Part shown: positions 1 through 64,000 of the stretch, one piece after another
How the letters are laid out: the number at the start of each line of letters is the position of its first letter
Numbering within the stretch: position 1 is the stretch's first letter
Source: Streptomyces humicola
GTDB taxonomy: Bacteria; Actinomycetota; Actinomycetes; Streptomycetales; Streptomycetaceae
Assembly: GCF_024436035.1 (NCBI RefSeq)
Contig: NZ_JANFNG010000001.1
Location: 637,689 to 701,688 of the forward strand
Length of the DNA stretch: 64,000 bases
Reading direction: 5' to 3'
Notes under the pieces: generated by a model
Databases searched by the model: none
Seen by the model: the letters and a program-made list of their open reading frames with translations, nothing else
Told to the model about the DNA's origin: nothing
Translations under genes and position numbers: made by a program

Positions 1-1
1 C

Positions 2-1477
2 GACGCAGACGGAGACGGGGACCACACGCACTTCGTCGACCTGCAGCGCGACGTCACGGTCGCCGACCTCGACCGTGCCACGGGCGCAGGCCTCGGCTCG
101 GTCGAACACCTCAAGCGATACACCACCGCGGGCACCGCACACGACCAGGGCAAGACCTCGGGCGTGCTGACGAGCGGCGTCGCCGCCCATCTCATGGGAG
201 CCCGCATCGCGGAACTCGGCACGACGACCTTCCGTCCCCCGTACACCCCCGTCTCCTTCGCCGCGCTCGCCGGGCGCGACCGCGGCGCGCTCCACGACCC
301 GGTCCGCGTCACCCCCCTCCACGACTGGCATGCCGCGCACGGCGCCGTCTTCGAGAACGTCGGTCAGTGGAAGCGCCCGTGGTACTACCCGCAGGACGGC
401 GAGTCCATGGACGCCGCCGTGCAGCGCGAGTGCCGCGCCGCCCGCGAAGGCGTCGCGTTCATGGACGCCTCCACCCTGGGCAAGATCGACGTCCAGGGCC
501 CGGACGCGGCCACCTTCCTCGACCGCCTCTACACCAACATGATGAGCACGCTGAAGACCGGCATGATCCGCTACGGGGTGATGTGCCGCGCCGACGGCAT
601 GGTCTTCGACGACGGCACCGTCGCGCGCATCGCCGAGGACCGCTTCCTCGCCACGACCACCACCGGCAACGCCGCCGCCGTCCTGGAGTGGATGGAGGAG
701 TGGCTGCAGACCGAATGGCCCGAGCTGCGCGTCCACCTGACCTCGGTCACCGAACAGTGGGCCACGGTGGCCCTCGCCGGCCCGCTCTCGCGCGAGCTGC
801 TCGCCGGTCTCGCGCCGCGCCTCGCCGTGGACGCCGAGAGCTTCCCGTTCATGGCCTGGCGCGACACGAAGGTGGCCGGCATCCCGGCGCGCGTGTGCCG
901 GATCAGCTTCTCCGGCGAACTCGCCTACGAGATCAATGTCCTTGGCTGGCACGCCCCGGCGCTGTGGGACGCGCTGTACGCGGCCGGCCGGCCGCTCGGC
1001 CTCACCCCGTACGGCACCGAGACGATGCACGTCCTGCGCGCGGAGAAGGGCTACCCCATCGTCGGCCAGGACACCGACGGCACGGTCACCCCGCAGGACC
1101 TCGGCATGGGCTGGGTGGTGTCGAAGAAGAAGCCCGACTACATGGGCAAGCGCTCGCACGCCCGGGCCGAGTCGCGCAGGCCCGATCGCAAGCATCTCGT
1201 CGGCCTGTTGCCGGACGACCCGGCCGTGGTTCTGCCCGAGGGCACGCAGCTGGTGGCGGGATCCCGGTTGCCGGAGCCGCCCGTGCCTATGCTCGGCCAC
1301 ATCACCTCCAGCTACCGCAGCGCCGCCCTCGGGCGCGGCTTCGCCCTGGGCCTGGTCCGGGGCGGGCGCGACCGCATGGGGGAGCGGCTCTACGCGCCAG
1401 TGGGCGGCGAGCTGGTGCCGGTGACGGTCGCAAGCCCCGTCCTCTACGACCCCGAGGGAGCACGCCGCGATGGCTGA
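2..1477 (+). CDS. soxA: Sarcosine oxidase alpha subunit, C-terminal part (5' end outside window)
   Basis: This is the alpha subunit of heterotetrameric sarcosine oxidase, which oxidatively demethylates sarcosine to glycine and passes the one-carbon unit to tetrahydrofolate. The frame is open from base 2, so the gene enters from the left. The visible start of the frame carries the typical linker [20 protein letters not shown] followed by [10 protein letters not shown]. The remaining ~430 residues form the GcvT-like aminomethyltransferase half, including [30 protein letters not shown] and a [15 protein letters not shown] tail. The N-terminal FAD/NAD and [2Fe-2S] parts lie outside. Its TGA overlaps the soxG start by 8 bases, so the two are translationally coupled. 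Identification is secure from the domain pattern and the soxG neighbour. Confidence 0.93.
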
Positions 1478-2081
1478 CACCGAGACCAGCGTGAGTGCAC
1501 GCAGCCCGCTCGCGGGCCACGCCGCCCGATTCGCCGCTGCCACCCGCCGTTCCGGCGGTGCGGTGCGGCTCGCCGAACTCCCGTACCTCGCCCAGATCGA
1601 CGTCCGCCTCGACCCCAAGGGCCCGGCCGCCGACGCCGTCGGTCTCGCGCTCGGATTCCCGCTGCCGACGCAGCCCAATACCGTCGTGCACGGCGGTGGA
1701 AGCTCCGCCCTGTGGCTCGGGCCCGATGAATGGCTGGTCGTGGGCCGCCCGGGGACGCGGGCGGAGCTGGAGGGGCGGCTGCGGGAGGCCGTCGGCGACG
1801 AGCCCGCCGCCGTGGTGGACATCTCCGCCCAGCGCACCGCGCTCCTCGTCGCCGGGCCGCGCTCCCGCGACCTGCTCTCCCATGGCTGCGCCCTCGACCT
1901 GCACCCTCGCTCCTTCGGGGCGGGCCGGTGCGCGCAGACCCTGCTCGCCCGCGCCCAGGTGGTTCTGGCGGTCCGGGATGAGCTCAAGCCTGGCTTCTGG
2001 GTCCTGGTGCGTTCGTCGTTCGCCGGATATCTGGGCGACTGGCTGCTCGACGCCGCGACCGAGTACACGGGAGCCGTTTGA
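1470..2081 (+). CDS. soxG: Sarcosine oxidase gamma subunit
   Basis: This 203-residue protein fits the SoxG family in length and in the conserved pattern [10 protein letters not shown] near residue 87 and [21 protein letters not shown] near residue 112. It also has a late [14 protein letters not shown] motif. SoxG is the small structural subunit of the SoxBDAG complex and shares the YgfZ/GcvT-like fold. ATG at 1470 lies inside the end of soxA. No independent promoter is visible, so it should be co-transcribed with soxA. Confidence 0.92.
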
Positions 2082-2089
2082 CTGGAGCC

Positions 2090-2512
2090 ATGCCGTGCAC
2101 CTTCTGCGCCATCATCGCCGGTGAGTCACCGAGCCACCGGGTCTTCGAGGACGCCACCGCCGTGGCCTTCCTCGACGAGCGGCCGCTCTTCCCCGGCCAT
2201 GTGCTCGTGGTCACGCGCGACCACATCGAGACCCTGACCGATCTGCCGGGCGAGGCCGTCGGGCCGTTCTTCTCCCGGGTGCAGCGGATCACCGCGGCCG
2301 TGGAGCGCGCCATGGACGCGGCCGGGTCGTTCGTCGCCGCGAACAACCGCATCAGCCAGTCCGTGCCCCACCTCCACGTGCACGTCGTGCCCCGCAACCG
2401 CAAGGACGGCCTGCGCGGCTTCTTCTGGCCGCGCACCCGCTACCGCGACGCGGCGCAGGCGGAGGAGGTGGCGGTCCGGCTGCGTGCCGTGCTCGCCGAG
2501 CTCGATGGCTGA
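2090..2512 (+). CDS. HIT family hydrolase
   Basis: A 140-residue histidine-triad protein, usually a purine nucleoside phosphoramidase or dinucleotide polyphosphate hydrolase. It begins MPCTFCAIIAGE and has the catalytic triad HLHVHVVP about two-thirds along, preceded by NNRISQSVPH. A TTG at 2078 overlapping the soxG stop (TTGA) is an alternative start and has a better-spaced GGGAG. ATG 2090 gives the usual short N-terminus before the Cys pair. It is probably the last gene of the sox transcript; a functional link with sarcosine catabolism is not implied by the family. Confidence 0.88.
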   Translation: MPCTFCAIIAGESPSHRVFEDATAVAFLDERPLFPGHVLVVTRDHIETLTDLPGEAVGPFFSRVQRITAAVERAMDAAGSFVAANNRISQSVPHLHVHVVPRNRKDGLRGFFWPRTRYRDAAQAEEVAVRLRAVLAELDG

Positions 2513-3154
2513 CAGCCGAGGCTGACGCACGTCACAGCGCGGTGCGTCGAGGTGTGACTACCATGCCCTCGTCGGCGCGCGCCCCGCCCGGGGGCGCGAC
2601 CCAGAGGGCGGGGACACCTACCTGCGGATCCGGGTTAGAGGGATACCAGTGGAACTGCCGGGTCCCCGCAGGGCACCGTCCACCCTGCCCGCGACGGTGG
2701 GTAGCCGCTGTGGTGGGGAGGAATCGCATCCTGCGCCTGAAGCGTTCTCCTGACAGATGGTGATGAACGGGGCGAGCAGGAGGTGGACGGCGACGAGCGT
2801 GTTCAGGCTGCAGTTGTCGGTCCCAGGACTGGCAGCGCTGCGCGGCGTCGGGGTCGAGGCGGGCTGGGCGGTGGTGCGCCTGGCGCGGCTCCCGCTGCAG
2901 GCGGCTGCGGGCGGTGTCGGGCAGCTGGCCGGGCGGCTGCCTCGCGTGGTGCCCCGCCGCGTCCACGGCGTCGGACATCTGGCGCTACCCGTTCACCGGT
3001 CGGTCATCGAGGAGGTGGGCTTCCTGGTCGCCGAAGCCCAGCAGATGCCGCCCGGCGAGAGGCATCTTTTGCCGGATGCGGGGTGACAGGACTGCGCGGG
3101 GTGAGCAACGCTGGGAGTTGTTCCCCGATCCGGGAGTCGGCAGAGTCCAGCGCC
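2513..3154. other. Mostly non-coding stretch with one weak ORF
   Basis: Between the HIT gene and the acetyltransferase I recognise no gene family. One GC3-rich frame, 2757-3086 (+), could encode a 109-residue protein beginning MVMNGASRRWTATSVFRL. It has a mildly hydrophobic N-terminal half and no recognisable motif. It may be a truncated remnant. There is no tRNA fold or terminator I can support here. Confidence 0.3.
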
Positions 3155-4063
3155 ATGCCCAAGGCCTCTTCAGCCCGCGCCGAAGGGCGGTCGGCCGTCC
3201 GCCGGTACCGCCTCCAGGACGAGTCGGCGGTGCGGGAGTTGCTCGACGCCGACCGGCTGCCGGGTCAGCCCCGCTGCACCCCGCAGGCGCTGGCTGCCGC
3301 GCCGCGGGGGCCCACCTGCTTCCCTGGCTGGACGAGACCGGCCCGGCCGCGGGTTAGCGTCTTGACCGACGCTGCCGACCGGCCGCGTGGCGTCATCGCG
3401 ATCCTGGTGTGGAGTGATGTGCACGCCGGCCTGATCAGCGGCCTGCACGCTCGCGAGGACCCGGCCGCCCTGCGTGCTCTGCTCGGCCACGCCCTGGCCG
3501 TGCTTGCCGACTGCCCGTTGATCGAGGCCTTCGTCGGCGGTCCACCGGGCCCGCTGGGTCCTGGCGGACTGCCGCGCGCCCACCGACCGGCCACCCACCA
3601 GGCGCTGCAGCAGGCCGGCTTCGCCGGACGCCCCGAGGGCGTCTACCTGCATCGCCTGCTGCCCGAGTCAGCGGCTGCCGAGCCGCTGCCCGCCAAGCTG
3701 GTCGCCGACGTCTTCCCCCACGACTGGCCCCCCGGCCACCGGCTCATCCTGCGCGAGGCGGGCCTACCCGTGGCCGAGGCACTGGTCGGCGTGGCGCCCG
3801 ACCACACCGCAACCGTGTGCTGGATCGAGACGCTGCCCAACCACCGCGGCCAGGGCTTGGGTCGCGCACTGCTGGCCCAGGCCCTGGCGCTGCTGGCCGA
3901 GCAGGGCGCCCGAGAGGTCGCCTTGGTCGTCGACGACCCCGGGCAGCAGGCGTGTGGCGGCCATGCTCCCGACCTCTTCGCATCCTTCGGTTTCTCCTTC
4001 GTCGACCAGCTGTGGAGCTACGAATACCGGCGACCCGCCCCGAGGGAACGGCCGACCGCGTGA
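3155..4063 (+). CDS. GNAT family N-acetyltransferase
   Basis: A 302-residue protein with a C-terminal GNAT fold. The acetyl-CoA-binding motif A is visible as LPNHRGQGLGRALLAQALALL (R/Q-x-x-G-x-G/A type), followed by the beta5-like REVALVVDD. The N-terminal ~170 residues resemble a second, degenerate GNAT half, as in tandem GNAT proteins. The substrate cannot be told. The frame is open far upstream, but ATG 3155 (MPKASSARAEGRSAVRRYRL) is the first start next to recognisable protein. It lacks a strong Shine-Dalgarno. The terminator-like hairpin at 4198-4227 closes it against the convergent gene. Confidence 0.75.
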   Translation: MPKASSARAEGRSAVRRYRLQDESAVRELLDADRLPGQPRCTPQALAAAPRGPTCFPGWTRPARPRVSVLTDAADRPRGVIAILVWSDVHAGLISGLHAREDPAALRALLGHALAVLADCPLIEAFVGGPPGPLGPGGLPRAHRPATHQALQQAGFAGRPEGVYLHRLLPESAAAEPLPAKLVADVFPHDWPPGHRLILREAGLPVAEALVGVAPDHTATVCWIETLPNHRGQGLGRALLAQALALLAEQGAREVALVVDDPGQQACGGHAPDLFASFGFSFVDQLWSYEYRRPAPRERPTA

Positions 4064-4197
4064 CGATCGAAGGGAGCCGGTCAGCGTTGCCGTGCGCACC
4101 CAGGTAGACCGCGGTAGGGCGGCCTTGGCTCTGAGTAGGGAATGGGTGCTCTCGGCGCGCCCGGTACACGTGCTGTGCTGGCGTGGCGGTCAGGCTG

Positions 4198-4227
4198 CTT
4201 CCGGCAGGGGTTGAAACCTGCCGGAAG
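4198..4227. terminator. Bidirectional hairpin terminator
   Basis: A perfect 11-bp inverted repeat (CTTCCGGCAGG / CCTGCCGGAAG) with an 8-base loop sits between two convergent genes, 3 bases beyond the stop of the leftward ferritin-like gene. It should serve both the GNAT gene (+) and that gene (-). Confidence 0.75.
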
Positions 4228-4230
4228 GCG

Positions 4231-5226
4231 TCAGGTGTCGGCATGCGCGGCGGCGGCTTCCATCACAGTGGAACGCCTGCGGTGGTGGCGCTCGTAGTCG
4301 AGTGCGTGTCGGGCCAGGCCGGCCTCCGCGCCGCGCAGGCGCTGCCGGATCTCGTCCGCGTGCATGCTGTCGTAGCCCGGCCAGGGCACGTTGCCGCGCA
4401 ATTCGGCGGCCCTGTGCAGGATCGTGACCCGGCCGGCGTGAGCCCGCTCGTAGGCTTCCACCACAGTCAGATCCTCCTGGGACAGCCGCGGCAGCAACTC
4501 GATGACCTGGTGGGCAGCCAGCTGGCCATAGTCGGGGATCGGCAGCTCGTCTTCCGACACCATGGCGCCCTCCCAAGTGCCCCTGGCTCGCTCGGCCGCC
4601 TGCTGGGTCTGCCGCCACCAGCGTTCACCGGTGCCGAGTACCTGCTCCGCCCGGCCGCGGACCGCTCCCACGACACCCGTGCGCCCGGCAGGGATGACGA
4701 GCGTCGCGGCCGCCACCGCCTCGGCGCGCTGCTCCAGGCCGCGACCCAAATCGTCCAGCAGTGCCTCGTCGTCCCGGCGGATGTCGCCAAGCAGTCGCGC
4801 GCTGACCTCGTCGCCGGCCTCGTGGGCGATGGCCTCGCCGGCCCGGCAGGCCGCCACAGCGTATGCCGCTGCAGCGCAGTTCTCCTTGGCGTTCTTCAGC
4901 ATCTGCTGCCCCGTGGCCTTGCCTCGCAGCACTGTGGTCGGGATTCCTACGGCGACTTCCAGCGGCAGCAAGGCTGCCTGCCCAGTGAGGGACAACGCGT
5001 GGCCGAACCTGGCGTACAACGGCTTACTGGGCTGCAGCCGTGCCAGTCGCTCGTCGATCCGGCGCATATGGCCCCGAGCGTCGACGAGGTGGCGTTGCAT
5101 CGTCTCGAGGTCGTCCCCGTCGCGGGTGGCCGTAGTCTGCGCCCGCAGCCGGTCGGCGACCGCCGCCTCGGCTCCGCGTGCCTCCTGCAGCGCGGGTATG
5201 ATCACATCTGTCGCTGCTGCTGCCAT
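4231..5226 (-). CDS. Ferritin-like (DUF892-type) helical protein with C-terminal DNA/lipid-associated-type domain
   Basis: A 331-residue soluble protein, mostly helical. The middle (about residues 120-170, AAAAYAVAACRAGEAIAHEAGDEV then LLGDIRRDDEALLDDL) looks like a two-helix ferritin-like segment of the DUF892/YciE kind. Near the C-terminus a second module, LPIPDYGQLAAHQVIELLPRLSQEDLTVVEAYERAHAGRVTILHR, matches the short helical repeat domain that many streptomycete proteins carry after PIPxYD. ATG 5226 is preferred over GTG 5229 because AAGGAGAG lies at 5238-5231. No catalytic residues can be assigned; a stress role is only a guess from the ferritin-like fold. Confidence 0.72.
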   Translation of the reverse strand: MAAAATDVIIPALQEARGAEAAVADRLRAQTTATRDGDDLETMQRHLVDARGHMRRIDERLARLQPSKPLYARFGHALSLTGQAALLPLEVAVGIPTTVLRGKATGQQMLKNAKENCAAAAYAVAACRAGEAIAHEAGDEVSARLLGDIRRDDEALLDDLGRGLEQRAEAVAAATLVIPAGRTGVVGAVRGRAEQVLGTGERWWRQTQQAAERARGTWEGAMVSEDELPIPDYGQLAAHQVIELLPRLSQEDLTVVEAYERAHAGRVTILHRAAELRGNVPWPGYDSMHADEIRQRLRGAEAGLARHALDYERHHRRRSTVMEAAAAHADT

Positions 5227-5719
5227 CACACTCTCCTTGGCTGCTGTGATGCGACGAACGGCGCCCCGACGGCGGCGCCGAGCGACGACCGGCTTCGGGC
5301 CCCTTCTCCAGGCTGACCCCGCCGGGTCCTGCCCGCATCTCCCGGCGTCTGCGCGGCGCGGGCGACGGCATCCATCGTTTGGGCAACCGCCGTGGCCGTG
5401 TGACGTCGGCCCGGCGGACGGCCTGGCTGCCTGCGAGTCGTCGCGTCCCCAGCACGCCGGTGACCTGGCGGACGAGCCGGTCGCACGACCGCGCCCGGTG
5501 AACCCGGCGGGCGACGAGGTGCCAGGCCCCGGTTGTGGCGCTTACGGTGGCACCCGTAGGTGTGGCACGGCTTCGTCGGTCCTCCTCGGCTGCGCCCCCA
5601 CCGCGTGCGGCCGTCGTTGTCCAAGCGACCGGGCACGACGATGCTGGCAGCGGGTGCTGGTATCTGCGTGCCCGGTGTGATCATCTGGGACGACGGGACA
5701 TTGATCCGCGAGGTCTGCG
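5227..5719. other. Intergenic region without recognisable gene
   Basis: This divergent spacer separates the ferritin-like gene (-) and the patatin gene (+). Several open frames cross it, but their predicted proteins are Arg/Pro-rich with no family resemblance. It presumably holds the two divergent promoters; I see no clear palindrome. Confidence 0.4.
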
Positions 5720-6676
5720 ATGACGACGGCGTTTGTGTTGTGGGGCGGCGGCAGCATGGGCGCCGCCCAGGTGGGGATGTTGCGCGGCCTCACCGCGCGG
5801 GGCATCCGTCCCGATCTTGTCATCGGTGCCTCGGTGGGCGCTCTGAATGCGGCCTACTATGCGGCCCTCCCCGACACGCAAGGAGTCGAGGAGCTCGCCG
5901 AGTTGTGGCTGCGCGTCAGCGAACACGACGTGTACCCGCTCAACTCGTCGCAGGTACTGCACACGCTCGCGGACAGCCTCCCCGGCCGACCGCTGCGCGG
6001 CGTGCTGCGAGCGCTCGGCGGTCTGAACTACATCTTCCCCATCAACCCGTTGATGATCGGGCTGGCGGCCGCGGGCAGGACCAACCACCTCTTCGACAAT
6101 CACCGCTTCCGCCGCTATGTCGAGAACGTGCTGCCCCTGGAACGCCTGGAGCAGGCCCGGCTCCCTGTGAAGATCCTTGCCACCGATGTGTGCAACGGGG
6201 AAGGAGTGCTCCTCTCGCGCGGGGAGGCGGTGCCGGCCCTGATGGCCAGCACCGCAGTCCCGGGGTTCTACCCATCCGTGGAGATCGGCGGCCGCCATCT
6301 CATGGACGGTTCGGTGTCCAGCAACACCACACTCGACCATGCGATCGAGCTCGGAGCGGACGAGGTGTACTTGCTCACCCCGGGCTACTCCTGCCCCCTG
6401 CCCGCTCCTCCGTCCACAGTGCTGGCCATCGCGGTCCACACCTACAACCTGCTCGGAGAACAACGCATGGCCGCCTCGATCGCGAACGCGCGCACGCAGG
6501 TGCGGCTGTATCCGCTGCCCGCGTTGTGCCCGATGGAAGTCCTGCCCATCGACTTCCGGCAGACCGCGCGACTCATCGAGCAGGCCACCGAATCGACCCT
6601 GTACTGGCTCGACAATGATCGCCAAGCACAGCCGGGCGCCGCCCGTGCCCTGGGCGACTTCCGCACCCTCTCCTGA
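5720..6676 (+). CDS. Patatin-like phospholipase (RssA/YchK-like)
   Basis: A 318-residue patatin-family acyl hydrolase. The oxyanion-hole glycine run is GGGSMGAAQVGML near residue 9. The nucleophile elbow is GASVG with Ser at about residue 38. The catalytic Asp lies in MDGSVSSNT near residue 196, a DG-[A/G] variant with Ser. FYPSVEIGGRHLMDG is the typical run leading into the Asp. Such enzymes cleave acyl chains from phospholipids; there is no signal peptide. ATG 5720 is the family-typical start two residues before the hydrophobic first strand. Confidence 0.87.
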   Translation: MTTAFVLWGGGSMGAAQVGMLRGLTARGIRPDLVIGASVGALNAAYYAALPDTQGVEELAELWLRVSEHDVYPLNSSQVLHTLADSLPGRPLRGVLRALGGLNYIFPINPLMIGLAAAGRTNHLFDNHRFRRYVENVLPLERLEQARLPVKILATDVCNGEGVLLSRGEAVPALMASTAVPGFYPSVEIGGRHLMDGSVSSNTTLDHAIELGADEVYLLTPGYSCPLPAPPSTVLAIAVHTYNLLGEQRMAASIANARTQVRLYPLPALCPMEVLPIDFRQTARLIEQATESTLYWLDNDRQAQPGAARALGDFRTLS

Positions 6677-7184
6677 CTGGGCCCCGTGCCGGCGGGCTGC
6701 CGACCATCTCCACGGGCGCGACATTGACTCCTGACGACCAGATGCAGGAGGCGTCGTCGACCTCGGCCCGGCTGTATTCAACAGGTTGTTCGGGCCAGTC
6801 CAGCACTGAGATTGGGGGCCGGCTTATGCGCGCCGACGCGCGCCAATGCCGTCGGCCACGGCAGAACGGGCGGCCGAGACCGCCCCGCACGAGTCGTGAC
6901 CCAGTACCACCGGTCGTGCGCGAGAGAACGTGGTGCGCGGAGCACGAGGCCCCGGCCTGCGCAAGCATGGCGTCAGTCCGGGCCGGGGCCTCTCGCCGTG
7001 CGCCCTCGCCACTGGAAGTGGGCAGAGTCGTGTCTTGACGTGTTCCAGCGCGTAGCGCCCTTTTCGCAGCTCGCGATCTGCGTTCACCCGAGCGGTCCTC
7101 ACTCCTATGCCCCCAGCGCGAGGATCGTCTCGCTGATCTGCTGCCGCTTCCAAAGCTGCAAGGTCCGCTTGCGAGGGGCAAGCT
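6677..7184. other. Intergenic region without recognisable gene
   Basis: About 500 bases between the patatin gene and a small conserved gene. The frames through it lack any motif and I see no convincing hairpin. It is part of the low-density stretch described in the findings. Confidence 0.35.
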
Positions 7185-7406
7185 GTGGGCATGCCTGATC
7201 GCCCAAATGCGGTAGTCGTGCACCCTGTGCTGTACGGGTCCCGGCGCGTGACGGTCGCCGGGAAAGACATCGGCCGCGCCTACTGCACTTCCGATCTGGT
7301 GGAGCTGCTGCTGCAGGCCGGCCTCGGCGAGCAAGTGCTCTCGCTGGATGAGTGCGACCTGATCGAATGGATCGGCGGCGGGCCCAACGTCTGGCACAGC
7401 TCATAG
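7185..7406 (+). CDS. Small conserved hypothetical protein
   Basis: A 73-residue protein, MGMPDRPNAVVVHPVLYGSR at the start and LIEWIGGGPNVWHSS at the end. I recognise the overall pattern (VTVxGKDIGxAY, DLVELLxxAGL, IEWxGGGP) as a small streptomycete family without known function. GTG 7185 has GAGGGGC about six bases upstream; ATG 7191 is the alternative. No membrane segment or metal motif is present. Confidence 0.6.
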   Translation: MGMPDRPNAVVVHPVLYGSRRVTVAGKDIGRAYCTSDLVELLLQAGLGEQVLSLDECDLIEWIGGGPNVWHSS

Positions 7407-8063
7407 CCGGAGGCACCGACCAGTCGTAACCCGGGGCGGGCACACGCCGTTGCTCTGTGCGATGGAATGCCTTGGGGGTGCGCTCGACGTGGCACGCTGG
7501 CGGCTCTGCCGCTGCTGTCGTCCGCCGGCCAGTCGGACAGCACAACCTAGGCAGTTACCGGGGCCCGTGCGGGCCCACACCACCCACGGCCAACCGGCGC
7601 CGCACAGCCGCCAGGATCGTCAGCGGCTTCCCCCTCCCCTGGGCGTCTCCCCGCTGCTGGGCGTTCGGTGACGTCGAGACCGCCGCTGATCAGTCCGGCC
7701 GCCGTCACCGTCCGGGCGCGCGGTCGCGTCGCCACTGCCGAGGCCGAGCCGGGCCAGCAGCAGGCCCTCGACCGTCTGCCGCAGCCTTTCATCACCGCCT
7801 GACGGCGCCCCGACATCCACACGGTCGGTATACCGACTCGGCCACTGCGCCCGGCCCACCGGCCGCGGCGTGTCGCACTCACCGCAGCGCGGGTGCGCCG
7901 ACCTCGCGCGTGACGGCAGCTGCGGCACCACGATGAGCGCGCCTTGATACGGATTGACGAAGAGGGCCGTTCGGCCTGAAGACCGGGTGCCGAACAGCAC
8001 TCGGCATGACCGCGATGAGGGGGTTAACGCTGGGGGCAAGCAGCGTTCTGGAGGAGGTGCGTT
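7407..8063. other. Intergenic region without recognisable gene
   Basis: About 650 bases with only Arg/Pro-rich chance frames on both strands. No RNA gene, operator or hairpin could be supported. Confidence 0.35.
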
Positions 8064-8369
8064 GTGTCCGATGAGGGCATGGCCGAGCGCCTTATTGATC
8101 AGTTCTTCGTCGAACTCGTCGCCGACGCCGAACGCCACTCCGACGCAGCCGATCGGGACAAAGTACGGGCGGCATCCCGCGCATGGAACGCCGATGGGAC
8201 CCTGGACGCCTTTACCGTGATCCGGGTGCGGATGTGGGCCGCGAACCGCGCACTGACCGCGTACAAGGGCCACAAGGCTGACGCTTTCAGTCAGCGGCAG
8301 TCAGAGCGTCTGGAAATCGCCGAATGGCTGGCCATGCACAGCAGGCGGCCCAAACCGCCTGCGCCTTGA
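8064..8369 (+). CDS. Small hypothetical protein
   Basis: A 101-residue acidic, probably all-helical protein (MSDEGMAERLIDQFFVELV...). It has a strong Shine-Dalgarno, GGAGGAGG at 8049-8056, with good spacing to GTG 8064, and normal streptomycete codon use, so it is likely expressed. I do not recognise the family. It lies just downstream of empty DNA and is convergent with a TDT transporter remnant. Confidence 0.55.
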   Translation: MSDEGMAERLIDQFFVELVADAERHSDAADRDKVRAASRAWNADGTLDAFTVIRVRMWAANRALTAYKGHKADAFSQRQSERLEIAEWLAMHSRRPKPPAP

Positions 8370-8375
8370 CCACGT

Positions 8376-8680
8376 AGTCGGCCGAGCCTGGTCGCCGACG
8401 GCTGTTGCCGCGGCAAGGGCCAGCGACCTGGGTACGTCCGCGGCACGTGCCCACTTGGTGAGTCGATGACCGGGCCGAGGGCGAATGCGGCGATGAGGAC
8501 GATCCACGCAGCGGCGGAGGTCGCCAGCAGCGTGTCGGAGAACCACTGCGGTCCGATCACACCGAAACACAGCGACAGCACGCCGCCGGCCATCACTGCC
8601 GCAGCGGCGCCGGGTGGCTCGGCTAAGGCAGGCCGCCGGGCCGCTGCGACGATCCTCGCGCGTACGGTCACGGTGTCCAC
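8376..8680 (-). pseudogene. TDT-family (SLAC1/TehA-like) transporter remnant, frameshifted
   Basis: The N-terminal part of a tellurite-resistance/dicarboxylate transporter is spread over two frames. The first frame gives EPPGAAAAVMAGGVLSLCFG and SDTLLATSAAAWIVLIAAFAL, two membrane helices of the TDT family's start. About position 8465 the similarity moves to another frame, giving LTKWARAADVPRSLALAAATAV, which is the segment expected next in the family. The remaining ~80% of the gene is absent. It is therefore a truncated, frameshifted remnant. Confidence 0.5.
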
Positions 8681-8840
8681 CCGACCGAGGATGGAAGATC
8701 AGCTCGTGGCCGCGCGGGGATGATGACCAGGCACTGTCAGCGCGCCGCTTGTCGAGTGCGCAGGCGGCGCCGCCCGTAGCCGATCAGCTTGGGGAGTGGG
8801 GAGGCGGCCGCCGTGGCGGCTGCTGCGATACACACCGCGT

Positions 8841-9008
8841 TTGGCGGCGGCGCTGGCGGTGAACCCCTCGACTGCGATGCGGACGGTCGACAAACTCGAG
8901 TCGCTCGGACTCGTCGACCGCCAGATCAACCCGGCCAACCGTCGCGAGGTGATCCTTCGGTTGACAGCGGTCGGCCGTGGCCTGGTCCAGCAGGTGCTCG
9001 CTCGCATC
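8841..9008 (+). pseudogene. MarR-family regulator fragment
   Basis: A 56-codon stretch encodes the winged helix-turn-helix of a MarR regulator: LAAALAVNPSTAMRTVDKLE (recognition helix), LGLVDRQINPANRREVILRL (wing) and the start of the dimerisation helix, GRGLVQQVLARI. The N-terminal helices are missing and the frame runs on into unrelated, AT-richer DNA at 9010-9080, so the domain is cut on both sides. Confidence 0.6.
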
Positions 9009-9053
9009 GCGAACGGCAGGACAGATTTTCCGTCATTCAATCGTTTCTTAATT

Positions 9054-9068
9054 ATTGCGCGCTGCAAT
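9054..9068. promoter_or_regulatory. Perfect inverted repeat ATTGC-N5-GCAAT
   Basis: The arms at 9054-9058 and 9064-9068 flank GCGCT in an unusually AT-rich stretch (9020-9080). It lies about 70 bases before the zinc-ribbon gene and just behind the MarR fragment. The size and symmetry suit a dimeric winged-helix repressor. Which protein binds is unknown. Confidence 0.5.
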
Positions 9069-9134
9069 GATACAGTATCTCAGGCGGCCAGTTCCGGCGT
9101 GGACGCTGCCGGGACTGTAAGAAGGGTGGTGACC

Positions 9135-9380
9135 GTGGGCACCGATTCCGTACACGAGGCGTATTCATTTGTGTGTCTGCGCTGCGGGCGCGGATGGGAG
9201 CAGGAGTACCGGATCGTCCGCTCGGTCGACCTGTCGGGCCGACCGCAGGTCCAGTACCTCGTGGACGGGGTGCGTGTTCCCTCGCCGCTGACGCAGGCCG
9301 CGTGCCCGTCGTGCGACGGCCGGAAGATCCGCACACTGCGGTTCGGCCGCGTTGACTCGGCCCACCTCCACCACGACTGA
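9135..9380 (+). CDS. Small zinc-ribbon protein
   Basis: An 81-residue protein with two CxxC knuckles, CLRC near the start and CPSC near the end. Between them lies a short beta-rich stretch (EYRIVRSVDLSGRPQVQYLV). This matches small streptomycete zinc-ribbon proteins of unknown function. GTG 9135 has GAAGGG eight bases upstream; GTG 9129 is an alternative. The same frame runs back through the MarR fragment without a stop, but the AT-rich spacer and the palindrome at 9054 argue that these are separate units rather than a fusion. Confidence 0.6.
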   Translation: MGTDSVHEAYSFVCLRCGRGWEQEYRIVRSVDLSGRPQVQYLVDGVRVPSPLTQAACPSCDGRKIRTLRFGRVDSAHLHHD

Positions 9381-9618
9381 CCAAACTCGCAGCTCACCTG
9401 CTGCAGGCGTGCGACGAAGCACCGCACGGCCTCGAGGGCACGCTCGCCCGCGCCCTCGTCGGCCCGCATTTCAGTCCGGGCTGTACGAGCCCCTCACATC
9501 ACGGGCAGCGTCGCCCGTAACCGAAAGTCACGGCGGCAGGACAGTGCTGGCCGCCCGGTGTCCTGGCCGGGCGGGTGTGACGAGTGACCGAGCAGACAAC
9601 GAACAGCGGAGGTGTTCC

Positions 9619-11511
9619 GTGGCGCAGGCCCATGCTGCGCGGCTCAAGGGAAAAGCGGCGCTTCTGGGGGACTTCGACGTCTCCCCGAGGGTCGTGGCGA
9701 TCTCCGCTCTGGCGGTGCCCATCGGGGCCGCGGCGGCGCTCGTCGCGGCAGGCCTGCTCAAGCTGATCGCCCTGTTCACCAACCTCGCCTTCCACTCCCG
9801 CTTCGACTTCGCCACCGCCACCCCGGCCGGTACGCCACACCGCTGGCTGATCCTCGTCATGCCGGTCGTGGGCGGCCTGGTGATCGGGCTGATGGCCCGC
9901 TACGGCTCGGAGAAGATCCGCGGCCACGGTATGCCGGAGGCTATCGAATCGATCCTCACCGGCGGCAGCAAGGTCCAGCCCCGCGTCGCCGTGCTCAAAC
10001 CCCTCTCAGCGGCGATATCCATAGGCACCGGCGGACCATTCGGCGCCGAGGGCCCGATCATCATGACCGGCGGCGCCGTCGGATCCATCGTCGCCCAGTT
10101 CCTCCGGGTCACCGCTGACGAACGCAAAACCCTTCTCGTGGCCGGCTCCGCCGCCGGCATGGCCGCCACCTTCAACGCACCGCTCGCCTCGATCTTGCTC
10201 GCCGTCGAACTGCTGCTGTTCGAATGGCGGCCACGCTCCTACCTCCCTGTCGCCGTCAGCGCCGTCACCGCGACCATCGTCCGCGGCCCGATCCTGGGCA
10301 GCGCACCGATCTTCGGAGGTGCACACGTACCGGTACACCTCCCGACGTCCGCGTACGGACTGTGCGTCGTTGCGGGCATTGTCGCCGGACTGCTCGCTCT
10401 CCTAGCCACTGCGTTGGTGTACTTCTCCGAAGACACCTTCGCCAAGCTGACGATCCACTGGATGTGGTGGCCCGTGATCGGCGGCGCGATCATCGGGCTC
10501 GGCGGGCTGATCGAGCCGAGGGCCCTCGGCGTCGGCTACGACGTCATCGGCCAACTCCTCACCGGCCGCGCGACGGTGGGCCTGATCATCGGCATCCTCA
10601 TCGTCAAGACCCTGATCTGGGGACTGTCCCTCGGCTCCGGCACATCTGGTGGCGTCCTCGCCCCCATGTTCATGATCGGCGGCGCACTCGGCGCGGCCGA
10701 AGGGCTGTTCTTCCCGCACGTGAGTCCCGGCTTCTGGGCGCTGGTCTCGCTCGCAGGAGTGCTCGGCGGAGTGATGCGCTCACCGCTGACGGGCATCGTG
10801 TTCTGCCTGGAACTCACCCACGAGATCAACGCCATCATCCCCATGGTCATCACGGCCTCGTCCGCATACCTCCTGTCGGTGATCGTTCTCAAGCGGTCGG
10901 TGCTCACCGAGAAGATCGCCCGCCGTGGCCTCCATCTGACCCGCGAGTACTCTGTCGACCCGCTCGAAGTCCACCTGGTGCGTCACCTCGAGGCCTCGCT
11001 CACCACGGGTTTCGCCACCAATCAGACCGCTGCCGAGGTCACTGCCATGCTGCAAGCGGCGCACCAGGGCAAGGACGCCTCGGGACTGCTCGCTCAGCGG
11101 CTCTACCCGGTGCTCGACAGCGACGGACGCCTCGCCGGGGTGGTCACCCGCGCCGAACTCCTCCACGGCGACCTGGAGGACGTCCGGCCACTGGCCGAAC
11201 TGGCCCGCCCCGCCATCACCGTCCGCCCCGACCAGACGCTTCGCCACGTCGCCTCGATCATGGCCAAGCACCACATCACCCGCGTCCTCGTGGTCAGCGA
11301 TGACGAAAACCTCCGTGTCGAAGGGACGCTGAGCCTGCGGCACCTGCTGCACGCCCGGCGCATCGACCTTCACGAGGAACACCACAGCGAGCGTATCCTC
11401 ACCCTGCGTCCGCGCCGCCGCCCCACCCGAATCGACGCTCAACCCGATGGCACCGCATTGACCGGACACACGACGGAGACGGAAGCAGACAAGGCAGAAT
11501 CTGTGGCCTGA
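9619..11511 (+). CDS. ClC-family chloride channel/antiporter with C-terminal CBS domains
   Basis: A 630-residue membrane protein of the voltage-gated chloride channel family. The selectivity and gating motifs are visible: GHGMPE (GSGIP-like) near residue 104, GPFGAEGP at about 139-146 with the gating Glu, and GGVLAPMF near 344. About ten hydrophobic segments span residues 25-430. Residues ~455-580 hold a CBS pair (LYPVLDSDGRLAGVVTRAEL, then ITRVLVVSDDENLRVEGTLSL), which usually senses adenosine nucleotides. A Pro/Arg/Thr-rich tail follows. GTG 9619 has GGAGGT at 9608-9613. Whether it is a channel or an H+/Cl- exchanger cannot be settled by eye. Confidence 0.9.
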   Translation: MAQAHAARLKGKAALLGDFDVSPRVVAISALAVPIGAAAALVAAGLLKLIALFTNLAFHSRFDFATATPAGTPHRWLILVMPVVGGLVIGLMARYGSEKIRGHGMPEAIESILTGGSKVQPRVAVLKPLSAAISIGTGGPFGAEGPIIMTGGAVGSIVAQFLRVTADERKTLLVAGSAAGMAATFNAPLASILLAVELLLFEWRPRSYLPVAVSAVTATIVRGPILGSAPIFGGAHVPVHLPTSAYGLCVVAGIVAGLLALLATALVYFSEDTFAKLTIHWMWWPVIGGAIIGLGGLIEPRALGVGYDVIGQLLTGRATVGLIIGILIVKTLIWGLSLGSGTSGGVLAPMFMIGGALGAAEGLFFPHVSPGFWALVSLAGVLGGVMRSPLTGIVFCLELTHEINAIIPMVITASSAYLLSVIVLKRSVLTEKIARRGLHLTREYSVDPLEVHLVRHLEASLTTGFATNQTAAEVTAMLQAAHQGKDASGLLAQRLYPVLDSDGRLAGVVTRAELLHGDLEDVRPLAELARPAITVRPDQTLRHVASIMAKHHITRVLVVSDDENLRVEGTLSLRHLLHARRIDLHEEHHSERILTLRPRRRPTRIDAQPDGTALTGHTTETEADKAESVA

Positions 11512-12154
11512 GTGAGGGCCGAGGCGCATGCCAGCCACTCGTCGACAAGACGGTGGGCCCCGACTGCCGCGAACGGTAACGCCGCGCCGGGCCGACGGCG
11601 TGGAAGCCGTACAGGAAAGGCGGGCTGCGCCCGGGCCCGCCGACGACGCCTCCAGCGACCGCGATCCCGATCACTCTGCTGGCCCGGAGCACGGTACTGC
11701 TGAGTCCGGCCTGCTCTCCCGGCACCGCGTGTCGGCCAAGCCCCCGATCCCGATCCGCGGAGGTCGAAGGAAGGCCACGTTTGAGGCGACGCCTCGCGGG
11801 CACGGCTGCGAAGCGTATGTTCACGTTCTTGCGGCCGACCGCCGAACTGGTCGGTGCTCCCCGCACGTGGGCTGGGAGCACCGCAACGTCCATTTTAGTT
11901 TCGGGTTGCGAAAGCACCCCGTCGCATGTGATGCGCATCACATGTGCACCCCGGGTCGGCGCGGTCGCGCAGGTCAGAGCGAATGTTAGCGCTCGCGAAG
12001 CACATCGCCGAACTGGTCATGTCGCGCGATGCTGAAGCAGGAAACAGCGCGATCACCGTGACCGGTCGTCTACCAGTGGTCAAGGACGTCGGTGACCGAA
12101 ACCGTCCGGCTTTCACCCAGGCGTGCCAGGGCTGCCGACCGTAAAATTGAGCTC
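11512..12154. other. Long spacer upstream of the FHA-ABC gene
   Basis: About 640 bases without a recognisable gene. It contains the 20-bp palindrome at 11925-11944 and an AT-richer patch (11890-11902) that could be promoter DNA. Short frames here have poor codon bias. Confidence 0.4.
11925..11944. promoter_or_regulatory. 20-bp perfect palindrome with CRP-type core
   Basis: The sequence CATGTGATGCGCATCACATG is its own reverse complement. Its core TGTGA-N6-TCACA is identical in form to the classical CRP half-site arrangement and fits the GTG-N8-CAC geometry of streptomycete Crp sites. It lies about 210 bases before the FHA-ABC gene. Confidence 0.55.
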
Positions 12155-14491
12155 ATGGGCTGGCGAATTTTCGCTTCCTCCGCGCCTGAATTGGTTCTTG
12201 AGACCAAAGGCGATTCCCAGGTCATCATTCCGAGCCGCTCTTACCGCTTCGGGCGCGACCCGATGGGCGAAGTTGTGTGTGCGGATCCCAGAGTCTCCTG
12301 GCATCATGCGGTGCTCCGGTCAGGCAGGGGCGGCTGGACGCTGGATGACGTCGGCAGTACGAATGGAACATACGCCGACGGCCGTCGTGTGCGGCATGTG
12401 CAGGTAGGGCCGGGCAGCGTCATACGATTCGGAAACCCTGTGGACGGTCCGTGGGCAACGCTCAGCAGCATGCCGGCCCCGGAGAGCCAGACGGCGCCGG
12501 TGGAGGTGCCATCGGAGACAGGAGAGTTCCGCAGCCCGATCTTGATCCGGCCACTGCCAGTGCGCACGATCACGATCGGTCGTTCACCGGACAACGACCT
12601 CGTCGTCGAGGATCTCCTGGTCTCCCGTAACCACGCGCAACTCAGCGCGCGGCTCGACGGCAGCTACGAGATCGTCGATCTAGGCAGTCACAACGGTACG
12701 TACCTCAACGGACAGCCAGTCTTGCGGGCGGTGGTCCATCAGGGCGACATCGTCGGCATCGGCCACGCGGACTTCCGCCTCGTTGGGAACGAGCTCCTGG
12801 AGTTCGTGGATATCGGGGAGGTGTCGCTGAGCGTCCAGGACCTGGAGGTCCAGGTGGACGACGGCCGCAAGACGCTCATTGAGCGCCTCTCGTTTCCCGT
12901 GGGGGAGAAGTGCCTGCTGGCGGTCGTCGGTCCGAGCGGCTCAGGCAAGTCCACCCTTCTCAACGCGCTCACCGGACTGCGTCCGGCGGACCGCGGCACG
13001 GTCTTGTACGACGGCCGTGATCTCTACCGGGACTACGCGGAGCTGCGCCAACGCATCGGCCTGGTACCGCAGGAGGACATCTTGCACTCCCAGCTGTCCG
13101 TGCGCCGAGCTCTGGGCTACGCCGCCGAGCTGCGCTTCCCGGCGGACACAGACAAGACCGAGAGGCAGTCGCGGGTGGACGAGGTGATCAGCGAACTCGG
13201 CCTGGATGCCCGGGTCGACCAGAGGATTCACAGCCTGTCGGGGGGCCAGCGCAAAAGAGTCAGCGTCGCTCTCGAACTGCTGATCAAGCCGTCACTTCTC
13301 TTCCTCGACGAGCCGACCTCGGGCCTTGACCCCGGCATGGACCGCTCAGTGATGAACATGCTGCGCGGCCTCGCGGACGGCGGCCGCACCGTCATCGTCG
13401 TCACCCATAGCGTGCTCAATCTCGATGTGTGCGACCGGCTCCTCGTCCTCGCCCCCGGTGGGAGGGTCGCCTACTACGGTCCGCCAGACAAGACTTTGTC
13501 CTTCCTCGGGTTCACCCACTGGCCCGAGGCGTTCGAAGCATTCGAGGACGACAAAGAGCGCGACTGGGTCGCGGAATACCGAGCTTCGCCCCTACACAGT
13601 GAGTACGTCATCGAGGCCATGGAACAGCCCGGCCCCAGAGTCCCTTCTGGACACGCGACCGTCCAGCTGCCCAAGCCGCAGAGCTGGGCCTCTCAGCTCG
13701 GTACGCTGATCCGCCGCTACGCGGCCGTACTCGCATCCGACCGGACCTTCTTGACGATCATGGTCGCGTTGCCGTTCGTCATGGGGGCGATGGCTCGCGC
13801 GCTCGCGGGGAGCAGGCTCAATCAGAACACGGCGCTGAACGCGCTGCTCATCCTGTGCGTCGGAGGGGTGCTGACGGGGGCGGCCAACGCCGTGCGCGAG
13901 CTGGTCAAGGAACGGGCGATCTACCAGCGGGAGCGGGCAGTGGGGCTGTCTCGCTCTGCCTACCTGTTCTCCAAGATCATGGTGCTCGGTGCCATCACGG
14001 TGGGTCAGGCCGTGGTCCTCACCTTGGTCGGGCTTTCGGGAGTCGATCTTGGGGTTCATGGCCGGGGTGCGGTGTCTCTTCCGCCGCTCCTCGAGATCAG
14101 CTTCGCTGTGGCGCTGCTCTCTTTCACTTCCATGATGCTGGGACTGGTTGTCTCCGCGTTGGTGCGGAGGGAGGAGGGCACCATGCCGCTGCTGGTCCTT
14201 CTCACCATCGTCCAGGTCGTGTTCTGTGGCGCGCTGCTCAAGCTCAATGGGGTGCTCGGGCTGGAGCAGATTTCCTGGTTGGTGGCGTCGCGCTGGGCGT
14301 TCGGAGCCGTCGCCGGGACGGTCGACCTGCATACCATTGCCCCCTCGACCAACACTTCGGATCCGCTCTTCACACACTCGCCGGGCGCTTGGGGTCTCAA
14401 TATGGGCATGATGCTCGTGCTGTCTGTAATTGAGGGCGTCCTCGTGTTGAGGATGTTGCGTCGGCACGAGCCTGCCATCATGCGGAAGTAG
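12155..14491 (+). CDS. FHA-domain ABCG-type ABC transporter (Rv1747-like)
   Basis: A 778-residue single-chain exporter. Two forkhead-associated domains come first: residues ~29-90 (FGRDPMGEVVCADPRVSWHH, STNGTYADG) and ~138-195 (IGRSPDNDLVVEDLLVSRNH, SHNGTYLNG). These bind phosphothreonine. The ABC ATPase follows, with Walker A GPSGSGKST near 259, signature SGGQRKRVS near 361 and Walker B LLFLDEP near 381. An ABC-2 type membrane domain with six hydrophobic segments fills ~528-760. The order FHA-FHA-ABC-TM is that of mycobacterial Rv1747, which is controlled by Ser/Thr kinases; no kinase gene lies nearby. ATG 12155 was chosen over GTG 12092 because homology-like sequence begins there; the Shine-Dalgarno is weak. 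Confidence 0.9.
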   Translation: MGWRIFASSAPELVLETKGDSQVIIPSRSYRFGRDPMGEVVCADPRVSWHHAVLRSGRGGWTLDDVGSTNGTYADGRRVRHVQVGPGSVIRFGNPVDGPWATLSSMPAPESQTAPVEVPSETGEFRSPILIRPLPVRTITIGRSPDNDLVVEDLLVSRNHAQLSARLDGSYEIVDLGSHNGTYLNGQPVLRAVVHQGDIVGIGHADFRLVGNELLEFVDIGEVSLSVQDLEVQVDDGRKTLIERLSFPVGEKCLLAVVGPSGSGKSTLLNALTGLRPADRGTVLYDGRDLYRDYAELRQRIGLVPQEDILHSQLSVRRALGYAAELRFPADTDKTERQSRVDEVISELGLDARVDQRIHSLSGGQRKRVSVALELLIKPSLLFLDEPTSGLDPGMDRSVMNMLRGLADGGRTVIVVTHSVLNLDVCDRLLVLAPGGRVAYYGPPDKTLSFLGFTHWPEAFEAFEDDKERDWVAEYRASPLHSEYVIEAMEQPGPRVPSGHATVQLPKPQSWASQLGTLIRRYAAVLASDRTFLTIMVALPFVMGAMARALAGSRLNQNTALNALLILCVGGVLTGAANAVRELVKERAIYQRERAVGLSRSAYLFSKIMVLGAITVGQAVVLTLVGLSGVDLGVHGRGAVSLPPLLEISFAVALLSFTSMMLGLVVSALVRREEGTMPLLVLLTIVQVVFCGALLKLNGVLGLEQISWLVASRWAFGAVAGTVDLHTIAPSTNTSDPLFTHSPGAWGLNMGMMLVLSVIEGVLVLRMLRRHEPAIMRK

Positions 14492-14993
14492 CCAACACAG
14501 GGCCGCCGCGTTTTCGCGACTGTCGGTGACGCAGGAGGTCACCTTCTTAAGCACACCGCCAAGGGCCGGGCCCACTCGAACCGCGCCTGTCTGGAGACGC
14601 GGACCAAGGGGCCCGAGGTCAACAACTTAGCGGCACGCGGCCACGAGACAGCCCCGGGCACTCGCGTCGCGCCCCGACGCACGCCAGACGTCACCCGATA
14701 GAAGGTGACTTCCGTTCGGGCGTACAAGGACCTCAGGCACGCCCTCCCGTTCCTGTTGCCGTTCATGTGCCGCCGCTTCCCGCAGGGGCGGCGTGTCTCC
14801 ATCCGGCCGATTCAGCTCGCCACTCACCGTTGTCTCCTGCCACGATCGGTGATGTTGGTTCGAGTCGATGGCAGCAAGATGCCGAGCCGTGAGCGATGGT
14901 GTGCCGAAGCGGCCGCGGCCCCTGGCAATTGGCGGAGTCCGGCAGCGCTTGATGACGGCGCTATGAGGATGGTCTGGACGGAGGAGAGCGAGC
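14492..14993. other. Intergenic region without recognisable gene
   Basis: About 500 bases between the FHA-ABC gene and the WS/DGAT gene. Only Arg-rich chance frames cross it and I see no clear hairpin. GAGGAGAG at its right end is the ribosome site of the acyltransferase. Confidence 0.35.
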
Positions 14994-16608
<1,615 letters not shown>

Positions 16609-16742
16609 TGAGCCGCAATCCTGGCGCGGCCATCCGCAGGAGGGGCAGCCGCCGCTCGGGCGACCTCGCCCCGCCTGCGGTTTACTCCTACGTGCTTACG
16701 GACACGTGCGGGTGGGCAGCCCCACAGCCCGGAGGTTCACGC

Positions 16743-17429
16743 ATGCGCCTGCTGCTCGTCCTGGGGCTTCAGTACATGTTCCTCGGCATGGAGGCCATCG
16801 ACGCCGAGGGCCTGGACCTGTACCGCAAGCGCATCAGCCCCGATGAGAACTTCCACGCCCTGGAAGTCGCCCGCAAACTGGGCATCGATGTCGCCATCAA
16901 CCTGATCGTCGACCCCGCATGGGACAAGGAACGCTTCCGCATCGTGCGCGAGTTCGCGCTGTCCGTGCCGGAGATCGTGCACCTGACAGTGATGACCCCC
17001 TACCCGGGCACCGAGATCTGGCACACCGAATCCCGCCGACTGACCACCCTCGACTACCGGCTCTTCGACATCCAGCACGCCGTCGTCCCCACCACCTTGC
17101 CACTGGAGGACTTCTACCACGAACTGGTGCAAACCCAAGCCGTCATCAACCGCAAACACCTCGGACTGCGCACCGGACTGGGGACCGCCCGCGTCCTGGC
17201 CGGCAACCTCGCCCGCGGACAGACGAACTTCCTCCGCATGCTGTGGCGCTTCAACCACGTCTACAATCCCCAACGGCAGCTCGCCGACCATGCCCGCCCG
17301 GTCGCCTATGAACTCCCGCTGCCGCAGCACCTCGACGTCAGCAACCGGGGCCAGTTGTACATCCATACCCGTCCGGTCGAGCGCCGCGACCACGACACGG
17401 CGAACAAGGTGACGGAAGCGCCCGAATAG
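16743..17429 (+). pseudogene. hpnR: Internally deleted B12-binding radical SAM protein (HpnR, hopanoid C-3 methylase-like)
   Basis: The 228-residue product matches the C-terminal half of HpnR-type radical SAM methylases: QYMFLGMEAIDAEGLDLYRK, LTVMTPYPGTEIWHTESRRL, YRLFDIQHAVVPTTLPLEDF and ARGQTNFLRMLWRFNHVYNP. The cobalamin-binding domain and the CxxxCxxC cluster motif that should precede this are absent. A strong GGAGGTT at 16731 and MRLLLV directly before the C-terminal sequence suggest that the native start was joined in frame to about residue 280 by deletion. It is probably translated but cannot be a working radical SAM enzyme. Confidence 0.65.
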
Positions 17430-17582
17430 AAGCTGACCAGGAGAAGCACGTGCCGCCGTGGCCAGCCAGATGCCCACCGGCACCGTTGGCGTCTACCGGT
17501 ACTTGGCCCGATCCGAGCGCCCCCGACGTAACAGCGAGCTACCGGCCAGCGGGGCTGTCCACGAGGGAGGGGGAGGATCGTT

Positions 17583-18141
17583 GTGACCGGCACACACCAC
17601 CAGTGGGACATCGTCTCCGGTGCGGTGCCGTCGCGGTGCGGTCGCGGTCCTTCGACGAGTACTTCGCCACCGCGAGCCGCTCGGGTATTAATCAGATCGT
17701 GCTGCTCGCCGCCGGACTCGATGCGCGGGCGTACCGTTTGAGTTGGCCGCCGCGGTGCCGACTTTACGAGGTGGACCAGTCCAAGGTGTTGCCCTACGGC
17801 CACTCGGGTTCGATCCGGGCAGGCCCACCGCGTGGCTGGCCGAGGGACTGCTCCCTTACCTGACCGCCGCGGCGAGGAGTACCTGTGACCAGGTCGACCA
17901 GATGTCCGCAGCTGGCAGCCGGATCGTTCTCGACTACGTCGCCGACGTGGCGGCCGTCATGGATCTTCCCCTGTCCGACGAGGAGCGGAGCCAGTTCGGG
18001 GTCGACGTCCCGGAGTTGTGGAACCGCGAAGCCCGCCGTGCACCTGACGAGCATCTGCGCGCGGACGGGTGGGTACTGGCCAGCGAGCCCGTAGGCGCGG
18101 ATCGCCCGCCGCTTCGGACGAGAATGCGGGGGGAGCGCGGG
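17583..18141 (+). pseudogene. LCM-family SAM-dependent methyltransferase, deleted and frameshifted
   Basis: Three collinear pieces of one gene lie in different frames. The start is GTG 17583 ([13 protein letters not shown]) behind GGGGGAGG. The SAM-binding block [20 protein letters not shown] then [15 protein letters not shown] follows around 17640-17780. The C-terminal block [31 protein letters not shown] and LRADGWVLASEPV follows around 17810-18100. Family members (TIGR00027-type) are about 270-300 residues, so at least two internal segments are missing. Confidence 0.65.
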
Positions 18142-18408
18142 CCGTCCCCGCTGACGGCGATTCTTGAAAATGGCTCTGGCCGCGGTTGCGTGAAGGGCCG
18201 GTGTCCTGTGCCAACGGACCCTGATCGGCTGCCGGGGCGTTCGCGTGAAGGTCTGATTTCACCTGGCAGGGAGTGGGGAAGCTCAGCAATTCGGTCAGCA
18301 CTGGGCTCGGACTACTGGTGTGTACAGCCGGGAAACGAGCCGTTGTAGGGTAAGGGAAAGCCCTTGACCTGCATAAGCAGGCAGGGAGCCGAACTCTGGG
18401 AGCGCTGA

Positions 18409-18846
18409 ATGCTGCGTACTCTGTTCAAGTCCAAGATCCACCGGGCCACGGTGACCGAGGCCGACCTGCACTACGTGGGCTCTGTCACCATCGACGCCGA
18501 CCTCATGGAGGCGGCGGACCTGCTCCCCGGTGAGCTGGTCCACATCGTCGACATCACCAACGGCGCCCGCCTGGAGACCTATGTCATCGAGGGCCGGGGC
18601 GGCTCGGGCGTCATCGGGATCAACGGAGCCGCTGCGCACCTCGTCCACCCCGGCGACCTGGTGATCCTCATCAGCTACGCGCAGGTGGACGACGCCGAGG
18701 CCCGCACGCTGCGCCCACGCGTAGTGCACGTCGACGCGGACAACCGCATCGTCGCCACCGGCGCGGACGCCGCCGAGCCCGTCCCGGGCAGCGCGACCAC
18801 CGCGAGCCCTCATGCCGTCACCGCGGGCGCTCACCAGCGTCCGTAA
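18409..18846 (+). CDS. panD: Aspartate 1-decarboxylase proenzyme
   Basis: A 145-residue PanD, which makes beta-alanine for pantothenate and CoA. The pyruvoyl-generating self-cleavage site is Gly24-Ser25 in [12 protein letters not shown]. The [20 protein letters not shown] start, [10 protein letters not shown] and [19 protein letters not shown] are family hallmarks. The Ala/Thr-rich tail after residue ~118 is longer than in E. coli but common in streptomycetes. Its last 16 bases overlap the convergent nitroreductase gene. It is the first clearly intact housekeeping gene after the decaying stretch. Confidence 0.96.
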
Positions 18847-19403
18847 TGGATGACGTCGTCCTCGGGACGGCGCCGACCGGACAGGTCCCGCCGCTCGGTC
18901 TCCGCGCTGTACCCGAGGGCAATCGCCCCGATGGGCTCGTGATCGTCCGGCACTCCGAAGGCCTCGCGGAACGGCGCCACCGCCTCCGGGACGATGCCGA
19001 AGAACAGCGCACCGAGCTCCTCGTCGACCACCGTGAGCAGCATGTTCATCGCGGCCATCGCGGTGTCGATGTGCCAGAAGGGCACCGGCCAGCGAGCCTC
19101 GTCGCGGTCGGTCCAGCCCTTGTCCGGCTGCGCGTAGCGGTCGAGGTAGGTCCGCTTGCAGGAGAGCGGGACGATCACCGCGGGGGCGGTGGTGACGCTC
19201 TCCTGGACGGCCGCGTCGGCGATCTCCCAGAACCGCTTGAGGTCGTCGCCCTGCAGCACCAGGAACGCCTGGCCCTGCGAGAAACCGGCCGACGGTGCGC
19301 GCGTGCCGTTGTGCAGGACTCGCTCCAGCACCTCCTGCGGAACGGGATCGGGGCGGAAGGTGCGGCACATACGGCGGTGGTCGATGACGTGTTGCAGATC
19401 CAT
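18831..19403 (-). CDS. Nitroreductase family protein
   Basis: A 190-residue FMN-dependent nitroreductase-fold protein. The N-terminal pattern [20 protein letters not shown] followed by [20 protein letters not shown] is the FMN phosphate-binding region (RxxR/xSxxN type). The C-terminal [10 protein letters not shown] is the usual late FMN contact. Substrate is unknown; coenzyme F420/FMN reductase-like or dehalogenase-like roles cannot be excluded. It converges on panD with a 16-base overlap. Confidence 0.85.
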
Positions 19404-19710
19404 TCGGCGACCCTAAACAGTTGAATAGCTCTCTGCGGAAGGCGCTCAACCTGTGAGTACCGGCTGTGGGTTCCGGTTGTGAGTACCGGCCGTGAGTTCC
19501 GGTCACGGGCGCATCGCGATCCGGCAACACGAAGTAGTAGAGCAGCCCGATCGCGACCAGGTATCCGAGCAGCATCAGCATCCACCTCAGGTTGTAGCTG
19601 ATGGCCTGTCCTTCGCTGCGGACCATCCCACGAGATTCACCGGCAGCGGTGCGCTACGCGACGGACGGCCCGGCGCGTCGTGTGCCGGGCCGCCCGTCGC
19701 GCTGGTCGGC
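19404..19710. other. Spacer with a possible small membrane ORF start (-)
   Basis: A leftward frame starting near 19626 reads MVRSEGQAISYNLRWMLMLL then GYLVAIGLLYYFVLPDRDAP, one clear membrane helix. The frame then passes through the 13-bp tandem repeat and runs on antisense to the nitroreductase without a natural end. It may be a small membrane protein whose 3' end was altered by repeat expansion. Confidence 0.35.
19452..19503. repeat. Four tandem 13-bp repeats
   Basis: Units begin at 19452, 19465, 19478 and 19491 with the pattern (T/C)GTG(A/G)GT(A/T)CCGG(C/T). Units 1 and 3 are identical and units 2 and 4 nearly so. A 13-base period would shift frame with each copy, so the array is unlikely to be coding. 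Confidence 0.85.
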
Positions 19711-20142
19711 TCAGAAGTCGAAGAAGCCGCCCCCGTTGTCGTCGTTGCGGCCGTCGAAGCCGCCGCGGTCCTCGTAGACGTTGTTCTCGATGACCTCGCG
19801 CGGCTCGTCGCGGTCGCTGAGCATCTCGTCGAGGAGCGCGCCGCCCACCAGGCCGGCCACACCGGCGCCGACGACGGCGCCGGTGCTGTGGCCGTGCCGC
19901 TGCTGCGGGTATCCGGGCTGCGGATACCCCTGTTGTGGGTACCCCTGCTGGGGATAGCCCGCCTGCTGCGGGTAGCCGGCGGCCTGCGGCGCACCCTGCG
20001 GCATGTAGTACGGCGGTGCCGTGGTCTGCACGCGCTGGGCACACGGGCCGCAGGCCTGGATCGGCCGCGGCACGCCCCATTGCGGTGCCCACAACACGCT
20101 GGCGCTGCCCGGGGCGTGCGACGGATCGAAGAAGCAGGTCAC
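19711..20142 (-). CDS. GYPQQ-repeat protein with glycine-zipper segment
   Basis: A 143-residue protein with three parts. The N-terminus has Cys pairs (MTCFFDP, CGPC) that could bind zinc. A central Tyr/Pro/Gln-rich tract (repeated GYPQQ, about residues 55-80) is intrinsically disordered. A glycine-rich hydrophobic segment, GAVVGAGVAGLVGGALLDEM, is followed by an acidic Asn/Gly tail ending GGGFFDF. Similar proteins occur across Streptomyces without known function. The Gly-rich helix may insert in or associate with membrane. Confidence 0.7.
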   Translation of the reverse strand: MTCFFDPSHAPGSASVLWAPQWGVPRPIQACGPCAQRVQTTAPPYYMPQGAPQAAGYPQQAGYPQQGYPQQGYPQPGYPQQRHGHSTGAVVGAGVAGLVGGALLDEMLSDRDEPREVIENNVYEDRGGFDGRNDDNGGGFFDF

Positions 20143-20218
20143 AGGAACTCCCTGAAGATCGACGGCGGTTGTCGCCGTCAGAAGCGTACCTGTGTGCGAT
20201 CTCCTTCGGTCGGTGCGG

Positions 20219-22759
20219 CTATCCCCCCGGCTGCTTGGGCGAGGGACTGGTGGTGGTCCCGCCTGTCGTACCTCCGTTGGTGGTCCCGGAGGTTGTTCCC
20301 GATGTGTTGCCGCCGCCGGTGGTTCCGCTGCTGGTGCCGCCGAAGAAGCCTCCGGTGAAGCCGCCGGTGGTCGAGGTCGACGTGTCGGTCGGCGACGGGC
20401 TCGCGCAGCCCCTCTTCCGCTGGAAGCAGGGCGTCAGCGTCGGGCTCGGCGTGGCCGACGCAGTCGCCGTGGCGGTCGGCGTCGTGGTCGGCGTGGGGCT
20501 CGCCGTGGGGGCACCGTTCTCGTTCGCTCCCTGGCCGGTCGGCGGGGCGGGCGGGAACTGCTGGACGGGCTGGCCGGCCAGCGCCGCGGTCATGTAGTCG
20601 GTCCACACCTCGGTCGGCATGTCCGCGCCGAAGACCTTGCTGTAGCCGCCGACGCCGACCATCGACTGCAGGCCGACGTTGTTCGGATCCTCCTTGAACA
20701 TGGAGACCGCGGTGGTCAGCTGCGGCGTGTAGCCGATGAACCAGGCGGACTTGTAGTCGTCGGTGGTACCGGTCTTGCCGGCCGCGGGACGGCCCAGCGC
20801 CTTGGCGTTGGTACCGGTGCCCTGCTGGACCACGCCTTGGAGGACGTTGGTGACGGTGTTGGCGGTCGAGGCCGGCATCGCATAGTTCCCGGTGGGGGCG
20901 TCGAAGCCGGGCAGCTGCTCGGAGCCGTTCGAGTCGGCGTGGAGGACCCTGGTCACCGAGTACGGGTCGTGCTCGACACCGGCGTCATCGAAGGTGCTGT
21001 ACGCGTCGGCCATCCGGATCGCGGACGGTGTCGAGGTGCCGATGAAGAAGCCCGCGGTGTTGTACTGCAGGCTGCTTCTCAGCAGCCCGGCCTTGATCGC
21101 CTCCTGCTCCACGGTGTCGTATCCGACGTATTCGCCGAGCTGGACGTACGGGGTGTTGACCGACTGCTGCATCGCCAGGCTCAGCGGGATGTAACCCCAC
21201 TTCTGGTTGGTGTCGTTGTGCTGGTGCAGCAGGCCGGTCGGGTCGGTGGAGTCGGTGATGTAGTTGCCGTTCTGGTCCTTGATCTCGATGCCGTCGTCAC
21301 CGTTGAACTTGCTCGACGGCGTGATCTGCGACGGTTGCTGGCCTGGTGAGAGCACCGCGCCGTGGTCGATGGCGGCGGCGAGGTCGAAGGGCTTGAAGGT
21401 GGAGCCGACGGGAACCCCGGTCGCGTCGGCGTTGTCGGTGTAATGCCCCTTGTCATAGCCCGGGCCACCGTAGAGAGCGACGATCGCACCGGTCTTGGGG
21501 TCGACCGAGGCGGCCCCGACCTGGACGTTCTTATCCGCCGACCGGTTCTGCGGGTCGAGATGGTTCTTGCTCATCTTGGCGACGGCTGTGCTGAGTTCAC
21601 TGACCTTGTTCTTGTCGAAGGTCGTGTAGATCTGGTAGCCGCCCTTGTTGAACTGCTGGTCGGTGATGTTCGCGTGGGACTCCACGTACTTCGTGGCGGC
21701 ATCGACCAGATAGCCGACCTGACCGCTCATCCCGCTGTCGGTCGCCATCGGCTTCGGCGTCGGGAAACCGGCCGCCTTCCACTTGGCCTCGTCGGTCGCA
21801 CTGAGCTGGCCGATCTTGACCATGCGGTCGAGGACGTACGTCCAGCGCGCCTCCGCGGTCTGCCTCGCTACCGGGTCGGTGTCCGCGTTCATCATCAGGC
21901 TCGGCTCGTTGACCGTGGCGGTGAGGAACGCGCCCTGGCTGACATTCAGTTTGTTGGCAGGGATGCCGTAGTAGGCCTCGGCGGCGGCCTGGATCCCGTA
22001 CGCACCGCGTCCGTAGTAGTTGGTGTTGAGGTACCCCTGAAGGATCTGTTCCTTGCTGTACTTCGTGCCGATCTTCAGCGAGATCATGATCTCGTCGAGC
22101 TTGCGGGTGATGGTCTGGTTCTGGTTGAGGTAGTAGTTCTTGACGAACTGCTGGGTGATGGTCGAGCCGGACTGTACGTCACCGCCCGAGGCCATGTGGT
22201 AGACCGCGCGCAGGATCCCCTGCGGGTCGACGCCGGGGTCGGTGTAGAAGGAGGAGTTCTCCGCCGCGAGGAAGTCCCACTGCACAGGGGGCGGGATTTC
22301 GCTCAGATTGACGTTTTGCCGGTCGACCTGGCCGACGCTGGCCATCTGCGTACCGTCGGCCCAGTAGAAGACGTTGTTCTGCAGCTGTGTGCTCGGGTTG
22401 GGGCTGGGTATGGAGACCGTGGCGTAGGCGAACGCCACTGCCCCCAGCATGCCGCCGAAGCCGATCACGAAGACGCTGAGCACTTGCTTCCACGACGGCA
22501 GCCACCGCCGAAGACCCCGCTTGCCGGAGCGCGGATAGTCGATGAAGCGCCTCTTGCCGCTCGGCGTACCCCGGCCCGCATCGACCCGCCGGCCGTCAGA
22601 TCTGCGGCGCCCCGAGCGGCGGTTCGCGGCCTGAGCAGCCTTGCGCATCTCGGCGCGCGTCATCCGCGGCTGTTCGCCGCCGGGCCCCATGCCGTCCGGG
22701 CGCCCGCCGGGCTGCCCACCTCCGATCGGCCGTGAGGGTTTGCGTCGGTGTTCGCTCAT
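20219..22759 (-). CDS. Bifunctional class A penicillin-binding protein
   Basis: An 846-residue peptidoglycan glycosyltransferase/transpeptidase. After a basic cytoplasmic stretch it has one membrane helix (~92-114). The GT51 domain shows AAENSSFYTDPGVDP with Glu ~167 (the usual EDxxF has Asn in place of Asp), GSTITQQFVKNYYLNQNQTI, and RKLDEIMISLKIGTKYSKEQ. The transpeptidase has SxxK as STFK near 453, SVN near 532 and KTGTT near 662. The tail is Thr/Pro/Gly-rich with two Cys (CFQRKRGC). ATG 22759 (MSEHRRKPSRP) with GAGAG just upstream is preferred over the longer frame. Confidence 0.92.
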   Translation of the reverse strand: MSEHRRKPSRPIGGGQPGGRPDGMGPGGEQPRMTRAEMRKAAQAANRRSGRRRSDGRRVDAGRGTPSGKRRFIDYPRSGKRGLRRWLPSWKQVLSVFVIGFGGMLGAVAFAYATVSIPSPNPSTQLQNNVFYWADGTQMASVGQVDRQNVNLSEIPPPVQWDFLAAENSSFYTDPGVDPQGILRAVYHMASGGDVQSGSTITQQFVKNYYLNQNQTITRKLDEIMISLKIGTKYSKEQILQGYLNTNYYGRGAYGIQAAAEAYYGIPANKLNVSQGAFLTATVNEPSLMMNADTDPVARQTAEARWTYVLDRMVKIGQLSATDEAKWKAAGFPTPKPMATDSGMSGQVGYLVDAATKYVESHANITDQQFNKGGYQIYTTFDKNKVSELSTAVAKMSKNHLDPQNRSADKNVQVGAASVDPKTGAIVALYGGPGYDKGHYTDNADATGVPVGSTFKPFDLAAAIDHGAVLSPGQQPSQITPSSKFNGDDGIEIKDQNGNYITDSTDPTGLLHQHNDTNQKWGYIPLSLAMQQSVNTPYVQLGEYVGYDTVEQEAIKAGLLRSSLQYNTAGFFIGTSTPSAIRMADAYSTFDDAGVEHDPYSVTRVLHADSNGSEQLPGFDAPTGNYAMPASTANTVTNVLQGVVQQGTGTNAKALGRPAAGKTGTTDDYKSAWFIGYTPQLTTAVSMFKEDPNNVGLQSMVGVGGYSKVFGADMPTEVWTDYMTAALAGQPVQQFPPAPPTGQGANENGAPTASPTPTTTPTATATASATPSPTLTPCFQRKRGCASPSPTDTSTSTTGGFTGGFFGGTSSGTTGGGNTSGTTSGTTNGGTTGGTTTSPSPKQPGG

Positions 22760-22964
22760 TCTCTCGCTGCTTTCGATCAGGTATGTCGCCCGGTCGCGGC
22801 TGTTGTGGGATGCGCGGAGGATAGCCCGGAAACATGGGAAGGCCATACGGCAGGGTGATTGGTCCCCCTTGTTCTGGTTGTCGCATTCCGGTATGGCATG
22901 TCATGCCATGTCCCGCCTCGCATCCGCTGCGGGAGTAAAGCTTAGTCCTACGCTCTGTAGTAGC

Positions 22965-23822
22965 TCAGGGGCGCACCAGGGGCAGGCTCTGCAGTCGCAG
23001 CGCCTGGCAGACCGCGTACGTCGAGGCGGCGAACGGTGGATAGCCCAGGTAGCCGAGGAGTGGCATCCGGAACAGGTGGGGCGCCGTCTGCAGGTGCGGG
23101 ATCGTGTAGACCCAGTGGTAACCGGCCGAACCGCCGTTCCACAGCTCCCAGAAGAAGCCGGCGGTCAGGCCGGCCAGCGCCAGTGCCGCCGCCGTTCCCC
23201 ACCGCCCTTCGGCCGCCTCACCCAGCAGGCTGGGCCGCCCGGCGCGGTAGTTGAGCGGATCGAGGAGCAGGAAAGGGATGAACCAGAGCAAAGGGAACGC
23301 CTCGCGCGGAAAGGCGAGCGTCAACGCCAGCGCCACGACACCGGCGAACGGCAGAACCACCGACGCGGGCCCGACATGAGGGAGACGGCCGCCGCTCAAT
23401 CGCCGCACGCGCCTCACGGAGCGGTACAGGTCGAGGGTCTCATAGAGCGCGGGGATTACGATGCTTGCCGTGATGCCCTGGGCGACATCCCAGTGCAGCC
23501 GTCCGTGGCGGGCAGGCGCCGCGTAGTACCAGTTGCGGATGACGTGGTTGACGAGCTCGTGCAGCGCCCAATAGGCGGAGGAGGCCGGGAAGAGCGCGAG
23601 GAACGCCCACGGCCGGCGGGTCATGAAGGAGCTGGCGGTGCGCAGCTGCACCAAGCCGTCGACGGTGAGGATGTAACCCAGCCACAGCGGCAGGAAGACC
23701 TCCTGCGAATACGCGCTCGTCCAGCTCCAGTACACGGACCAGAAGACGGCGACGAGAACGAGACCCGCCACCAGCTGCCAGGGCGTACGGGCCCGCCGAC
23801 GGAGTCGGCCGATGTGGCGCAT
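22965..23822 (-). CDS. Polytopic membrane protein of unknown function
   Basis: A 285-residue integral membrane protein with about eight hydrophobic segments. Conserved-looking aromatic and His residues lie at membrane edges: ALHELVNHVIRNWYY near residue 90, and FFWELWNGGSAGYHWVYTIP followed by MPLLGYLGYPPFAASTYAV near 225-265. The second block resembles uncharacterised bacterial membrane proteins with FWExWN...GYPPFA patterns. No enzyme motif is recognised. GGGAAGGG precedes ATG 23822. Confidence 0.75.
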   Translation of the reverse strand: MRHIGRLRRRARTPWQLVAGLVLVAVFWSVYWSWTSAYSQEVFLPLWLGYILTVDGLVQLRTASSFMTRRPWAFLALFPASSAYWALHELVNHVIRNWYYAAPARHGRLHWDVAQGITASIVIPALYETLDLYRSVRRVRRLSGGRLPHVGPASVVLPFAGVVALALTLAFPREAFPLLWFIPFLLLDPLNYRAGRPSLLGEAAEGRWGTAAALALAGLTAGFFWELWNGGSAGYHWVYTIPHLQTAPHLFRMPLLGYLGYPPFAASTYAVCQALRLQSLPLVRP

Positions 23823-23978
23823 ACAGGCCCTTCCCGTTGATCCCTTTCGTCAATTCTTCTGTTCAAAATAGATGACGTGGGGCCTTTCGTCCCTTGCTGA
23901 GGTGACCTAAGACGCCCCCGCGCCCCAGTCGCCCGTGTTTGCCGTGGAACCACCCGGAAACGGGCGAAAGAGCAAGGA

Positions 23979-24359
23979 ATGAAGTTCACTGACCGAACGA
24001 GCGCGGAGGGTATCGCCGCCGAGGTGCGGTGCGACGGCTACAAGGACGACCGCTGTTTGTGCACATGCACACTGCGGCACGACTGGGCGGCAGTGCCCAA
24101 GCAGGAGTTCTACACCGTGCTGCGCGGCCCCGAGCGCATGCCGGTCGCCGCGAAATTCCTCGGGGCCGTCCTGGTGGAGGCCGCCCGCATGGAGAAGGCG
24201 CGGGGCGATTTCTTCGCCTGGTGCGACGACACCGGGTTTTCTCCCGCCGATGAGGAGGCGCACGTGATGTTCCGGCTGGTGCGGAACCAGACCGGCACGC
24301 TCAAGCGCTTCCTCGCGGACAAATACGAGGTATACGTACGACTGTCCGAGGATATATGA
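23979..24359 (+). CDS. Conserved hypothetical protein
   Basis: A 126-residue soluble protein with clustered Cys near the start (CLCTC) and an alpha-helical C-terminal half (EEAHVMFRLVRNQTGTLKRF). I recognise it as a streptomycete-type protein without function. Its ATG follows AAGGA directly. The stop overlaps the next start (ATGA at 24356), so the pair is an operon. Confidence 0.6.
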   Translation: MKFTDRTSAEGIAAEVRCDGYKDDRCLCTCTLRHDWAAVPKQEFYTVLRGPERMPVAAKFLGAVLVEAARMEKARGDFFAWCDDTGFSPADEEAHVMFRLVRNQTGTLKRFLADKYEVYVRLSEDI

Positions 24360-24568
24360 TCAAGGGCTGCAACGGTCGGCTGCTGGCGGTCGGTGACCGG
24401 GTACGTACCGACGGCGGCGTGGGCACCGTCATGCACGCCGGCATGTTCAAGGGGGCGCCCGGGGTGTGGGTGCGCCAGCCCCTGGCCGTTCCCTTCAACG
24501 GCCAGGACACCGTGACGGAGATCCTCAGGCCGTGGCTGGTCGAGGCCGTCGAGGCGGTGGCCGGCTGA
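24356..24568 (+). CDS. Small KOW/SH3-like hypothetical protein
   Basis: A 70-residue protein. The pattern LLAVGDRVRTDGGVGTVMHA, then GVWVRQPLAV, resembles a small beta-barrel of the KOW/SH3 kind (VGDxVxxxxGxGxV). It is translationally coupled to the preceding gene by a 4-base overlap, so the two products probably act together. No function can be assigned. Confidence 0.55.
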   Translation: MIKGCNGRLLAVGDRVRTDGGVGTVMHAGMFKGAPGVWVRQPLAVPFNGQDTVTEILRPWLVEAVEAVAG

Positions 24569-24627
24569 CACCCGCGGACCGGCCGGCCACCGCCTCCCGC
24601 GGCGTCACCCCACGCGGGGTCACCCCA

Positions 24628-25209
24628 CTATGGGGCCGCTGTGCGCAGCGGGGTGATCTGCTGGATGTCGTAGCGCTCGCGCAGCGCCGCGATGGCCGAG
24701 AGATCCGGCGGCCCGCCGGCGGAGAAGATCTCCAGCAGCTCCTCGAAGTACCGCTCGTGGGCGGGCGGCGGAGCGGCCTGCACCAACATCCGGGCCGGTG
24801 TGTCGGTCGGGTTGGCGAACGCGTGGGGGCACCCCGGTGGCACGTGGGCCACGGTGCCGGCGGTCGCCCTGACCGGGCGCGCGCCCGAAGCGGACTCCCA
24901 CGACCGCCAGTTGTCGGGCGTGCGGGTCCGGGGTTCGAAGGCGAGCAGCTCGAGCTCGCCCTCGATCACGTAGAACAGCTCCTCGCTGTTGGCGTGCGCA
25001 TGCGCGCCCACGTCGAACCCCGGCGGCACGACCACCTCGAAGACCGAGCCCACGGTGGTGCGGTCACCGGTCACCTTGAAGGTGACCTCGTGTGCGTGCG
25101 TCACCAGTCTGCGGCCCTGGCCAGGCGGCACCACGAGCCCGTCCGTCACCTTCGTCGCGCTGTTCGCGCTGTTCGCGCTCAGCGCGCCCATCGCATCCAG
25201 TGCAGTCAT
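24628..25209 (-). CDS. Cupin protein, probable THN quinone-forming monooxygenase (MomA-like)
   Basis: A 193-residue cupin. Cupin motif 1 is GAHAHANSEELFYVIEGELEL and motif 2 is HVPPGCPHAFANP. Genes of this type sit beside rppA and a CYP158A P450 in several streptomycetes. MomA of S. antibioticus is a cupin-fold monooxygenase that oxidises 1,3,6,8-tetrahydroxynaphthalene to flaviolin. The order here (rppA, P450, cupin, all leftward) makes that role likely. The functional call rests mainly on context, because cupins are diverse. It lies 25 bases downstream of the P450 stop. Confidence 0.75.
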   Translation of the reverse strand: MTALDAMGALSANSANSATKVTDGLVVPPGQGRRLVTHAHEVTFKVTGDRTTVGSVFEVVVPPGFDVGAHAHANSEELFYVIEGELELLAFEPRTRTPDNWRSWESASGARPVRATAGTVAHVPPGCPHAFANPTDTPARMLVQAAPPPAHERYFEELLEIFSAGGPPDLSAIAALRERYDIQQITPLRTAAP

Positions 25210-25234
25210 CGCCGGCTCACCTCACTCACCACGT

Positions 25235-26449
25235 TCACCATGTCACGGGAAGGGCTTCGGGGCCGCGGATCAGCTCGCCGCGCCGCCATGCGATCTGCTC
25301 GGGCGGTACGGCGAGGCGAAGCCGCGGGAAACGGTCGATCAGGCTGCCGATCATCACCTGGCACTCCATCCGGGCCAGCCACGGTCCGACGCAGTAGTGC
25401 GGCCCGTTGCCGAACGCCAGATGCGCGTTGCCGGTGCGGTCGAAGTCGATGCGGTGCGGGTCCTCGAACCGCTCCGGATCCCGGCTGGCCGCCACGTACG
25501 AGACGTAGACGGTGTCGCCGCGCCGGATCGTGATGCCGCCGTACGGGACGTCCTCGGTCGCGACCCTGGCCATGCCCACCGCGTTGCGGTGCGGCACATA
25601 GCGGAGCAGCTCTTCGACGGCCTGCGGCAGCACCTCCGGCTCGGCGCGCAGCCTCGCCAGGTGCTCGGGGTGGGTCAGCAGCAGGTAGACCATGTTGGAG
25701 CTGTTGAACCGCACCGAGTTGGTGCCGCTGATCTCCATCAGCACCGCCATCGCCACGAGCTCCTTGCGGGTGAGCTCACCGTCGAGCTCGGCGGCGGCCA
25801 TGGCGCTGACCACGTCGTCCCGCGGGTCGTCGGTCCGCGCGGTCGCCAACGCGTCGAAGTACGCGCCGATCTCCTCCTTGGCCCGTTCGCTCACCGCCCG
25901 CCCGTGCGAGGCGGAGATGACCCTGCGGGCCCAGTGAGCGATCTTCGGCCAGTCCTCCTCGGGCACGCCCATCAGCTCACTGATACCGGCGAGCGAGAAG
26001 GGGGTGTTGAGGTGCTCCATGACGTCCGTGGGCGGTCCCGCCTGCTCCATCCCGTCGAGCATGCGGTCGGCGATCTGCTGGGCGCGCGGCCTCAGTTGCT
26101 CAACGCGGCGTGCGGTGAACATCTTCGCCACCGTCTTGCGCAGCCTGGTGTGCTCCGGCGGATCGGTGAACCCCACCGCGTCGTCGAGCGGGATGAAGTG
26201 CGGCGCAAGCCGTGTCACGTCGCGTCCGACCAGTGCCTCCCGGCTGAACCGGGGGTCGGTGGTGACGAACCTGACGTCCTCGTACTTGGCCGCGACCCAC
26301 GCGTCGCCCTCGCCGTGAGGGAGCTTGATGCGGGTCATCGAGTCCTCGTGGAGCAGCTCTTCCATCACCGGGTCGAAGTCCATCGCGTCGACGTCGTCGA
26401 CGCTCCAAAAGCGTGCCGGTGGCTGCTGCTCCTTCGGCTGCGTGGTCAT
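25235..26449 (-). CDS. Cytochrome P450, CYP158A-like (flaviolin-coupling type)
   Basis: A 404-residue soluble P450. The haem loop is FGNGPHYCVG with Cys ~353, the ExxR motif is EELLR, and the C-terminus RGELIRGPEALPVTW is nearly that of CYP158A enzymes. CYP158A2 of S. coelicolor couples flaviolin to biflaviolin and triflaviolin. The I-helix has EISGTNSVRFNSSNM in place of the usual AGxxT pair, as in CYP158A-like enzymes that lack the conserved Thr. ATG 26449 is preceded by GAGGAGGCAC. It is co-directional with rppA, 74 bases apart, across an 11-bp repeat array. Confidence 0.88.
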   Translation of the reverse strand: MTTQPKEQQPPARFWSVDDVDAMDFDPVMEELLHEDSMTRIKLPHGEGDAWVAAKYEDVRFVTTDPRFSREALVGRDVTRLAPHFIPLDDAVGFTDPPEHTRLRKTVAKMFTARRVEQLRPRAQQIADRMLDGMEQAGPPTDVMEHLNTPFSLAGISELMGVPEEDWPKIAHWARRVISASHGRAVSERAKEEIGAYFDALATARTDDPRDDVVSAMAAAELDGELTRKELVAMAVLMEISGTNSVRFNSSNMVYLLLTHPEHLARLRAEPEVLPQAVEELLRYVPHRNAVGMARVATEDVPYGGITIRRGDTVYVSYVAASRDPERFEDPHRIDFDRTGNAHLAFGNGPHYCVGPWLARMECQVMIGSLIDRFPRLRLAVPPEQIAWRRGELIRGPEALPVTW

Positions 26450-26473
26450 AGTGCCTCCTCTGCTTCTGCTGCG

Positions 26474-26523
26474 CCTGAACGGGTCCTGAACCGTTCCTGA
26501 ACCGGTCCTGGACCGGTCCTGAG
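26474..26523. repeat. 11-bp direct repeat array between rppA and the P450
   Basis: Four full units (26474, 26485, 26496, 26507) and a partial fifth lie between the rppA stop and the P450 Shine-Dalgarno. On the coding (minus) strand each has GTTCAGG or GGTCCAGG followed by 3-4 bases. The 11-base spacing is that of PhoP or SARP/AfsR direct-repeat boxes, and GTTCA matches five of seven bases of the PHO heptamer GTTCACC. Confidence 0.7.
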
Positions 26524-27594
26524 CTAGGCGGCTGCCGCCTCGGGCGGCGACGAGGTCCAGCTGCCCAGGCAGATCTCCGCGGTGATCCCGGGCCCGAATC
26601 CGGCCAGCAGCCCCTTGTGGGAGTCGACGGCAGACGCCTCGTCGAACATCCGGGCAAGAGCGTCGAGCACCACGGCGCTCGCGATGTTGCCGTACTCGGT
26701 GAGCGTGGCCCGGCTGAAGCGGAACGCCTCCGGCGGAACGAGCAGGAAGCGGCACAGGTCGTCAAGGATGCGTGGACCGCCCGCGTGGATGATGTAGAAG
26801 TCCAGGTCGGACGCGTCCCAGCGGTGCTCGGCCGCGACCGCCTTGAGCGCGGGGGCGAGCGGCTCCATGGTCCCCGGCACCCGCTTGTCGAGCTGGAAGT
26901 GGAACCCCGTGGGCCGGACCGCGTAGGAGATCCAGTCCTCGGTGTTCGGGATCAGGTAGGACCCGTTGCGCTCCAGCCGGACTCCGGTGCCGCCCCGGCC
27001 CCGGACGACGGCGGCCGCGATGCCGTCGCCGAACAGGCCGTTGGAGAGCAGCGATCCCACGCCGAGGTCGGTGGGCTGGTAGCACAGCGAGCAGAACTCG
27101 CATGCCACGACCAGCGCATTGGCCTCGGGGTAGGCGGTGCAGAAGTCGTGGGCACGGTTGATGGCGGCTCCGCCCGCCGCGCAGCCGAGCTGGGCGATCG
27201 GCATCTGCCGGGTCTCCGACCGGAAGCCGAGGGTGTTGATGAGCCAGGCTGTCAGCGACGGCATCATGAACCCGGTGCAGGAGACGTAGATGATCAGGTC
27301 GATCTCCTCCGGCTCCACTCCGGCGTTGTCGAGCGCCCGGAGCACCACGGCCGGGACGCGGGCCTTGGCCTCTTCCTCATACGTCTCGCTGCGCGCATCG
27401 AAGCCGGGGTGCTTCAGCACGTCCTCGATCGGCTGGATCAGGTGTCTCTTGGCCACGCCTGTGTTCCTGATGAGCCTCAGGACGAGCCCGAGTTGGGGGT
27501 GATCGACGTGAGTGGTCCGCGCCAGTTCCAGGGTGTCGTCCATGGTGATGACGTGTTCGGGAACCGCGACTGCTGGCTTGCACAGAACCGCCAT
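26524..27594 (-). CDS. rppA: Type III polyketide synthase, 1,3,6,8-tetrahydroxynaphthalene synthase
   Basis: A 356-residue chalcone-synthase-fold enzyme that condenses five malonyl-CoA to THN, precursor of flaviolin and melanin-like pigments. The catalytic triad is in place: Cys138 in QLGCAAGGAA, His ~270 in IIHAGGPRILD, and Asn ~303 in EYGNIASAV. The N-terminus AVLCKPAVAVPEHVITMDDT and RLIRNTGVAKRHLIQP are RppA-like. ATG 27594 has GGAGAG upstream. It leads a leftward rppA-P450-cupin operon, divergent from acetyl-CoA carboxylase genes that would supply its substrate. Confidence 0.95.
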   Translation of the reverse strand: MAVLCKPAVAVPEHVITMDDTLELARTTHVDHPQLGLVLRLIRNTGVAKRHLIQPIEDVLKHPGFDARSETYEEEAKARVPAVVLRALDNAGVEPEEIDLIIYVSCTGFMMPSLTAWLINTLGFRSETRQMPIAQLGCAAGGAAINRAHDFCTAYPEANALVVACEFCSLCYQPTDLGVGSLLSNGLFGDGIAAAVVRGRGGTGVRLERNGSYLIPNTEDWISYAVRPTGFHFQLDKRVPGTMEPLAPALKAVAAEHRWDASDLDFYIIHAGGPRILDDLCRFLLVPPEAFRFSRATLTEYGNIASAVVLDALARMFDEASAVDSHKGLLAGFGPGITAEICLGSWTSSPPEAAAA

Positions 27595-28087
27595 GGATCT
27601 CTCCTCGCAGACTGTGTTGTCGCCGACTGTGTGTTCGCACGGAATGCGACCCGGGCTGCGAAAGGGGCCTGCGCGGGCTTGCGGAGTGCAAGCCGCCGCG
27701 GGTCCCGTGCGGTGTGCCGATGCGGTTGTCGATCTCGTCCCAACGCTACGGCAGGGGTTCCGACCCTGCATGTCGAGACCGTGAACCTTTGGCCATAGAT
27801 ACTTCTGAGCTGCACTCATGGAGGCCTGAAGCGGGGCGGACGGTGCTCCGGTTGCGGCCCGTAACCCACCGGCGCACCATCGACACAAGCGGTCCCGGTG
27901 ACCACTGCCGCCGCCTCGCCCTTCATCCGACTCCGTCGGCGGGCAGGCACGGTGAGCCATCGTCAGGAGGATCGCTACATCTGCGGTTGCACTCAACAGC
28001 GACATCAGCCGACGTACGTCGGCGGGACATCAGCCGGCTCACGCTGGCGGACTCATCCGCGATTCCGCGGCGACCGCTGGAGGTCCG
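27595..28087. promoter_or_regulatory. Divergent rppA / accDA control region
   Basis: About 490 bases with no gene, between divergent rppA and accDA. It must hold both promoters. The only strong symmetry I see is the palindrome at 28008-28023 and its flanking direct repeats, on the accDA side. Confidence 0.5.
28001..28036. promoter_or_regulatory. Palindrome flanked by direct repeats before accDA
   Basis: A perfect 16-bp palindrome, GCCGACGTACGTCGGC (28008-28023), lies between two copies of GACATCAGCCG (28001-28011 and 28026-28036). It ends about 50 bases before the accDA start, which suits a repressor site for a TetR- or MarR-type dimer. Confidence 0.55.
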
Positions 28088-29875
28088 ATGCCTGACCGAT
28101 CACGGAACTCCCGCCCTCCGGATCCGGCGCCGCATCCCGCGGACGCCCCGGAACCCGGGGGAGTCGAGTGGGTGCAGTGCCGCTCATGCCAGGTGATCGT
28201 CTATGGCCGGCGCTTCGAGCGCGTGGCGAGGACGTGCCCCGAGTGCGGCTGGCATGCACCGTTGACCGCCCGTGAGCGACTCGTCCAGCTGCTCCACCAC
28301 GACAGCGCCGAACCCGTGGTGCCGGGCCCGACCCCCGACGACCCGCTCGGCTTCACCGACTCCAAGCCCTACCCGCAGCGGCTCGCCGAGGCCCGCGAGA
28401 CCACCGGCATGCACTCCGCCGTGCTCGTCGCGGTCGGCCGGATCGAGGAGAGCCCGGTAGTGGTCGCGGCGATGGACTTCCGCTTCATGGGCGGCAGCAT
28501 GGGCAGCGCGGAGGGGGAGGCGATCACGGCCGCCGCCGAAGTCGCCCTGGAGCGCCGGGTGCCGTTGGTGCTCGCCATCGCCTCGGGCGGCGCGCGCATG
28601 CAGGAGGGCGTCTTCTCCCTGATGCAGATGGCCAAGACGGCACAGGCGCTCGCCGCCCTCGACGAGGCCGGCGTGCTGACCGTCGCCCTGGTCTCCGACC
28701 CGACCTACGGCGGTGTGGCGGCCTCCTTCGCCACCCTCGCCGACGTCATCATCGCCGAACCCGGCGCACGCATGGGGTTCGCAGGACCCCGCGTCATCGA
28801 GCAGACCATCCATGAACGGCTGCCGGAGGGTTTCCAGACCGCCGAGTTCCTCCTCGCCCACGGTCTGGTCGACGCGGTGCTTCCCCGCTCCCGCCAGCGC
28901 GCCGCCCTCGGTGTCCTGCTGCGCGCCGCCACCCGGCCGGTGCGCGCGGTGGCCGCGGCCGGCGACGAGCAGACCCCCGGCCGTGGTCCTGTCGTCACCG
29001 ACCACCGCGACGTACCGGAGCGCCCCGCATGGGACGTCGTCGAGACGGCTCGCGACGTGGGCCGACCGACCACGATCGATCATCTCGGCTATCTGCTGGA
29101 GGAGTTCGTCGAGCTGCACGGCGACAGGATGAGCGGCGACTGCCCTGCGGTCGTCTGCGGGCTGGGGTTGCTCGACGGAAGCCCGATCGCGGTCATCGGC
29201 CACCAGAAGGGCCACACCACAAGGGAGTTGGCCGACCGTAACTTCGGCCTCGCCACGCCCGACGGCTACCGCAAGGCCGCCCGCGTGATGCGCCTCGCGG
29301 CCAAGCTCGGCATCCCCGTCCTGACGTTGATCGACACCCCGGGAGCCTACCCGGGCGTCGACGCCGAGCAGCACGGGCAGGCGGGCGCCATCGCCGACAA
29401 CCTGCGGCTGATGTCCGCGCTGCCCGTCCCGACGGTCGCAGTGGTGCTCGGTGAGGGTGGCAGCGGGGGCGCGCTCGCGCTCGCCGTCGCCGACCGGGTG
29501 CTGGTGAGCGAGAATGCGATGTACTCGGTGATCAGCCCGGAGGGGTGTGCCGCCATTCTCTGGCACGACCGGGCCGCGGCGCCCGAGGCCGCCGAGGCAC
29601 TCAGGCTCGACGCCCGTTCGTTGATGGAACATCAGCTGGTGGACGGCATCGTCCCGGAGCCGCAGTGGGGCGCGCACAGCGACCACGACGAGGCGGCGGC
29701 GCTGCTGCGCGCCGCGGTGACCGGATGCCTGAGCGAACTCATCGGCAAGGACAGCCAGTCGCTGGTACGGGAGCGCCGCCGCCGATTCCGGCAGTTCGGC
29801 ACCACCGCCCCGTCGGCCCAGCCGCCGGACCCGACCCATCTGTCGGTCTCATTCCAACTGGAGGGAACGGCATGA
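28088..29875 (+). CDS. accDA: Acetyl-CoA carboxylase carboxyltransferase, fused beta-alpha subunits
   Basis: A 595-residue fusion of AccD and AccA that transfers CO2 from carboxybiotin to acetyl-CoA. The AccD half opens with the zinc finger CRSC...CPEC (residues ~33-60) and contains [20 protein letters not shown] and [11 protein letters not shown]. After a linker near residue 300, the AccA half has [40 protein letters not shown] and [19 protein letters not shown]. Most actinobacterial carboxylases use PccB-like subunits instead, so this is an additional enzyme. Its stop overlaps accB (ATGA), and the divergent rppA indicates malonyl-CoA supply for THN synthesis. Confidence 0.93.
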
Positions 29876-30468
29876 CAGTCAAGCACTACGCGATGGAGCT
29901 CGAGCCACTTCACGACAGCTTCGACGGCGCCGCCGACCTGGCGCCCGCCGCTGCGGCCGAGTACCTCGCGCGGACCGCGACACGGCTGGTCAGAACCGTG
30001 GACCGGCCGCCGGTCCGGGTCCGGGTCCAGCAGGGCGACACCGTCGTGGAACTGGAGTGGCCGCAGGAACCCACTGCGGCGGCGCAGCCCGCGCCGTCGC
30101 AGGCTGACGCCGGCCTGCCGTTCCCGTCCGACCAGCGGCTCGACGCCAGGCACGTCAACGGCGCCGCGGCTGCGGACGGGTCCGAGCAACGGCTCGTCCA
30201 CATCACCGCGCCAATGGTCGGCACCTTCTACCACGCCCCCGAACCCGGCGCCGCACCCTTCGTCCGGGTGGGCGACCTGGTGGAGAAGGGACAGCACATC
30301 GGGATCGTCGAGGCGATGAAGCTGATGAACCCCATCCAGGCCGAGCAGGCCGGTCGCGTCGTCGACGTGCTCGTCGGCAACGGGCAGGCCGTCGAGTACG
30401 ACCAGCCGCTCATCGCGCTCGAGCCGCTGGAATCCGCTGACCTGCACGAGGCGGAGGCTGCCGATTAG
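29872..30468 (+). CDS. accB: Biotin carboxyl carrier protein of acetyl-CoA carboxylase
   Basis: A 198-residue BCCP. The biotinyl domain occupies the C-terminal ~80 residues, with the biotin-attachment motif EAMKLMN (Lys150) and the BCCP 'thumb'-type stretch [20 protein letters not shown]. An Ala/Pro-rich linker precedes it. The N-terminal ~70 residues are variable. It is coupled to accDA by a 4-base overlap and followed by accC after 53 bases, so the three genes form one carboxylase operon. Confidence 0.93.
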
Positions 30469-30521
30469 GCCCGCATGAGACGGCGGGCCGGAGGGGGCCG
30501 GGGAAGGAAGCGGGGAGTGAC

Positions 30522-31952
30522 ATGGCCGGACGTGAGATGTTCAAGAGGGTCCTGATCGCGAACCGGGGCGAGATCGCGGTACGTGTGGCGCGTGCCTGCC
30601 GGGAGCTCGGCATCCGCAGCATCGCGGTCCACTCCACCGCCGACCGCGACTCCGAGGCGCTGAGACTGGCCGACGAGGCCGTCCAGATCGGGCCGGCGCC
30701 GGCCCGCCGCAGCTACCTCGACCCGGCGGCGGTCATCTCAGCGGCGCTGAAGGCGGGCGCGGACGCCATCCACCCCGGATACGGGTTCCTCTCCGAGGAC
30801 CCGGACTTCGCCGAGATCTGCGGGGCGTACGACATCACCTTCATCGGCCCGCCCGCACCCCTGATGCGCGAACTCGGCGACAAGGCGCGGGCCCGCGCGA
30901 TGATGGCGCAGGCCGGCCTGCCGACGCTCGCGGGCAGCGACGGTGCCGTCCTCGACGAGGCCACCGCCGAGGAGGTCGCGGCGCGGATCGGCTTCCCGCT
31001 GATCATCAAGGCAGTGGCGGGCGGCGGCGGCCGCGGCATGACGGTGGTCCGGGAGCCGGGCGACCTGCTGACCGCCTACCGCAGGACGCGGGCCGACGCC
31101 CTCGCGCTCTTCGGCGACGGCCGGGTGTACATGGAGCGCTATGTGGCGGCCGCCCGCCATGTCGAGGTGCAGGTGATCGCCGACGGCCACGGACGCGCCG
31201 TGCACCTGGGTGAACGCGACTGCTCGGTGCAGCGGCGCCACCAAAAGCTCCTCGAGGAGACGCCGGCACCCAACCTTCCGCGTCAACTCACCGGCAAGAT
31301 GAGCGAGATGGCGGTGCACGGCGCCCGCGCCCTGGGCTATGTCGGCGCGGGCACCTTCGAGTTCCTCGTCGACGACGAGGGCCGGTTCACCTTCATGGAG
31401 ATCAACTGCCGGATCCAGGTCGAGCACCCGGTCACCGAGGAGGTCACCGGCATCGACCTGGTCCAGGAGCAGATCAAGGTGGCCGCGGGGATGCCGCTGT
31501 CGATCGCCCAGACGGACGTGGAGCGGCGTGGCGTCTCCATCGAGTGCCGGGTCAACACCGAGGACCCGGAGCGGGGTTTCGCGCCCACCGCGGGCACCCT
31601 CACCGATTTCCGGCCGCCCGGCGGGCCGTTCACCCGAGTGGACTCCCACGCCTTCACGGGCTGGCGAGTGCCCCCCGACTACGACTCGCTGCTGGCGAAG
31701 GTCGTCGTCTGGGCCCCCGACCGGCAGCGGGCGCTGGCCCGCATGGACCGGGCGCTCGCCGAGATGGTGGTCGAAGGTCCCGGGGTCCGCACCACGGCCG
31801 GCTTCCTGCGCAGGGTGCTGGCGGACGAGACCTTCCGCAAGGGTGACCACACCACCTCCATCGTCGCCGAGATGTCGGAGTCCGAGGTGTCCGGGCCCGA
31901 GGACAGGGCCCGAAAGCAGGGCCTGGAGAACGGGCCTGGAGGGCGGGCCTAG
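30522..31952 (+). CDS. accC: Biotin carboxylase subunit of acetyl-CoA carboxylase
   Basis: A 476-residue biotin carboxylase that carboxylates BCCP-biotin using ATP and bicarbonate. It begins with FKRVLIANRGEIAVRVARAC and has the ATP-grasp glycine loop AVAGGGGRGM, the catalytic stretch FMEINCRIQVEHPVTEEVTG, and the usual AGTLTDFRPPGGP late block. It is a stand-alone subunit (no BCCP fusion), unlike most actinobacterial AccA-type proteins of ~590 residues. A GGAAG-rich Shine-Dalgarno precedes ATG 30522. Residues after ~450 form a short charged tail. Confidence 0.94.
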   Translation: MAGREMFKRVLIANRGEIAVRVARACRELGIRSIAVHSTADRDSEALRLADEAVQIGPAPARRSYLDPAAVISAALKAGADAIHPGYGFLSEDPDFAEICGAYDITFIGPPAPLMRELGDKARARAMMAQAGLPTLAGSDGAVLDEATAEEVAARIGFPLIIKAVAGGGGRGMTVVREPGDLLTAYRRTRADALALFGDGRVYMERYVAAARHVEVQVIADGHGRAVHLGERDCSVQRRHQKLLEETPAPNLPRQLTGKMSEMAVHGARALGYVGAGTFEFLVDDEGRFTFMEINCRIQVEHPVTEEVTGIDLVQEQIKVAAGMPLSIAQTDVERRGVSIECRVNTEDPERGFAPTAGTLTDFRPPGGPFTRVDSHAFTGWRVPPDYDSLLAKVVVWAPDRQRALARMDRALAEMVVEGPGVRTTAGFLRRVLADETFRKGDHTTSIVAEMSESEVSGPEDRARKQGLENGPGGRA

Positions 31953-31991
31953 AGCCCCTCGGGTGGATCACGCTCGGCGTGATGACAGCCG

Positions 31992-32030
31992 ATGACATCA
32001 GATGCTATCCTAGATGTCAGTTGCTGACAT
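31992..32030. promoter_or_regulatory. Triple TGACATC operator and promoter of the SDR gene
   Basis: TGACATC occurs at 31992-31998 and 32024-32030, with its inverse GATGTCA at 32012-32018. This gives two overlapping inverted repeats, with spacers of 13 and 5 bases. A TATCCT -10-like box lies at 32005-32010 inside the first. The layout is typical of TetR- or MarR-type control; no such regulator gene is adjacent. Confidence 0.65.
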
Positions 32031-32051
32031 CAACAGTTTGGGGATTCTCCC

Positions 32052-32975
32052 ATGCGCATCTTTGTAACCGGCGCGTCCGGCTGGATCGGCTCCGCCGTCG
32101 TTCCCGACCTCATCGGTGCTGGGCACCAGGTCGTCGGGCTCGCCCGCTCCGACGCCTCCGCGGCTGCCCTCACCGCCGCCGGGGTTGAGGTGGTCCGGGG
32201 CACCGTCGACGACCTCGATGTCCTGGGCAGTACCGCTGCCGCGTCGGACGGGGTGATCCATCTCGCTTTCAAGCACGACATCGCTTTCACTGGCGACTTC
32301 CAGGGCGCCGCCGAGGCCGATCGCCGCGCCGTCGACACCTTCGGCGACGCGCTGGCCGGAACCGACCGCCCCTTCGTCCTCGCCTCCGGGGTGGCCGGCC
32401 TCAAGCCGGGGCATCTGGTGACCGAGCGGGACATGCCCACGATCGACGGCTCGCCGATATCGATCCGAGTGGCCACCGCCCAGGCGGTGCTCGCGCTCGC
32501 CTCGCGCGGCGTGCGCTCATCCGTGGTGCGACTGTCTCCGACCTGCCACGGCGAAGGAGACCACGGCTTTATGGCGACCCTGGTCGCCATAGCCCGAGCC
32601 AAGGGTGTCTCCGGCTACATCGGCGACGGCACCAACCGCTGGCCGGCCGTGCACCGCTTCGACGCCGCACGGCTGTTCCGCCTGGCGGCCGAGAATGCCC
32701 CAGCGGGATCGGTGCTGCACGGCGTCGCGGAGGAGGGAGTCGCGATCCGCGACATCGCCGAGGTGGTCGGCCGTCACCTCGACGTGCCGGTGACCTCCGT
32801 GGCCCCCGAGTCCGCGGCCGAGCACTTCGCCTGGCTGGGCGCCTTCCTCGGCCTCGACGCCCCGGCGTCGAACACCCTGACCCGCGAACTGCTGGACTGG
32901 CAGCCGGTCCACCCCGGTCTGCTCGAAGACCTCGACAAGGGCCACTACTTCCACACCCCTGCCACCACCTCCTAA
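32052..32975 (+). CDS. NAD(P)-dependent SDR-family oxidoreductase/epimerase (atypical)
   Basis: A 307-residue extended-SDR protein. The Rossmann motif is FVTGASGWIGSAVVPDL at residues 4-20 (TGxxGxxG). The catalytic Tyr-x-x-x-Lys is not evident where expected (the region reads ISIRVATAQAVLALASRG), so it belongs to the atypical members. The C-terminal part ends NTLTRELLDWQPVHPGLLED, as in NAD-dependent epimerase-like proteins often found next to TetR regulators. It lies ~100 bases after accC but has its own operator-bearing promoter, so it may not belong to the carboxylase operon. Confidence 0.8.
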   Translation: MRIFVTGASGWIGSAVVPDLIGAGHQVVGLARSDASAAALTAAGVEVVRGTVDDLDVLGSTAAASDGVIHLAFKHDIAFTGDFQGAAEADRRAVDTFGDALAGTDRPFVLASGVAGLKPGHLVTERDMPTIDGSPISIRVATAQAVLALASRGVRSSVVRLSPTCHGEGDHGFMATLVAIARAKGVSGYIGDGTNRWPAVHRFDAARLFRLAAENAPAGSVLHGVAEEGVAIRDIAEVVGRHLDVPVTSVAPESAAEHFAWLGAFLGLDAPASNTLTRELLDWQPVHPGLLEDLDKGHYFHTPATTS

Positions 32976-33008
32976 TGACCAGCCGCGGAGACGCCACCTG
33001 CGCGGTGC

Positions 33009-33152
33009 GCGCCCCTTCTCACGCAGATGGCGTTTCCGCTCGCCGCACACATTCCCGGGGCCGGCCTTCGGATCATCCCCGGCGCAGGCCACGTTGTTCA
33101 GGAGGATGCTCCTGCCGAACTCGCTGCGAAGGTATTGAACTTCCTTGCATGA
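33009..33152 (+). pseudogene. Alpha/beta hydrolase C-terminal remnant
   Basis: Forty-seven codons read APLLTQMAFPLAAHIPGAGL then RIIPGAGHVVQEDAPAELAA and KVLNFLA-stop. This is the last part of an alpha/beta hydrolase, with the catalytic His in GAGH. The rest of the hydrolase is absent; the region before it is the end of the SDR gene. Confidence 0.65.
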
Positions 33153-33244
33153 GCTTCACGAAACGCCGGGCAGAGCCGATCCGAATGTCGCCATGAAAGC
33201 TTCGGACTCAACCTCGGAGGTTCGTGACAGCGGGCACGTTCAGT

Positions 33245-33796
33245 TCAACAAACCAGCGGCGAAGCATGGAATACGAACGCCTCAATGGCCCGCCTCGCCC
33301 GGGCATCCCGCGAGTCCCGGTCCGCTTGGTCCTGTGCGTTCGACACATCCCACGTGCGCTGGTAGGCCCGCTCAGCCGCGAGCATCACCGCTCGGTCATC
33401 GGTGAGCAGTTTGACCCGATAGAGCGCCTGCCGGGCCACTGTCCGGAGCCGGTGTGCCTCATCCCGCGCCGTCATGAACGCCTCGCCGTCCGGGTCCTGC
33501 TGCTTGCGGTACCAGCGGCTCGCCTGACCATGACGGTAGTCCTCCACAACTGCAGCGAACGCGCTGTACGCAGCTATGCGTTCCTGCCGGAGCGCCTCAG
33601 ACCGCGAGAACAGCTCACTGCGCCTGGACGCGAGGTGCTGGAAGGCATGCGTCATCACGGACCCCAGCAGCGTGCCCACGACAGCTACGACACTTGTCCA
33701 GATAGCTCCCACGGCACCAGCCGACCACAAAAGGAGCGAGTGCACTGGTGGATCGAGACGATCAAGCCGTAGTAGTGCCGATCGGCGGGACAACAC
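33245..33796 (-). CDS. Membrane-anchored coiled-coil protein (KilB-like N-terminus)
   Basis: A protein of about 155-183 residues with one N-terminal hydrophobic segment (AIWTSVVAVVGTLLGSVMTH) followed by a long helical, charged region (SRRSELFSRSEALRQERIAA ...). The arrangement resembles the streptomycete 'KilB-like' hypothetical proteins. The start is uncertain: TTG 33796, GTG 33748 or GTG 33712 are possible, and none has a strong Shine-Dalgarno. Function is unknown. Its 3' end is slightly AT-richer than its neighbours. Confidence 0.6.
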   Translation of the reverse strand: MLSRRSALLRLDRLDPPVHSLLLWSAGAVGAIWTSVVAVVGTLLGSVMTHAFQHLASRRSELFSRSEALRQERIAAYSAFAAVVEDYRHGQASRWYRKQQDPDGEAFMTARDEAHRLRTVARQALYRVKLLTDDRAVMLAAERAYQRTWDVSNAQDQADRDSRDARARRAIEAFVFHASPLVC

Positions 33797-33878
33797 AAGC
33801 CGCCGGGAGCGAAGGGCCCCCGCTTCAGCGATGCGTCACGAACAAGGAGGGGCCCGGACGAGTGCCGTATCGGCTGAA

Positions 33879-34889
33879 CTAATCGCGCCGCCGCGCCCGG
33901 CTCGGCTGGACGCGGGGCGGCTCGCCCGGCATCTTCGGGTGGTCCGGCGGGTACGGCAGATCGCCTCCCCCGCTGTCCGCTGCCTGCCGCTCGGCGAGTT
34001 CGAGCAGCGGTTCAAGTCCGTAGGCGTACAGCTCCATCTCCGCGTGGACGTCGCCGAGTTCGGCGAAGCGCGCGGGCACGGTCCGCAGATCGAAGTCCTC
34101 CGGCTCGGCCTGGGCGAGCTCCTCCCAGCTCAGCGGTGTGGAGACGGTGGCACGCGGCTGTGCGCGCAGTGAGTAGGGGGAGGCGATGGTACGGTCCCGG
34201 GCCATCTGGTTGTAGTCCACAAAGATCTTCTCGCCGCGCTGCTCCTTCCACCACGCAACGGTGATCCGCTCCGGCATCCGCCGCTCCAGCTCACGCCCGA
34301 GCGCGATCAGCGCCCGGCGCGCCTGGGTGAAGGTCCACCGCGGCTCCAGCGGCACGTAGACGTGCACGCCTCGGCCTCCCGACGTCTTCGGCCAGCCGCG
34401 CAGCCCGTGCTCCTCCAGCAGCTCCCGCAGTTCGTACGCGGCGCGCACGGCCTGGGCGAAGCCGGTGCCCGGCTGGGGGTCGAGGTCGATCCGCAGCTCG
34501 TCGGGGTGGTTGGTGTCAGCGCGCCGCACCGGCCAGGGGTGGAAGGTCAGACAGCCCAGATTGGCCGCCCAGAGCACGGCGGCCGGCTCGGTGGGACAGA
34601 TCTCGTCGGCGAACCGGCTGCTGGGGAAGGCGATCCGTGCGGTCGGCAGCCAGTCGGGCAGCCCCTTCGGCGCACGCTTCTGGTAGAAGAACTCGCCCGC
34701 GACGCCGTCGGGGAAGCGCTGCAGTGTCGTCGGGCGGTCCCGCAGGCCGCGCAGCACGCCGTCGGCGACCGCGAGGTAGTACTGGGCGACGTCGAGCTTG
34801 GTGAAGCCGCGCTCCGGGTAGTAGATCTTGTCCGGATTGGACAGCCGGACCGTGCGACCCGCGACGTCCAGTTCCACAGCGCCCGCCAT
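33879..34889 (-). CDS. ligD: LigD-type polymerase/primase domain protein
   Basis: A 336-residue stand-alone archaeo-eukaryotic-primase-fold polymerase, like the LigD polymerase module of bacterial non-homologous end joining. The metal-binding acidic pair is DELRIDLDPQPG, the Ser/Gly-rich nucleotide site is TSGGRGVHVYVPL, and the third acidic residue follows in KIFVDYNQMARDRTIASPYS. LTFHPWPVRR is also typical. A basic tail (PSRARRRD) ends it. It is divergent from a matching ATP-dependent ligase gene, 66 bases apart. No Ku gene is in the window. Confidence 0.9.
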   Translation of the reverse strand: MAGAVELDVAGRTVRLSNPDKIYYPERGFTKLDVAQYYLAVADGVLRGLRDRPTTLQRFPDGVAGEFFYQKRAPKGLPDWLPTARIAFPSSRFADEICPTEPAAVLWAANLGCLTFHPWPVRRADTNHPDELRIDLDPQPGTGFAQAVRAAYELRELLEEHGLRGWPKTSGGRGVHVYVPLEPRWTFTQARRALIALGRELERRMPERITVAWWKEQRGEKIFVDYNQMARDRTIASPYSLRAQPRATVSTPLSWEELAQAEPEDFDLRTVPARFAELGDVHAEMELYAYGLEPLLELAERQAADSGGGDLPYPPDHPKMPGEPPRVQPSRARRRD

Positions 34890-34955
34890 GCCTCCACGCT
34901 AGAGTCGCGGGCCCTCCGGCGCGCGCCGTGGCCGCCCGGGCGGGAGCATCGGAGT

Positions 34956-36017
34956 ATGGACCTTCCGGTGATGCCGCCCGTGGAGCCGATGCTTGCCAAG
35001 AGCGTCCGGGAGATCCCGCCGGGCATGCAGTACGAGGCCAAGTGGGACGGCTTCCGGGCGATCGTGTTCCGGGACGGCGACGAGGTGGAGATCGGCAGCC
35101 GTACCGGCAAGCCGCTCACCCGCTACTTCCCCGAAGTGGTCGAGGCGGTGCGGGCCGAGCTGCCGCCGCGGTGCGTGATGGACGGCGAGATCGTCATCGC
35201 CCACGACGGGCGGCTGCACTTCGAGGAACTGCTGGAGCGTATACACCCGGCCGCCTCGCGGGTGCGCACCCTCGCCGGGCGCACCCCGGCGTCCCTCGTC
35301 GCCTTCGACCTGCTCGCCTCGGGAAACGACTCGCTGATGGACACGCCGCAGGCACAGCGGCGCGAGGCGCTGGTCGCCGCGCTCGCCGGGGCGGCGGCGC
35401 CGGTGCACACCGCACCGGCCACCACCGACCGGGAGGTGGCCCGCGACTGGTTCGCCCACTTCGAGGGCGCTGGGCTCGACGGTGTGGTGGCCAAGCCGCT
35501 CGACCTGCCGTACCGGCCGGGGGAGCGGGTGATGGCGAAGGTCAAGCACGAGCGCACCGCCGACTGCGTGGTCGCCGGATACCGGTTCCACAAGAGCGGC
35601 CCGGTGATCGGTTCCCTGCTGCTCGGGCTCTACGACGAGACGGGCCGGCTGCAGCACGTCGGGGTCTGCGCGTCGTTCCCGATGGCGCGCCGGCGCGCAC
35701 TCGTCGACGAGCTGGGGCCGCTGCGGATGGCCGATGCCACCGGTCATCCGTGGGCCGAGTGGGCCGACGAGGCGGCGCATGCGAACGCGCGGATGCCGGG
35801 CGGCCCGAGCCGCTGGAGCGGGGGCAAGGACCTGTCCTGGGAGCCGCTCGTCCCGGAGCGGGTGTGTGAGGTCGCCTACGACCACATGGAGGGATCCCGG
35901 TTCCGGCACACCGCGCGGTTCCGCCGCTGGCGGCCCGACCGGACGCCCGAGAGCTGCACCTACCGGCAATTGGAGGAGCCCGTCGGCTACGACTTGGCGC
36001 AGGTGCTCGGCGCCTGA
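34956..36017 (+). CDS. ATP-dependent DNA ligase (LigC/LigD ligase-type)
   Basis: A 353-residue DNA ligase. The adenylated Lys is Lys29 in YEAKWDGFRAIVFRDG (motif KxDG). Motif III is LVAFDLLASG, motif IV EGLDGVVAKPL (here EGAGLDGVVAKP), and motif V MAKVKHERTADCVVAGY. The C-terminal OB-fold follows, with the typical VCEVAYDHMEG and FRHTARFRRWRPDR. ATG 34956 was chosen because the protein begins at MPPVEPMLAKSV. It acts with the divergent polymerase in end joining or gap repair. A strong terminator lies 45 bases after the stop. Confidence 0.93.
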   Translation: MDLPVMPPVEPMLAKSVREIPPGMQYEAKWDGFRAIVFRDGDEVEIGSRTGKPLTRYFPEVVEAVRAELPPRCVMDGEIVIAHDGRLHFEELLERIHPAASRVRTLAGRTPASLVAFDLLASGNDSLMDTPQAQRREALVAALAGAAAPVHTAPATTDREVARDWFAHFEGAGLDGVVAKPLDLPYRPGERVMAKVKHERTADCVVAGYRFHKSGPVIGSLLLGLYDETGRLQHVGVCASFPMARRRALVDELGPLRMADATGHPWAEWADEAAHANARMPGGPSRWSGGKDLSWEPLVPERVCEVAYDHMEGSRFRHTARFRRWRPDRTPESCTYRQLEEPVGYDLAQVLGA

Positions 36018-36061
36018 GCCTTCGGCAGCCATCTGCGGTAGCCGCGCGGGAGGCGATGAGT

Positions 36062-36101
36062 GCGCCCTCGCCCGGGGTCCGGTGCCGCCGGGCGAGGGCG
36101 C
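36062..36101. terminator. Bidirectional terminator hairpin
   Basis: A perfect 14-bp stem (GCGCCCTCGCCCGG with its complement) and a 12-base loop lie between the ligase gene (+) and the convergent G1 peptidase gene (-). Confidence 0.85.
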
Positions 36102-36131
36102 TACCAGGGTGTCAGCGGCGCCGGCGATGCG

Positions 36132-36911
36132 TCAGCTGCTCGCCTTCCAGGTGTCGGAGAAGTCGGTTCCGTTGCTCAGCGAGGACGCGGTGGCCAAAGT
36201 GGTGCCGCCGGAGGCCATGGTGATGTTGTCCGGATTGTAGGTCCCGATGGCCTGGCCGTTGGCCTCCGCATTGGTGAAGTTCACCGTGCCGAAGTCGGTC
36301 AGCGGTAGCGGCCCGCTGGAGTCCGACGGCGCCTCGGCGATGACCTCCGCCGAGGCGAGCGAGGGATTGCTCAGCGTCTTGTTGACGGTGTGGCTCCAGC
36401 CTCTGGTGGTGTCCGACAGCACGAGCGTGAACGCGCCGTTCCCGTTGTAGGTGACGGAGGCGTTGAAGTGGTCGCCCGGCTCGACGGTGTCGCTGAAGTT
36501 GACCGGCGCCGAGGGGTACATTTCGTACCAGGAGTAGTACTGCGGGCTGCCGCCCGAGCAGTCGACCTCGGTGCCCGTCTGCTCCACGGAGTTGCTCCCG
36601 TCGCCGTCGAGGCCGACCCAGAAGCTGGAGTAGGTGTCGGTGGAGCTGCAGTTTCCGGTGGGCTCCACCCAACTGGCGGAGACACTGTTGAAGGTGGACC
36701 CGGTGGCGGCGTAACCGGACCAGTTGGAGCTGGTGCTGTTGAGGATGCGGCCGTGCGGTGCGGTCCGGTGCGCGGATATGCCCGGGCCGGAGACGGTGTC
36801 CAGTGGCGCGTCGACGACGGCGGGGCCGCCGGCTGCCACGGCCGGGCCGACGCCGGCCAGAACGGCCAGCAGGGAGGCGGATACAGCGGTGGTTCGACGT
36901 GCGATCGACAT
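36132..36911 (-). CDS. Secreted G1-family (eqolisin-like) glutamic peptidase
   Basis: A 259-residue extracellular protein. A Sec signal peptide (RRTTAVSASLLAVLAGVGPA, cleavage near AVAAGG) is followed by the G1 fold. SSNWSGYAATG is the typical opening. WVGLDGDGSNSVEQTGTEVD contains the catalytic Gln, YYSWYEMYPSAP is the hallmark substrate-cleft motif, and AEVIAEAPSDSSG carries the catalytic Glu. Eqolisins are acid peptidases first known from fungi; streptomycete homologues exist. ATG 36911 is followed by the Arg-Arg signal start, and AGGAGCAGC lies just upstream. Confidence 0.87.
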   Translation of the reverse strand: MSIARRTTAVSASLLAVLAGVGPAVAAGGPAVVDAPLDTVSGPGISAHRTAPHGRILNSTSSNWSGYAATGSTFNSVSASWVEPTGNCSSTDTYSSFWVGLDGDGSNSVEQTGTEVDCSGGSPQYYSWYEMYPSAPVNFSDTVEPGDHFNASVTYNGNGAFTLVLSDTTRGWSHTVNKTLSNPSLASAEVIAEAPSDSSGPLPLTDFGTVNFTNAEANGQAIGTYNPDNITMASGGTTLATASSLSNGTDFSDTWKASS

Positions 36912-37130
36912 GCTGCTCCTTCGTGTGGGGGGTGAGCCACCGAACTTGTCGGCGCTCCGTCAAGATTGGAATTTCCCGCCCGGAATCGACGAAGCTCCGC
37001 AACTTCTTCCGCTGCTCTTCCGCAGACCTTCACAACCTTCCGGCGAACCGGAGGCGGACGGGTAGAGGATGGCGTGAGCGAGAAGCGGCCGGCCAGGGCC
37101 GCGGAAGCCGATGAAGGGGGTCGACGACGA

Positions 37131-38627
37131 GTGACGACGCAGCCGATGGTCAGCACGCGCTCGGGGTCCGTACGCGGCATCAGCACCGGCACCGTCGCCG
37201 TGTTCAAGGGCATCCCGTACGCCCAACCACCGGTCGGTGCACGCCGTTTCGCGCCCCCGCAGCCCGCCGTGCCCTGGGACGGGATCCGCGACGCCACCGT
37301 CTACGGCCCGACCGCTCCCAAGGCCCCTTACGTCCCGCCCTACGACCAGCTCGTCCCCGAGGCCGGCACTCCCGGCGACGACTACCTCAACCTCAACATC
37401 TGGACGCCCGATCCGGCCGGCTCCGGGCTGCCGGTGATGGTCTTCATCCACGGCGGCGCGTTCACCAACGGCTCGGGCGCGGTCCCCGCCTACGACGGCA
37501 GCCGGTTCGCCCGCGACGGCGTCGTCTGCGTCACCCTCAACTACCGCCTGGGCGCCGACGGCTTCCTCGTCCTCGGCGACAACCCCGCCAACCTCGGCCT
37601 CCTCGACCAGATCGCCGCCCTCACCTGGGTTAGCGAGAACATCGCCTCCTTCGGCGGCGACCCCGGCAACGTCACCGTCTTCGGCGAGTCGGCGGGCGCC
37701 ATGAGCATTGCCGTGCTTCTCGCCATGGACGCCGCCCGGGGACTGTTCCGCCGGGCGATCCTGGAAAGCGGCGCCGGACACCACGCCCTGACCCCCGGCA
37801 CCGCCCGCCTCATCGGCACCCGGCTCGCCGAAAAGCTGGGCGTCGAACCCACACTGGCAGGGATCGCGGACGTGCCCGTCGACCGCGTCACCCGCGCACA
37901 GCAGGAGCTGCGCGCCGAGATCGTGGCCCGCCCCGACCCTGCGTTGTGGGGCCAGGCGGCGCTCAACCAGGTCCCGTTCCTCCCCGTCATCGACGGCGAG
38001 ACCCTCACCGCGCTGCCGGCCGAACGCATCGCCGCCGGAGCCGGAGCCGGTGTGGACATCCTCATCGGCCACAACACCGACGAGTTCCGCTTCTATCTCG
38101 TACCGACCGGAGCGATCGACCTGGTGGAGGAGTGGCAACTGCGCCGCTCCGCCGCCGCGTACGGGCTCCTGGTGGACGAGGCGCTCGCGGTCTACCGTGC
38201 GGGGCGGCCCGGTGCCACCCCCGGCGACCTGCTCGCCGCCGTCACCACCGACTGGTTCTTCGCCATCCCCGCCCTGCGCCTCGCCGAAGCCCACGCGGCA
38301 TGTGGGGCGGCCAGGACATACCTGTACGAATTCGCCTGGCAATCGCCCGCGTTCGACGGCCGCATCGGCGCCTGCCACGTCGCCGAGCTGGGCTTCGTCT
38401 TCGACAACCTGCACGACAAGGGCCTCGCCCCGCTCATCGGCGAGCGGCCTCCCCAGCAGCTCGCCGATACCATGCATGCCGCCTGGGTGGCCTTCGCGAC
38501 CAGCGGCGACCCCGGGTGGGCCGGATACGGCGCCGACCACCGGACCGTGATGCGCTTCGACACCGTCTCGCGGACGGTGACCGACCCCCGACCGATGGAA
38601 CGCGCCCTGTGGGAGGGACTGCGGTGA
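37131..38627 (+). CDS. Type-B carboxylesterase
   Basis: A 498-residue alpha/beta hydrolase of the carboxylesterase/para-nitrobenzyl esterase type. The nucleophile is Ser187 in FGESAGAMS, the oxyanion hole is FIHGGAFTNGSG, the acidic residue is likely in GHNTDEFRFY, and the His in GACHVAELGFVF. FKGIPYAQPPVGARRFAPPQ is the family opening. GTG 37131 follows AAGGGGG. Its stop overlaps the MBL-fold gene (GTGA), and all genes to 48326 run the same way, so it may be the first gene of the unusual cluster, releasing an ester-bound intermediate or acting in self-protection. That role is inferred. Confidence 0.9.
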   Translation: MTTQPMVSTRSGSVRGISTGTVAVFKGIPYAQPPVGARRFAPPQPAVPWDGIRDATVYGPTAPKAPYVPPYDQLVPEAGTPGDDYLNLNIWTPDPAGSGLPVMVFIHGGAFTNGSGAVPAYDGSRFARDGVVCVTLNYRLGADGFLVLGDNPANLGLLDQIAALTWVSENIASFGGDPGNVTVFGESAGAMSIAVLLAMDAARGLFRRAILESGAGHHALTPGTARLIGTRLAEKLGVEPTLAGIADVPVDRVTRAQQELRAEIVARPDPALWGQAALNQVPFLPVIDGETLTALPAERIAAGAGAGVDILIGHNTDEFRFYLVPTGAIDLVEEWQLRRSAAAYGLLVDEALAVYRAGRPGATPGDLLAAVTTDWFFAIPALRLAEAHAACGAARTYLYEFAWQSPAFDGRIGACHVAELGFVFDNLHDKGLAPLIGERPPQQLADTMHAAWVAFATSGDPGWAGYGADHRTVMRFDTVSRTVTDPRPMERALWEGLR

Positions 38628-39595
38628 CCGAGCACGCGACGACACACCTCACCCGTATCGCCGACGGCGTCCATGTGTGGGCACCCGACGGAGCGGGCAC
38701 CTGGGGCCTGGCCAACTGCGTCCTGGTCTCCTCCGGCACCCGCGCCGCGCTCGTCGACACCCCCTACACCACCGCGCTCGCCGAGCAACTGCTCACGGCC
38801 GCGCGCCGCGTGCTGCCCACCGGCGCGACGTTCGACACAGTGATCAACACGCACGCCAACGGTGATCACTGCTACTCCAACGCCTTCTTCACCGGCGCCG
38901 AGATCATCGCCACCGAGTCGTGCCGCGAGCACGCCTGCTTCGAACCCGCCCCGGACCTGCTCCACCAGCTCGTCCACGGCTCCGACCCCGGGCAGCCGCT
39001 CGGCCGCTATCTGCGGCGGCACTTCGGCCGCTACGACTACCGCGGGATACAACTCGCCCCGCCGACCCGGACGTTCACCGCCGAGCTCACCGTGCACCCG
39101 GGCGACGAGGACGAACTGCACCTGATCGAGGTCGGGCCCGCCCACACCGCCGGCGACCTGATCGTCCACCTGCCGCGGCAACGGGTGGTGTGCACCGGCG
39201 ACGTGTTCTTCGCCGGCGACCACCCTGTGCACTGGGCCGGCCCGCTGGAACGCGTCATGGACGCCTGCCGGCGCATCCTCGACCTGCGGCCGCAGACCGT
39301 CGTACCCGGCCACGGCCCGGTCGTCGGACCGGCCGCCCTGCGCGAACACCTCGACTACCTCGCCGATCTGCGCGGCCGCATCCACACACTCCACGCACGC
39401 GGCCTGGACGAGCGCAAGGCGACGTCCGAGCTGCTCCGCGAGAACCGCCACCCGCACCTGGGACTGCCGGAACGCCTGGCCATCCTCACCGCCGTCGAGT
39501 ACCGCCACCTCGGCGGCGTCACCGAGCCGCCGGACCTGCTCGCCTTCATGGCCGAGGCGGCGCGCCACGCCCAGGAGGCCGAACAGGCCCGTTAG
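38624..39595 (+). CDS. MBL-fold metallo-hydrolase
   Basis: A 323-residue metallo-beta-lactamase-fold hydrolase. The metal motif is THANGDHCYSN near residue 76 (HxNxDH, where Asn replaces the second His of HxHxDH), followed by GPAHTAGDLIVHLP, CTGDVFFAGD and VPGHGPVVG. The HxNxDH form occurs in MBL proteins acting on small esters or amides. GTG 38624 overlaps the esterase stop by four bases. The next gene follows after 97 bases. The substrate is unknown. Confidence 0.88.
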   Translation: MTEHATTHLTRIADGVHVWAPDGAGTWGLANCVLVSSGTRAALVDTPYTTALAEQLLTAARRVLPTGATFDTVINTHANGDHCYSNAFFTGAEIIATESCREHACFEPAPDLLHQLVHGSDPGQPLGRYLRRHFGRYDYRGIQLAPPTRTFTAELTVHPGDEDELHLIEVGPAHTAGDLIVHLPRQRVVCTGDVFFAGDHPVHWAGPLERVMDACRRILDLRPQTVVPGHGPVVGPAALREHLDYLADLRGRIHTLHARGLDERKATSELLRENRHPHLGLPERLAILTAVEYRHLGGVTEPPDLLAFMAEAARHAQEAEQAR

Positions 39596-39692
39596 CCCGG
39601 CAGGTCGAGCCGTCCGCGAAGCAGCCTCGAGCGGGCTTCCCACCCTGGGGGAGAGCGCAGGCCAGGTCAGGCCATGCCCCTGGGAGGTTCCG

Positions 39693-41129
39693 TTGACGCG
39701 CGTGCGAGTTGTGGACGTCCGTGTCCTGGACGACTCGGGCTCAGTGGTGTGGTCGGGCCCGGAGGAGGAGTATCCAGTCGTCGCCGCGACGCTCGACCCG
39801 GGCAACTCAGCGCTGCGGATGTCGGCGGGCGAGGCCGGAACGGGTGACGGCGGCGCGGACGGCAGCGTGACCCGCTGCCGCCGCAATGATGTCATGACGA
39901 CCGCCGAGACCCTCGGCCTGGTCAGCCGCCGCGGCGTGCCCCGCGGCTTCCTGACGACGCTGCCGCACGGCGCCGTCTTCGAGGCGGGCGTCGAGGCGTT
40001 CAACAACGAGCACCTGGCCGCCCTCGACGTCAACGCCGTCCACTTCCCGCTGGTCTTCGACAACTCCGCGCCCGCCACCGCCGAGCTGACGGCCCAGTAC
40101 GCCGCACAGAACCGGATGTTCGCCCTCGCCGGCCACGACGACCGGCTGCGGCTCGCTTACGCGGCCGACCCCAACCTGTTCGCCTGGCTCGCCGACAGTG
40201 TCCTCGACACGGCCCGGCTTCCGTACGCCATGTACAGCCCGCAGCCTGTCTTCCGCAACTTCCGCTCCGGCGAGGTGAACATCCAGCGCCGCCTGCAGTT
40301 CACCGTCCCCGACGTGCACATCTGGACCCGTCCGGCGGACGCCGCCGAGCAGTACCTGCACGCGCTCGCTCTCGCCGCCGAATCGACCTCCTTCTGGTTC
40401 GGGGGCGACTACCTGCACGTGCTGGACTCCGTCGCCGGCACCCCCCACGACGACGACGGGTTCTACCGCCAGGTCGCCAAGGCCGCCCGGGGCCTGACCG
40501 TGGTCCGAAGGCTGAGCGCCCACCCGAAGTACTACGCGCAGAAGACCGCGATCCTGGTGTCGGCCGGCTATGACAACGTGATGCTGCACAACCTGCAGCT
40601 GGACGAGGTGAACGCCGAACGCTTCAACATCCGCACCGACGACGGCGGCCACCCCGTCGTCATCCACGCCTGCGTGGCGATGGGCGGCTCCCGGATGCTG
40701 CCGCTGGTCATCGGACGCGGACTGGCCGGCCTCACGCCGCAGCTGCTTCCGCCCGAACTCGCCGCCATCCAGCTGCAGTTCCTCCCGCTGCACGAACGCC
40801 ACACCGACCGGGCCAACGCTCTCGCCGAGCCACTGCGCGAGCAGGGCGTGCGTACCGCCGTCGACTGCGACTTCCACCGCTCCACGGGGGCCCGGATCGC
40901 CCGCCTGCGCCGTGCCTGGCAGCCACTGGTCTGCGTCGTCGGCGACCGTGAACTAACCGATGCGCCGCGCATCCAGACCTCCGCCGGGCGGTCGGTCCAC
41001 ACGGACTACCACGCCTTCCTCGCCGACCGGATGCCGCGCTGGCAGCGGTGCCGTCCGGCCACCCCGAACCGGGCCGCCGCACCCCCCGTCGTCAAGACCC
41101 TGCGCCCGCGGAACAGGGGTGCGCGGTGA
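39693..41129 (+). CDS. Threonyl-tRNA-synthetase-like protein (class II aaRS paralogue)
   Basis: A 478-residue paralogue of the ThrRS catalytic plus anticodon-binding domains, without the TGS and editing domains of the ~650-residue enzyme. The motif 2 region is PVFRNFRSGEVNIQRRLQF (ThrRS: YRYExSG..RVRGF) and a motif 3-like stretch is HACVAMGGSRMLPLVIG. The C-terminal ~90 residues follow the HGTP anticodon fold (IQLQFLPLHERHTDRANALA, then LREQGVRTAVDCDFHRSTGARI). Motif 2 lacks the usual RxE and the RGFTQDDAH tail reads LQFTVPDVHIW, so canonical threonylation is doubtful. TTG 39693 follows GGGAGG. It probably activates an amino acid for the cluster; a resistance ThrRS is less likely. The first ~65 residues are unfamiliar. 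Confidence 0.82.
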   Translation: MTRVRVVDVRVLDDSGSVVWSGPEEEYPVVAATLDPGNSALRMSAGEAGTGDGGADGSVTRCRRNDVMTTAETLGLVSRRGVPRGFLTTLPHGAVFEAGVEAFNNEHLAALDVNAVHFPLVFDNSAPATAELTAQYAAQNRMFALAGHDDRLRLAYAADPNLFAWLADSVLDTARLPYAMYSPQPVFRNFRSGEVNIQRRLQFTVPDVHIWTRPADAAEQYLHALALAAESTSFWFGGDYLHVLDSVAGTPHDDDGFYRQVAKAARGLTVVRRLSAHPKYYAQKTAILVSAGYDNVMLHNLQLDEVNAERFNIRTDDGGHPVVIHACVAMGGSRMLPLVIGRGLAGLTPQLLPPELAAIQLQFLPLHERHTDRANALAEPLREQGVRTAVDCDFHRSTGARIARLRRAWQPLVCVVGDRELTDAPRIQTSAGRSVHTDYHAFLADRMPRWQRCRPATPNRAAAPPVVKTLRPRNRGAR

Positions 41130-43267
41130 GCGCGTGGCAGGGCGCCCTCGCCGCGCTGCCGGCCGGCGCGCGCGTCGTGCTCCGCTGCGCAGGCGGCCCG
41201 GCATCGGCGGATGCCCTCGGCACCGCGATGGACCTGGGCCTGGTCTGCGTACCGCTCGCACCGCGCAGCACCGACCGTGAACTCGCCTCCGTCGCCGACC
41301 GGTCAGGTGCCTCCCTCCTCCTCGACGGACCAGGGCTCACCCCCCGCCCGCTGCCCGGCGACCCGGCGCACCCGGAGGCCGACGGTCTCGCCCTGCTGCT
41401 GTTCACCTCCGGATCCACCGGGCAGCCCAAGGGCGTCAAGCTCGGCCGCGACGCCGTGCTCGGCAACGCCCTCAAGACCGCCGAGCTGCACCGCTTCTCC
41501 CCGGACCGGCCGCACGGCACGTGCCTGCCCCTCCACCACTGCAACGCCATCGTGCTGTCGCTCATCGGCACCCGGGCCACGGGCACCCCGCTGATCCTCA
41601 GCCACCCCTTCGACCCGCACCGTTACCTCAAGGAGCTGGACACCCACCGCGCCCGCACCGCCTCCATCGCCCCCGCGCTGCTGCACGAGCTGGTCGAGGC
41701 CCGTCCGCCGTGGCCCGAGACGCTGGACTACCTCGTCACCGCGTCCGCCCCGCTCACCAGCGACCTGGCGCGCCGCTTCCACCGCCACTACGGGCCCCGG
41801 CTGCGCCAGGGGTACGGCCTGACCGAGGCCGTCAACTTCAGCTTCACCATGCCGCGGCTGGACGAGGCCGACTTCCGTGACCAGTACCTGGACCGCAGGC
41901 CGCCCGTCGGCCTCCCCCTGCCGGGCACCGAACTGCACCTGGAGGACGGCGAGGTGTGGATCCGCACCCCCGACAGGATGCGCGGCTACTGGGACGACCC
42001 GCAGGCCACCGCGCGCGTCCTCACCGACGACGGCTGGCTGCGCACCGGCGACCTGGGTGAACTGCGCGACGGCTTCCTGGTGCTCAGCGGCCGCGCGGAC
42101 GAACGCGTCAACCGCGGCGGCGAGAAATACCACCCCGTCGACATCGAACAGCGCTGGCGGGAGCGCGGGCTTACGGGGAAGGCGGCCGCCGTCGCCGTGC
42201 AGGAGCCGGTGTACGGGCAGGACTTCGGCCTGGTCGCCCCGGGCGCCTCCGCCGAACGGCTGCGCGCCGTGTACGAGGGCGGCTTCCCGCGCCCGCTGGC
42301 CGTCGCCACCGGCGGCTATCTCGCCACCGGAACCGGCAAGCCGCAGCGCACCGCCATGGGCCGCGGCCTCGCCGCGCTGCGCGACAGCCCACAACGCTAC
42401 GACGACCTCCTGCGCTACGCGGCCGGTGCCGCCCGCGCCATGCTCGCCTCCGGTGTCCGGCCTGCCACCGCACAGGCCGCCTGTCTGTACCGGCAGTCCC
42501 TGGCGCTGGCGCAGGCCGCGCCCGGCGACACCACCGGCCATGGCACCGGCACCGCCACGAGCGGGAGCGCACCTCGTACCGCCGCGCACGACGCCCTCGA
42601 CGCGCTGGTGGAGGCATGGCCGCAGCTGGCCGCGGGGGCCCTCGCAGGCGACGAGGTGATGCAGCGTCACCGAGGCCTGTGGAAGCGGCTGATGTGCGAA
42701 TGGCCGATGGGCCGTTACGCGGAACTCGTGGAGCGGGTGCTCGACGCGGGCGGGCTGCTGTCGGGCCGGGTTCTGGAGGTGGGATCGGGCGTGGGCAACA
42801 CGACCGCCCGCATCGCCGAACGGGTCGGCGGCGAGTTCGTCTGGTCCGACCGCGTCCCCCAGCTGGTGGCCCGGGGCGGATGGCCAGGACGCGGCATCGT
42901 CCTCGACCTCGACCACGAACCCCCCTCCGGCCTGGGCGGGTTCGACACCGTCGTGGCCACCAACGTCGTGCACTGCGTGGCCGACAAGCCCGCCGCGCTG
43001 CGGAACCTGTACGGCCTGCTGAGACCCGGCGGCCGGCTGGTGCTCGCGGAAGGCACGAGCCCCACCGCGCCCGACGGGACCCCGTGGGCGCTCGACCCGC
43101 TCTTCTGCCTCTTCGACGGCTGGTGGGACCGCGGTGGCTTCCGCAGCCGCTGGGAGTGGCTCGCCCTCTTCGAAGCGGCAGGCCTGCGCGACCTGGGATT
43201 CTCCGCACTCCGCGCCGGGCCGCACGACCTGGGCGGCGTCGTATGGGGCAGCCGGCCCTCCGGCTGA
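41126..43267 (+). CDS. AMP-dependent acyl/aryl ligase fused to a SAM methyltransferase
   Basis: A 713-residue two-domain enzyme. The N-terminal ~450 residues form an ANL adenylating enzyme: LLLFTSGSTGQPKGVKLG (A3) near 92-108, QGYGLTEAVNF (A5), RTGDLGEL (A7), SGRADERVNRGGEKYHPVDI (A8) and GTGKPQRTAMG with the late catalytic Lys. The first ~70 residues of a usual ANL N-domain are shortened. Residues ~480-713 are a class I methyltransferase with the SAM loop VLEVGSGVGNTT and TNVVHCVADKPAALRNLYGL. No carrier domain is visible between. GTG 41126 overlaps the preceding stop (GTGA). Confidence 0.88.
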   Translation: MSAWQGALAALPAGARVVLRCAGGPASADALGTAMDLGLVCVPLAPRSTDRELASVADRSGASLLLDGPGLTPRPLPGDPAHPEADGLALLLFTSGSTGQPKGVKLGRDAVLGNALKTAELHRFSPDRPHGTCLPLHHCNAIVLSLIGTRATGTPLILSHPFDPHRYLKELDTHRARTASIAPALLHELVEARPPWPETLDYLVTASAPLTSDLARRFHRHYGPRLRQGYGLTEAVNFSFTMPRLDEADFRDQYLDRRPPVGLPLPGTELHLEDGEVWIRTPDRMRGYWDDPQATARVLTDDGWLRTGDLGELRDGFLVLSGRADERVNRGGEKYHPVDIEQRWRERGLTGKAAAVAVQEPVYGQDFGLVAPGASAERLRAVYEGGFPRPLAVATGGYLATGTGKPQRTAMGRGLAALRDSPQRYDDLLRYAAGAARAMLASGVRPATAQAACLYRQSLALAQAAPGDTTGHGTGTATSGSAPRTAAHDALDALVEAWPQLAAGALAGDEVMQRHRGLWKRLMCEWPMGRYAELVERVLDAGGLLSGRVLEVGSGVGNTTARIAERVGGEFVWSDRVPQLVARGGWPGRGIVLDLDHEPPSGLGGFDTVVATNVVHCVADKPAALRNLYGLLRPGGRLVLAEGTSPTAPDGTPWALDPLFCLFDGWWDRGGFRSRWEWLALFEAAGLRDLGFSALRAGPHDLGGVVWGSRPSG

Positions 43268-43360
43268 GCACGACCGCGGGCCGACGCCCGCATACTCCGG
43301 CGGCACCGGACCCCACGGGCCGCGCCACACCGAGTGCGACATCGAGGAAGGACGAACGAC

Positions 43361-43936
43361 ATGACGAACGTCATGCCACAGGCCGTCGGGAACGAGCTCG
43401 CCGAACTGACCATCGTCGACTGGGCGAAGAGCTTCATCGAGCCCGACTCGACGCTGCTCCTCGTCGACCACGGGGAACGACCGGCCAACGTGCACGGCGC
43501 GGACGCCACAGGGCAGGCGCTGGTCTCCAACGGCGCCCTCGGCGCGGACGTGCTCCGGCTGCCCGCCGGCGCCGGCTTCTCCCCGCACACCCACCCCGGC
43601 CACCACATCCTGATCGTCGTCGGCGGTGAGGGCACCATCACCTACGACGGGCGCATCCACCACACCCGCGCCGGCCAGGTCTACCTCGTCGAGGGTGAAG
43701 TGCCGCACGCGGTCGGCGCCATCACCGACCACGTGATCCTCGCCGTGGGCTCGCCGCACAAGGCCATCGACGCCGAGGACCGGATGGCTCCCGTGCCCTA
43801 CGAGGAGGTCATCGCCCCGGACGGCGACCTCACCTGCCTGATCTGCGACGTCTCCGCTTTCGCGCCGCACCGGCTGCACACGTCGGGGTGCCCGCACTGT
43901 CCGTGCCGCGACTGCGTCACCGGGAGCGCGCGGTGA
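43361..43936 (+). CDS. Cupin protein with Cys-rich C-terminus
   Basis: A 191-residue cupin. Metal ligands are visible in SPHTHPGHHILIVVGGEGTI (motif 1) and YLVEGEVPHAV (motif 2). The C-terminus has a Cys/His cluster, CLICDVSAFAPHRLHTSGCP followed by HCPCRDC, which looks like an added zinc-binding finger. Such tails are unusual on small cupins. GGAAGGA lies eight bases before ATG 43361. It overlaps the aldehyde dehydrogenase start by four bases. The role could be isomerase, oxygenase or sensor. Confidence 0.82.
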   Translation: MTNVMPQAVGNELAELTIVDWAKSFIEPDSTLLLVDHGERPANVHGADATGQALVSNGALGADVLRLPAGAGFSPHTHPGHHILIVVGGEGTITYDGRIHHTRAGQVYLVEGEVPHAVGAITDHVILAVGSPHKAIDAEDRMAPVPYEEVIAPDGDLTCLICDVSAFAPHRLHTSGCPHCPCRDCVTGSAR

Positions 43937-45321
43937 CCACACAGGCGCCCGGCGACCCGGCGGAGGCCCTGCTGCTGCGCGACCCGCGCACCGGACGGGT
44001 CCGCGGCCGGTCCCCGAACGGCCGTGCCCCGCAGGTCGCCGCCACAGTGGTGGCGGCCCGCCGGGCGTCCGCCGCGTGGCGGGCCCGCACCCCCCGCGAA
44101 CGCGCCGACCGGCTGCAGGGGCTGGCGGACGCCCTCGACGGGCACGCCGGCGCCTACATCGCCCGCGAGCGGGCCGGCACCGGCAAGCCGGAGGCCGAGA
44201 TCGCCCATGAGGTCGCCGAGGCGGCCGACCTGTTCCGCTTCTACGCCGGGGCCGCGCGCGCCGGCACCGCCCCGGCCGCGGGCGGACTGCTGCCCGGCCA
44301 CGAGAGTTGGGTGCGCTGGGAACCGTACGGCACCGTCGCCGTGATCGTGCCCTGGAACTACCCGCTGATGATGGCCGCCTGGCGGTGTGCCCCCGCACTC
44401 GCCGCAGGCAACAGCGTCGTCGTCAAACCGGCCCAGACCACCCCCGACTCGGCGGTCCTGCTCGCCGAGCACGCCCAGGAGGCCCTGGGGGAGGGGGTGC
44501 TGCAGTGCCTGCCGGGAGACAGGGAGACCGGCCGCCTGCTGGTGGACAGCGCCGTCGACATGATCGCCTTCACCGGCAGCGCTCGGGCCGGCGCCCAGGT
44601 CGCCGCACGCGCCGGAACCCGCCACACCAGCCTCGAACTCGGCGGCAACAGCCCCGTCGTCGTGCTGCCGGACGCGCCCGAGAACACCTGGGCCGACCTC
44701 GCCGCCGCCTGCACCTACAACGCCGGCCAGAGCTGCGCAGCGCCCGCCCGCGTGATCACCCTGGCCGGCCACTACCACGACGCCGTGGACGCGCTCGGCG
44801 AGGCCATGGCCGCGCGCCGCGCCGGGCGGGAGTTCGGCCCCCTCAACAACGCCGACCAGGCGGCCCGTTACGACCGTATCGTGGCAGCCTCCGGCGCCGG
44901 CCGCACCGAGACGGCTCCCCCCGCCACGGCCCCCGGCGAGGAGAACGGCTACTGGCGGGGTGCCACCGTCCTCGCCGACCTGCCCGAGGACAGTCCCGCG
45001 CTCGCCGAGGAGGTCTTCGGCCCGCTGCTGACGGTCCAACAAGCCAAGGACGAGGAGCACGCGGTGCAGCTCGCCGGCTCGGTGGAGCAGGCCCTGGCCG
45101 CGAGCGTGTGGACCGCAGACCTGGACCGGGGCCTCGCCCTTGCCCGCCGCCTGGACGCCGGAGAGGTGTGGCTCAACTGCCACCTCGCCCAGACCGCAGA
45201 GCTTCCGCACGGCGGCCGCGGCGCCTCCGGCCAGGGCACCGACCTGAGCATCCTGGCGCTCCGCGACTACCGGCGCCCCAAGACGATCACGGCCCGCCTG
45301 CGGTGGCCCTCTACGCCATGA
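43933..45321 (+). CDS. NAD(P)-dependent aldehyde dehydrogenase
   Basis: A 462-residue ALDH. The cofactor and active-site motifs are VIVPWNYPLMMAAWRCAPAL, VVVKPAQTTPDSA, FTGSARAGAQVA, LELGGNSPVVV with the general-base Glu, YNAGQSCAAPARVI with the catalytic Cys, and EEVFGPLLTVQ. It is most like aminobutyraldehyde/betaine-aldehyde-type ALDHs in general form. It would oxidise a cluster intermediate to the acid. GTG 43933 is coupled to the cupin stop. The protein is slightly shorter than typical (~480), mainly at the N-terminus. Confidence 0.9.
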   Translation: MTTQAPGDPAEALLLRDPRTGRVRGRSPNGRAPQVAATVVAARRASAAWRARTPRERADRLQGLADALDGHAGAYIARERAGTGKPEAEIAHEVAEAADLFRFYAGAARAGTAPAAGGLLPGHESWVRWEPYGTVAVIVPWNYPLMMAAWRCAPALAAGNSVVVKPAQTTPDSAVLLAEHAQEALGEGVLQCLPGDRETGRLLVDSAVDMIAFTGSARAGAQVAARAGTRHTSLELGGNSPVVVLPDAPENTWADLAAACTYNAGQSCAAPARVITLAGHYHDAVDALGEAMAARRAGREFGPLNNADQAARYDRIVAASGAGRTETAPPATAPGEENGYWRGATVLADLPEDSPALAEEVFGPLLTVQQAKDEEHAVQLAGSVEQALAASVWTADLDRGLALARRLDAGEVWLNCHLAQTAELPHGGRGASGQGTDLSILALRDYRRPKTITARLRWPSTP

Positions 45322-45345
45322 CCCGTACGACGAAGGACGACCCCC

Positions 45346-46587
45346 ATGAGAATCGGCATCGTTGACGGCTTCTCGACCGCCCGGTTCCTGGTCGAGGAGC
45401 TGAGGCGGCGCGGAGCATCCTGCATCCACATCCGCAGCCAGAAGAACCCGCCCAAGGTGTACGCCCGCGCCTTCAAGGCCGCCGCCTACACCTACGACCT
45501 GGGCTGGTCGTCGGCGGTGCTGCAGGAGACCGCCACCAAGCTCGCCGAGTTGTCGGTGGACCGGGTCGTAGCCGGCACCGAGTCCGGCGTGGTCCTCGCC
45601 GATCAGCTCAACCACCTCCTCGAGCTGCCCGGCAACCGCATCGCCCTGGCCCACGCCCGGCGCGTCAAGGCTGCCATGGCCCGCGCGCTGCGCGCCGCCG
45701 GTCTCGCCACCGCCGAGGACATCTCCGCGGCCACCCCGCAGGAAGCGGTGGCCTGGTTCACCAGCCGCTCCGAACGTCCGGTCGTGGTCAAGCCGCAGTC
45801 GAGTGCCGGCACCGACAACGTACGGATCTGCCGGACGGCCACCGAGGTGGCCGCCGCCTGCCAGGCCGTGCTCGACGAGCCGAACTTCTTCGGCGAGCCC
45901 AACCGCACCGCGCTCGTGCAGGAGTACCTCGACGGCGAGGAGTACTACGTCAACACCGTGTCCCTGGGCGGCGTCCACAAGGTCGCCGAGATCTGGCGCT
46001 CGGTGCGCCGCACCGGCCCCGACGGTGCCCCGCTGTACGACTACCAGGAGCCCGTCCCCGTCGACGATCCCGTCGCCGTCGCAGCCGCCCCGTACATCAA
46101 GGATGTCCTGACCGCTCTCGGCATCGCCAACGGCGCCGCCCACAGCGAACTGCGCGTCACCGAACGAGGTCCCGTCCTCCTCGAGACCGGCGCTCGGCTC
46201 GGCGGCGGCGTGCTGCCCCGCATCTCGCGCGACTACGCCGGTGTCTCCCACGTCCACCTGCTCGCCGACTCCCTCACCGACCCGGACGCGTTCGACGCCT
46301 TCGACGACACCGCCGTCACCTGGTCGAAGAACATCCGCTACGTCTCGCTCATCAGCCACCACCCGGGCACCGCAGCCGCCGCCACGTGGCAGGACACCAT
46401 GCGCTCCCTGACCACCTTCGACGGTCTCATCAGCCGGATCTCCGCCGGCGGCGCGGTGCCCCGCACCATCGACCTCGCCTCCTCCCCGGGCGTGGTCTAC
46501 CTGGTCGCCGACTCCGCAGGACCCGTCGAGGACGACTACGCGCACATCCGCACCCTGGAGCGCGACAAGGGGCTGTACCTGTCATGA
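45346..46587 (+). CDS. ATP-grasp amide/peptide ligase
   Basis: A 413-residue ATP-grasp enzyme of the carboxylate-amine ligase kind, resembling L-amino-acid (dipeptide) ligases. The ATP-binding Lys and glycine loop are in RPVVVKPQSSAGTDNVRIC, the second loop is VQEYLDGEEYYVNTVSLGG, and the metal-binding block is AHSELRVTERGPVLLETGAR followed by LGGGVLPRI. The C-terminal part is family-like (GVVYLVADS). It would join an activated carboxylate to an amino group via acyl-phosphate. ATG 45346 lies 24 bases after the ALDH stop; the stop overlaps the transporter start (ATGA). Confidence 0.9.
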   Translation: MRIGIVDGFSTARFLVEELRRRGASCIHIRSQKNPPKVYARAFKAAAYTYDLGWSSAVLQETATKLAELSVDRVVAGTESGVVLADQLNHLLELPGNRIALAHARRVKAAMARALRAAGLATAEDISAATPQEAVAWFTSRSERPVVVKPQSSAGTDNVRICRTATEVAAACQAVLDEPNFFGEPNRTALVQEYLDGEEYYVNTVSLGGVHKVAEIWRSVRRTGPDGAPLYDYQEPVPVDDPVAVAAAPYIKDVLTALGIANGAAHSELRVTERGPVLLETGARLGGGVLPRISRDYAGVSHVHLLADSLTDPDAFDAFDDTAVTWSKNIRYVSLISHHPGTAAAATWQDTMRSLTTFDGLISRISAGGAVPRTIDLASSPGVVYLVADSAGPVEDDYAHIRTLERDKGLYLS

Positions 46588-48326
46588 GCCTCCTCAGCCG
46601 GTTCAGCACGATGCCGCCCGCCGGGCCGGGCCGGGCGTTCGCGGTGGTGTCGCTGCTGGACTCCATCGGCACCGGGCTCTACCTCGCCGGCGCCACGGTG
46701 TACTTCGTACGCGGCGTCGGCCTGACCGCCACTCAACTGGGCATCGGGCTCGCCGTGGCCGGCTGCGCCGGCTTCCTCACCACCGTGCCCATCGGGCTGC
46801 TGGGCGACCGCTGCGGCGCCCGCCGGGTCCTCATCGGCCTGCAGCTGTGGCTCGCCGTCCAGTTCACCCTGCTCGCCTACGTGCACGGACCGGTCGCCTT
46901 CACGGCCGTGTGCTCCCTACTGGCCGTCGCCGAGCGTTCCGCCCCGCCCATGATCCAGGCCGTGGTGGCCGATCTGATGCGCGGCAGCGCCCAGGTCAAG
47001 GCCATGGCCGCGATCCGCACTGTGCGCAACGCCGGGTACGCCTGCGGCGCGCTGCTTGCCACGGCACTCCTCGCCGGCCAGGCGCTGTGGATGCTGCGGG
47101 CGATGCTGCTCGGCAACGCCGTCTCGTTCGTCGTCGCCGCGCTGCTGCTGCGGCGTCTGCCCGGAGCCACGCCGCGGCCCGCGACTGCGGCTCCGCGCCG
47201 CACCTGGCTGCCCCGTGGCCTGGGCGACGGCCGCTTCCTCGTCGTCACCGGGCTCAACGCCGTCCTGGTGCTGCACACCACGCTGCTGTCAGTGGGGCTG
47301 CCGCTGTGGATCGTCCAGCACACGCGCGCCCCGCTGGTGCTCGTACCGCTGCTGTTCGCGCTCAACACCGTGCTCGCGGTGGGCCTGCAGGTGTGGCTCG
47401 CCCGCGGCGCCGAGCAGCGGGGCCGTACCCGCCGCGTGATGCGCTGGGCGGCGGCCTCGCTCACCGGGTGCTGTGTGCTGCTGGCCGTCACCGGGCACCT
47501 GGGGCGGGCGGGCGCGGTCGTCCTGCTGGTAGCCGCCATGGTGCTGCTCACCGGCGGCGAGCTGTGGCAGTCGATCGCCGCCTGGGGGCTGCCGGTCGAC
47601 CACGCTCCGCAGGGCAGGCGGGCCGAGTACCTGGCGGTGTTCAACCTGGGTGTCACCGCGCAGAGCATCCTGGGCCCGCTGCTGATCACCGCCCTGCTGC
47701 AGTTGAAGGACGCCGGCTGGCTGGTGCTCGCCGCACTGTTCACCGTGTGCGGGCTGCTCGCCGCTCCCGTGCTGCGCTCCCTGGAACGGCACCGTGGCCC
47801 CGCCGAACCGCCTGCTCCGGCAGCCGTGCCTGCACCGGCGCCGGCTGAGCCGCAGGTGCCGCTGCCGCACCTGCCCGATCACCCCGCGTGCTTCGCCTGC
47901 GGCACCCGGGCCTCGTCCGGGCTGCGGCTGCGCACCACGCATGCCGACGAACATGGCATCACCGCCGAACTGACGTTGCATCAGGACCATCAGGGGGCGC
48001 CCGGCATCGCCCACGGCGGCATCGTCGCCGCGGTCCTCGACGAGGCGACCAGCCTCGCCGTGTGGCGGGCCCACCGGCGACCGAACGTGACCGGCCGGCT
48101 TGAGGTGGAGTACCTGGCTCCGGTGCGGCTCAGCATCCCCGTCCACGTACGGGCGAGCTGCACTAGCACCCAGGGCCGGCGCATCCACGTCGCCGCCGAG
48201 CTCCGGGTGGGCGCGCCGGACGCGCCGGTCGCCGCGCGGGCATCGGCCGTCTTCGTCATGGTGCCCGCCGAACACTTCCTCGTCCGCGCCGGGACCACGG
48301 AGGACGAGGATGCCGCCGTGCGGTAG
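46584..48326 (+). CDS. MFS exporter fused to a hotdog-fold thioesterase
   Basis: A 580-residue fusion. Residues ~1-400 are a 12-helix major facilitator with GLLGDRCGARRVLIGLQLWL after helix 2. After an Ala/Pro linker (PAPAAVPAPAPAEPQVP), residues ~425-565 are a hotdog domain of the PaaI/YbgC type: CFACGTRASSGLRLRTTHAD, HQDHQGAPGIAHGGIVAAVL (catalytic region HGG) and LEVEYLAPVRLSIPVHVRAS. Such a fusion could couple release of a thioester product to export. The domain order and linker argue against a sequencing artefact, since the frame and codon bias are continuous. Confidence 0.87.
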   Translation: MSLLSRFSTMPPAGPGRAFAVVSLLDSIGTGLYLAGATVYFVRGVGLTATQLGIGLAVAGCAGFLTTVPIGLLGDRCGARRVLIGLQLWLAVQFTLLAYVHGPVAFTAVCSLLAVAERSAPPMIQAVVADLMRGSAQVKAMAAIRTVRNAGYACGALLATALLAGQALWMLRAMLLGNAVSFVVAALLLRRLPGATPRPATAAPRRTWLPRGLGDGRFLVVTGLNAVLVLHTTLLSVGLPLWIVQHTRAPLVLVPLLFALNTVLAVGLQVWLARGAEQRGRTRRVMRWAAASLTGCCVLLAVTGHLGRAGAVVLLVAAMVLLTGGELWQSIAAWGLPVDHAPQGRRAEYLAVFNLGVTAQSILGPLLITALLQLKDAGWLVLAALFTVCGLLAAPVLRSLERHRGPAEPPAPAAVPAPAPAEPQVPLPHLPDHPACFACGTRASSGLRLRTTHADEHGITAELTLHQDHQGAPGIAHGGIVAAVLDEATSLAVWRAHRRPNVTGRLEVEYLAPVRLSIPVHVRASCTSTQGRRIHVAAELRVGAPDAPVAARASAVFVMVPAEHFLVRAGTTEDEDAAVR

Positions 48327-48345
48327 TGCCGTCGCCGATGCCCGA

Positions 48346-48972
48346 TCAGGATGTGGTGTCGACGACGATCTCCTCGCCGTCCCGCAGCGTCCGGTGCGCA
48401 ACTCCGTCGCCGGCCAGCCGGCGCACCACCAGTTCGATGCGCTCGCTCTCCGGGTGCGCGGAGCGGTGGTGCGGCACGATCATGTAGTCGAGCAGCCCGA
48501 GCCCGTCCCACCGCGGTTCGGCGCCGAACCGCTTGCGAACCTGCTCCGGATCGTCCACCAGTTCCAGACCGCGCAGGCTGGGTGCCAGCACGCAGCAGCC
48601 GGCGCTGTAGCCGGAGTACACCAGCGCATCGGAAGCCATCGCCTCGGCGAGCACCGCTTCCGCGCCGCTGCGGGCCATCGCGTGACGCAGCACGAAGACG
48701 TTTCCGCCGCGGACCCACATCATCCGGTAGTGCTGCAGCCGGTCCGCCAGCCGTTCGGGCCGCCCGGCGTAGTCGCCGAGGTCGAGCACGTCGGAATCGA
48801 TGCCCAGCCCGCGCAGCGCCGCCACCTCGCGGGCGATGCCCTCCTCGCGGACCGGCTCCGGCTCGGCGTCAAGGGCGTTGGGCACGACGGCGGCCGGCCC
48901 ACCGTCCGGCAGCAGCTCCAGCAGGCGTTCCGGGCGCAGACCAAGCCGCCACGACGAGAGATACATGCGCAC
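48346..48972 (-). CDS. Peptidase S51 family protein (dipeptidase E-like)
   Basis: A 208-residue S51-type serine peptidase. The nucleophile elbow is VYSGYSAGCCVLAP, the oxyanion glycines are VRGGNVFVLRHAM, and the catalytic His is probably in IVPHHRSAHPESERI. Family members cleave Asp-X dipeptides or cyanophycin-type amides. It converges on the transporter-thioesterase gene (19-base gap) and diverges from the MHS transporter (24-base gap). GTG 48972 or ATG 48966 may be used. A role in processing or recycling a peptide-like cluster product is conceivable but not shown. Confidence 0.85.
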   Translation of the reverse strand: MRMYLSSWRLGLRPERLLELLPDGGPAAVVPNALDAEPEPVREEGIAREVAALRGLGIDSDVLDLGDYAGRPERLADRLQHYRMMWVRGGNVFVLRHAMARSGAEAVLAEAMASDALVYSGYSAGCCVLAPSLRGLELVDDPEQVRKRFGAEPRWDGLGLLDYMIVPHHRSAHPESERIELVVRRLAGDGVAHRTLRDGEEIVVDTTS

Positions 48973-48996
48973 GCAAACGCCCCTAGGGAGGATTGA

Positions 48997-50325
48997 GTGG
49001 ACTCCACCGCCAGACGCGTCGCCATTGCCGGCATGATCGGCAGTGCCGTCGAGTGGTACGACTTCTACCTCTGCGGCACCGCCGCAGCCTTGGTGTTCAA
49101 TCAGCTATTTTACTCACAACTCCCTGCAGCGGCCGCCGTCGTGGCCTCCTTCGGCACGTACGCGGTGGGGTTCGTCGCCCGGCCGCTGGGCGCCGCCGTC
49201 GCCGGTCATCTCGGGGACCGGGTGGGCCGCAAGCCCGTCCTCGTCGTGACGCTCTTCCTCATGGGACTCGGCTCCGCTCTCGTCGGTGTCCTGCCGACGT
49301 ACCGTCAGGCCGGGCTGGCCGCTCCGGCACTGCTGGTGGCGCTCCGTCTGGTGCAGGGGTTCGCGGTCGGCGGGGAGCAGGGCGGCGCCTCCGTGCTCAC
49401 GGTGGAGATTGCCGGGGCGGGGCGGCGCGGCCTGTGGGGGAGCGTGGTGAACTCCGGCTCCTCGCTCGGCCTGTTGCTCTCCTCCGGCGGGTTCGCTCTC
49501 ACGCAGGCGCTGCTCGATCGGCATGCGTTCCTGGTCTGGGGATGGCGGGTGCTCTTCCTCGCGGGCCTCGTCCTGATCGCGGTCGGCCTCGTGATCCGCT
49601 CCACCGTGCCGGAACCGCCGCTCTACCGGGCCGCCGAGCGGACGGCGCGGCCGCTGCGGACCGTCGTACGCCACCACCGTGCGGCGCTGCTGCAGGCCGT
49701 GGGGATGCGCATCTCCCAGACCGCGGCCTCCTATTTCTACACCGTCTTCGTGCTGTACTACCTGACGCTGCGGCGGGTACCCGGCGCAGCGACCGTCGGC
49801 GTCCTGGCCGTCAGCGTCAGTGCCGCCCTGAGCCTGCTGACCACCCCGGCCTGGGGAGCGCTGTCGGACCGTGTGGGCCGGCGGCCGGTCTTCCTCTTCG
49901 GCGCACTCGGCAGCGCGCTGTACATCGCACCGTTCTTCCTGCTGGTCGAGGCGCGTTCGCCGGCGGTGATCGTGCTGGGCGTGGTCGTCGGCGTGAACGT
50001 CTTCCACGACGCGATGTTCGGGCCGCTGGCAGCGTGGTTCAGCGAGCTGTTCCGTACCGACGTCCGCTTCAGCGGCGCAGCCCTCGGCTACCAGGCCGGT
50101 GCCGTACTCGGCGGTGGCCTGCTGCCGCTGCTCGCCGCGTCCTTGTGCCTGGCGGCGGGGGGACAACCGTGGCTGGTGTGCGGCTACTTCCTGGTGCTGT
50201 CCGCGCTCACCGTGACAGCGGCGGTGCGCGCACCCGAGACGCTGGGGCAGAGCCTGGAGGACCCGCGGGCCCCGGCGGGCAGCCCCCTGCAGGCCGCCGA
50301 CGTCACCGCCGGGGCGCTCACCTAG
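48997..50325 (+). CDS. MHS-family MFS transporter
   Basis: A 442-residue metabolite:H+ symporter. Hallmarks are AGMIGSAVEWYDFYLCGTAA in helix 1, FGTYAVGFVARPLGAAVAGH then LGDRVGRKPVLV, and LRLVQGFAVGGEQGGASVLT. Such proteins import citrate, ketoglutarate, shikimate, betaine or related acids. GTG 48997 follows GGGAGG. Codons at about 49097-49127 (QLFYSQLP region) are unusually AT-rich for this genome. It overlaps the convergent phosphoesterase gene by 8 bases. Confidence 0.9.
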   Translation: MDSTARRVAIAGMIGSAVEWYDFYLCGTAAALVFNQLFYSQLPAAAAVVASFGTYAVGFVARPLGAAVAGHLGDRVGRKPVLVVTLFLMGLGSALVGVLPTYRQAGLAAPALLVALRLVQGFAVGGEQGGASVLTVEIAGAGRRGLWGSVVNSGSSLGLLLSSGGFALTQALLDRHAFLVWGWRVLFLAGLVLIAVGLVIRSTVPEPPLYRAAERTARPLRTVVRHHRAALLQAVGMRISQTAASYFYTVFVLYYLTLRRVPGAATVGVLAVSVSAALSLLTTPAWGALSDRVGRRPVFLFGALGSALYIAPFFLLVEARSPAVIVLGVVVGVNVFHDAMFGPLAAWFSELFRTDVRFSGAALGYQAGAVLGGGLLPLLAASLCLAAGGQPWLVCGYFLVLSALTVTAAVRAPETLGQSLEDPRAPAGSPLQAADVTAGALT

Positions 50326-51772
50326 GTCGCAGAGCTGTCAGGCCGGACAGGTCGCGGACGACGGTGTGGTTGCGGTCGGCGATGGTGCCGAGGGTGTAGT
50401 GGGGCCAGATCCCGTAGTATTCGCCGCGGGTGCGCTGGCTCCACTGCCGGGCGAGGTCGGCGCGGGTTTTGTAGAAGTTCACCTGGTAGCCGCCGGTGAA
50501 GACCCGCACCAGGGAGCAGCCGCCCGGGTACTCCTTGGTGGCCGCCACCTCCAGGAACTCCACCGACTGGCTCTCCTCCATGAAGGTGCGCTTGTTGCGG
50601 TGGGTGTGCCCGCTGTGGTGGAGGAAGACGCCGGGGGTGCGGTGGTAGAGCGCCTCCAACTGCCGTGCCTTCGTCTGGTCGAGGTCGAACGCCGGTCCGG
50701 CCGCCGTCGTGACCGCTGACTCGTAGGTGACGGGGTGGTGGCCGAAGAGGAGCGTGGGCCGGTCCTTGTCGCGGCGCAGTTCGGCGGCGAGGTCGGCGAG
50801 CTGGCCGTCGTCGAGCGTTCCGCCGGCCGCGTCGAGCGTGGTGGTGTCGAGACCGACGATGCGCAGTCCGCCGACCTGGTGCACCGACAGCGTCTGCCGC
50901 GGGTACGGGAAGACGTCGCCCCAGCAGTCGTGATGGTCGGTGGCGTACGGTATCGGCGTGCACGCCGCGTAGTCGGCCCCGACGTGCGGCCGGTCGTGGT
51001 TGCCGCGTGCCACGAAGTAGTCGGTGCCCAACGTGCCCCAGCCGTCGAGTAGTTGGCGGACCCGTGCCACGTCCCCCGGCTTCGCCTCGGACGTCAGGTC
51101 GCCCGCGACCAGCAGCACCTCAGCCCCGCGGTCGGGCTTGCGCAGATCGTCGAGCAGCGCCTCCAGCATGACCTCGGGGTAGGGGGGCAGGCCCGGGTCC
51201 TGCTGGAAGGCGGGCGGCCAGTTGCCGGTGATGATGCCGGCGGTCTGCTCGCCCATGTGCAGGTCGTTGGAGAGCGCGAGGGTGAACAGGTAGCGCCCGG
51301 GCGGGGGTTGGAGCGTGGTGAAGACCCCGGGCGCGTCCGACGAGCCGCCGGTGCCGGGGAACTGCAGCGTGGACTGCTGGGCGTCCTGGCCGGCCGACCG
51401 GGCGGTGAATGCATAGGTGCGCCCGGGGTCCAGGCCGTGCACCTCCGCGTGGTGGAAGGCCGTGGGTGCGGTGTCGTGGTACACCGTCCGCGTCGAGCCG
51501 GGGTTGCCCGGTTCACCGAGCAGCAGCTCGGTGTCGGCGGGGACGGGTGCAGGCGCGCCGTAGCGGTCGGTCTGCGTCGCCGAGCCGGTGAACCAAGTGA
51601 TCACCACGCTGCTGTCGGTGACGGTCACCACCTCGGCGTCCGTCACCAGCAGCGCATCCTTCGGCATGGCAGCGGCCGCAGCGCCGGGCTCCGCGGCGGC
51701 GAAGGCGAGCGGCGCGGCCGCGACTCCGGCCCACAGCAGGGCCTGACGGCGGGAGGGCGAGCAGCAGTCCAT
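50318..51772 (-). CDS. Tat-exported metallophosphoesterase (purple-acid-phosphatase-like)
   Basis: A 484-residue secreted calcineurin-fold phosphoesterase. The N-terminus SPSRRQALLWAGVAAAPLAF is a twin-arginine signal (RRQALL). A fibronectin-like domain follows (SVVITWFTGSATQTDRYGAP ... GLDPGRTYAFTARS). The metal motifs are SNDLH, AGDLT, RGNHD, FGHHP and HSGHTHRNKR. Substrate could be phosphomono- or diesters. It lies 90 bases downstream of the alpha-galactosidase gene on the same strand and may share its transcript. Confidence 0.88.
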   Translation of the reverse strand: MDCCSPSRRQALLWAGVAAAPLAFAAAEPGAAAAAMPKDALLVTDAEVVTVTDSSVVITWFTGSATQTDRYGAPAPVPADTELLLGEPGNPGSTRTVYHDTAPTAFHHAEVHGLDPGRTYAFTARSAGQDAQQSTLQFPGTGGSSDAPGVFTTLQPPPGRYLFTLALSNDLHMGEQTAGIITGNWPPAFQQDPGLPPYPEVMLEALLDDLRKPDRGAEVLLVAGDLTSEAKPGDVARVRQLLDGWGTLGTDYFVARGNHDRPHVGADYAACTPIPYATDHHDCWGDVFPYPRQTLSVHQVGGLRIVGLDTTTLDAAGGTLDDGQLADLAAELRRDKDRPTLLFGHHPVTYESAVTTAAGPAFDLDQTKARQLEALYHRTPGVFLHHSGHTHRNKRTFMEESQSVEFLEVAATKEYPGGCSLVRVFTGGYQVNFYKTRADLARQWSQRTRGEYYGIWPHYTLGTIADRNHTVVRDLSGLTALRPR

Positions 51773-51862
51773 GTCCGCTGAGTATGCGACGGCCAGGTGA
51801 ACACCGGAAGGCCGCCGCCCGCCGTTACGGCGACAATCGCCCGGCCCGAGGCCGACCGGCGG

Positions 51863-53983
51863 TCACCCCTGCGCAACCTCGATCTCAAACACCAGTGCGT
51901 CGGCCGGGTCCAGCCGGGGAACGGCGAGCCCGACCGCCGCCAGTACCCGGCCGGGCAGCGTGACGGCGCCGTCCACGAGGGGGCCCGTCACCTTCTCGGG
52001 CACGGGCAGCTCGGGGCAGAGCGCGATCCGGTAGTCGAGGTCGTCGCGGAGCCCGGGCAACCGCAGCCGCGCCGGCGAGCTCGCCACCGGGCTGTCCAGC
52101 TGGAGGTAGCCGAAGACCGCGCGGCGGCCGTCCTCGGCGACGACACCGTGCAGCACAGCGGCCGGGTCGGGGTGGTCGGCGCGCACCGTCCGCCCGGAGT
52201 GCAGCAGCCCGCGCAGCCTCCGGTAGGCCGTCGCCCACCCCTTGAGCTCGATGAGCTCCTCAGTCGAGCACTGTGTCAGGTCCCACTCGATGCCGGCGTG
52301 CCCGAACAGCGCCGTCGCGCTGCGGAAGCTCAGCCGGGTGGTGCGCCGGGTGACATGGGCGGTCGCCGGCCCGATGTGGCTGCCGATCAGCTCGGGCGGC
52401 AGCAGCAGGCCCGTCCAGCGCTGGATGTGCTGACGGTCGATCGGGTCGTTGGTGTCGGAGGCCCACACCCGGTCGGTGTGCTCGATGATCCCCAGGTCGA
52501 CGCGCCCGCCGCCCGAGGAGCAGGATTCGATCTCCAGACCGGGGTGGGCCGCCCTGAGCTGGTCCATCAGCGCGTAGACGGCCCTTGTCTGCCGGTGCAC
52601 GCCGGCCGCGCCGTCGTGGACCGCCTCGACGAGCGGCCGGTTGTGGTCCCACTTGAGGTAGGTGATCGGATACTCCGTGAGCAGCGCGTCGAGCCGTTCG
52701 CGGATGTGGGCGAAGGCCTCGGGCCGGGCCAGGTCCAGCACGTGCTGATTGCGGTGGGGCGCGGGGAGCCGGCCCTCGGCCGCGAGCAGCCACTCCGGGT
52801 GACGGCGTGCCAGTTCCGAGTCCAGGTTGACCATTTCGGGTTCCACCCACAGGCCGAACTCCATGCCGAGCGAGCGGACGTGGTCCACCAGCGGATGGAG
52901 ACCGTCGGGCCACACCTTCTCGTCCACGTACCAGTCGCCGAGGCCCGCCGTGTCGTCGCGCCGGCCGCGGAACCAGCCGTCGTCGAGGACGAAACGCTCG
53001 ACGCCGACCTGCTGGGCCCGGTCGGCGAGCTGCCGCAGCCGGGCGAGGTCCTGGTCGAAGTAGACCGCCTCCCAGGTGTTGAGGACGACCGGGCGCGGCC
53101 CGCGCGGGTGGTTCGGGCGGGCGCGCAACAGGCGGTGGAGGCGGTCGCTGACGCCGTCGAGCCCGTGGTCGGAGTGGACGAAGTACACCCACGGCGACGT
53201 GTGGCGCTCGCCCGGGCCCAGCCGGATCTCACCGGAGGCCGGCAGTTCACCGCCGCCCAGGACGCCCGTGGTGTCCGGGAACCGTTCCGCGTAGTGCTCG
53301 GTGTCGCCGCTCCAGGCCACATGCGCCGCCCACACCTGCCCGTGGCGGAAGCCGAATCCGGGCGTGCCCGCGACGAGCACGGTCGCCGCGTCATGGCCGG
53401 GACGTCCCTTCCGACTCTCACGGGAGCGGGTGCCGAAGCCGAACGCCGTGCGCTGCGGCACCCGTTCCAAGCCCCAGCGGCCGGTGAGGTCGAGCAGCTC
53501 CGCCGCCTCCTCGGGGACGGGCAGGATGCCGCGCACCGCGCCGACCGTCCATGAGCCGGGCCCGTTGTTGGTGACGGTGTGCCGGATGCGCACGACGCCT
53601 TCGGGGGTCAGGCGCAGCTCGGTGCGGACGGCGACCCCGGCCTCCTCGTCGGCGGCATGCACGGTGAGGACCGCACCGCCGCCGGCAGGGGCCGCGTGTT
53701 CAATGGCCGTGGTGAGCCGCAGCCGCAGGTGCGGCCACATCCCGGCGCGGTCGCCAGCGATGCCCGGCCGCCCCGCCCAGCCGTCGCCCTGGAGCGGCAG
53801 CAGCGTCAGCGATCCGTCGGGCGTCCCGGCGCTCACCGCGTCGAAGGCGGCTGCCGAGTGCGGTCCCGTGGTTCCCAAGTCGGAACCCCAGTAGAGGACT
53901 CGGGGCAGCGCCGGTCCGCTGGTGTCGAGAACGAGGCTGGTGCCGCCTGCTGTGAGGATCAGCGGGGCGTGGTGCTGCGTCAT
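51863..53983 (-). CDS. GH36 alpha-galactosidase
   Basis: A 706-residue cytoplasmic glycoside hydrolase of family 36, which removes terminal alpha-galactose from oligosaccharides such as melibiose or raffinose. The nucleophile is Asp ~446 in YLKWDHNRPL and the acid/base is Asp ~510 in WASDTNDPIDRQ. The galactose-site block is ESCSSGGGRVDLGI. FVLDDGWFRGRRDD and LWVEPEMVN are further hallmarks. There is no signal peptide. ATG 53983 (MTQHHAPLIL) has GAGGAC upstream. Length is typical. Confidence 0.93.
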   Translation of the reverse strand: MTQHHAPLILTAGGTSLVLDTSGPALPRVLYWGSDLGTTGPHSAAAFDAVSAGTPDGSLTLLPLQGDGWAGRPGIAGDRAGMWPHLRLRLTTAIEHAAPAGGGAVLTVHAADEEAGVAVRTELRLTPEGVVRIRHTVTNNGPGSWTVGAVRGILPVPEEAAELLDLTGRWGLERVPQRTAFGFGTRSRESRKGRPGHDAATVLVAGTPGFGFRHGQVWAAHVAWSGDTEHYAERFPDTTGVLGGGELPASGEIRLGPGERHTSPWVYFVHSDHGLDGVSDRLHRLLRARPNHPRGPRPVVLNTWEAVYFDQDLARLRQLADRAQQVGVERFVLDDGWFRGRRDDTAGLGDWYVDEKVWPDGLHPLVDHVRSLGMEFGLWVEPEMVNLDSELARRHPEWLLAAEGRLPAPHRNQHVLDLARPEAFAHIRERLDALLTEYPITYLKWDHNRPLVEAVHDGAAGVHRQTRAVYALMDQLRAAHPGLEIESCSSGGGRVDLGIIEHTDRVWASDTNDPIDRQHIQRWTGLLLPPELIGSHIGPATAHVTRRTTRLSFRSATALFGHAGIEWDLTQCSTEELIELKGWATAYRRLRGLLHSGRTVRADHPDPAAVLHGVVAEDGRRAVFGYLQLDSPVASSPARLRLPGLRDDLDYRIALCPELPVPEKVTGPLVDGAVTLPGRVLAAVGLAVPRLDPADALVFEIEVAQG

Positions 53984-54200
53984 GGTGTCCTCGTGATGGT
54001 GGTGGGCGGTGACGTGAGGAGGCGCCAGCCGCGCAGCATATCGGGGAGCGCTACGTAGTCCATTGGTGCTTGTGGCGTACCACCCTCCGAGTGGTAATGG
54101 CTGGGAGTTTTCCAAACCCCCGCATGCGCTGCGGAATCCGGTGACCGTGCGGGGGTTCCCTGTGAACGTGCCGGATCGACCGGCGCGGAAAGGAAACGCA

Positions 54201-54587
54201 ATGTCGAGCACCCTCCTCAGGAAGGCGGCCGTCACCGGCGCCGCTGCGGTCGCCGTACTCTTCGGCTCGGCGGCGGCCGCGAGCGCGCAGGCTCCCGCCG
54301 ATGCCGCGAGCAGCGCCATCGCCGTCGCGGACCACGGCTACTGGTTCTGCCACCCTGGCTGGGAGCACGGCGGCCCGGGCTGGCGTGACCACTGCCGCCG
54401 CTTCCACCACTGCCGCCGCTTCCACCACGGGTGGTGCCGCGGGTACCGCCACCGCGACCACGGTTACGACCACCGCGACCATGGTTACGAGCCCCGCGAC
54501 CATGGTTACGAGCCCCGCGATCATGGTTACGACCACGGCTACCACCGCGGCTTCCACCCCCGGTCCGGCTTCGTAGCCTGGCGGTGA
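54201..54587 (+). CDS. Secreted His/Tyr/Arg-rich repeat protein
   Basis: A 128-residue exported protein. The signal peptide (LLRKAAVTGAAAVAVLFGSA, cleavage near ASAQA) is followed by HGYWFCHPGWEHGGPGW and Cys/His-rich stretches (HCRRFHHCRRFHHGWCRGYR). Six or so DHGY units then follow with spacers DHR and EPR. The high His content and paired Cys suggest metal binding; the DHGY tract is repeated at DNA level (21-bp units around 54470-54530). AAAGGAAA precedes ATG 54201. I know no characterised homologue. Confidence 0.72.
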   Translation: MSSTLLRKAAVTGAAAVAVLFGSAAAASAQAPADAASSAIAVADHGYWFCHPGWEHGGPGWRDHCRRFHHCRRFHHGWCRGYRHRDHGYDHRDHGYEPRDHGYEPRDHGYDHGYHRGFHPRSGFVAWR

Positions 54588-55082
54588 GGGAGCCTCTCGG
54601 GGCGGTGTGACGCCCGTCGTCGGTACGAGCAGGGCCCGGACATCGATGTCCGGGCCCTGCGCCGTTGCTGCGCTGTTACCGTTCTCCTACATTTTGTTGA
54701 ACCCTACAAGAACGAGGGGTAGGCGCGGGCAGATTCATGTGCGAATCCACAATGGCACTCGCTGTTGACCTGGGGCTTTACTTTCTGTCACATCACAGGT
54801 CGGATTCCGGCCGCATGGTCACCACCGAGCCCGGATGTCGGCACCCCGCTGCAGCGGGGAACAACGCCCCCCGCACCCGATGGTCACGCTTCGACTCGGT
54901 GCCAACGACGACACCACCCTGTCCGAGGCCACACCCGCCCCCGCCCCCTTCCCCTTCTCCGTTTCGCCGTACCGGTTTCTCCCCCCGCGGCGCCCGCACC
55001 ACCCCTCCGCAGGCCGTGGCCCCTGCGTGCGGGTCCTTCCGACATGTTCTCGTAGCTCAATCCTCAATCGCCGGAGGAAACG
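54588..55082. other. Spacer before the purine permease
   Basis: About 490 bases without a recognisable gene. It contains the terminator at 54629-54660, an AT-rich likely promoter around 54690-54720 and a 16-bp palindrome, CCCCGCTGCAGCGGGG (54844-54859), that could fold in the leader. CGGAGGAAACG at its right end is the ribosome site of the permease. Confidence 0.5.
54629..54660. terminator. Strong terminator hairpin
   Basis: A perfect 32-base palindrome with 16-base arms, the left being GCAGGGCCCGGACATC. It lies 42 bases after the His-rich repeat gene. Confidence 0.85.
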
Positions 55083-56543
55083 ATGCGGTTGCCACAGTCG
55101 TCCAGTACGGGCGAGATCCACCCCGTTGACGAGGTCCCCCCGCCTCCTCGGCTCGCCATCCTCAGCCTGCAGCACGTCTTCATCATGTACGCGGGCGCCG
55201 TGGCCGTTCCGTTCATCGTGGGCAGCGCGCTCAAGCTGAGCAATGAGACCATCGCGCTGCTGGTCAACGCGGACCTGCTGGTCGCCGGTATCGCCACCAT
55301 CATCCAGGCCGTCGGCATCTCGAAGATCTTCGGTGTACGGCTGCCGGTCGTCGCGGGCGCGACGTTCACCGTGGTCAGCCCGATGATCACCATCGCAGCC
55401 AAGCACGGTCTTCCGACGGTTTACGGGGCCATGCTCGCCTCCGGGGTCTTCGGCCTGATCATCGCCAAGCCGTTCTCCAAGATGATCAAGTACTTCCCGC
55501 CGCTGGTCTCCGGCACCGTGATCACCATCATCGGCCTGTCGCTGATAGGCCCAGGCGCCGGGATGATCGCGGGCGAGGACACCGGCGCCAAGGACTACGG
55601 CCAGATCTCGCACATTGCGCTCGGCTTCGGCGTGATCGCCATGATCGTCGTCTTCAGCAAGGCGCTGCGAGGTTTCTTCGGCCAGATCGCCCCGCTGCTC
55701 GCGATCGTGGTCGGCAGCATCATCGCCATCCCGATGCACCTGTTCCAGCTGCAGGGGGTCTCCAGCGCACCGTGGTTCGGCATTTCCTCGCCGTTCCACT
55801 TCGGCGCGCCGCGGTTCGACGCCGCCGCGATCATCTCGATGTGCATCGTGATGCTGGTGACGTACACCGAGTCCACCGCCGACATGCTCGCGGTGGCCGA
55901 GATGACGGACCGCAGGATCACCGAAGCCGACATCGCCCGCGGCCTTGCCACCGACGGCCTTTCGGCGGTGCTCGGCGGCTGCATGAACTCCTTCCCCGAC
56001 ACCGCCTACGCCGAGAATGTCGGCCTGGTGCAGATGACGGGCGTGCGCAGCCGCTGGGTGGTCGCCGGTGCGGGCGTCGTCCTGCTGGTCATGGGACTTG
56101 TGCCGAAGGTCGGCGCGTTCGTTGCCGCCGTGCCGCAGATGGTGGTCGGCGGCGCGGCACTGGTGATGTTCGCCATGGTCACCGCCGTCGGCATCCAGAC
56201 CCTGAAGAAGGTCGACTTCCGGGGCAACCACAACCTGCTGGTGGTCGCGGTCTCGCTCGGCGTGGGCATGCTGCCGGCAGTCGCCACCGACCAGTTCGGC
56301 AACGAGGTGTTCTTCAAGAACTTCCCCGGCTGGACGCAGACCATCTTCGGCAGCCCCATCACCATCACCGTGATCCTCGCCTTCACGCTCAACCTCCTCT
56401 TCAACCACCTCGGGGTGGGAATGCCCCGCGAGGAGCGCGAGGAGCGCGAGGACGAGGACAAGGAGGAGGGCGAGGAGAAGGATAAGGCCCTCACCTCGGT
56501 GTCCGGGGACGATGCTCAGACAGAGGCCCCCGCGACGTCGTAG
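55083..56543 (+). CDS. NCS2-family xanthine/uric acid permease
   Basis: A 486-residue nucleobase:cation symporter-2 with about 14 hydrophobic segments. The family signature is AENVGLVQMTGVRSRWV (QNxGxxxxTxVxSR, here AEN). FIMYAGAVAVPFIVGSAL in helix 1 and VTYTESTADMLAVAEMTDR in helix 8 are typical of xanthine/urate transporters. The C-terminal cytoplasmic tail is extremely charged (REEREEREDEDKEEGEEKDK). ATG 55083 has GGAGGAAA upstream. Confidence 0.9.
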   Translation: MRLPQSSSTGEIHPVDEVPPPPRLAILSLQHVFIMYAGAVAVPFIVGSALKLSNETIALLVNADLLVAGIATIIQAVGISKIFGVRLPVVAGATFTVVSPMITIAAKHGLPTVYGAMLASGVFGLIIAKPFSKMIKYFPPLVSGTVITIIGLSLIGPGAGMIAGEDTGAKDYGQISHIALGFGVIAMIVVFSKALRGFFGQIAPLLAIVVGSIIAIPMHLFQLQGVSSAPWFGISSPFHFGAPRFDAAAIISMCIVMLVTYTESTADMLAVAEMTDRRITEADIARGLATDGLSAVLGGCMNSFPDTAYAENVGLVQMTGVRSRWVVAGAGVVLLVMGLVPKVGAFVAAVPQMVVGGAALVMFAMVTAVGIQTLKKVDFRGNHNLLVVAVSLGVGMLPAVATDQFGNEVFFKNFPGWTQTIFGSPITITVILAFTLNLLFNHLGVGMPREEREEREDEDKEEGEEKDKALTSVSGDDAQTEAPATS

Positions 56544-56660
56544 CGGCAGGGCCTATGGTGAGCGGTGCGCGCAGCCGTCGTGGCCGACAGGCAATCCGCA
56601 TGTCGGCCACGACGGCCGCCGAAGACCCTGTTCGGCATCACCGAAAAGGACATATCGCCC

Positions 56661-58115
56661 ATGCCGCTCAAGCGCCCGCATCACCACCGCGACGCCAGCA
56701 CTCACCTGAGGGTGAACCCGGTCTTCAGCCGGGAGCCGATCCATGTTCCCCGGTTCGAGCTGCCGGACGACGGCATGGACCCGGAGACGGCGTACCAGAT
56801 CGTCCACGACGAACTCATGCTCGACGGCAACGCACGGCTGAACCTCGCCACCTTCGTCAGCACCTGGGCCGAGCCCCAGGCCCAGCAGCTGATGGCCGAG
56901 TGCGCCGAGAAGAACATGATCGACAAGGACGAGTACCCGCAGACCGCCGAGGTCGAGGCGCGGTGCGTGCACATGCTCGCCGAGCTGTGGAACGCACCCG
57001 ATGCACACGCGGCAGTGGGCTGCTCCACCACCGGCTCCAGCGAGGCGGCGATGCTCGCGGGTCTGGCGCTCAAGCGCCGCTGGCAGCACCGCAGGCGCGC
57101 CGAGGGCAAGCCGGCCGACCGCCCCAACGTCGTGATGGGCATCAACGTCCAGGTGTGCTGGGAGAAGTTCGCCGACTACTTCGAGGTCGAGCCGCGGTAC
57201 GTCCCGATGGAGGGCAACCGTTACCACATGTCGGCCGAGGGCGCGGCCGCCCTGTGCGACGAGAACACCATCGGCGTGATCGCGGTACTCGGCTCGACGT
57301 TCGACGGGAGCTACGAGCCGGTCGCCGAGATATCCGCCGCGCTCGACGAACTGCAGGAGCGCACCGGCGTCGACGTCCCCGTCCACGTCGACGGAGCTTC
57401 GGGCGCGATGATCGCCCCCTTCCTCGACCCCGACCTCGCCTGGGACTTCCGCCTGCCGCGGGTCGCCTCCATCAACACCTCCGGGCACAAGTACGGCCTG
57501 GTGATGCCGGGCGTCGGCTGGGCGCTGTGGCGCGACGCGGAGGCGCTCCCCGACGACCTCGTCTTCCACGTCAACTACCTCGGCGGCGACATGCCGACCT
57601 TCGCCCTCAACTTCTCCCGGCCCGGTGCCCAGGTGATCGCGCAGTACTACAACTTCCTGCGCCTCGGCTTCGAGGGCTACCGCCGCGTCCAGCAGACCTG
57701 CCGTGACGTCGCCGTGCGCCTCGCCAAGGAGATCGCCGAGATCGGTCCGTTCACCCTCCTCACCGACGGCAGCGAGCTTCCCGTCTTCGCCTTCACCGTC
57801 AACGACGACATCACCAACTTCTCCGTCTTCGACGTCTCCGCGGCCCTGCGCGAGCGCGGCTGGCTCGTCCCGGCGTACACCTTCCCCGACAACCGCACCG
57901 ACCTCGCCGCGCTGCGCGTCGTCATCCGCAATGGCTTCGGACACGACCTCGCCGACCTCTTCCTCGAGGATCTGCGCCGCGTCCTGCCCCGCCTGCAGGC
58001 ACAGGCGCAGCCGCACCGCGACGTCACCGACGCCGGTGCCTTCGCGCACGGCACCGAGGCCGCCACCACGGAGCGCCGCACCGACGCCAAGCCCGCCGCC
58101 CCGGCGAGCGCCTGA
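56661..58115 (+). CDS. gadB: Glutamate decarboxylase
   Basis: A 484-residue PLP enzyme that converts glutamate to GABA, consuming a proton. The PLP Lys is Lys277 in INTSGHKYGLVMPG, and VGCSTTGSSEAAMLAG and VHVDGASGAMIAPFL are the cofactor- and substrate-binding blocks. PLKRPHHHRDASTHLRVNPV is a family-typical start. AAAGGA lies ten bases before ATG 56661. The C-terminus is Ala/Thr-rich. No adjacent GadC antiporter is present, although an APC permease lies 2.4 kb away on the opposite strand. Confidence 0.93.
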   Translation: MPLKRPHHHRDASTHLRVNPVFSREPIHVPRFELPDDGMDPETAYQIVHDELMLDGNARLNLATFVSTWAEPQAQQLMAECAEKNMIDKDEYPQTAEVEARCVHMLAELWNAPDAHAAVGCSTTGSSEAAMLAGLALKRRWQHRRRAEGKPADRPNVVMGINVQVCWEKFADYFEVEPRYVPMEGNRYHMSAEGAAALCDENTIGVIAVLGSTFDGSYEPVAEISAALDELQERTGVDVPVHVDGASGAMIAPFLDPDLAWDFRLPRVASINTSGHKYGLVMPGVGWALWRDAEALPDDLVFHVNYLGGDMPTFALNFSRPGAQVIAQYYNFLRLGFEGYRRVQQTCRDVAVRLAKEIAEIGPFTLLTDGSELPVFAFTVNDDITNFSVFDVSAALRERGWLVPAYTFPDNRTDLAALRVVIRNGFGHDLADLFLEDLRRVLPRLQAQAQPHRDVTDAGAFAHGTEAATTERRTDAKPAAPASA

Positions 58116-58126
58116 GCTCCCCGCTG

Positions 58127-58157
58127 CGCCGTCGCGCCGGAGGTCGGCGCGACGGCG
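58127..58157 (+). terminator. Terminator of the glutamate decarboxylase gene
   Basis: A 12-bp perfect stem (CGCCGTCGCGCC and its complement) with a 7-base loop, 12 bases after the gadB stop. Confidence 0.8.
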
Positions 58158-58214
58158 TTACGCGGTCGGCGAAAGAGGGCGCCCGGGGCACGGCCCGGAT
58201 CCGACAGTGGATCC

Positions 58215-58979
58215 ATGCTCAACAGCGTCGCCGTGCTCTCCGACATCCACGGTGTGCTGCCTGCCCTGGAGGCGGTGCTCGCCGAACCCGACGTCGCGGC
58301 GGCCGACCGCCTCGTGCTCACCGGCGACATCGCCGCCGGCCCCCAGCCGGTCCAGGTCCTCGACCTGCTGACCGGGCTGGGCGAGCGCGTCGTGTGGGTC
58401 AAGGGCAATGCCGACCGTGAGCTGGTCGAGTACCGCCGTACAGGGCGCACCTCGATCCCCGACCCCATCGCCCCCTGGGCCGCGGAGCAACTGCGCGAGG
58501 ACCACCTCGACCTGCTCGCCGCTCTGCCCGCCTCACTCACCCTGCCGGTGCGCGGCCTCGGCGAGGTGCTGTTCTGCCACGCAACGCCCCGCGACGACGA
58601 AGAAGTCGTCCTCGTCGACTCCCGCCTCGACCGATGGCAGGACGTGCTCGACGGGCTCGAGACCGAAGTCCGTACGGTGGTCTGCGGCCATACGCACATG
58701 CCGTTCGTCCGCCTCGCGCTCGGCAGACTGATCGTCAATCCCGGGAGCATCGGCATGCCGTACGGGCGGGCCGGTGCGCACTGGGCACTGCTCGGCCCAG
58801 GCGCTCAGCTGCGCACCACGCCGTTCGACCTCGATTCCGCCGTCGACCGGATCGCAGCGGAGTGCACCTACTCCGGTGCCGCCGAGTGGGCGGAGTACTA
58901 CCTGCGTTCCCGCGCCACCGACCGCGAGGCCCTGGAGGCGTTCGGCCCGCGCGACGGCCGTGACACGCAGATCTGCTGA
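58215..58979 (+). CDS. Small metallophosphoesterase (YfcE/MJ0936-like)
   Basis: A 254-residue calcineurin-fold phosphoesterase. Motifs are VLSDIHGVLPALEAVL (DxH), LTGDIAAGP (GD), VKGNADREL (GN[H/A]D), FCHATPRDD and VVCGHTHMPFVR. The form is that of small DHH/YfcE-type phosphodiesterases acting in the cytoplasm. It has its own start 57 bases after the gadB terminator and converges on the MFS gene (7-base gap). The substrate is not predictable. Confidence 0.88.
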   Translation: MLNSVAVLSDIHGVLPALEAVLAEPDVAAADRLVLTGDIAAGPQPVQVLDLLTGLGERVVWVKGNADRELVEYRRTGRTSIPDPIAPWAAEQLREDHLDLLAALPASLTLPVRGLGEVLFCHATPRDDEEVVLVDSRLDRWQDVLDGLETEVRTVVCGHTHMPFVRLALGRLIVNPGSIGMPYGRAGAHWALLGPGAQLRTTPFDLDSAVDRIAAECTYSGAAEWAEYYLRSRATDREALEAFGPRDGRDTQIC

Positions 58980-58986
58980 CTTTCCG

Positions 58987-60450
58987 TCACATCACGCCGC
59001 CGGTGCCACGCGCCTGACGCTCGTAGAGATGGACGATCTCCTCCACGGGCAGGCCCTTGGTCTCGGGCAGGAACTTGGCCACGAAGACGATGGCCACGAC
59101 GCACAGACCGGCGAAGCAGACCAGCACCCAGGCCAGGCCGATGCCCGTCTGCCAGGTGGGGAAGACCTCGATCAGCGCGAAGTTGGCCAGCCAGTCCACG
59201 GTCGCGCCGATGGACGCCGCCCGACCGCGCACCTCGGTCGGGAACGTCTCGCCCTGGATCAGCCAGCCGGTGCCGCCGACCCCGATGGCGAATGCCGCGA
59301 TGAACACGTCGAGACCGATCATCACCACGACGATTTCGGTCGTGCCGGAGAGGAAAGTGAGACCGGCAGCCGCGACCAGCATGGCGATCGTCATTCCCGT
59401 ATAGCCGCCCATCGCGATGCGGCGGCGCCCCCAGCGGTCGATGTACTTGAAACCGAAATACGTGGCACCGACGTTGACCGCGCTCATGATGGCGGTGACT
59501 TCGACGCCGGCGATCGCCGCATCCACCTTCGATCCGTGCGCGCTCTGGAAGAGCGGTGCGAGAAGATGCGGCCCGTAGTAGAGCGGCACGTTGATGCCGG
59601 TGATCTGCTGGAAGATGAAGAACACGCTCACGACGATCACGGCCCGCCGCACGCCCGGCGTCCATTGGCTGATGCCTTCGCGTCCCTTTCGCTGTTCCTC
59701 GATCGCCGCGATCTCCGCGGCGGTCCGTTCCACTTGGTCGATCGTCACATCGACGCCGAGTTTGGCGAGCGCCCGCTTGACGTCCGCGTAGCGGCCCCTG
59801 CCCAGCAGCCACCGCGGCGACTCCGGCATGCGGGTGCGCAGCACGAGTCCCGCGAACGCCGGTACCGCGCCGAGACCGAACATCAGCCGCCAGTCCGCAC
59901 CGCGCGCATGATGCGGCAGCGACCAGAGGATCACCATTGCGACCAGGTAGGAGACGAGAATTCCCACGGTGATCATCCACTGCTGGAGCATGGCCAGCGC
60001 CCCGCGCCGCTCTCGCGGTGCGTACTCCGAGATGTAGGCGGTCGCGATCGCCGAGTCGGCGCCGATCGCGAGGCCGATGAGGGTACGGGCGCCCAGCAGC
60101 ACGTACGAGTTCCAGGTGAACGCGGACAGCAGCGCACCCACCATGTAGATGCCGGCGTCCACGATCAGCAGGGACTTGCGGCCGAAATGGTCGGTGAGCG
60201 GACCGGCGAGGATCGCACCGACCGCGGCGCCCACGGAGGCCCCGGCCACCAGATAGCCGAGCGCGAACCCGCTCAGCGGATACGGAATGAAGTTCAGTGC
60301 GGAACCGATATTCGCCGTGTCGTAGCCGAACAGAAAGCCGCCGATGGTCGCCAGCAGCGTCAGCGACCAGTAGAACGTCGTCGGGGCCCGGCGGTCCAAT
60401 TGCGACAGTACGTTCTCGTTCTGAGTGGGATTCACGCTCACGACGCCCAT
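58987..60450 (-). CDS. MFS sugar porter
   Basis: A 487-residue 12-helix transporter of the sugar porter family. It has GFLFGYDTANIGSALNFI in helix 1, GPLTDHFGRKSLLIVDAG, PESPRWLLGRGRY at the central loop, DRWGRRRIAMGGYTG after helix 8 and PETKGLPVEEIVHLYER near the C-terminus. The substrate is a sugar or polyol, perhaps myo-inositol-like. ATG 60450 follows GGAG. It lies 29 bases downstream of the APC permease gene, so the two form an operon. Confidence 0.9.
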   Translation of the reverse strand: MGVVSVNPTQNENVLSQLDRRAPTTFYWSLTLLATIGGFLFGYDTANIGSALNFIPYPLSGFALGYLVAGASVGAAVGAILAGPLTDHFGRKSLLIVDAGIYMVGALLSAFTWNSYVLLGARTLIGLAIGADSAIATAYISEYAPRERRGALAMLQQWMITVGILVSYLVAMVILWSLPHHARGADWRLMFGLGAVPAFAGLVLRTRMPESPRWLLGRGRYADVKRALAKLGVDVTIDQVERTAAEIAAIEEQRKGREGISQWTPGVRRAVIVVSVFFIFQQITGINVPLYYGPHLLAPLFQSAHGSKVDAAIAGVEVTAIMSAVNVGATYFGFKYIDRWGRRRIAMGGYTGMTIAMLVAAAGLTFLSGTTEIVVVMIGLDVFIAAFAIGVGGTGWLIQGETFPTEVRGRAASIGATVDWLANFALIEVFPTWQTGIGLAWVLVCFAGLCVVAIVFVAKFLPETKGLPVEEIVHLYERQARGTGGVM

Positions 60451-60479
60451 TCTGCTCCAGCAGTGGGCGCCATTCGTGG

Positions 60480-62060
60480 CTATACGCGCGGCAGCGGGTG
60501 CGTGGCGAGATGACGCCCGGAGTCGTGGACGCCGCGAAGATAGGCGGCCAGACCCATCACGGCCACCACGACGGAGTCCCACGGCGCCGGAAGGATCCCG
60601 GAGCCCCCGAAGCTGCCCGCCGCGGAAAGGACCAGCAGCGCGACCAGATAGCCGACGAGCCAGGCGCCGGCCGCGAGATCGGCCGGATCGCGATCGCGGC
60701 GGAGCTGCTGATAGGCGTAGACGAGCGCGGAGACGAAGAGCACGGGCAATGCGACGCGCAGCTCGTGCCAGCCGGCCCAGTAGAAGATCAGAGTCGCTAT
60801 GACGAAGGCCACCGGCGCGATCAGCCGGGTGCCGCGCACCCAGTCCGCCATGCGCCCGGGGTCGGCGCGCCGCACCGAGGCCTCCGAGACGACACTGATC
60901 GAGTAGGCGAACAGCCCGAGCACGCTGGTGGCCGCCACGATCGACTGCCAGTTGCCGAACGGCAGCAGGAACGCGGCGCCGATCACGAAGTTCACCGCGA
61001 GGGCCCGGCGCGGCACGCCGGAGCCCGGGTGCACCTTGACCACCGCTTCGGGCAGCAGCCCGTTCTTACCGAGCGCGTAGGCCTCCCGGCTGGTCTCGGC
61101 CGTGAAGACCAGTGCCGATCCGCCCGGTGAAGCGATGGCGTCGGCGTACAGGATCCAGGTGAGCCATGTGAGGTTGAGCGAGGTGGCCAGCTCGGCAAAG
61201 GGCGAGCTGAAGTTGACTCCGTGCCAGCCCGCGCCGAGGGACTTCGCCGGAACCGCGGCGATGAACGCCACCTGCAACGCGAGATAGAGCACCATCGACA
61301 GCAGCAGCGCCGTGAGCACCGCCCGCGGGATGTCCCGCCGCGGGTCGCGGGCCTCGCCGGCCAGGTCGATCGGGCCCTGGAACCCGGTGTACGCGTAGAC
61401 GATCCCGGCGGTGGCGATCGCGGACAGCGGTGCGGAGTACCCGTAGGGCGCGAACCCGCCGTGGCCGGAGAAGTTGTGGGCGTCGAACCCCGATGCGAGC
61501 AGCGCGATCACCGTGATCGTGGGAACGGCGAACTTCGCGATCGTCACCGCCAGATTGACGTGGGCGAACAGCTGCACGCCGAACCAGTTCAGCGCCACCA
61601 GCAACGCCATGATCATCAGGCCGAGCAGCACCCCACTGGTGGTGAGCCGGGTGCCGTGGAAGAGCCCCGGGACGTACTTGCTCGCGTACTGCAGGATCGC
61701 CGCCGACTCGCTCGGCGGATTGGTCGCGTACGCCACCCAGATGCCCCAACCGACCAGCGTCGCCACCAGCCGCCCCGAGGTGTACAGCGGCCACCGGACC
61801 AGCCCGCCGGCCTCCGGCATCGACGCGCCGAGCTCGACCATCACCAGCGCTATCAGCACCAGCGCCAGGCCGCCGACCACCCAGGTGATCAGCGAGGCGG
61901 GGCCGGCGATGCGCGCCGCGTGCATCGGGCTGAGCAGCCACCCGGAGCCGATCACGCCGCCGAAGGCGACGGCGGTCAGCTGCCAGAAGCCCAGACGCCG
62001 GCGCAGCCGCTGGTCCTCGGACCTGCTGCGGTCGTCGTCGACGGCGACACGGATCGTCAT
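60480..62060 (-). CDS. APC-superfamily amino acid permease
   Basis: A 526-residue permease with 12-14 hydrophobic segments. The substrate-binding helix 1 motif is FGGVIGSGWLLSPMHAARIA, and FQGPIDLAGEARDPRRDIPR is the helix 6-7 loop typical of APC proteins (GFE-like reads GFQ). NGLLPEAVVKVHPGSGVPRR is the helix 8-9 loop. Its substrate may be an amino acid or amine. It is the first gene of a two-gene leftward operon and is divergent from the dehydrogenase gene. Confidence 0.88.
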   Translation of the reverse strand: MTIRVAVDDDRSRSEDQRLRRRLGFWQLTAVAFGGVIGSGWLLSPMHAARIAGPASLITWVVGGLALVLIALVMVELGASMPEAGGLVRWPLYTSGRLVATLVGWGIWVAYATNPPSESAAILQYASKYVPGLFHGTRLTTSGVLLGLMIMALLVALNWFGVQLFAHVNLAVTIAKFAVPTITVIALLASGFDAHNFSGHGGFAPYGYSAPLSAIATAGIVYAYTGFQGPIDLAGEARDPRRDIPRAVLTALLLSMVLYLALQVAFIAAVPAKSLGAGWHGVNFSSPFAELATSLNLTWLTWILYADAIASPGGSALVFTAETSREAYALGKNGLLPEAVVKVHPGSGVPRRALAVNFVIGAAFLLPFGNWQSIVAATSVLGLFAYSISVVSEASVRRADPGRMADWVRGTRLIAPVAFVIATLIFYWAGWHELRVALPVLFVSALVYAYQQLRRDRDPADLAAGAWLVGYLVALLVLSAAGSFGGSGILPAPWDSVVVAVMGLAAYLRGVHDSGRHLATHPLPRV

Positions 62061-62292
62061 TTCGGCGCTCCCCTCCGCGACGGGCCTGCTCCGTGGCCCG
62101 CGGAGGAACGCCTACCGCAAAGGGGAGCCGGTCAACCCTGGAAGGGACGCTTCCGGCCGATTCGGGTGATCGCGAGCACCCGGTGAGGGCTCAGGCCGCC
62201 CCGCGCCGGGGAAGGGCGCCGGAGGGTAGGGGACGGGTCGCGCCATGGCTGCCGTTGCTGATGGATCTCCGTCGGACCGTACCTCGCGCTTT

Positions 62293-62305
62293 CGGAAACT
62301 TTCCG
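62293..62305. promoter_or_regulatory. LacI-like inverted repeat CGGAAACTTTCCG
   Basis: The sequence is symmetric around a central C (CGGAAA-C-TTTCCG). It resembles CGAAA-N-TTTCG sites used by LacI-type sugar regulators of streptomycetes. No regulator gene is in the window. Confidence 0.5.
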
Positions 62306-62363
62306 TCCCGCTGAAATGCGGCGTATTCCGTGAATCGGCCAGTAGTGTTGGGAGTGTTGACCC

Positions 62364-62378
62364 GTATGTTCCACATAC
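62364..62378. promoter_or_regulatory. Inverted repeat GTATGT-TCC-ACATAC over the promoter
   Basis: This perfect 6-3-6 repeat lies just after the TTGACC box, where a -35/-10 spacer would be, about 50 bases before the dehydrogenase start. It is well placed for repression. Confidence 0.55.
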
Positions 62379-62428
62379 ATACCGTCACCGGATATCGGAA
62401 GCGCGCCGATTGTTTCGGAGATGCTCAC

Positions 62429-64000
62429 GTGGAGACCTTCCGTATCGCCATCGTCGGCACCGGCGGCATAGCCGCCACGCACGCCCGCAACCTCGCCCCC
62501 CTCGGCGGCCGCGCGCAGCTGGTGGCCGCCGCCGACATCGACGCCGGCCGCCTCGAAGACTTCTGCCACCGCTGGAAGATCCCCGGCCGCTACCACGACC
62601 TCGGCGCGCTGCTCGCCGCCGAACGGCCCGACCTCGTCCACCTGTGCACGCCGCCGGGCCTGCACAAGGAACAGGCCGCCGAGTGCCTCACCGCCGGCGT
62701 CAACGTGCTCTGCGAGAAGCCGCCTGCGCTCAGCCTCGCCGACATGGACGAGATCGCCGCCGCCGAAGCCGCGGGCGGCGCGCACTTCGCCACCGTCTTC
62801 CAGCAACGCTTCGGCTCCGCGGCCGAGCGGCTGCGCGGCGCCCTTGCCTCGGGGGCGCTGGGACGCCCGCTGGTGGCGGTGTGCAACACCCTCTGGTACC
62901 GGGCCGACGACTACTTCGCCGTGCCGTGGCGCGGCAAGTGGGAGGTCGAAGGCGGCGGCCCGACCATGGGCCACGGCATCCACCAGTTCGACCTGCTGTT
63001 GTCGGTGCTCGGTCAGTGGCGGGAGGTGACGGCGGTCGCGGCGCGCCAGGCGAGGCCGACCGACACCGAGGATCTCTCCTGCGCCATCGCGACGTTCGAG
63101 GGCGGCGCCATCGCCACCGTCACCAACTCACTGCTGTCCCCGCGCGAGACGACCTATCTGCGCTTCGACTTCGAGCACGCAACGGTCGAGGTGGAACACC
63201 TCTACGGCTATGAGGACGACAGCTGGACGGTCACCCCGCTGCCCGGACGGGAGGACGAGGTGCGTGCCGCCTGGGCTGCGGGCCCCGCGGGCCGCGCCTG
63301 CGGCCACGGCGTCCAGTTCGCCGCCGTCCTCGACGCCCTGGAGGCGGACGACGCACCACCCGTGACGCTCCGCCAGGCCCGCGACACCCTCGAATTTGCC
63401 GCCGCCACCTACGCCTCCGCCTTCGGACGGCGTCCGGTACGACGCGGCGAGATCGGCACCGGCCACCCCTTCCACCATCGGATGAACGGCGACGGCGCTC
63501 CGTGGTCGGGCACCCCCGTGCCCGCACCCGCACCCGCGCCCGCCTCCGCCCCCGGCGCTGACGGCCTCGGCCTGCTCCCCGACGACGTCACCTCGCTGCG
63601 CATCACCGCGCACGGCCGGGAGCTCACCCGCTACGTCCACCGCCCCTGGGACGGGCAACTGGAGTCCCCGCGGCCGTACTTCCACCCCCTGCACACCCTC
63701 GGCGGCGACCGGGTCAGCCTCTACCGGCCGCATGACCACGTCTGGCACAAGGGCATTGCCTGGTCGCTGCCGAACGTGGAGACCGAGAACTTCTGGGGCG
63801 GGCCGACCTACCGGCGCGGCGTCGGCTACGCCCAGTACGACAACGACGGGTCGATGGACCACGAGGCCTACGAGCACGTCTCGTTGCGCGACGGCGTCGT
63901 GCGCGTCGCCGAGCGGCTGCGCTGGCACACCCAGGGCGGAGCGGCGTGGTTCACCGAGCAGCGGCGCTTCGCCGTGACCCTGCTGCCGGGCGATGCCGAC
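62429..64000 (+). CDS. Gfo/Idh/MocA dehydrogenase fused to a DUF6807 (PmoA-like) domain, 3' end outside window
   Basis: The frame from GTG 62429 stays open to the end of the window (524 codons visible). Residues ~1-350 are an NAD(P)-dependent sugar dehydrogenase: FRIAIVGTGGIAATHARNLA (Rossmann), CEKPPALSLADMDEI (the EKP motif) and MGHGIHQFDLLLSVLG with the catalytic His. An Ala/Pro-rich linker (VPAPAPAPASAPGADG) follows near 360. Then comes a domain with YFHPLHTLGGDRVSLYRPHD and HVWHKGIAWSLPNVETENFW, the pattern of DUF6807/PmoA-like proteins usually encoded next to such dehydrogenases. GGAG lies eight bases upstream of the start. Confidence 0.88.
   Translation, partial: METFRIAIVGTGGIAATHARNLAPLGGRAQLVAAADIDAGRLEDFCHRWKIPGRYHDLGALLAAERPDLVHLCTPPGLHKEQAAECLTAGVNVLCEKPPALSLADMDEIAAAEAAGGAHFATVFQQRFGSAAERLRGALASGALGRPLVAVCNTLWYRADDYFAVPWRGKWEVEGGGPTMGHGIHQFDLLLSVLGQWREVTAVAARQARPTDTEDLSCAIATFEGGAIATVTNSLLSPRETTYLRFDFEHATVEVEHLYGYEDDSWTVTPLPGREDEVRAAWAAGPAGRACGHGVQFAAVLDALEADDAPPVTLRQARDTLEFAAATYASAFGRRPVRRGEIGTGHPFHHRMNGDGAPWSGTPVPAPAPAPASAPGADGLGLLPDDVTSLRITAHGRELTRYVHRPWDGQLESPRPYFHPLHTLGGDRVSLYRPHDHVWHKGIAWSLPNVETENFWGGPTYRRGVGYAQYDNDGSMDHEAYEHVSLRDGVVRVAERLRWHTQGGAAWFTEQRRFAVTLLPGDAD

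Follow-up and report, generated by a model that had tools for sequence, protein, structure and literature searches.

A candidate carrier-protein-free aminoacyl-sulfonamide gene cluster in Streptomyces humicola

The use of L-cysteine as a sulfonamide precursor has been described for the altemicidin/SB-203207 pathway, in which SbzM and SbzJ turn it into 2-sulfamoylacetate with formation of the N-S bond. The isoleucyl-tRNA synthetase (IleRS)-like protein SbzA then moves an amino acid from a charged tRNA onto the sulfamoyl nitrogen (PMC6331615). In the ascamycin system, AcmF is a truncated AlaRS-like transferase that lacks most activation residues (PMC12945691). A 2021 review, as far as its text and legends go, gives eight highly potent sulfonamide or sulfamate examples from actinomycetes and reports that SB-203207 inhibits the IleRSs of several organisms, rat liver included, at under 2 nM (PMC9113183). 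The same parts of the review present clusters carrying SbzM homologues and ATP-grasp genes (Fig. 7D), whose products were not known at that time, and state that the natural products made by other SbzM-homologue clusters are entirely unknown (PMC9113183).

The window analysed here is a stretch of 64,000 nucleotides from Streptomyces humicola. It holds a block (39693-50325) that is fairly likely to be a biosynthetic cluster for an aminoacyl-sulfonamide, made by a pathway free of carrier proteins. The block probably converts cysteine into a rare natural sulfonamide, to which an amino acid would be attached by a repurposed protein-synthesis enzyme.

Extent and conservation of the block

Eight genes of the 37131-48326 region lie co-directionally on the + strand (Table 1), and four junctions overlap by 4 bases (esterase/MBL at 38624, ThrRS-like/ANL at 41126, cupin/ALDH at 43933 and ATP-grasp/MFS at 46584). 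Both features had been given by the original prediction and are confirmed from the gene coordinates. Its naming of the domains agrees with Pfam and NCBIfam, tRNA-synt_2b being found only below cut-off. Its statement that PKS, NRPS condensation and carrier domains are missing is borne out by a Pfam scan (E up to 1) of the ten proteins of 37131-50325, which returned no condensation, carrier or ketosynthase domain.

Table 1. Genes of the 37131-50325 region, with domain scores, relatives and proposed roles
Feature	Coordinates	Strand	Scores and relatives	Proposed role or status
Carboxylesterase	37131-38627	+	COesterase 337.5 bits; in 0/6 cupin loci	Probably not a member of the conserved cluster
Metallo-beta-lactamase-fold (MBL) hydrolase	38624-39595	+	Lactamase_B 78.5 bits; in 0/6 cupin loci	Probably not a member of the conserved cluster
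ThrRS-like protein, 478 aa	39693-41129	+	Orthologues in L010, L012	Putative aminoacyl-tRNA:sulfonamide aminoacyltransferase
ANL (acyl-adenylate) ligase-methyltransferase fusion	41126-43267	+	AMP-binding 138 bits; Methyltransf_12 48.9 bits	Putative 2-sulfamoylacetate activation and methylation
Cupin, SbzM-like	43361-43936	+	44% identity to sbz-type cupins	Putative conversion of L-cysteine to 2-sulfamoylacetaldehyde
Aldehyde dehydrogenase (ALDH), SbzJ-like	43933-45321	+	Clade with sbz-type ALDHs	Putative oxidation to 2-sulfamoylacetate
ATP-grasp ligase, L-amino-acid-ligase/dapdiamide-synthase kind	45346-46587	+	Orthologues in L010, L012	Putative amide bond to the sulfamoyl acid
MFS transporter-4HBT thioesterase fusion	46584-48326	+	MFS_1 96.0 bits; 4HBT 44.1 bits	Putative exporter and thioester release
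Peptidase S51-like gene	48346-48972	-	Peptidase_S51 66.3 bits	Inside the block here; membership doubtful
Second MFS transporter, metabolite:H+ symporter type	48997-50325	+	TIGR00883 363 bits (cut-off 443)	

The order ThrRS-like, ANL-methyltransferase, cupin, dehydrogenase, ATP-grasp, MFS, thioesterase, second MFS is also found in Streptomyces barringtoniae and S. longisporoflavus. Because it is kept in three genomes at protein identities of about 60-81% (local alignments), this order is more than chance. Subsets of the block are conserved in further loci, and the ThrRS-like gene shares its block with an SbzM-like cupin in all three genomes where it was found. The block genes, which the original prediction had expected to recur together, therefore do co-occur elsewhere, and its reading of the region as a biosynthetic operon with amide-forming enzymes, a methyltransferase and transporters is supported.

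The conserved block spans the ThrRS-like gene to the second MFS gene, so that the limits first proposed were wrong at both ends. The esterase and MBL genes, originally counted as members, probably lie outside the cluster because they are absent from the six cupin-anchored loci, and are best described as neighbours; at the other end, the second MFS gene had been missed. The latter shows 58-73% identity to its counterparts in loci L010, L011 and L012, and 42% in L013. The MFS-thioesterase fusion, a single gene here, corresponds to two separate genes in L010 and L012, and the block counts seven genes here versus eight in the relatives. The thioesterase part is also present in L011 and in the metagenome contig L015, a locus judged by tblastn alone since the ORF caller returned only two genes. 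No gene was called at the place equivalent to the S51-like gene in L010, L011 or L012. Promoter-like and terminator-like patterns showed no excess over shuffles across 36800-51000, and no T-box was seen, as Rfam gave 0 matches in the window at gathering thresholds. A DNA comparison with one congener (G001), directed at the boundary of the block, revealed no empty site: the nine matches (68-84%) were dispersed over as many contigs, and the best of them lay inside the esterase.

The proposed cysteine-to-sulfonamide module

The cupin shows 44% identity to the cupins of five loci with sbz-type gene order (L026, L048-L051), which stand in this comparison for the SbzM sequence itself, and falls with them in the cupin tree. 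In L049-L051 the genes follow an order compatible with the published sbz lettering (D, G, I, J, K, L and M; PMC6331615), the underlying gene families having been tested in L049 and the other two assigned by gene order; over about 20 kb examined per locus, no IleRS-sized gene (SbzA) was found. Four histidines of the window cupin (H76, H78, H82 and H116), which we take to be metal ligands as in cupins in general, are invariant in the 21 sequences compared. By sequence, the window cupin thus appears to be a relative of the SbzM family with conserved histidines. Over the part that aligns with PDB 9ug7, a code with no mention in the literature searched, the cupin shows 67% identity. Structure prediction from the single sequence gave a mean pLDDT of 40.7 and bears no claim; the 50 matches listed by VIA-align for this low-confidence model were generic cupins (best Z 6.5), 9ug7 not being among them.

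The ALDH, which is adjacent to the cupin and overlaps it, is 57-72% identical to 13 cupin-linked ALDHs, whereas the 11 paralogues in the same alignment reach 35-42%, and paralogues in further comparisons up to 45% and 47%. In a midpoint-rooted tree with the 11 paralogues, all 14 cupin-linked ALDHs group with a support of 0.917, and the window group and sbz group together with a support of 1.0; the motif YNAGQSC is kept in all 14. This places the enzyme, as judged by phylogeny, in the SbzJ-type clade. The original prediction had recognised the cupin domain rightly, but had missed the match of the cupin-ALDH pair to the known SbzM/SbzJ module leading from cysteine to a sulfonamide.

Relatives of the ANL-methyltransferase fusion occur in all six cupin loci, and the fusion accompanies this cupin in several cluster types. 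The motif [VM]NFS after YGxTE is common to the ANL-methyltransferase proteins and the sbz-type ANLs (12/12) and occurs in none of 21 parsed own-genome ANLs, although the motif call appears spurious for three or more of the latter. The own-genome set comprised 50 matches, of which 30 were fetched, with 21 of these parsed for the motif and 12 for the tree; the tree gave no supported exclusive clade of ANL-methyltransferase and sbz-type ANLs (0.426). The nearest solved structures to the ANL domain are CoA ligases. For the methyltransferase domain the two nearest are the polyketide C-methyltransferases 5mpt and 5thy, which renders the O- or N-methylation first suggested doubtful, although MitM comes third.

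The ThrRS-like protein, the proposed pathway and its alternatives

Translation of the ThrRS-like gene likely starts at TTG 39693 behind GGGAGG (alternatives are GTG 39702, GTG 39711 and ATG 39894). The start is placed upstream of ATG 39894 because the N-terminal extension is conserved in the orthologues, which are 67-69% identical. The protein keeps similarity to the catalytic core and anticodon domain (HGTP_anticodon, 33.1 bits; tRNA-synt_2b, 22.0 bits, below the cut-off of 29.3), and scores below the NCBIfam models PRK03991 (114.9 bits vs 484) and TIGR00418 (86.6 vs 383.65), the latter being the equivalog score for canonical threonyl-tRNA synthetases. Residues 74-423 alone align, with residues 251-603 of E. 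coli ThrS, leaving E. coli 1-250 without a counterpart; TGS and editing regions are missing, and identity to real ThrRS over the alignment amounts to 18%. In all three ThrRS-like proteins, E365 of E. coli ThrS, presumably the motif 2 Glu, is replaced by Phe, and C334, which we take to be a zinc-ligand position, by Asp. The protein thus appears truncated with changed activation residues, as in AcmF. A prediction from the three sequences has a mean pLDDT of 31.8 and bears no claim. A search of plasmids gave no match to the gene.

Recognition of the SbzM/SbzJ module makes the role of this protein interpretable by the precedents of SbzA and AcmF. In the proposed pathway, the cupin would oxidise, decarboxylate and rearrange L-cysteine to 2-sulfamoylacetaldehyde, which the ALDH would convert to 2-sulfamoylacetate, both steps being assigned by homology. 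The ANL domain may then activate 2-sulfamoylacetate, probably as a CoA thioester since the block has no carrier protein. The fused methyltransferase may methylate the acid, perhaps on its acidic alpha-carbon, the hot-dog thioesterase may free it, and the ATP-grasp ligase may couple its carboxylate with an amine or amino acid. The truncated ThrRS-like enzyme would, as SbzA and AcmF suggest by analogy, transfer an amino acid, perhaps threonine, from a charged tRNA to the sulfonamide nitrogen, and the two MFS proteins would carry the product or a precursor across the membrane. Aminoacyl sulfonamides can imitate aminoacyl-adenylates, so the resulting N-aminoacyl sulfonamide may inhibit an aminoacyl-tRNA synthetase. 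A more detailed version remains tentative, namely that a class II ThrRS-derived aminoacyl-tRNA:sulfonamide transferase represents a third independent synthetase recruitment for N-acylation of a sulfamoyl group, that the ANL-methyltransferase C-methylates the sulfamoyl acid on its thioester in a pathway free of carrier proteins, and that the product, a small aminoacyl-sulfonamide, imitates threonyl-adenylate and inhibits ThrRS.

It is unlikely that the block makes a sulfonamide through a tRNA-independent ThrRS-like protein, one that uses ATP to activate an amino acid itself and then performs the ligation directly. All three proteins retain the equivalents of E. coli ThrS residues R363, R375, D383, Y462, K465, Q484 and D486, as would suit such an enzyme, and motif 3 is ambiguous, the HMMER alignments keeping the equivalents of H511 and R520 while MAFFT and hhalign do not. 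However, the replacements of E365 and C334 argue against it, the partly retained anticodon-binding domain would be needless in a tRNA-free enzyme, and both precedents for acylation of a sulfamoyl nitrogen, SbzA and AcmF, use charged tRNA. Given the changed activation residues, the aminoacyl-adenylate activation first ascribed to this enzyme is doubtful, and a charged-tRNA donor appears likelier by analogy.

A product other than a sulfonamide, with the cupin yielding another cysteine-derived compound such as a thiol oxide or the enamine sulfonate, is quite improbable. An identity of 44% leaves room for such a change, and, compared with the sbz-type cupin from L026, the window cupin has the fuller C-terminal Cys motif. 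Moreover, an ALDH of the clade is missing from the NRPS-type relatives that carry this cupin and the ANL (the best being 47% in three genomes), so that the fate of the aldehyde may vary. Against this stand the invariance of the four histidines and the ALDH, which is of the sbz clade and lies no more than about three genes away from the cupin in 13 of the 19 distinct loci examined.

The ThrRS-like protein is very improbable as a self-resistance ThrRS with no biosynthetic part. Producers may possess a spare synthetase, AcmD having that part in ascamycin (PMC12945691), and this genome does encode a second, shorter true ThrRS (C20, 456.8 bits). This spare enzyme is located away from the block, however, and it has counterparts in G492 and, below cut-off, in G354, two genomes that gave no match to the ThrRS-like protein; the divergence of the latter from real ThrRS, described above, further disfavours such a role. 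Finally, although tight, co-directional packing of genes is common in streptomycetes, the order kept in three genomes and the subsets found in others make unrelated neighbours without a joint product hardly credible.

If the block does direct the synthesis of an aminoacyl-sulfonamide, the product could be a natural antibiotic blocking protein synthesis. Being short and having neither carrier proteins nor megasynthases, the block should be easy to express. It offers a test of at least three natural recruitments of aminoacyl-tRNA synthetases for the same acylation, and could tell whether a C-methylated sulfamoyl unit is what the ANL-methyltransferase fusion produces.

Comparison with known systems

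No characterised cluster of this composition was found in the literature searched, most subscription journals lying outside the search, in agreement with the original prediction. Part of the set, the cupin-ALDH pair, does match a described pathway, that of SbzM/SbzJ, whereas the whole set does not. Hydrazine synthetase (cupin plus MetRS-like) was considered as a parent system and rejected, the synthetase here being ThrRS-like and the cupin falling with sbz-type cupins. The pairing of an SbzM homologue with ATP-grasp has already been noted, and the block resembles the clusters of Fig. 7D by legend and text; loci L023-L025, L043 and L044 may be those clusters. The text, as far as covered, names no ThrRS-like or ANL-methyltransferase gene for SbzM-homologue clusters (PMC9113183), and the combination with these two genes had no characterised match in the literature searched.

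Like dapdiamide synthase DdaF and the L-amino acid ligases, the ATP-grasp enzyme belongs to a family likely to perform carboxylate-amine ligation. It scores above the cut-off of PRK07206 (343 bits vs 302), a subfamily wider than DdaF, and aligns with the L-amino acid ligase of PDB 30vh (E 3.1e-65); it lies below the cut-off of the DdaF equivalog NF041595 (211.8 bits vs 840).

The acm system shares with the block a truncated class II synthetase-like protein whose activation residues are changed and whose presumed target is a sulfamoyl nitrogen, but AcmF is AlaRS-like and not ThrRS-like, and its substrate is a nucleoside sulfamate from another route (PMC12945691). SbzA keeps HIGH and KMSKS with slight changes, unlike AcmF, which has lost activation residues. 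The sbz cluster of Streptomyces sp. NCIMB 40513 has in common with the block an SbzM-like cupin, an SbzJ-like ALDH, an adenylate-forming enzyme and a synthetase-like protein (PMC6331615). Carrier proteins, GNAT transferases, the 6-azatetrahydroindane core and the class I IleRS-like SbzA are particular to sbz, whereas the block, which has no carrier protein, brings in an ATP-grasp ligase, an ANL-methyltransferase fusion and a class II ThrRS-like protein.

Gene content and limits of the conserved block

The genome that hosts the window (7.07 Mb in 78 contigs, with high GC) carries the eight co-directional genes with four 4-base overlaps described in the original prediction. Domain searches return families matching the labels assigned there, and no condensation, carrier or ketosynthase domain was detected among the ten proteins scanned, in agreement with the proposed lack of PKS, NRPS and carrier components. 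Octapeptide patterns derived from the cupin, which are sensitive to close relatives only, were scanned over a collection of 84,980 species and gave six loci, of which five lie in named Streptomyces and the sixth in a metagenome-assembled actinomycete. Nine window proteins were compared by tblastn with these six cupin loci, two of which are short (9.6 kb for the metagenome contig L015 and 16.8 kb for L012 of S. longisporoflavus). The ANL ligase-methyltransferase fusion (ANL-MT) is present in all six, the hot-dog thioesterase in four, the second MFS protein (MFS2) in four, one at 42%, the aldehyde dehydrogenase (ALDH) in three and the ThrRS-like protein in two; two loci hold an ATP-grasp orthologue (62-66%) and a third a 29% relative, while the esterase and the MBL hydrolase were each found in none of the six. 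L010 of S. barringtoniae and L012 keep the order ThrRS-like, ANL-MT, cupin, ALDH, ATP-grasp, MFS, thioesterase, MFS2, the MFS-thioesterase fusion of the window being two separate genes in both; the ThrRS-like, ANL-MT and ATP-grasp genes, whose co-occurrence elsewhere had been put forward as a check, thus stand together in these relatives also. Given the tblastn counts and this order, the core genes of the predicted block hold, but both of its ends are shifted, and the two hydrolases in front are probably neighbours. Orthologues of the ThrRS-like protein (67-69%) have in common some 60-70 additional residues at the N-terminus, which places the start of its gene at the new front end.

The S51-peptidase gene inside the block, missing from the same place in L010, L011 (Streptomyces sp. 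ODS25) and L012, might have been inserted late or might encode a hydrolase for local immunity. L010 and L012 both have a divergent gene ahead of the cluster (mutual identity 41%), which scores 22.3 bits against a JmjC_2 cut-off of 22 in L010 and matches no family in L012; a search of the window's genome at E up to 1e-5 gave no counterpart.

Coordinates of the features discussed (unprefixed positions refer to the window; L, locus; G, genome, G000 being the window's own; C, contig)
Feature	Location	Remark
Predicted eight-gene block	37131-48326	
Conserved cluster	~39693-50325	ThrRS-like gene start near 39693
MFS2	48997-50325	
S51-peptidase gene	48346-48972	minus strand
Type III polyketide synthase-like gene	26524-27594	chalcone/stilbene synthase domains; separate from cluster
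LigD polymerase-domain-like protein and ATP-dependent DNA ligase-like protein	33879-36017	divergent pair, named by sequence reading
Divergent front gene	L010:5163-6020; L012:5084-5869	
Hybrid cluster	L011:5284-14215	
Distant cupin	L027:9793-10242	
NRPS-type ANL-MT	L013:8011-9978; L014:8017-9972	
Spare true ThrRS (L057)	G000:C20:22065-23261	
Spare true ThrRS (L058)	G492:C1:788713-789867	

The cupin and aldehyde dehydrogenase as a probable sulfonamide module

In SB-203208 biosynthesis, as described in the relevant passages of PMC6331615, SbzM, a cupin, and SbzJ, a dehydrogenase, convert L-cysteine to 2-sulfamoylacetate, and the IleRS-like SbzA transfers isoleucine from tRNA to the sulfonamide nitrogen. 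At E up to 1e-12, relatives of the window cupin occur in 7 of 394 sampled genomes of the family, the window's own included; at E up to 1e-15, a 12-row cupin profile matches in 14 of 392 genomes sampled from a single genus. Gene neighbourhoods were examined at 19 distinct loci, L042 and L045 being repeats of L012 and L014, and three weak matches (L039-L041) as well as L022 being left out. One of them, L049, runs through methyltransferase, luciferase-like, ACP, epimerase-like, 188-aa protein, ALDH, ACP, ANL, cupin, SIS, BtpA-like and aminotransferase genes; L050 and L051 read like it, the family search covering L049 only. Since this order fits the checkable published sbz letters (D methyltransferase, G and K carrier proteins, I GNAT, J ALDH, L adenylate-forming enzyme, M cupin; same passages), L049-L051 are taken as sbz-type loci. 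The 188-aa protein at the GNAT position has no Pfam match, and no IleRS-sized gene (SbzA) was seen in the 20 kb read at L049-L051.

Sequence comparison places the window cupin and ALDH in the SbzM and SbzJ families. The cupin is 44% identical to the sbz-type cupins, the reference being loci of sbz-like gene order and not the SbzM sequence, and H76, H78, H82 and H116 are invariant in 21/21 cupins, a shorter and more distant outgroup included. The ALDH reaches 57-62% with sbz-type and other cupin-linked ALDHs and 69-72% with those of L010-L012, versus 35-42% with 11 paralogues that were taken from four genomes and aligned together with them (at most 45% and 47% in other comparisons). Cupin-linked ALDHs form one clade (0.917), the ALDHs of the window, L010-L012 and the sbz-type loci group at 1.0, and at 13 of the 19 distinct loci the cupin has an ALDH no more than about three genes away. 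Judged by these comparisons, the ALDH is a stronger sign of a sulfonamide module than the cupin. Its absence from the NRPS-type loci L013, L014, L046 and L047, with no ALDH above 47% in three such genomes, counts against the sulfonamide-module reading.

Another SbzM-type cluster was seen in L023, L024, L025, L043 and L044 (families tested in L024 only). It contains an ATP-grasp (LAL_C2), Rieske and 4Fe-4S ferredoxins, the cupin, a DUF3050/haem-oxygenase-like protein, an ALDH and a protein that matches no Pfam family and measures some 600-640 aa (380 aa called in L043). Four of the five loci also encode a methyltransferase and another ATP-grasp. The cluster is perhaps an oxygenase-bearing sulfonamide pathway. 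L011 is a hybrid: like the L023 type it has a 543-aa protein without Pfam match and genes resembling Rieske proteins and ferredoxins, and these accompany window-type ANL-MT, cupin, ALDH, thioesterase and MFS genes; the 20 kb read there holds no ThrRS-like gene and no close ATP-grasp orthologue. The shorter cupin of L027 (41% over 143 aligned residues) neighbours PP-loop/sulfurtransferase-like and glutamine-amidotransferase-like genes, named by reading sequences only, a run that perhaps represents another cysteine-derived pathway.

Proposed activation, methylation and release of the acid

Four of the cluster contexts, namely window type, L011, L015 and NRPS type, pair the cupin with ANL-MT, which is not supported as sister of the sbz-type ANLs in the ANL tree. 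The motif [VM]NFS after YGxTE, found in 12/12 of the ANL-MT and sbz-type ANLs versus 0/21 parsed ANLs of the window's genome, hints that both groups use the same acid substrate. The nearest solved ANLs are CoA ligases, and the nearest solved methyltransferases are the citrinin (5.9e-9) and CurJ (1.9e-7) C-methyltransferases, followed by MitM (4e-6). What the analysis shows is gene content, conservation, and the families to which cupin and ALDH belong; for this organism all reactions are inferred, and so are the product and its target, the amino acid and the position of the methyl group. In the inferred pathway ANL-MT would activate the sulfamoyl acid as a CoA thioester, its methyltransferase part would methylate the thioester at the alpha carbon, and the hot-dog thioesterase would release the methylated acid. 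This route is coherent but unproved, its coherence resting on the lack of a carrier protein and the recurrence of the thioesterase among the cupin loci. Membership of PRK07206 and similarity to an L-amino acid ligase of solved structure make it likely that the ATP-grasp enzyme forms an amide at the carboxylate. The four NRPS-type ANL-MT proteins (L013, L014, L046 and L047) have a methyltransferase without the SAM-binding stretch and with its C-terminal end kept; as a side reading, this half may be a decaying or repurposed domain.

The ThrRS-like protein and known tRNA-dependent systems

Domain searches match the ThrRS-like protein to the catalytic core of ThrRS and to a portion of its anticodon-binding domain, the top NCBIfam model being PRK03991 (114.9 bits versus a cut-off of 484), with TIGR00418 behind. 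Its residues 74-423 align by hhalign with residues 251-603 of E. coli ThrS at 18% identity. R363, R375, D383, H385, Y462, K465, Q484 and D486 of E. coli ThrS, whose residue letters were checked against the sequence before comparison, are kept, and E365 is replaced by Phe and C334 by Asp in 3/3 ThrRS-like sequences. Motif 3 is ambiguous, equivalents of H511 and R520 being kept according to HMMER and not according to MAFFT or hhalign. Outside the three genomes that carry it, no ThrRS-like match was found: in a sample of 394 family genomes (E up to 1e-15) and in one of 394 class genomes (E up to 1e-25), where scoring covered no more than four candidates per genome among the matches listed, the one genome with a match was in each case the window's own. 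The window's genome and G492 each encode a spare true ThrRS (about 435 aa) that passes the family cut-off and matches the model's core and C-terminal part only, and G354 has a counterpart below the cut-off (four genomes searched). Because this shorter enzyme sits elsewhere in the genome and recurs in G492 and G354, it is not tied to the cluster.

The claim that no characterised cluster has this composition survives in part. No later work on such a cluster was found in the literature, most subscription journals lying outside coverage, but the general kind is known, since the relevant passages of a 2021 review (PMC9113183) place SbzM homologues in sbz-like, PKS/AMP-ligase, NRPS and ATP-grasp clusters, with products unknown at that date; the block may belong to the fourth group. 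The abstract of a 2026 review (PMC12945691) names AcmF, SbzA, GNAT-fold, CDPS and LanB-like enzymes; 'ThrRS' is absent from its text, where the 'threonyl' place shown is a reference title. A review of aaRS duplication (PMC9437257) names SbzA and, in its relevant passages, no biosynthetic ThrRS copy. AcmF, according to passages of PMC12945691, is a truncated AlaRS-like enzyme without most ATP-binding and alanine-activation residues, which uses Ala-tRNA to alanylate dealanylascamycin on its sulfamate nitrogen. Because the ThrRS-like protein bears similar marks, the leading reading, by analogy, is that it would act as a tRNA-dependent aminoacyl transferase: like AcmF, it is a truncated class II aaRS with some activation residues altered, it keeps the tRNA-binding domain in part, and the cluster in which it lies probably produces a sulfamoyl group.
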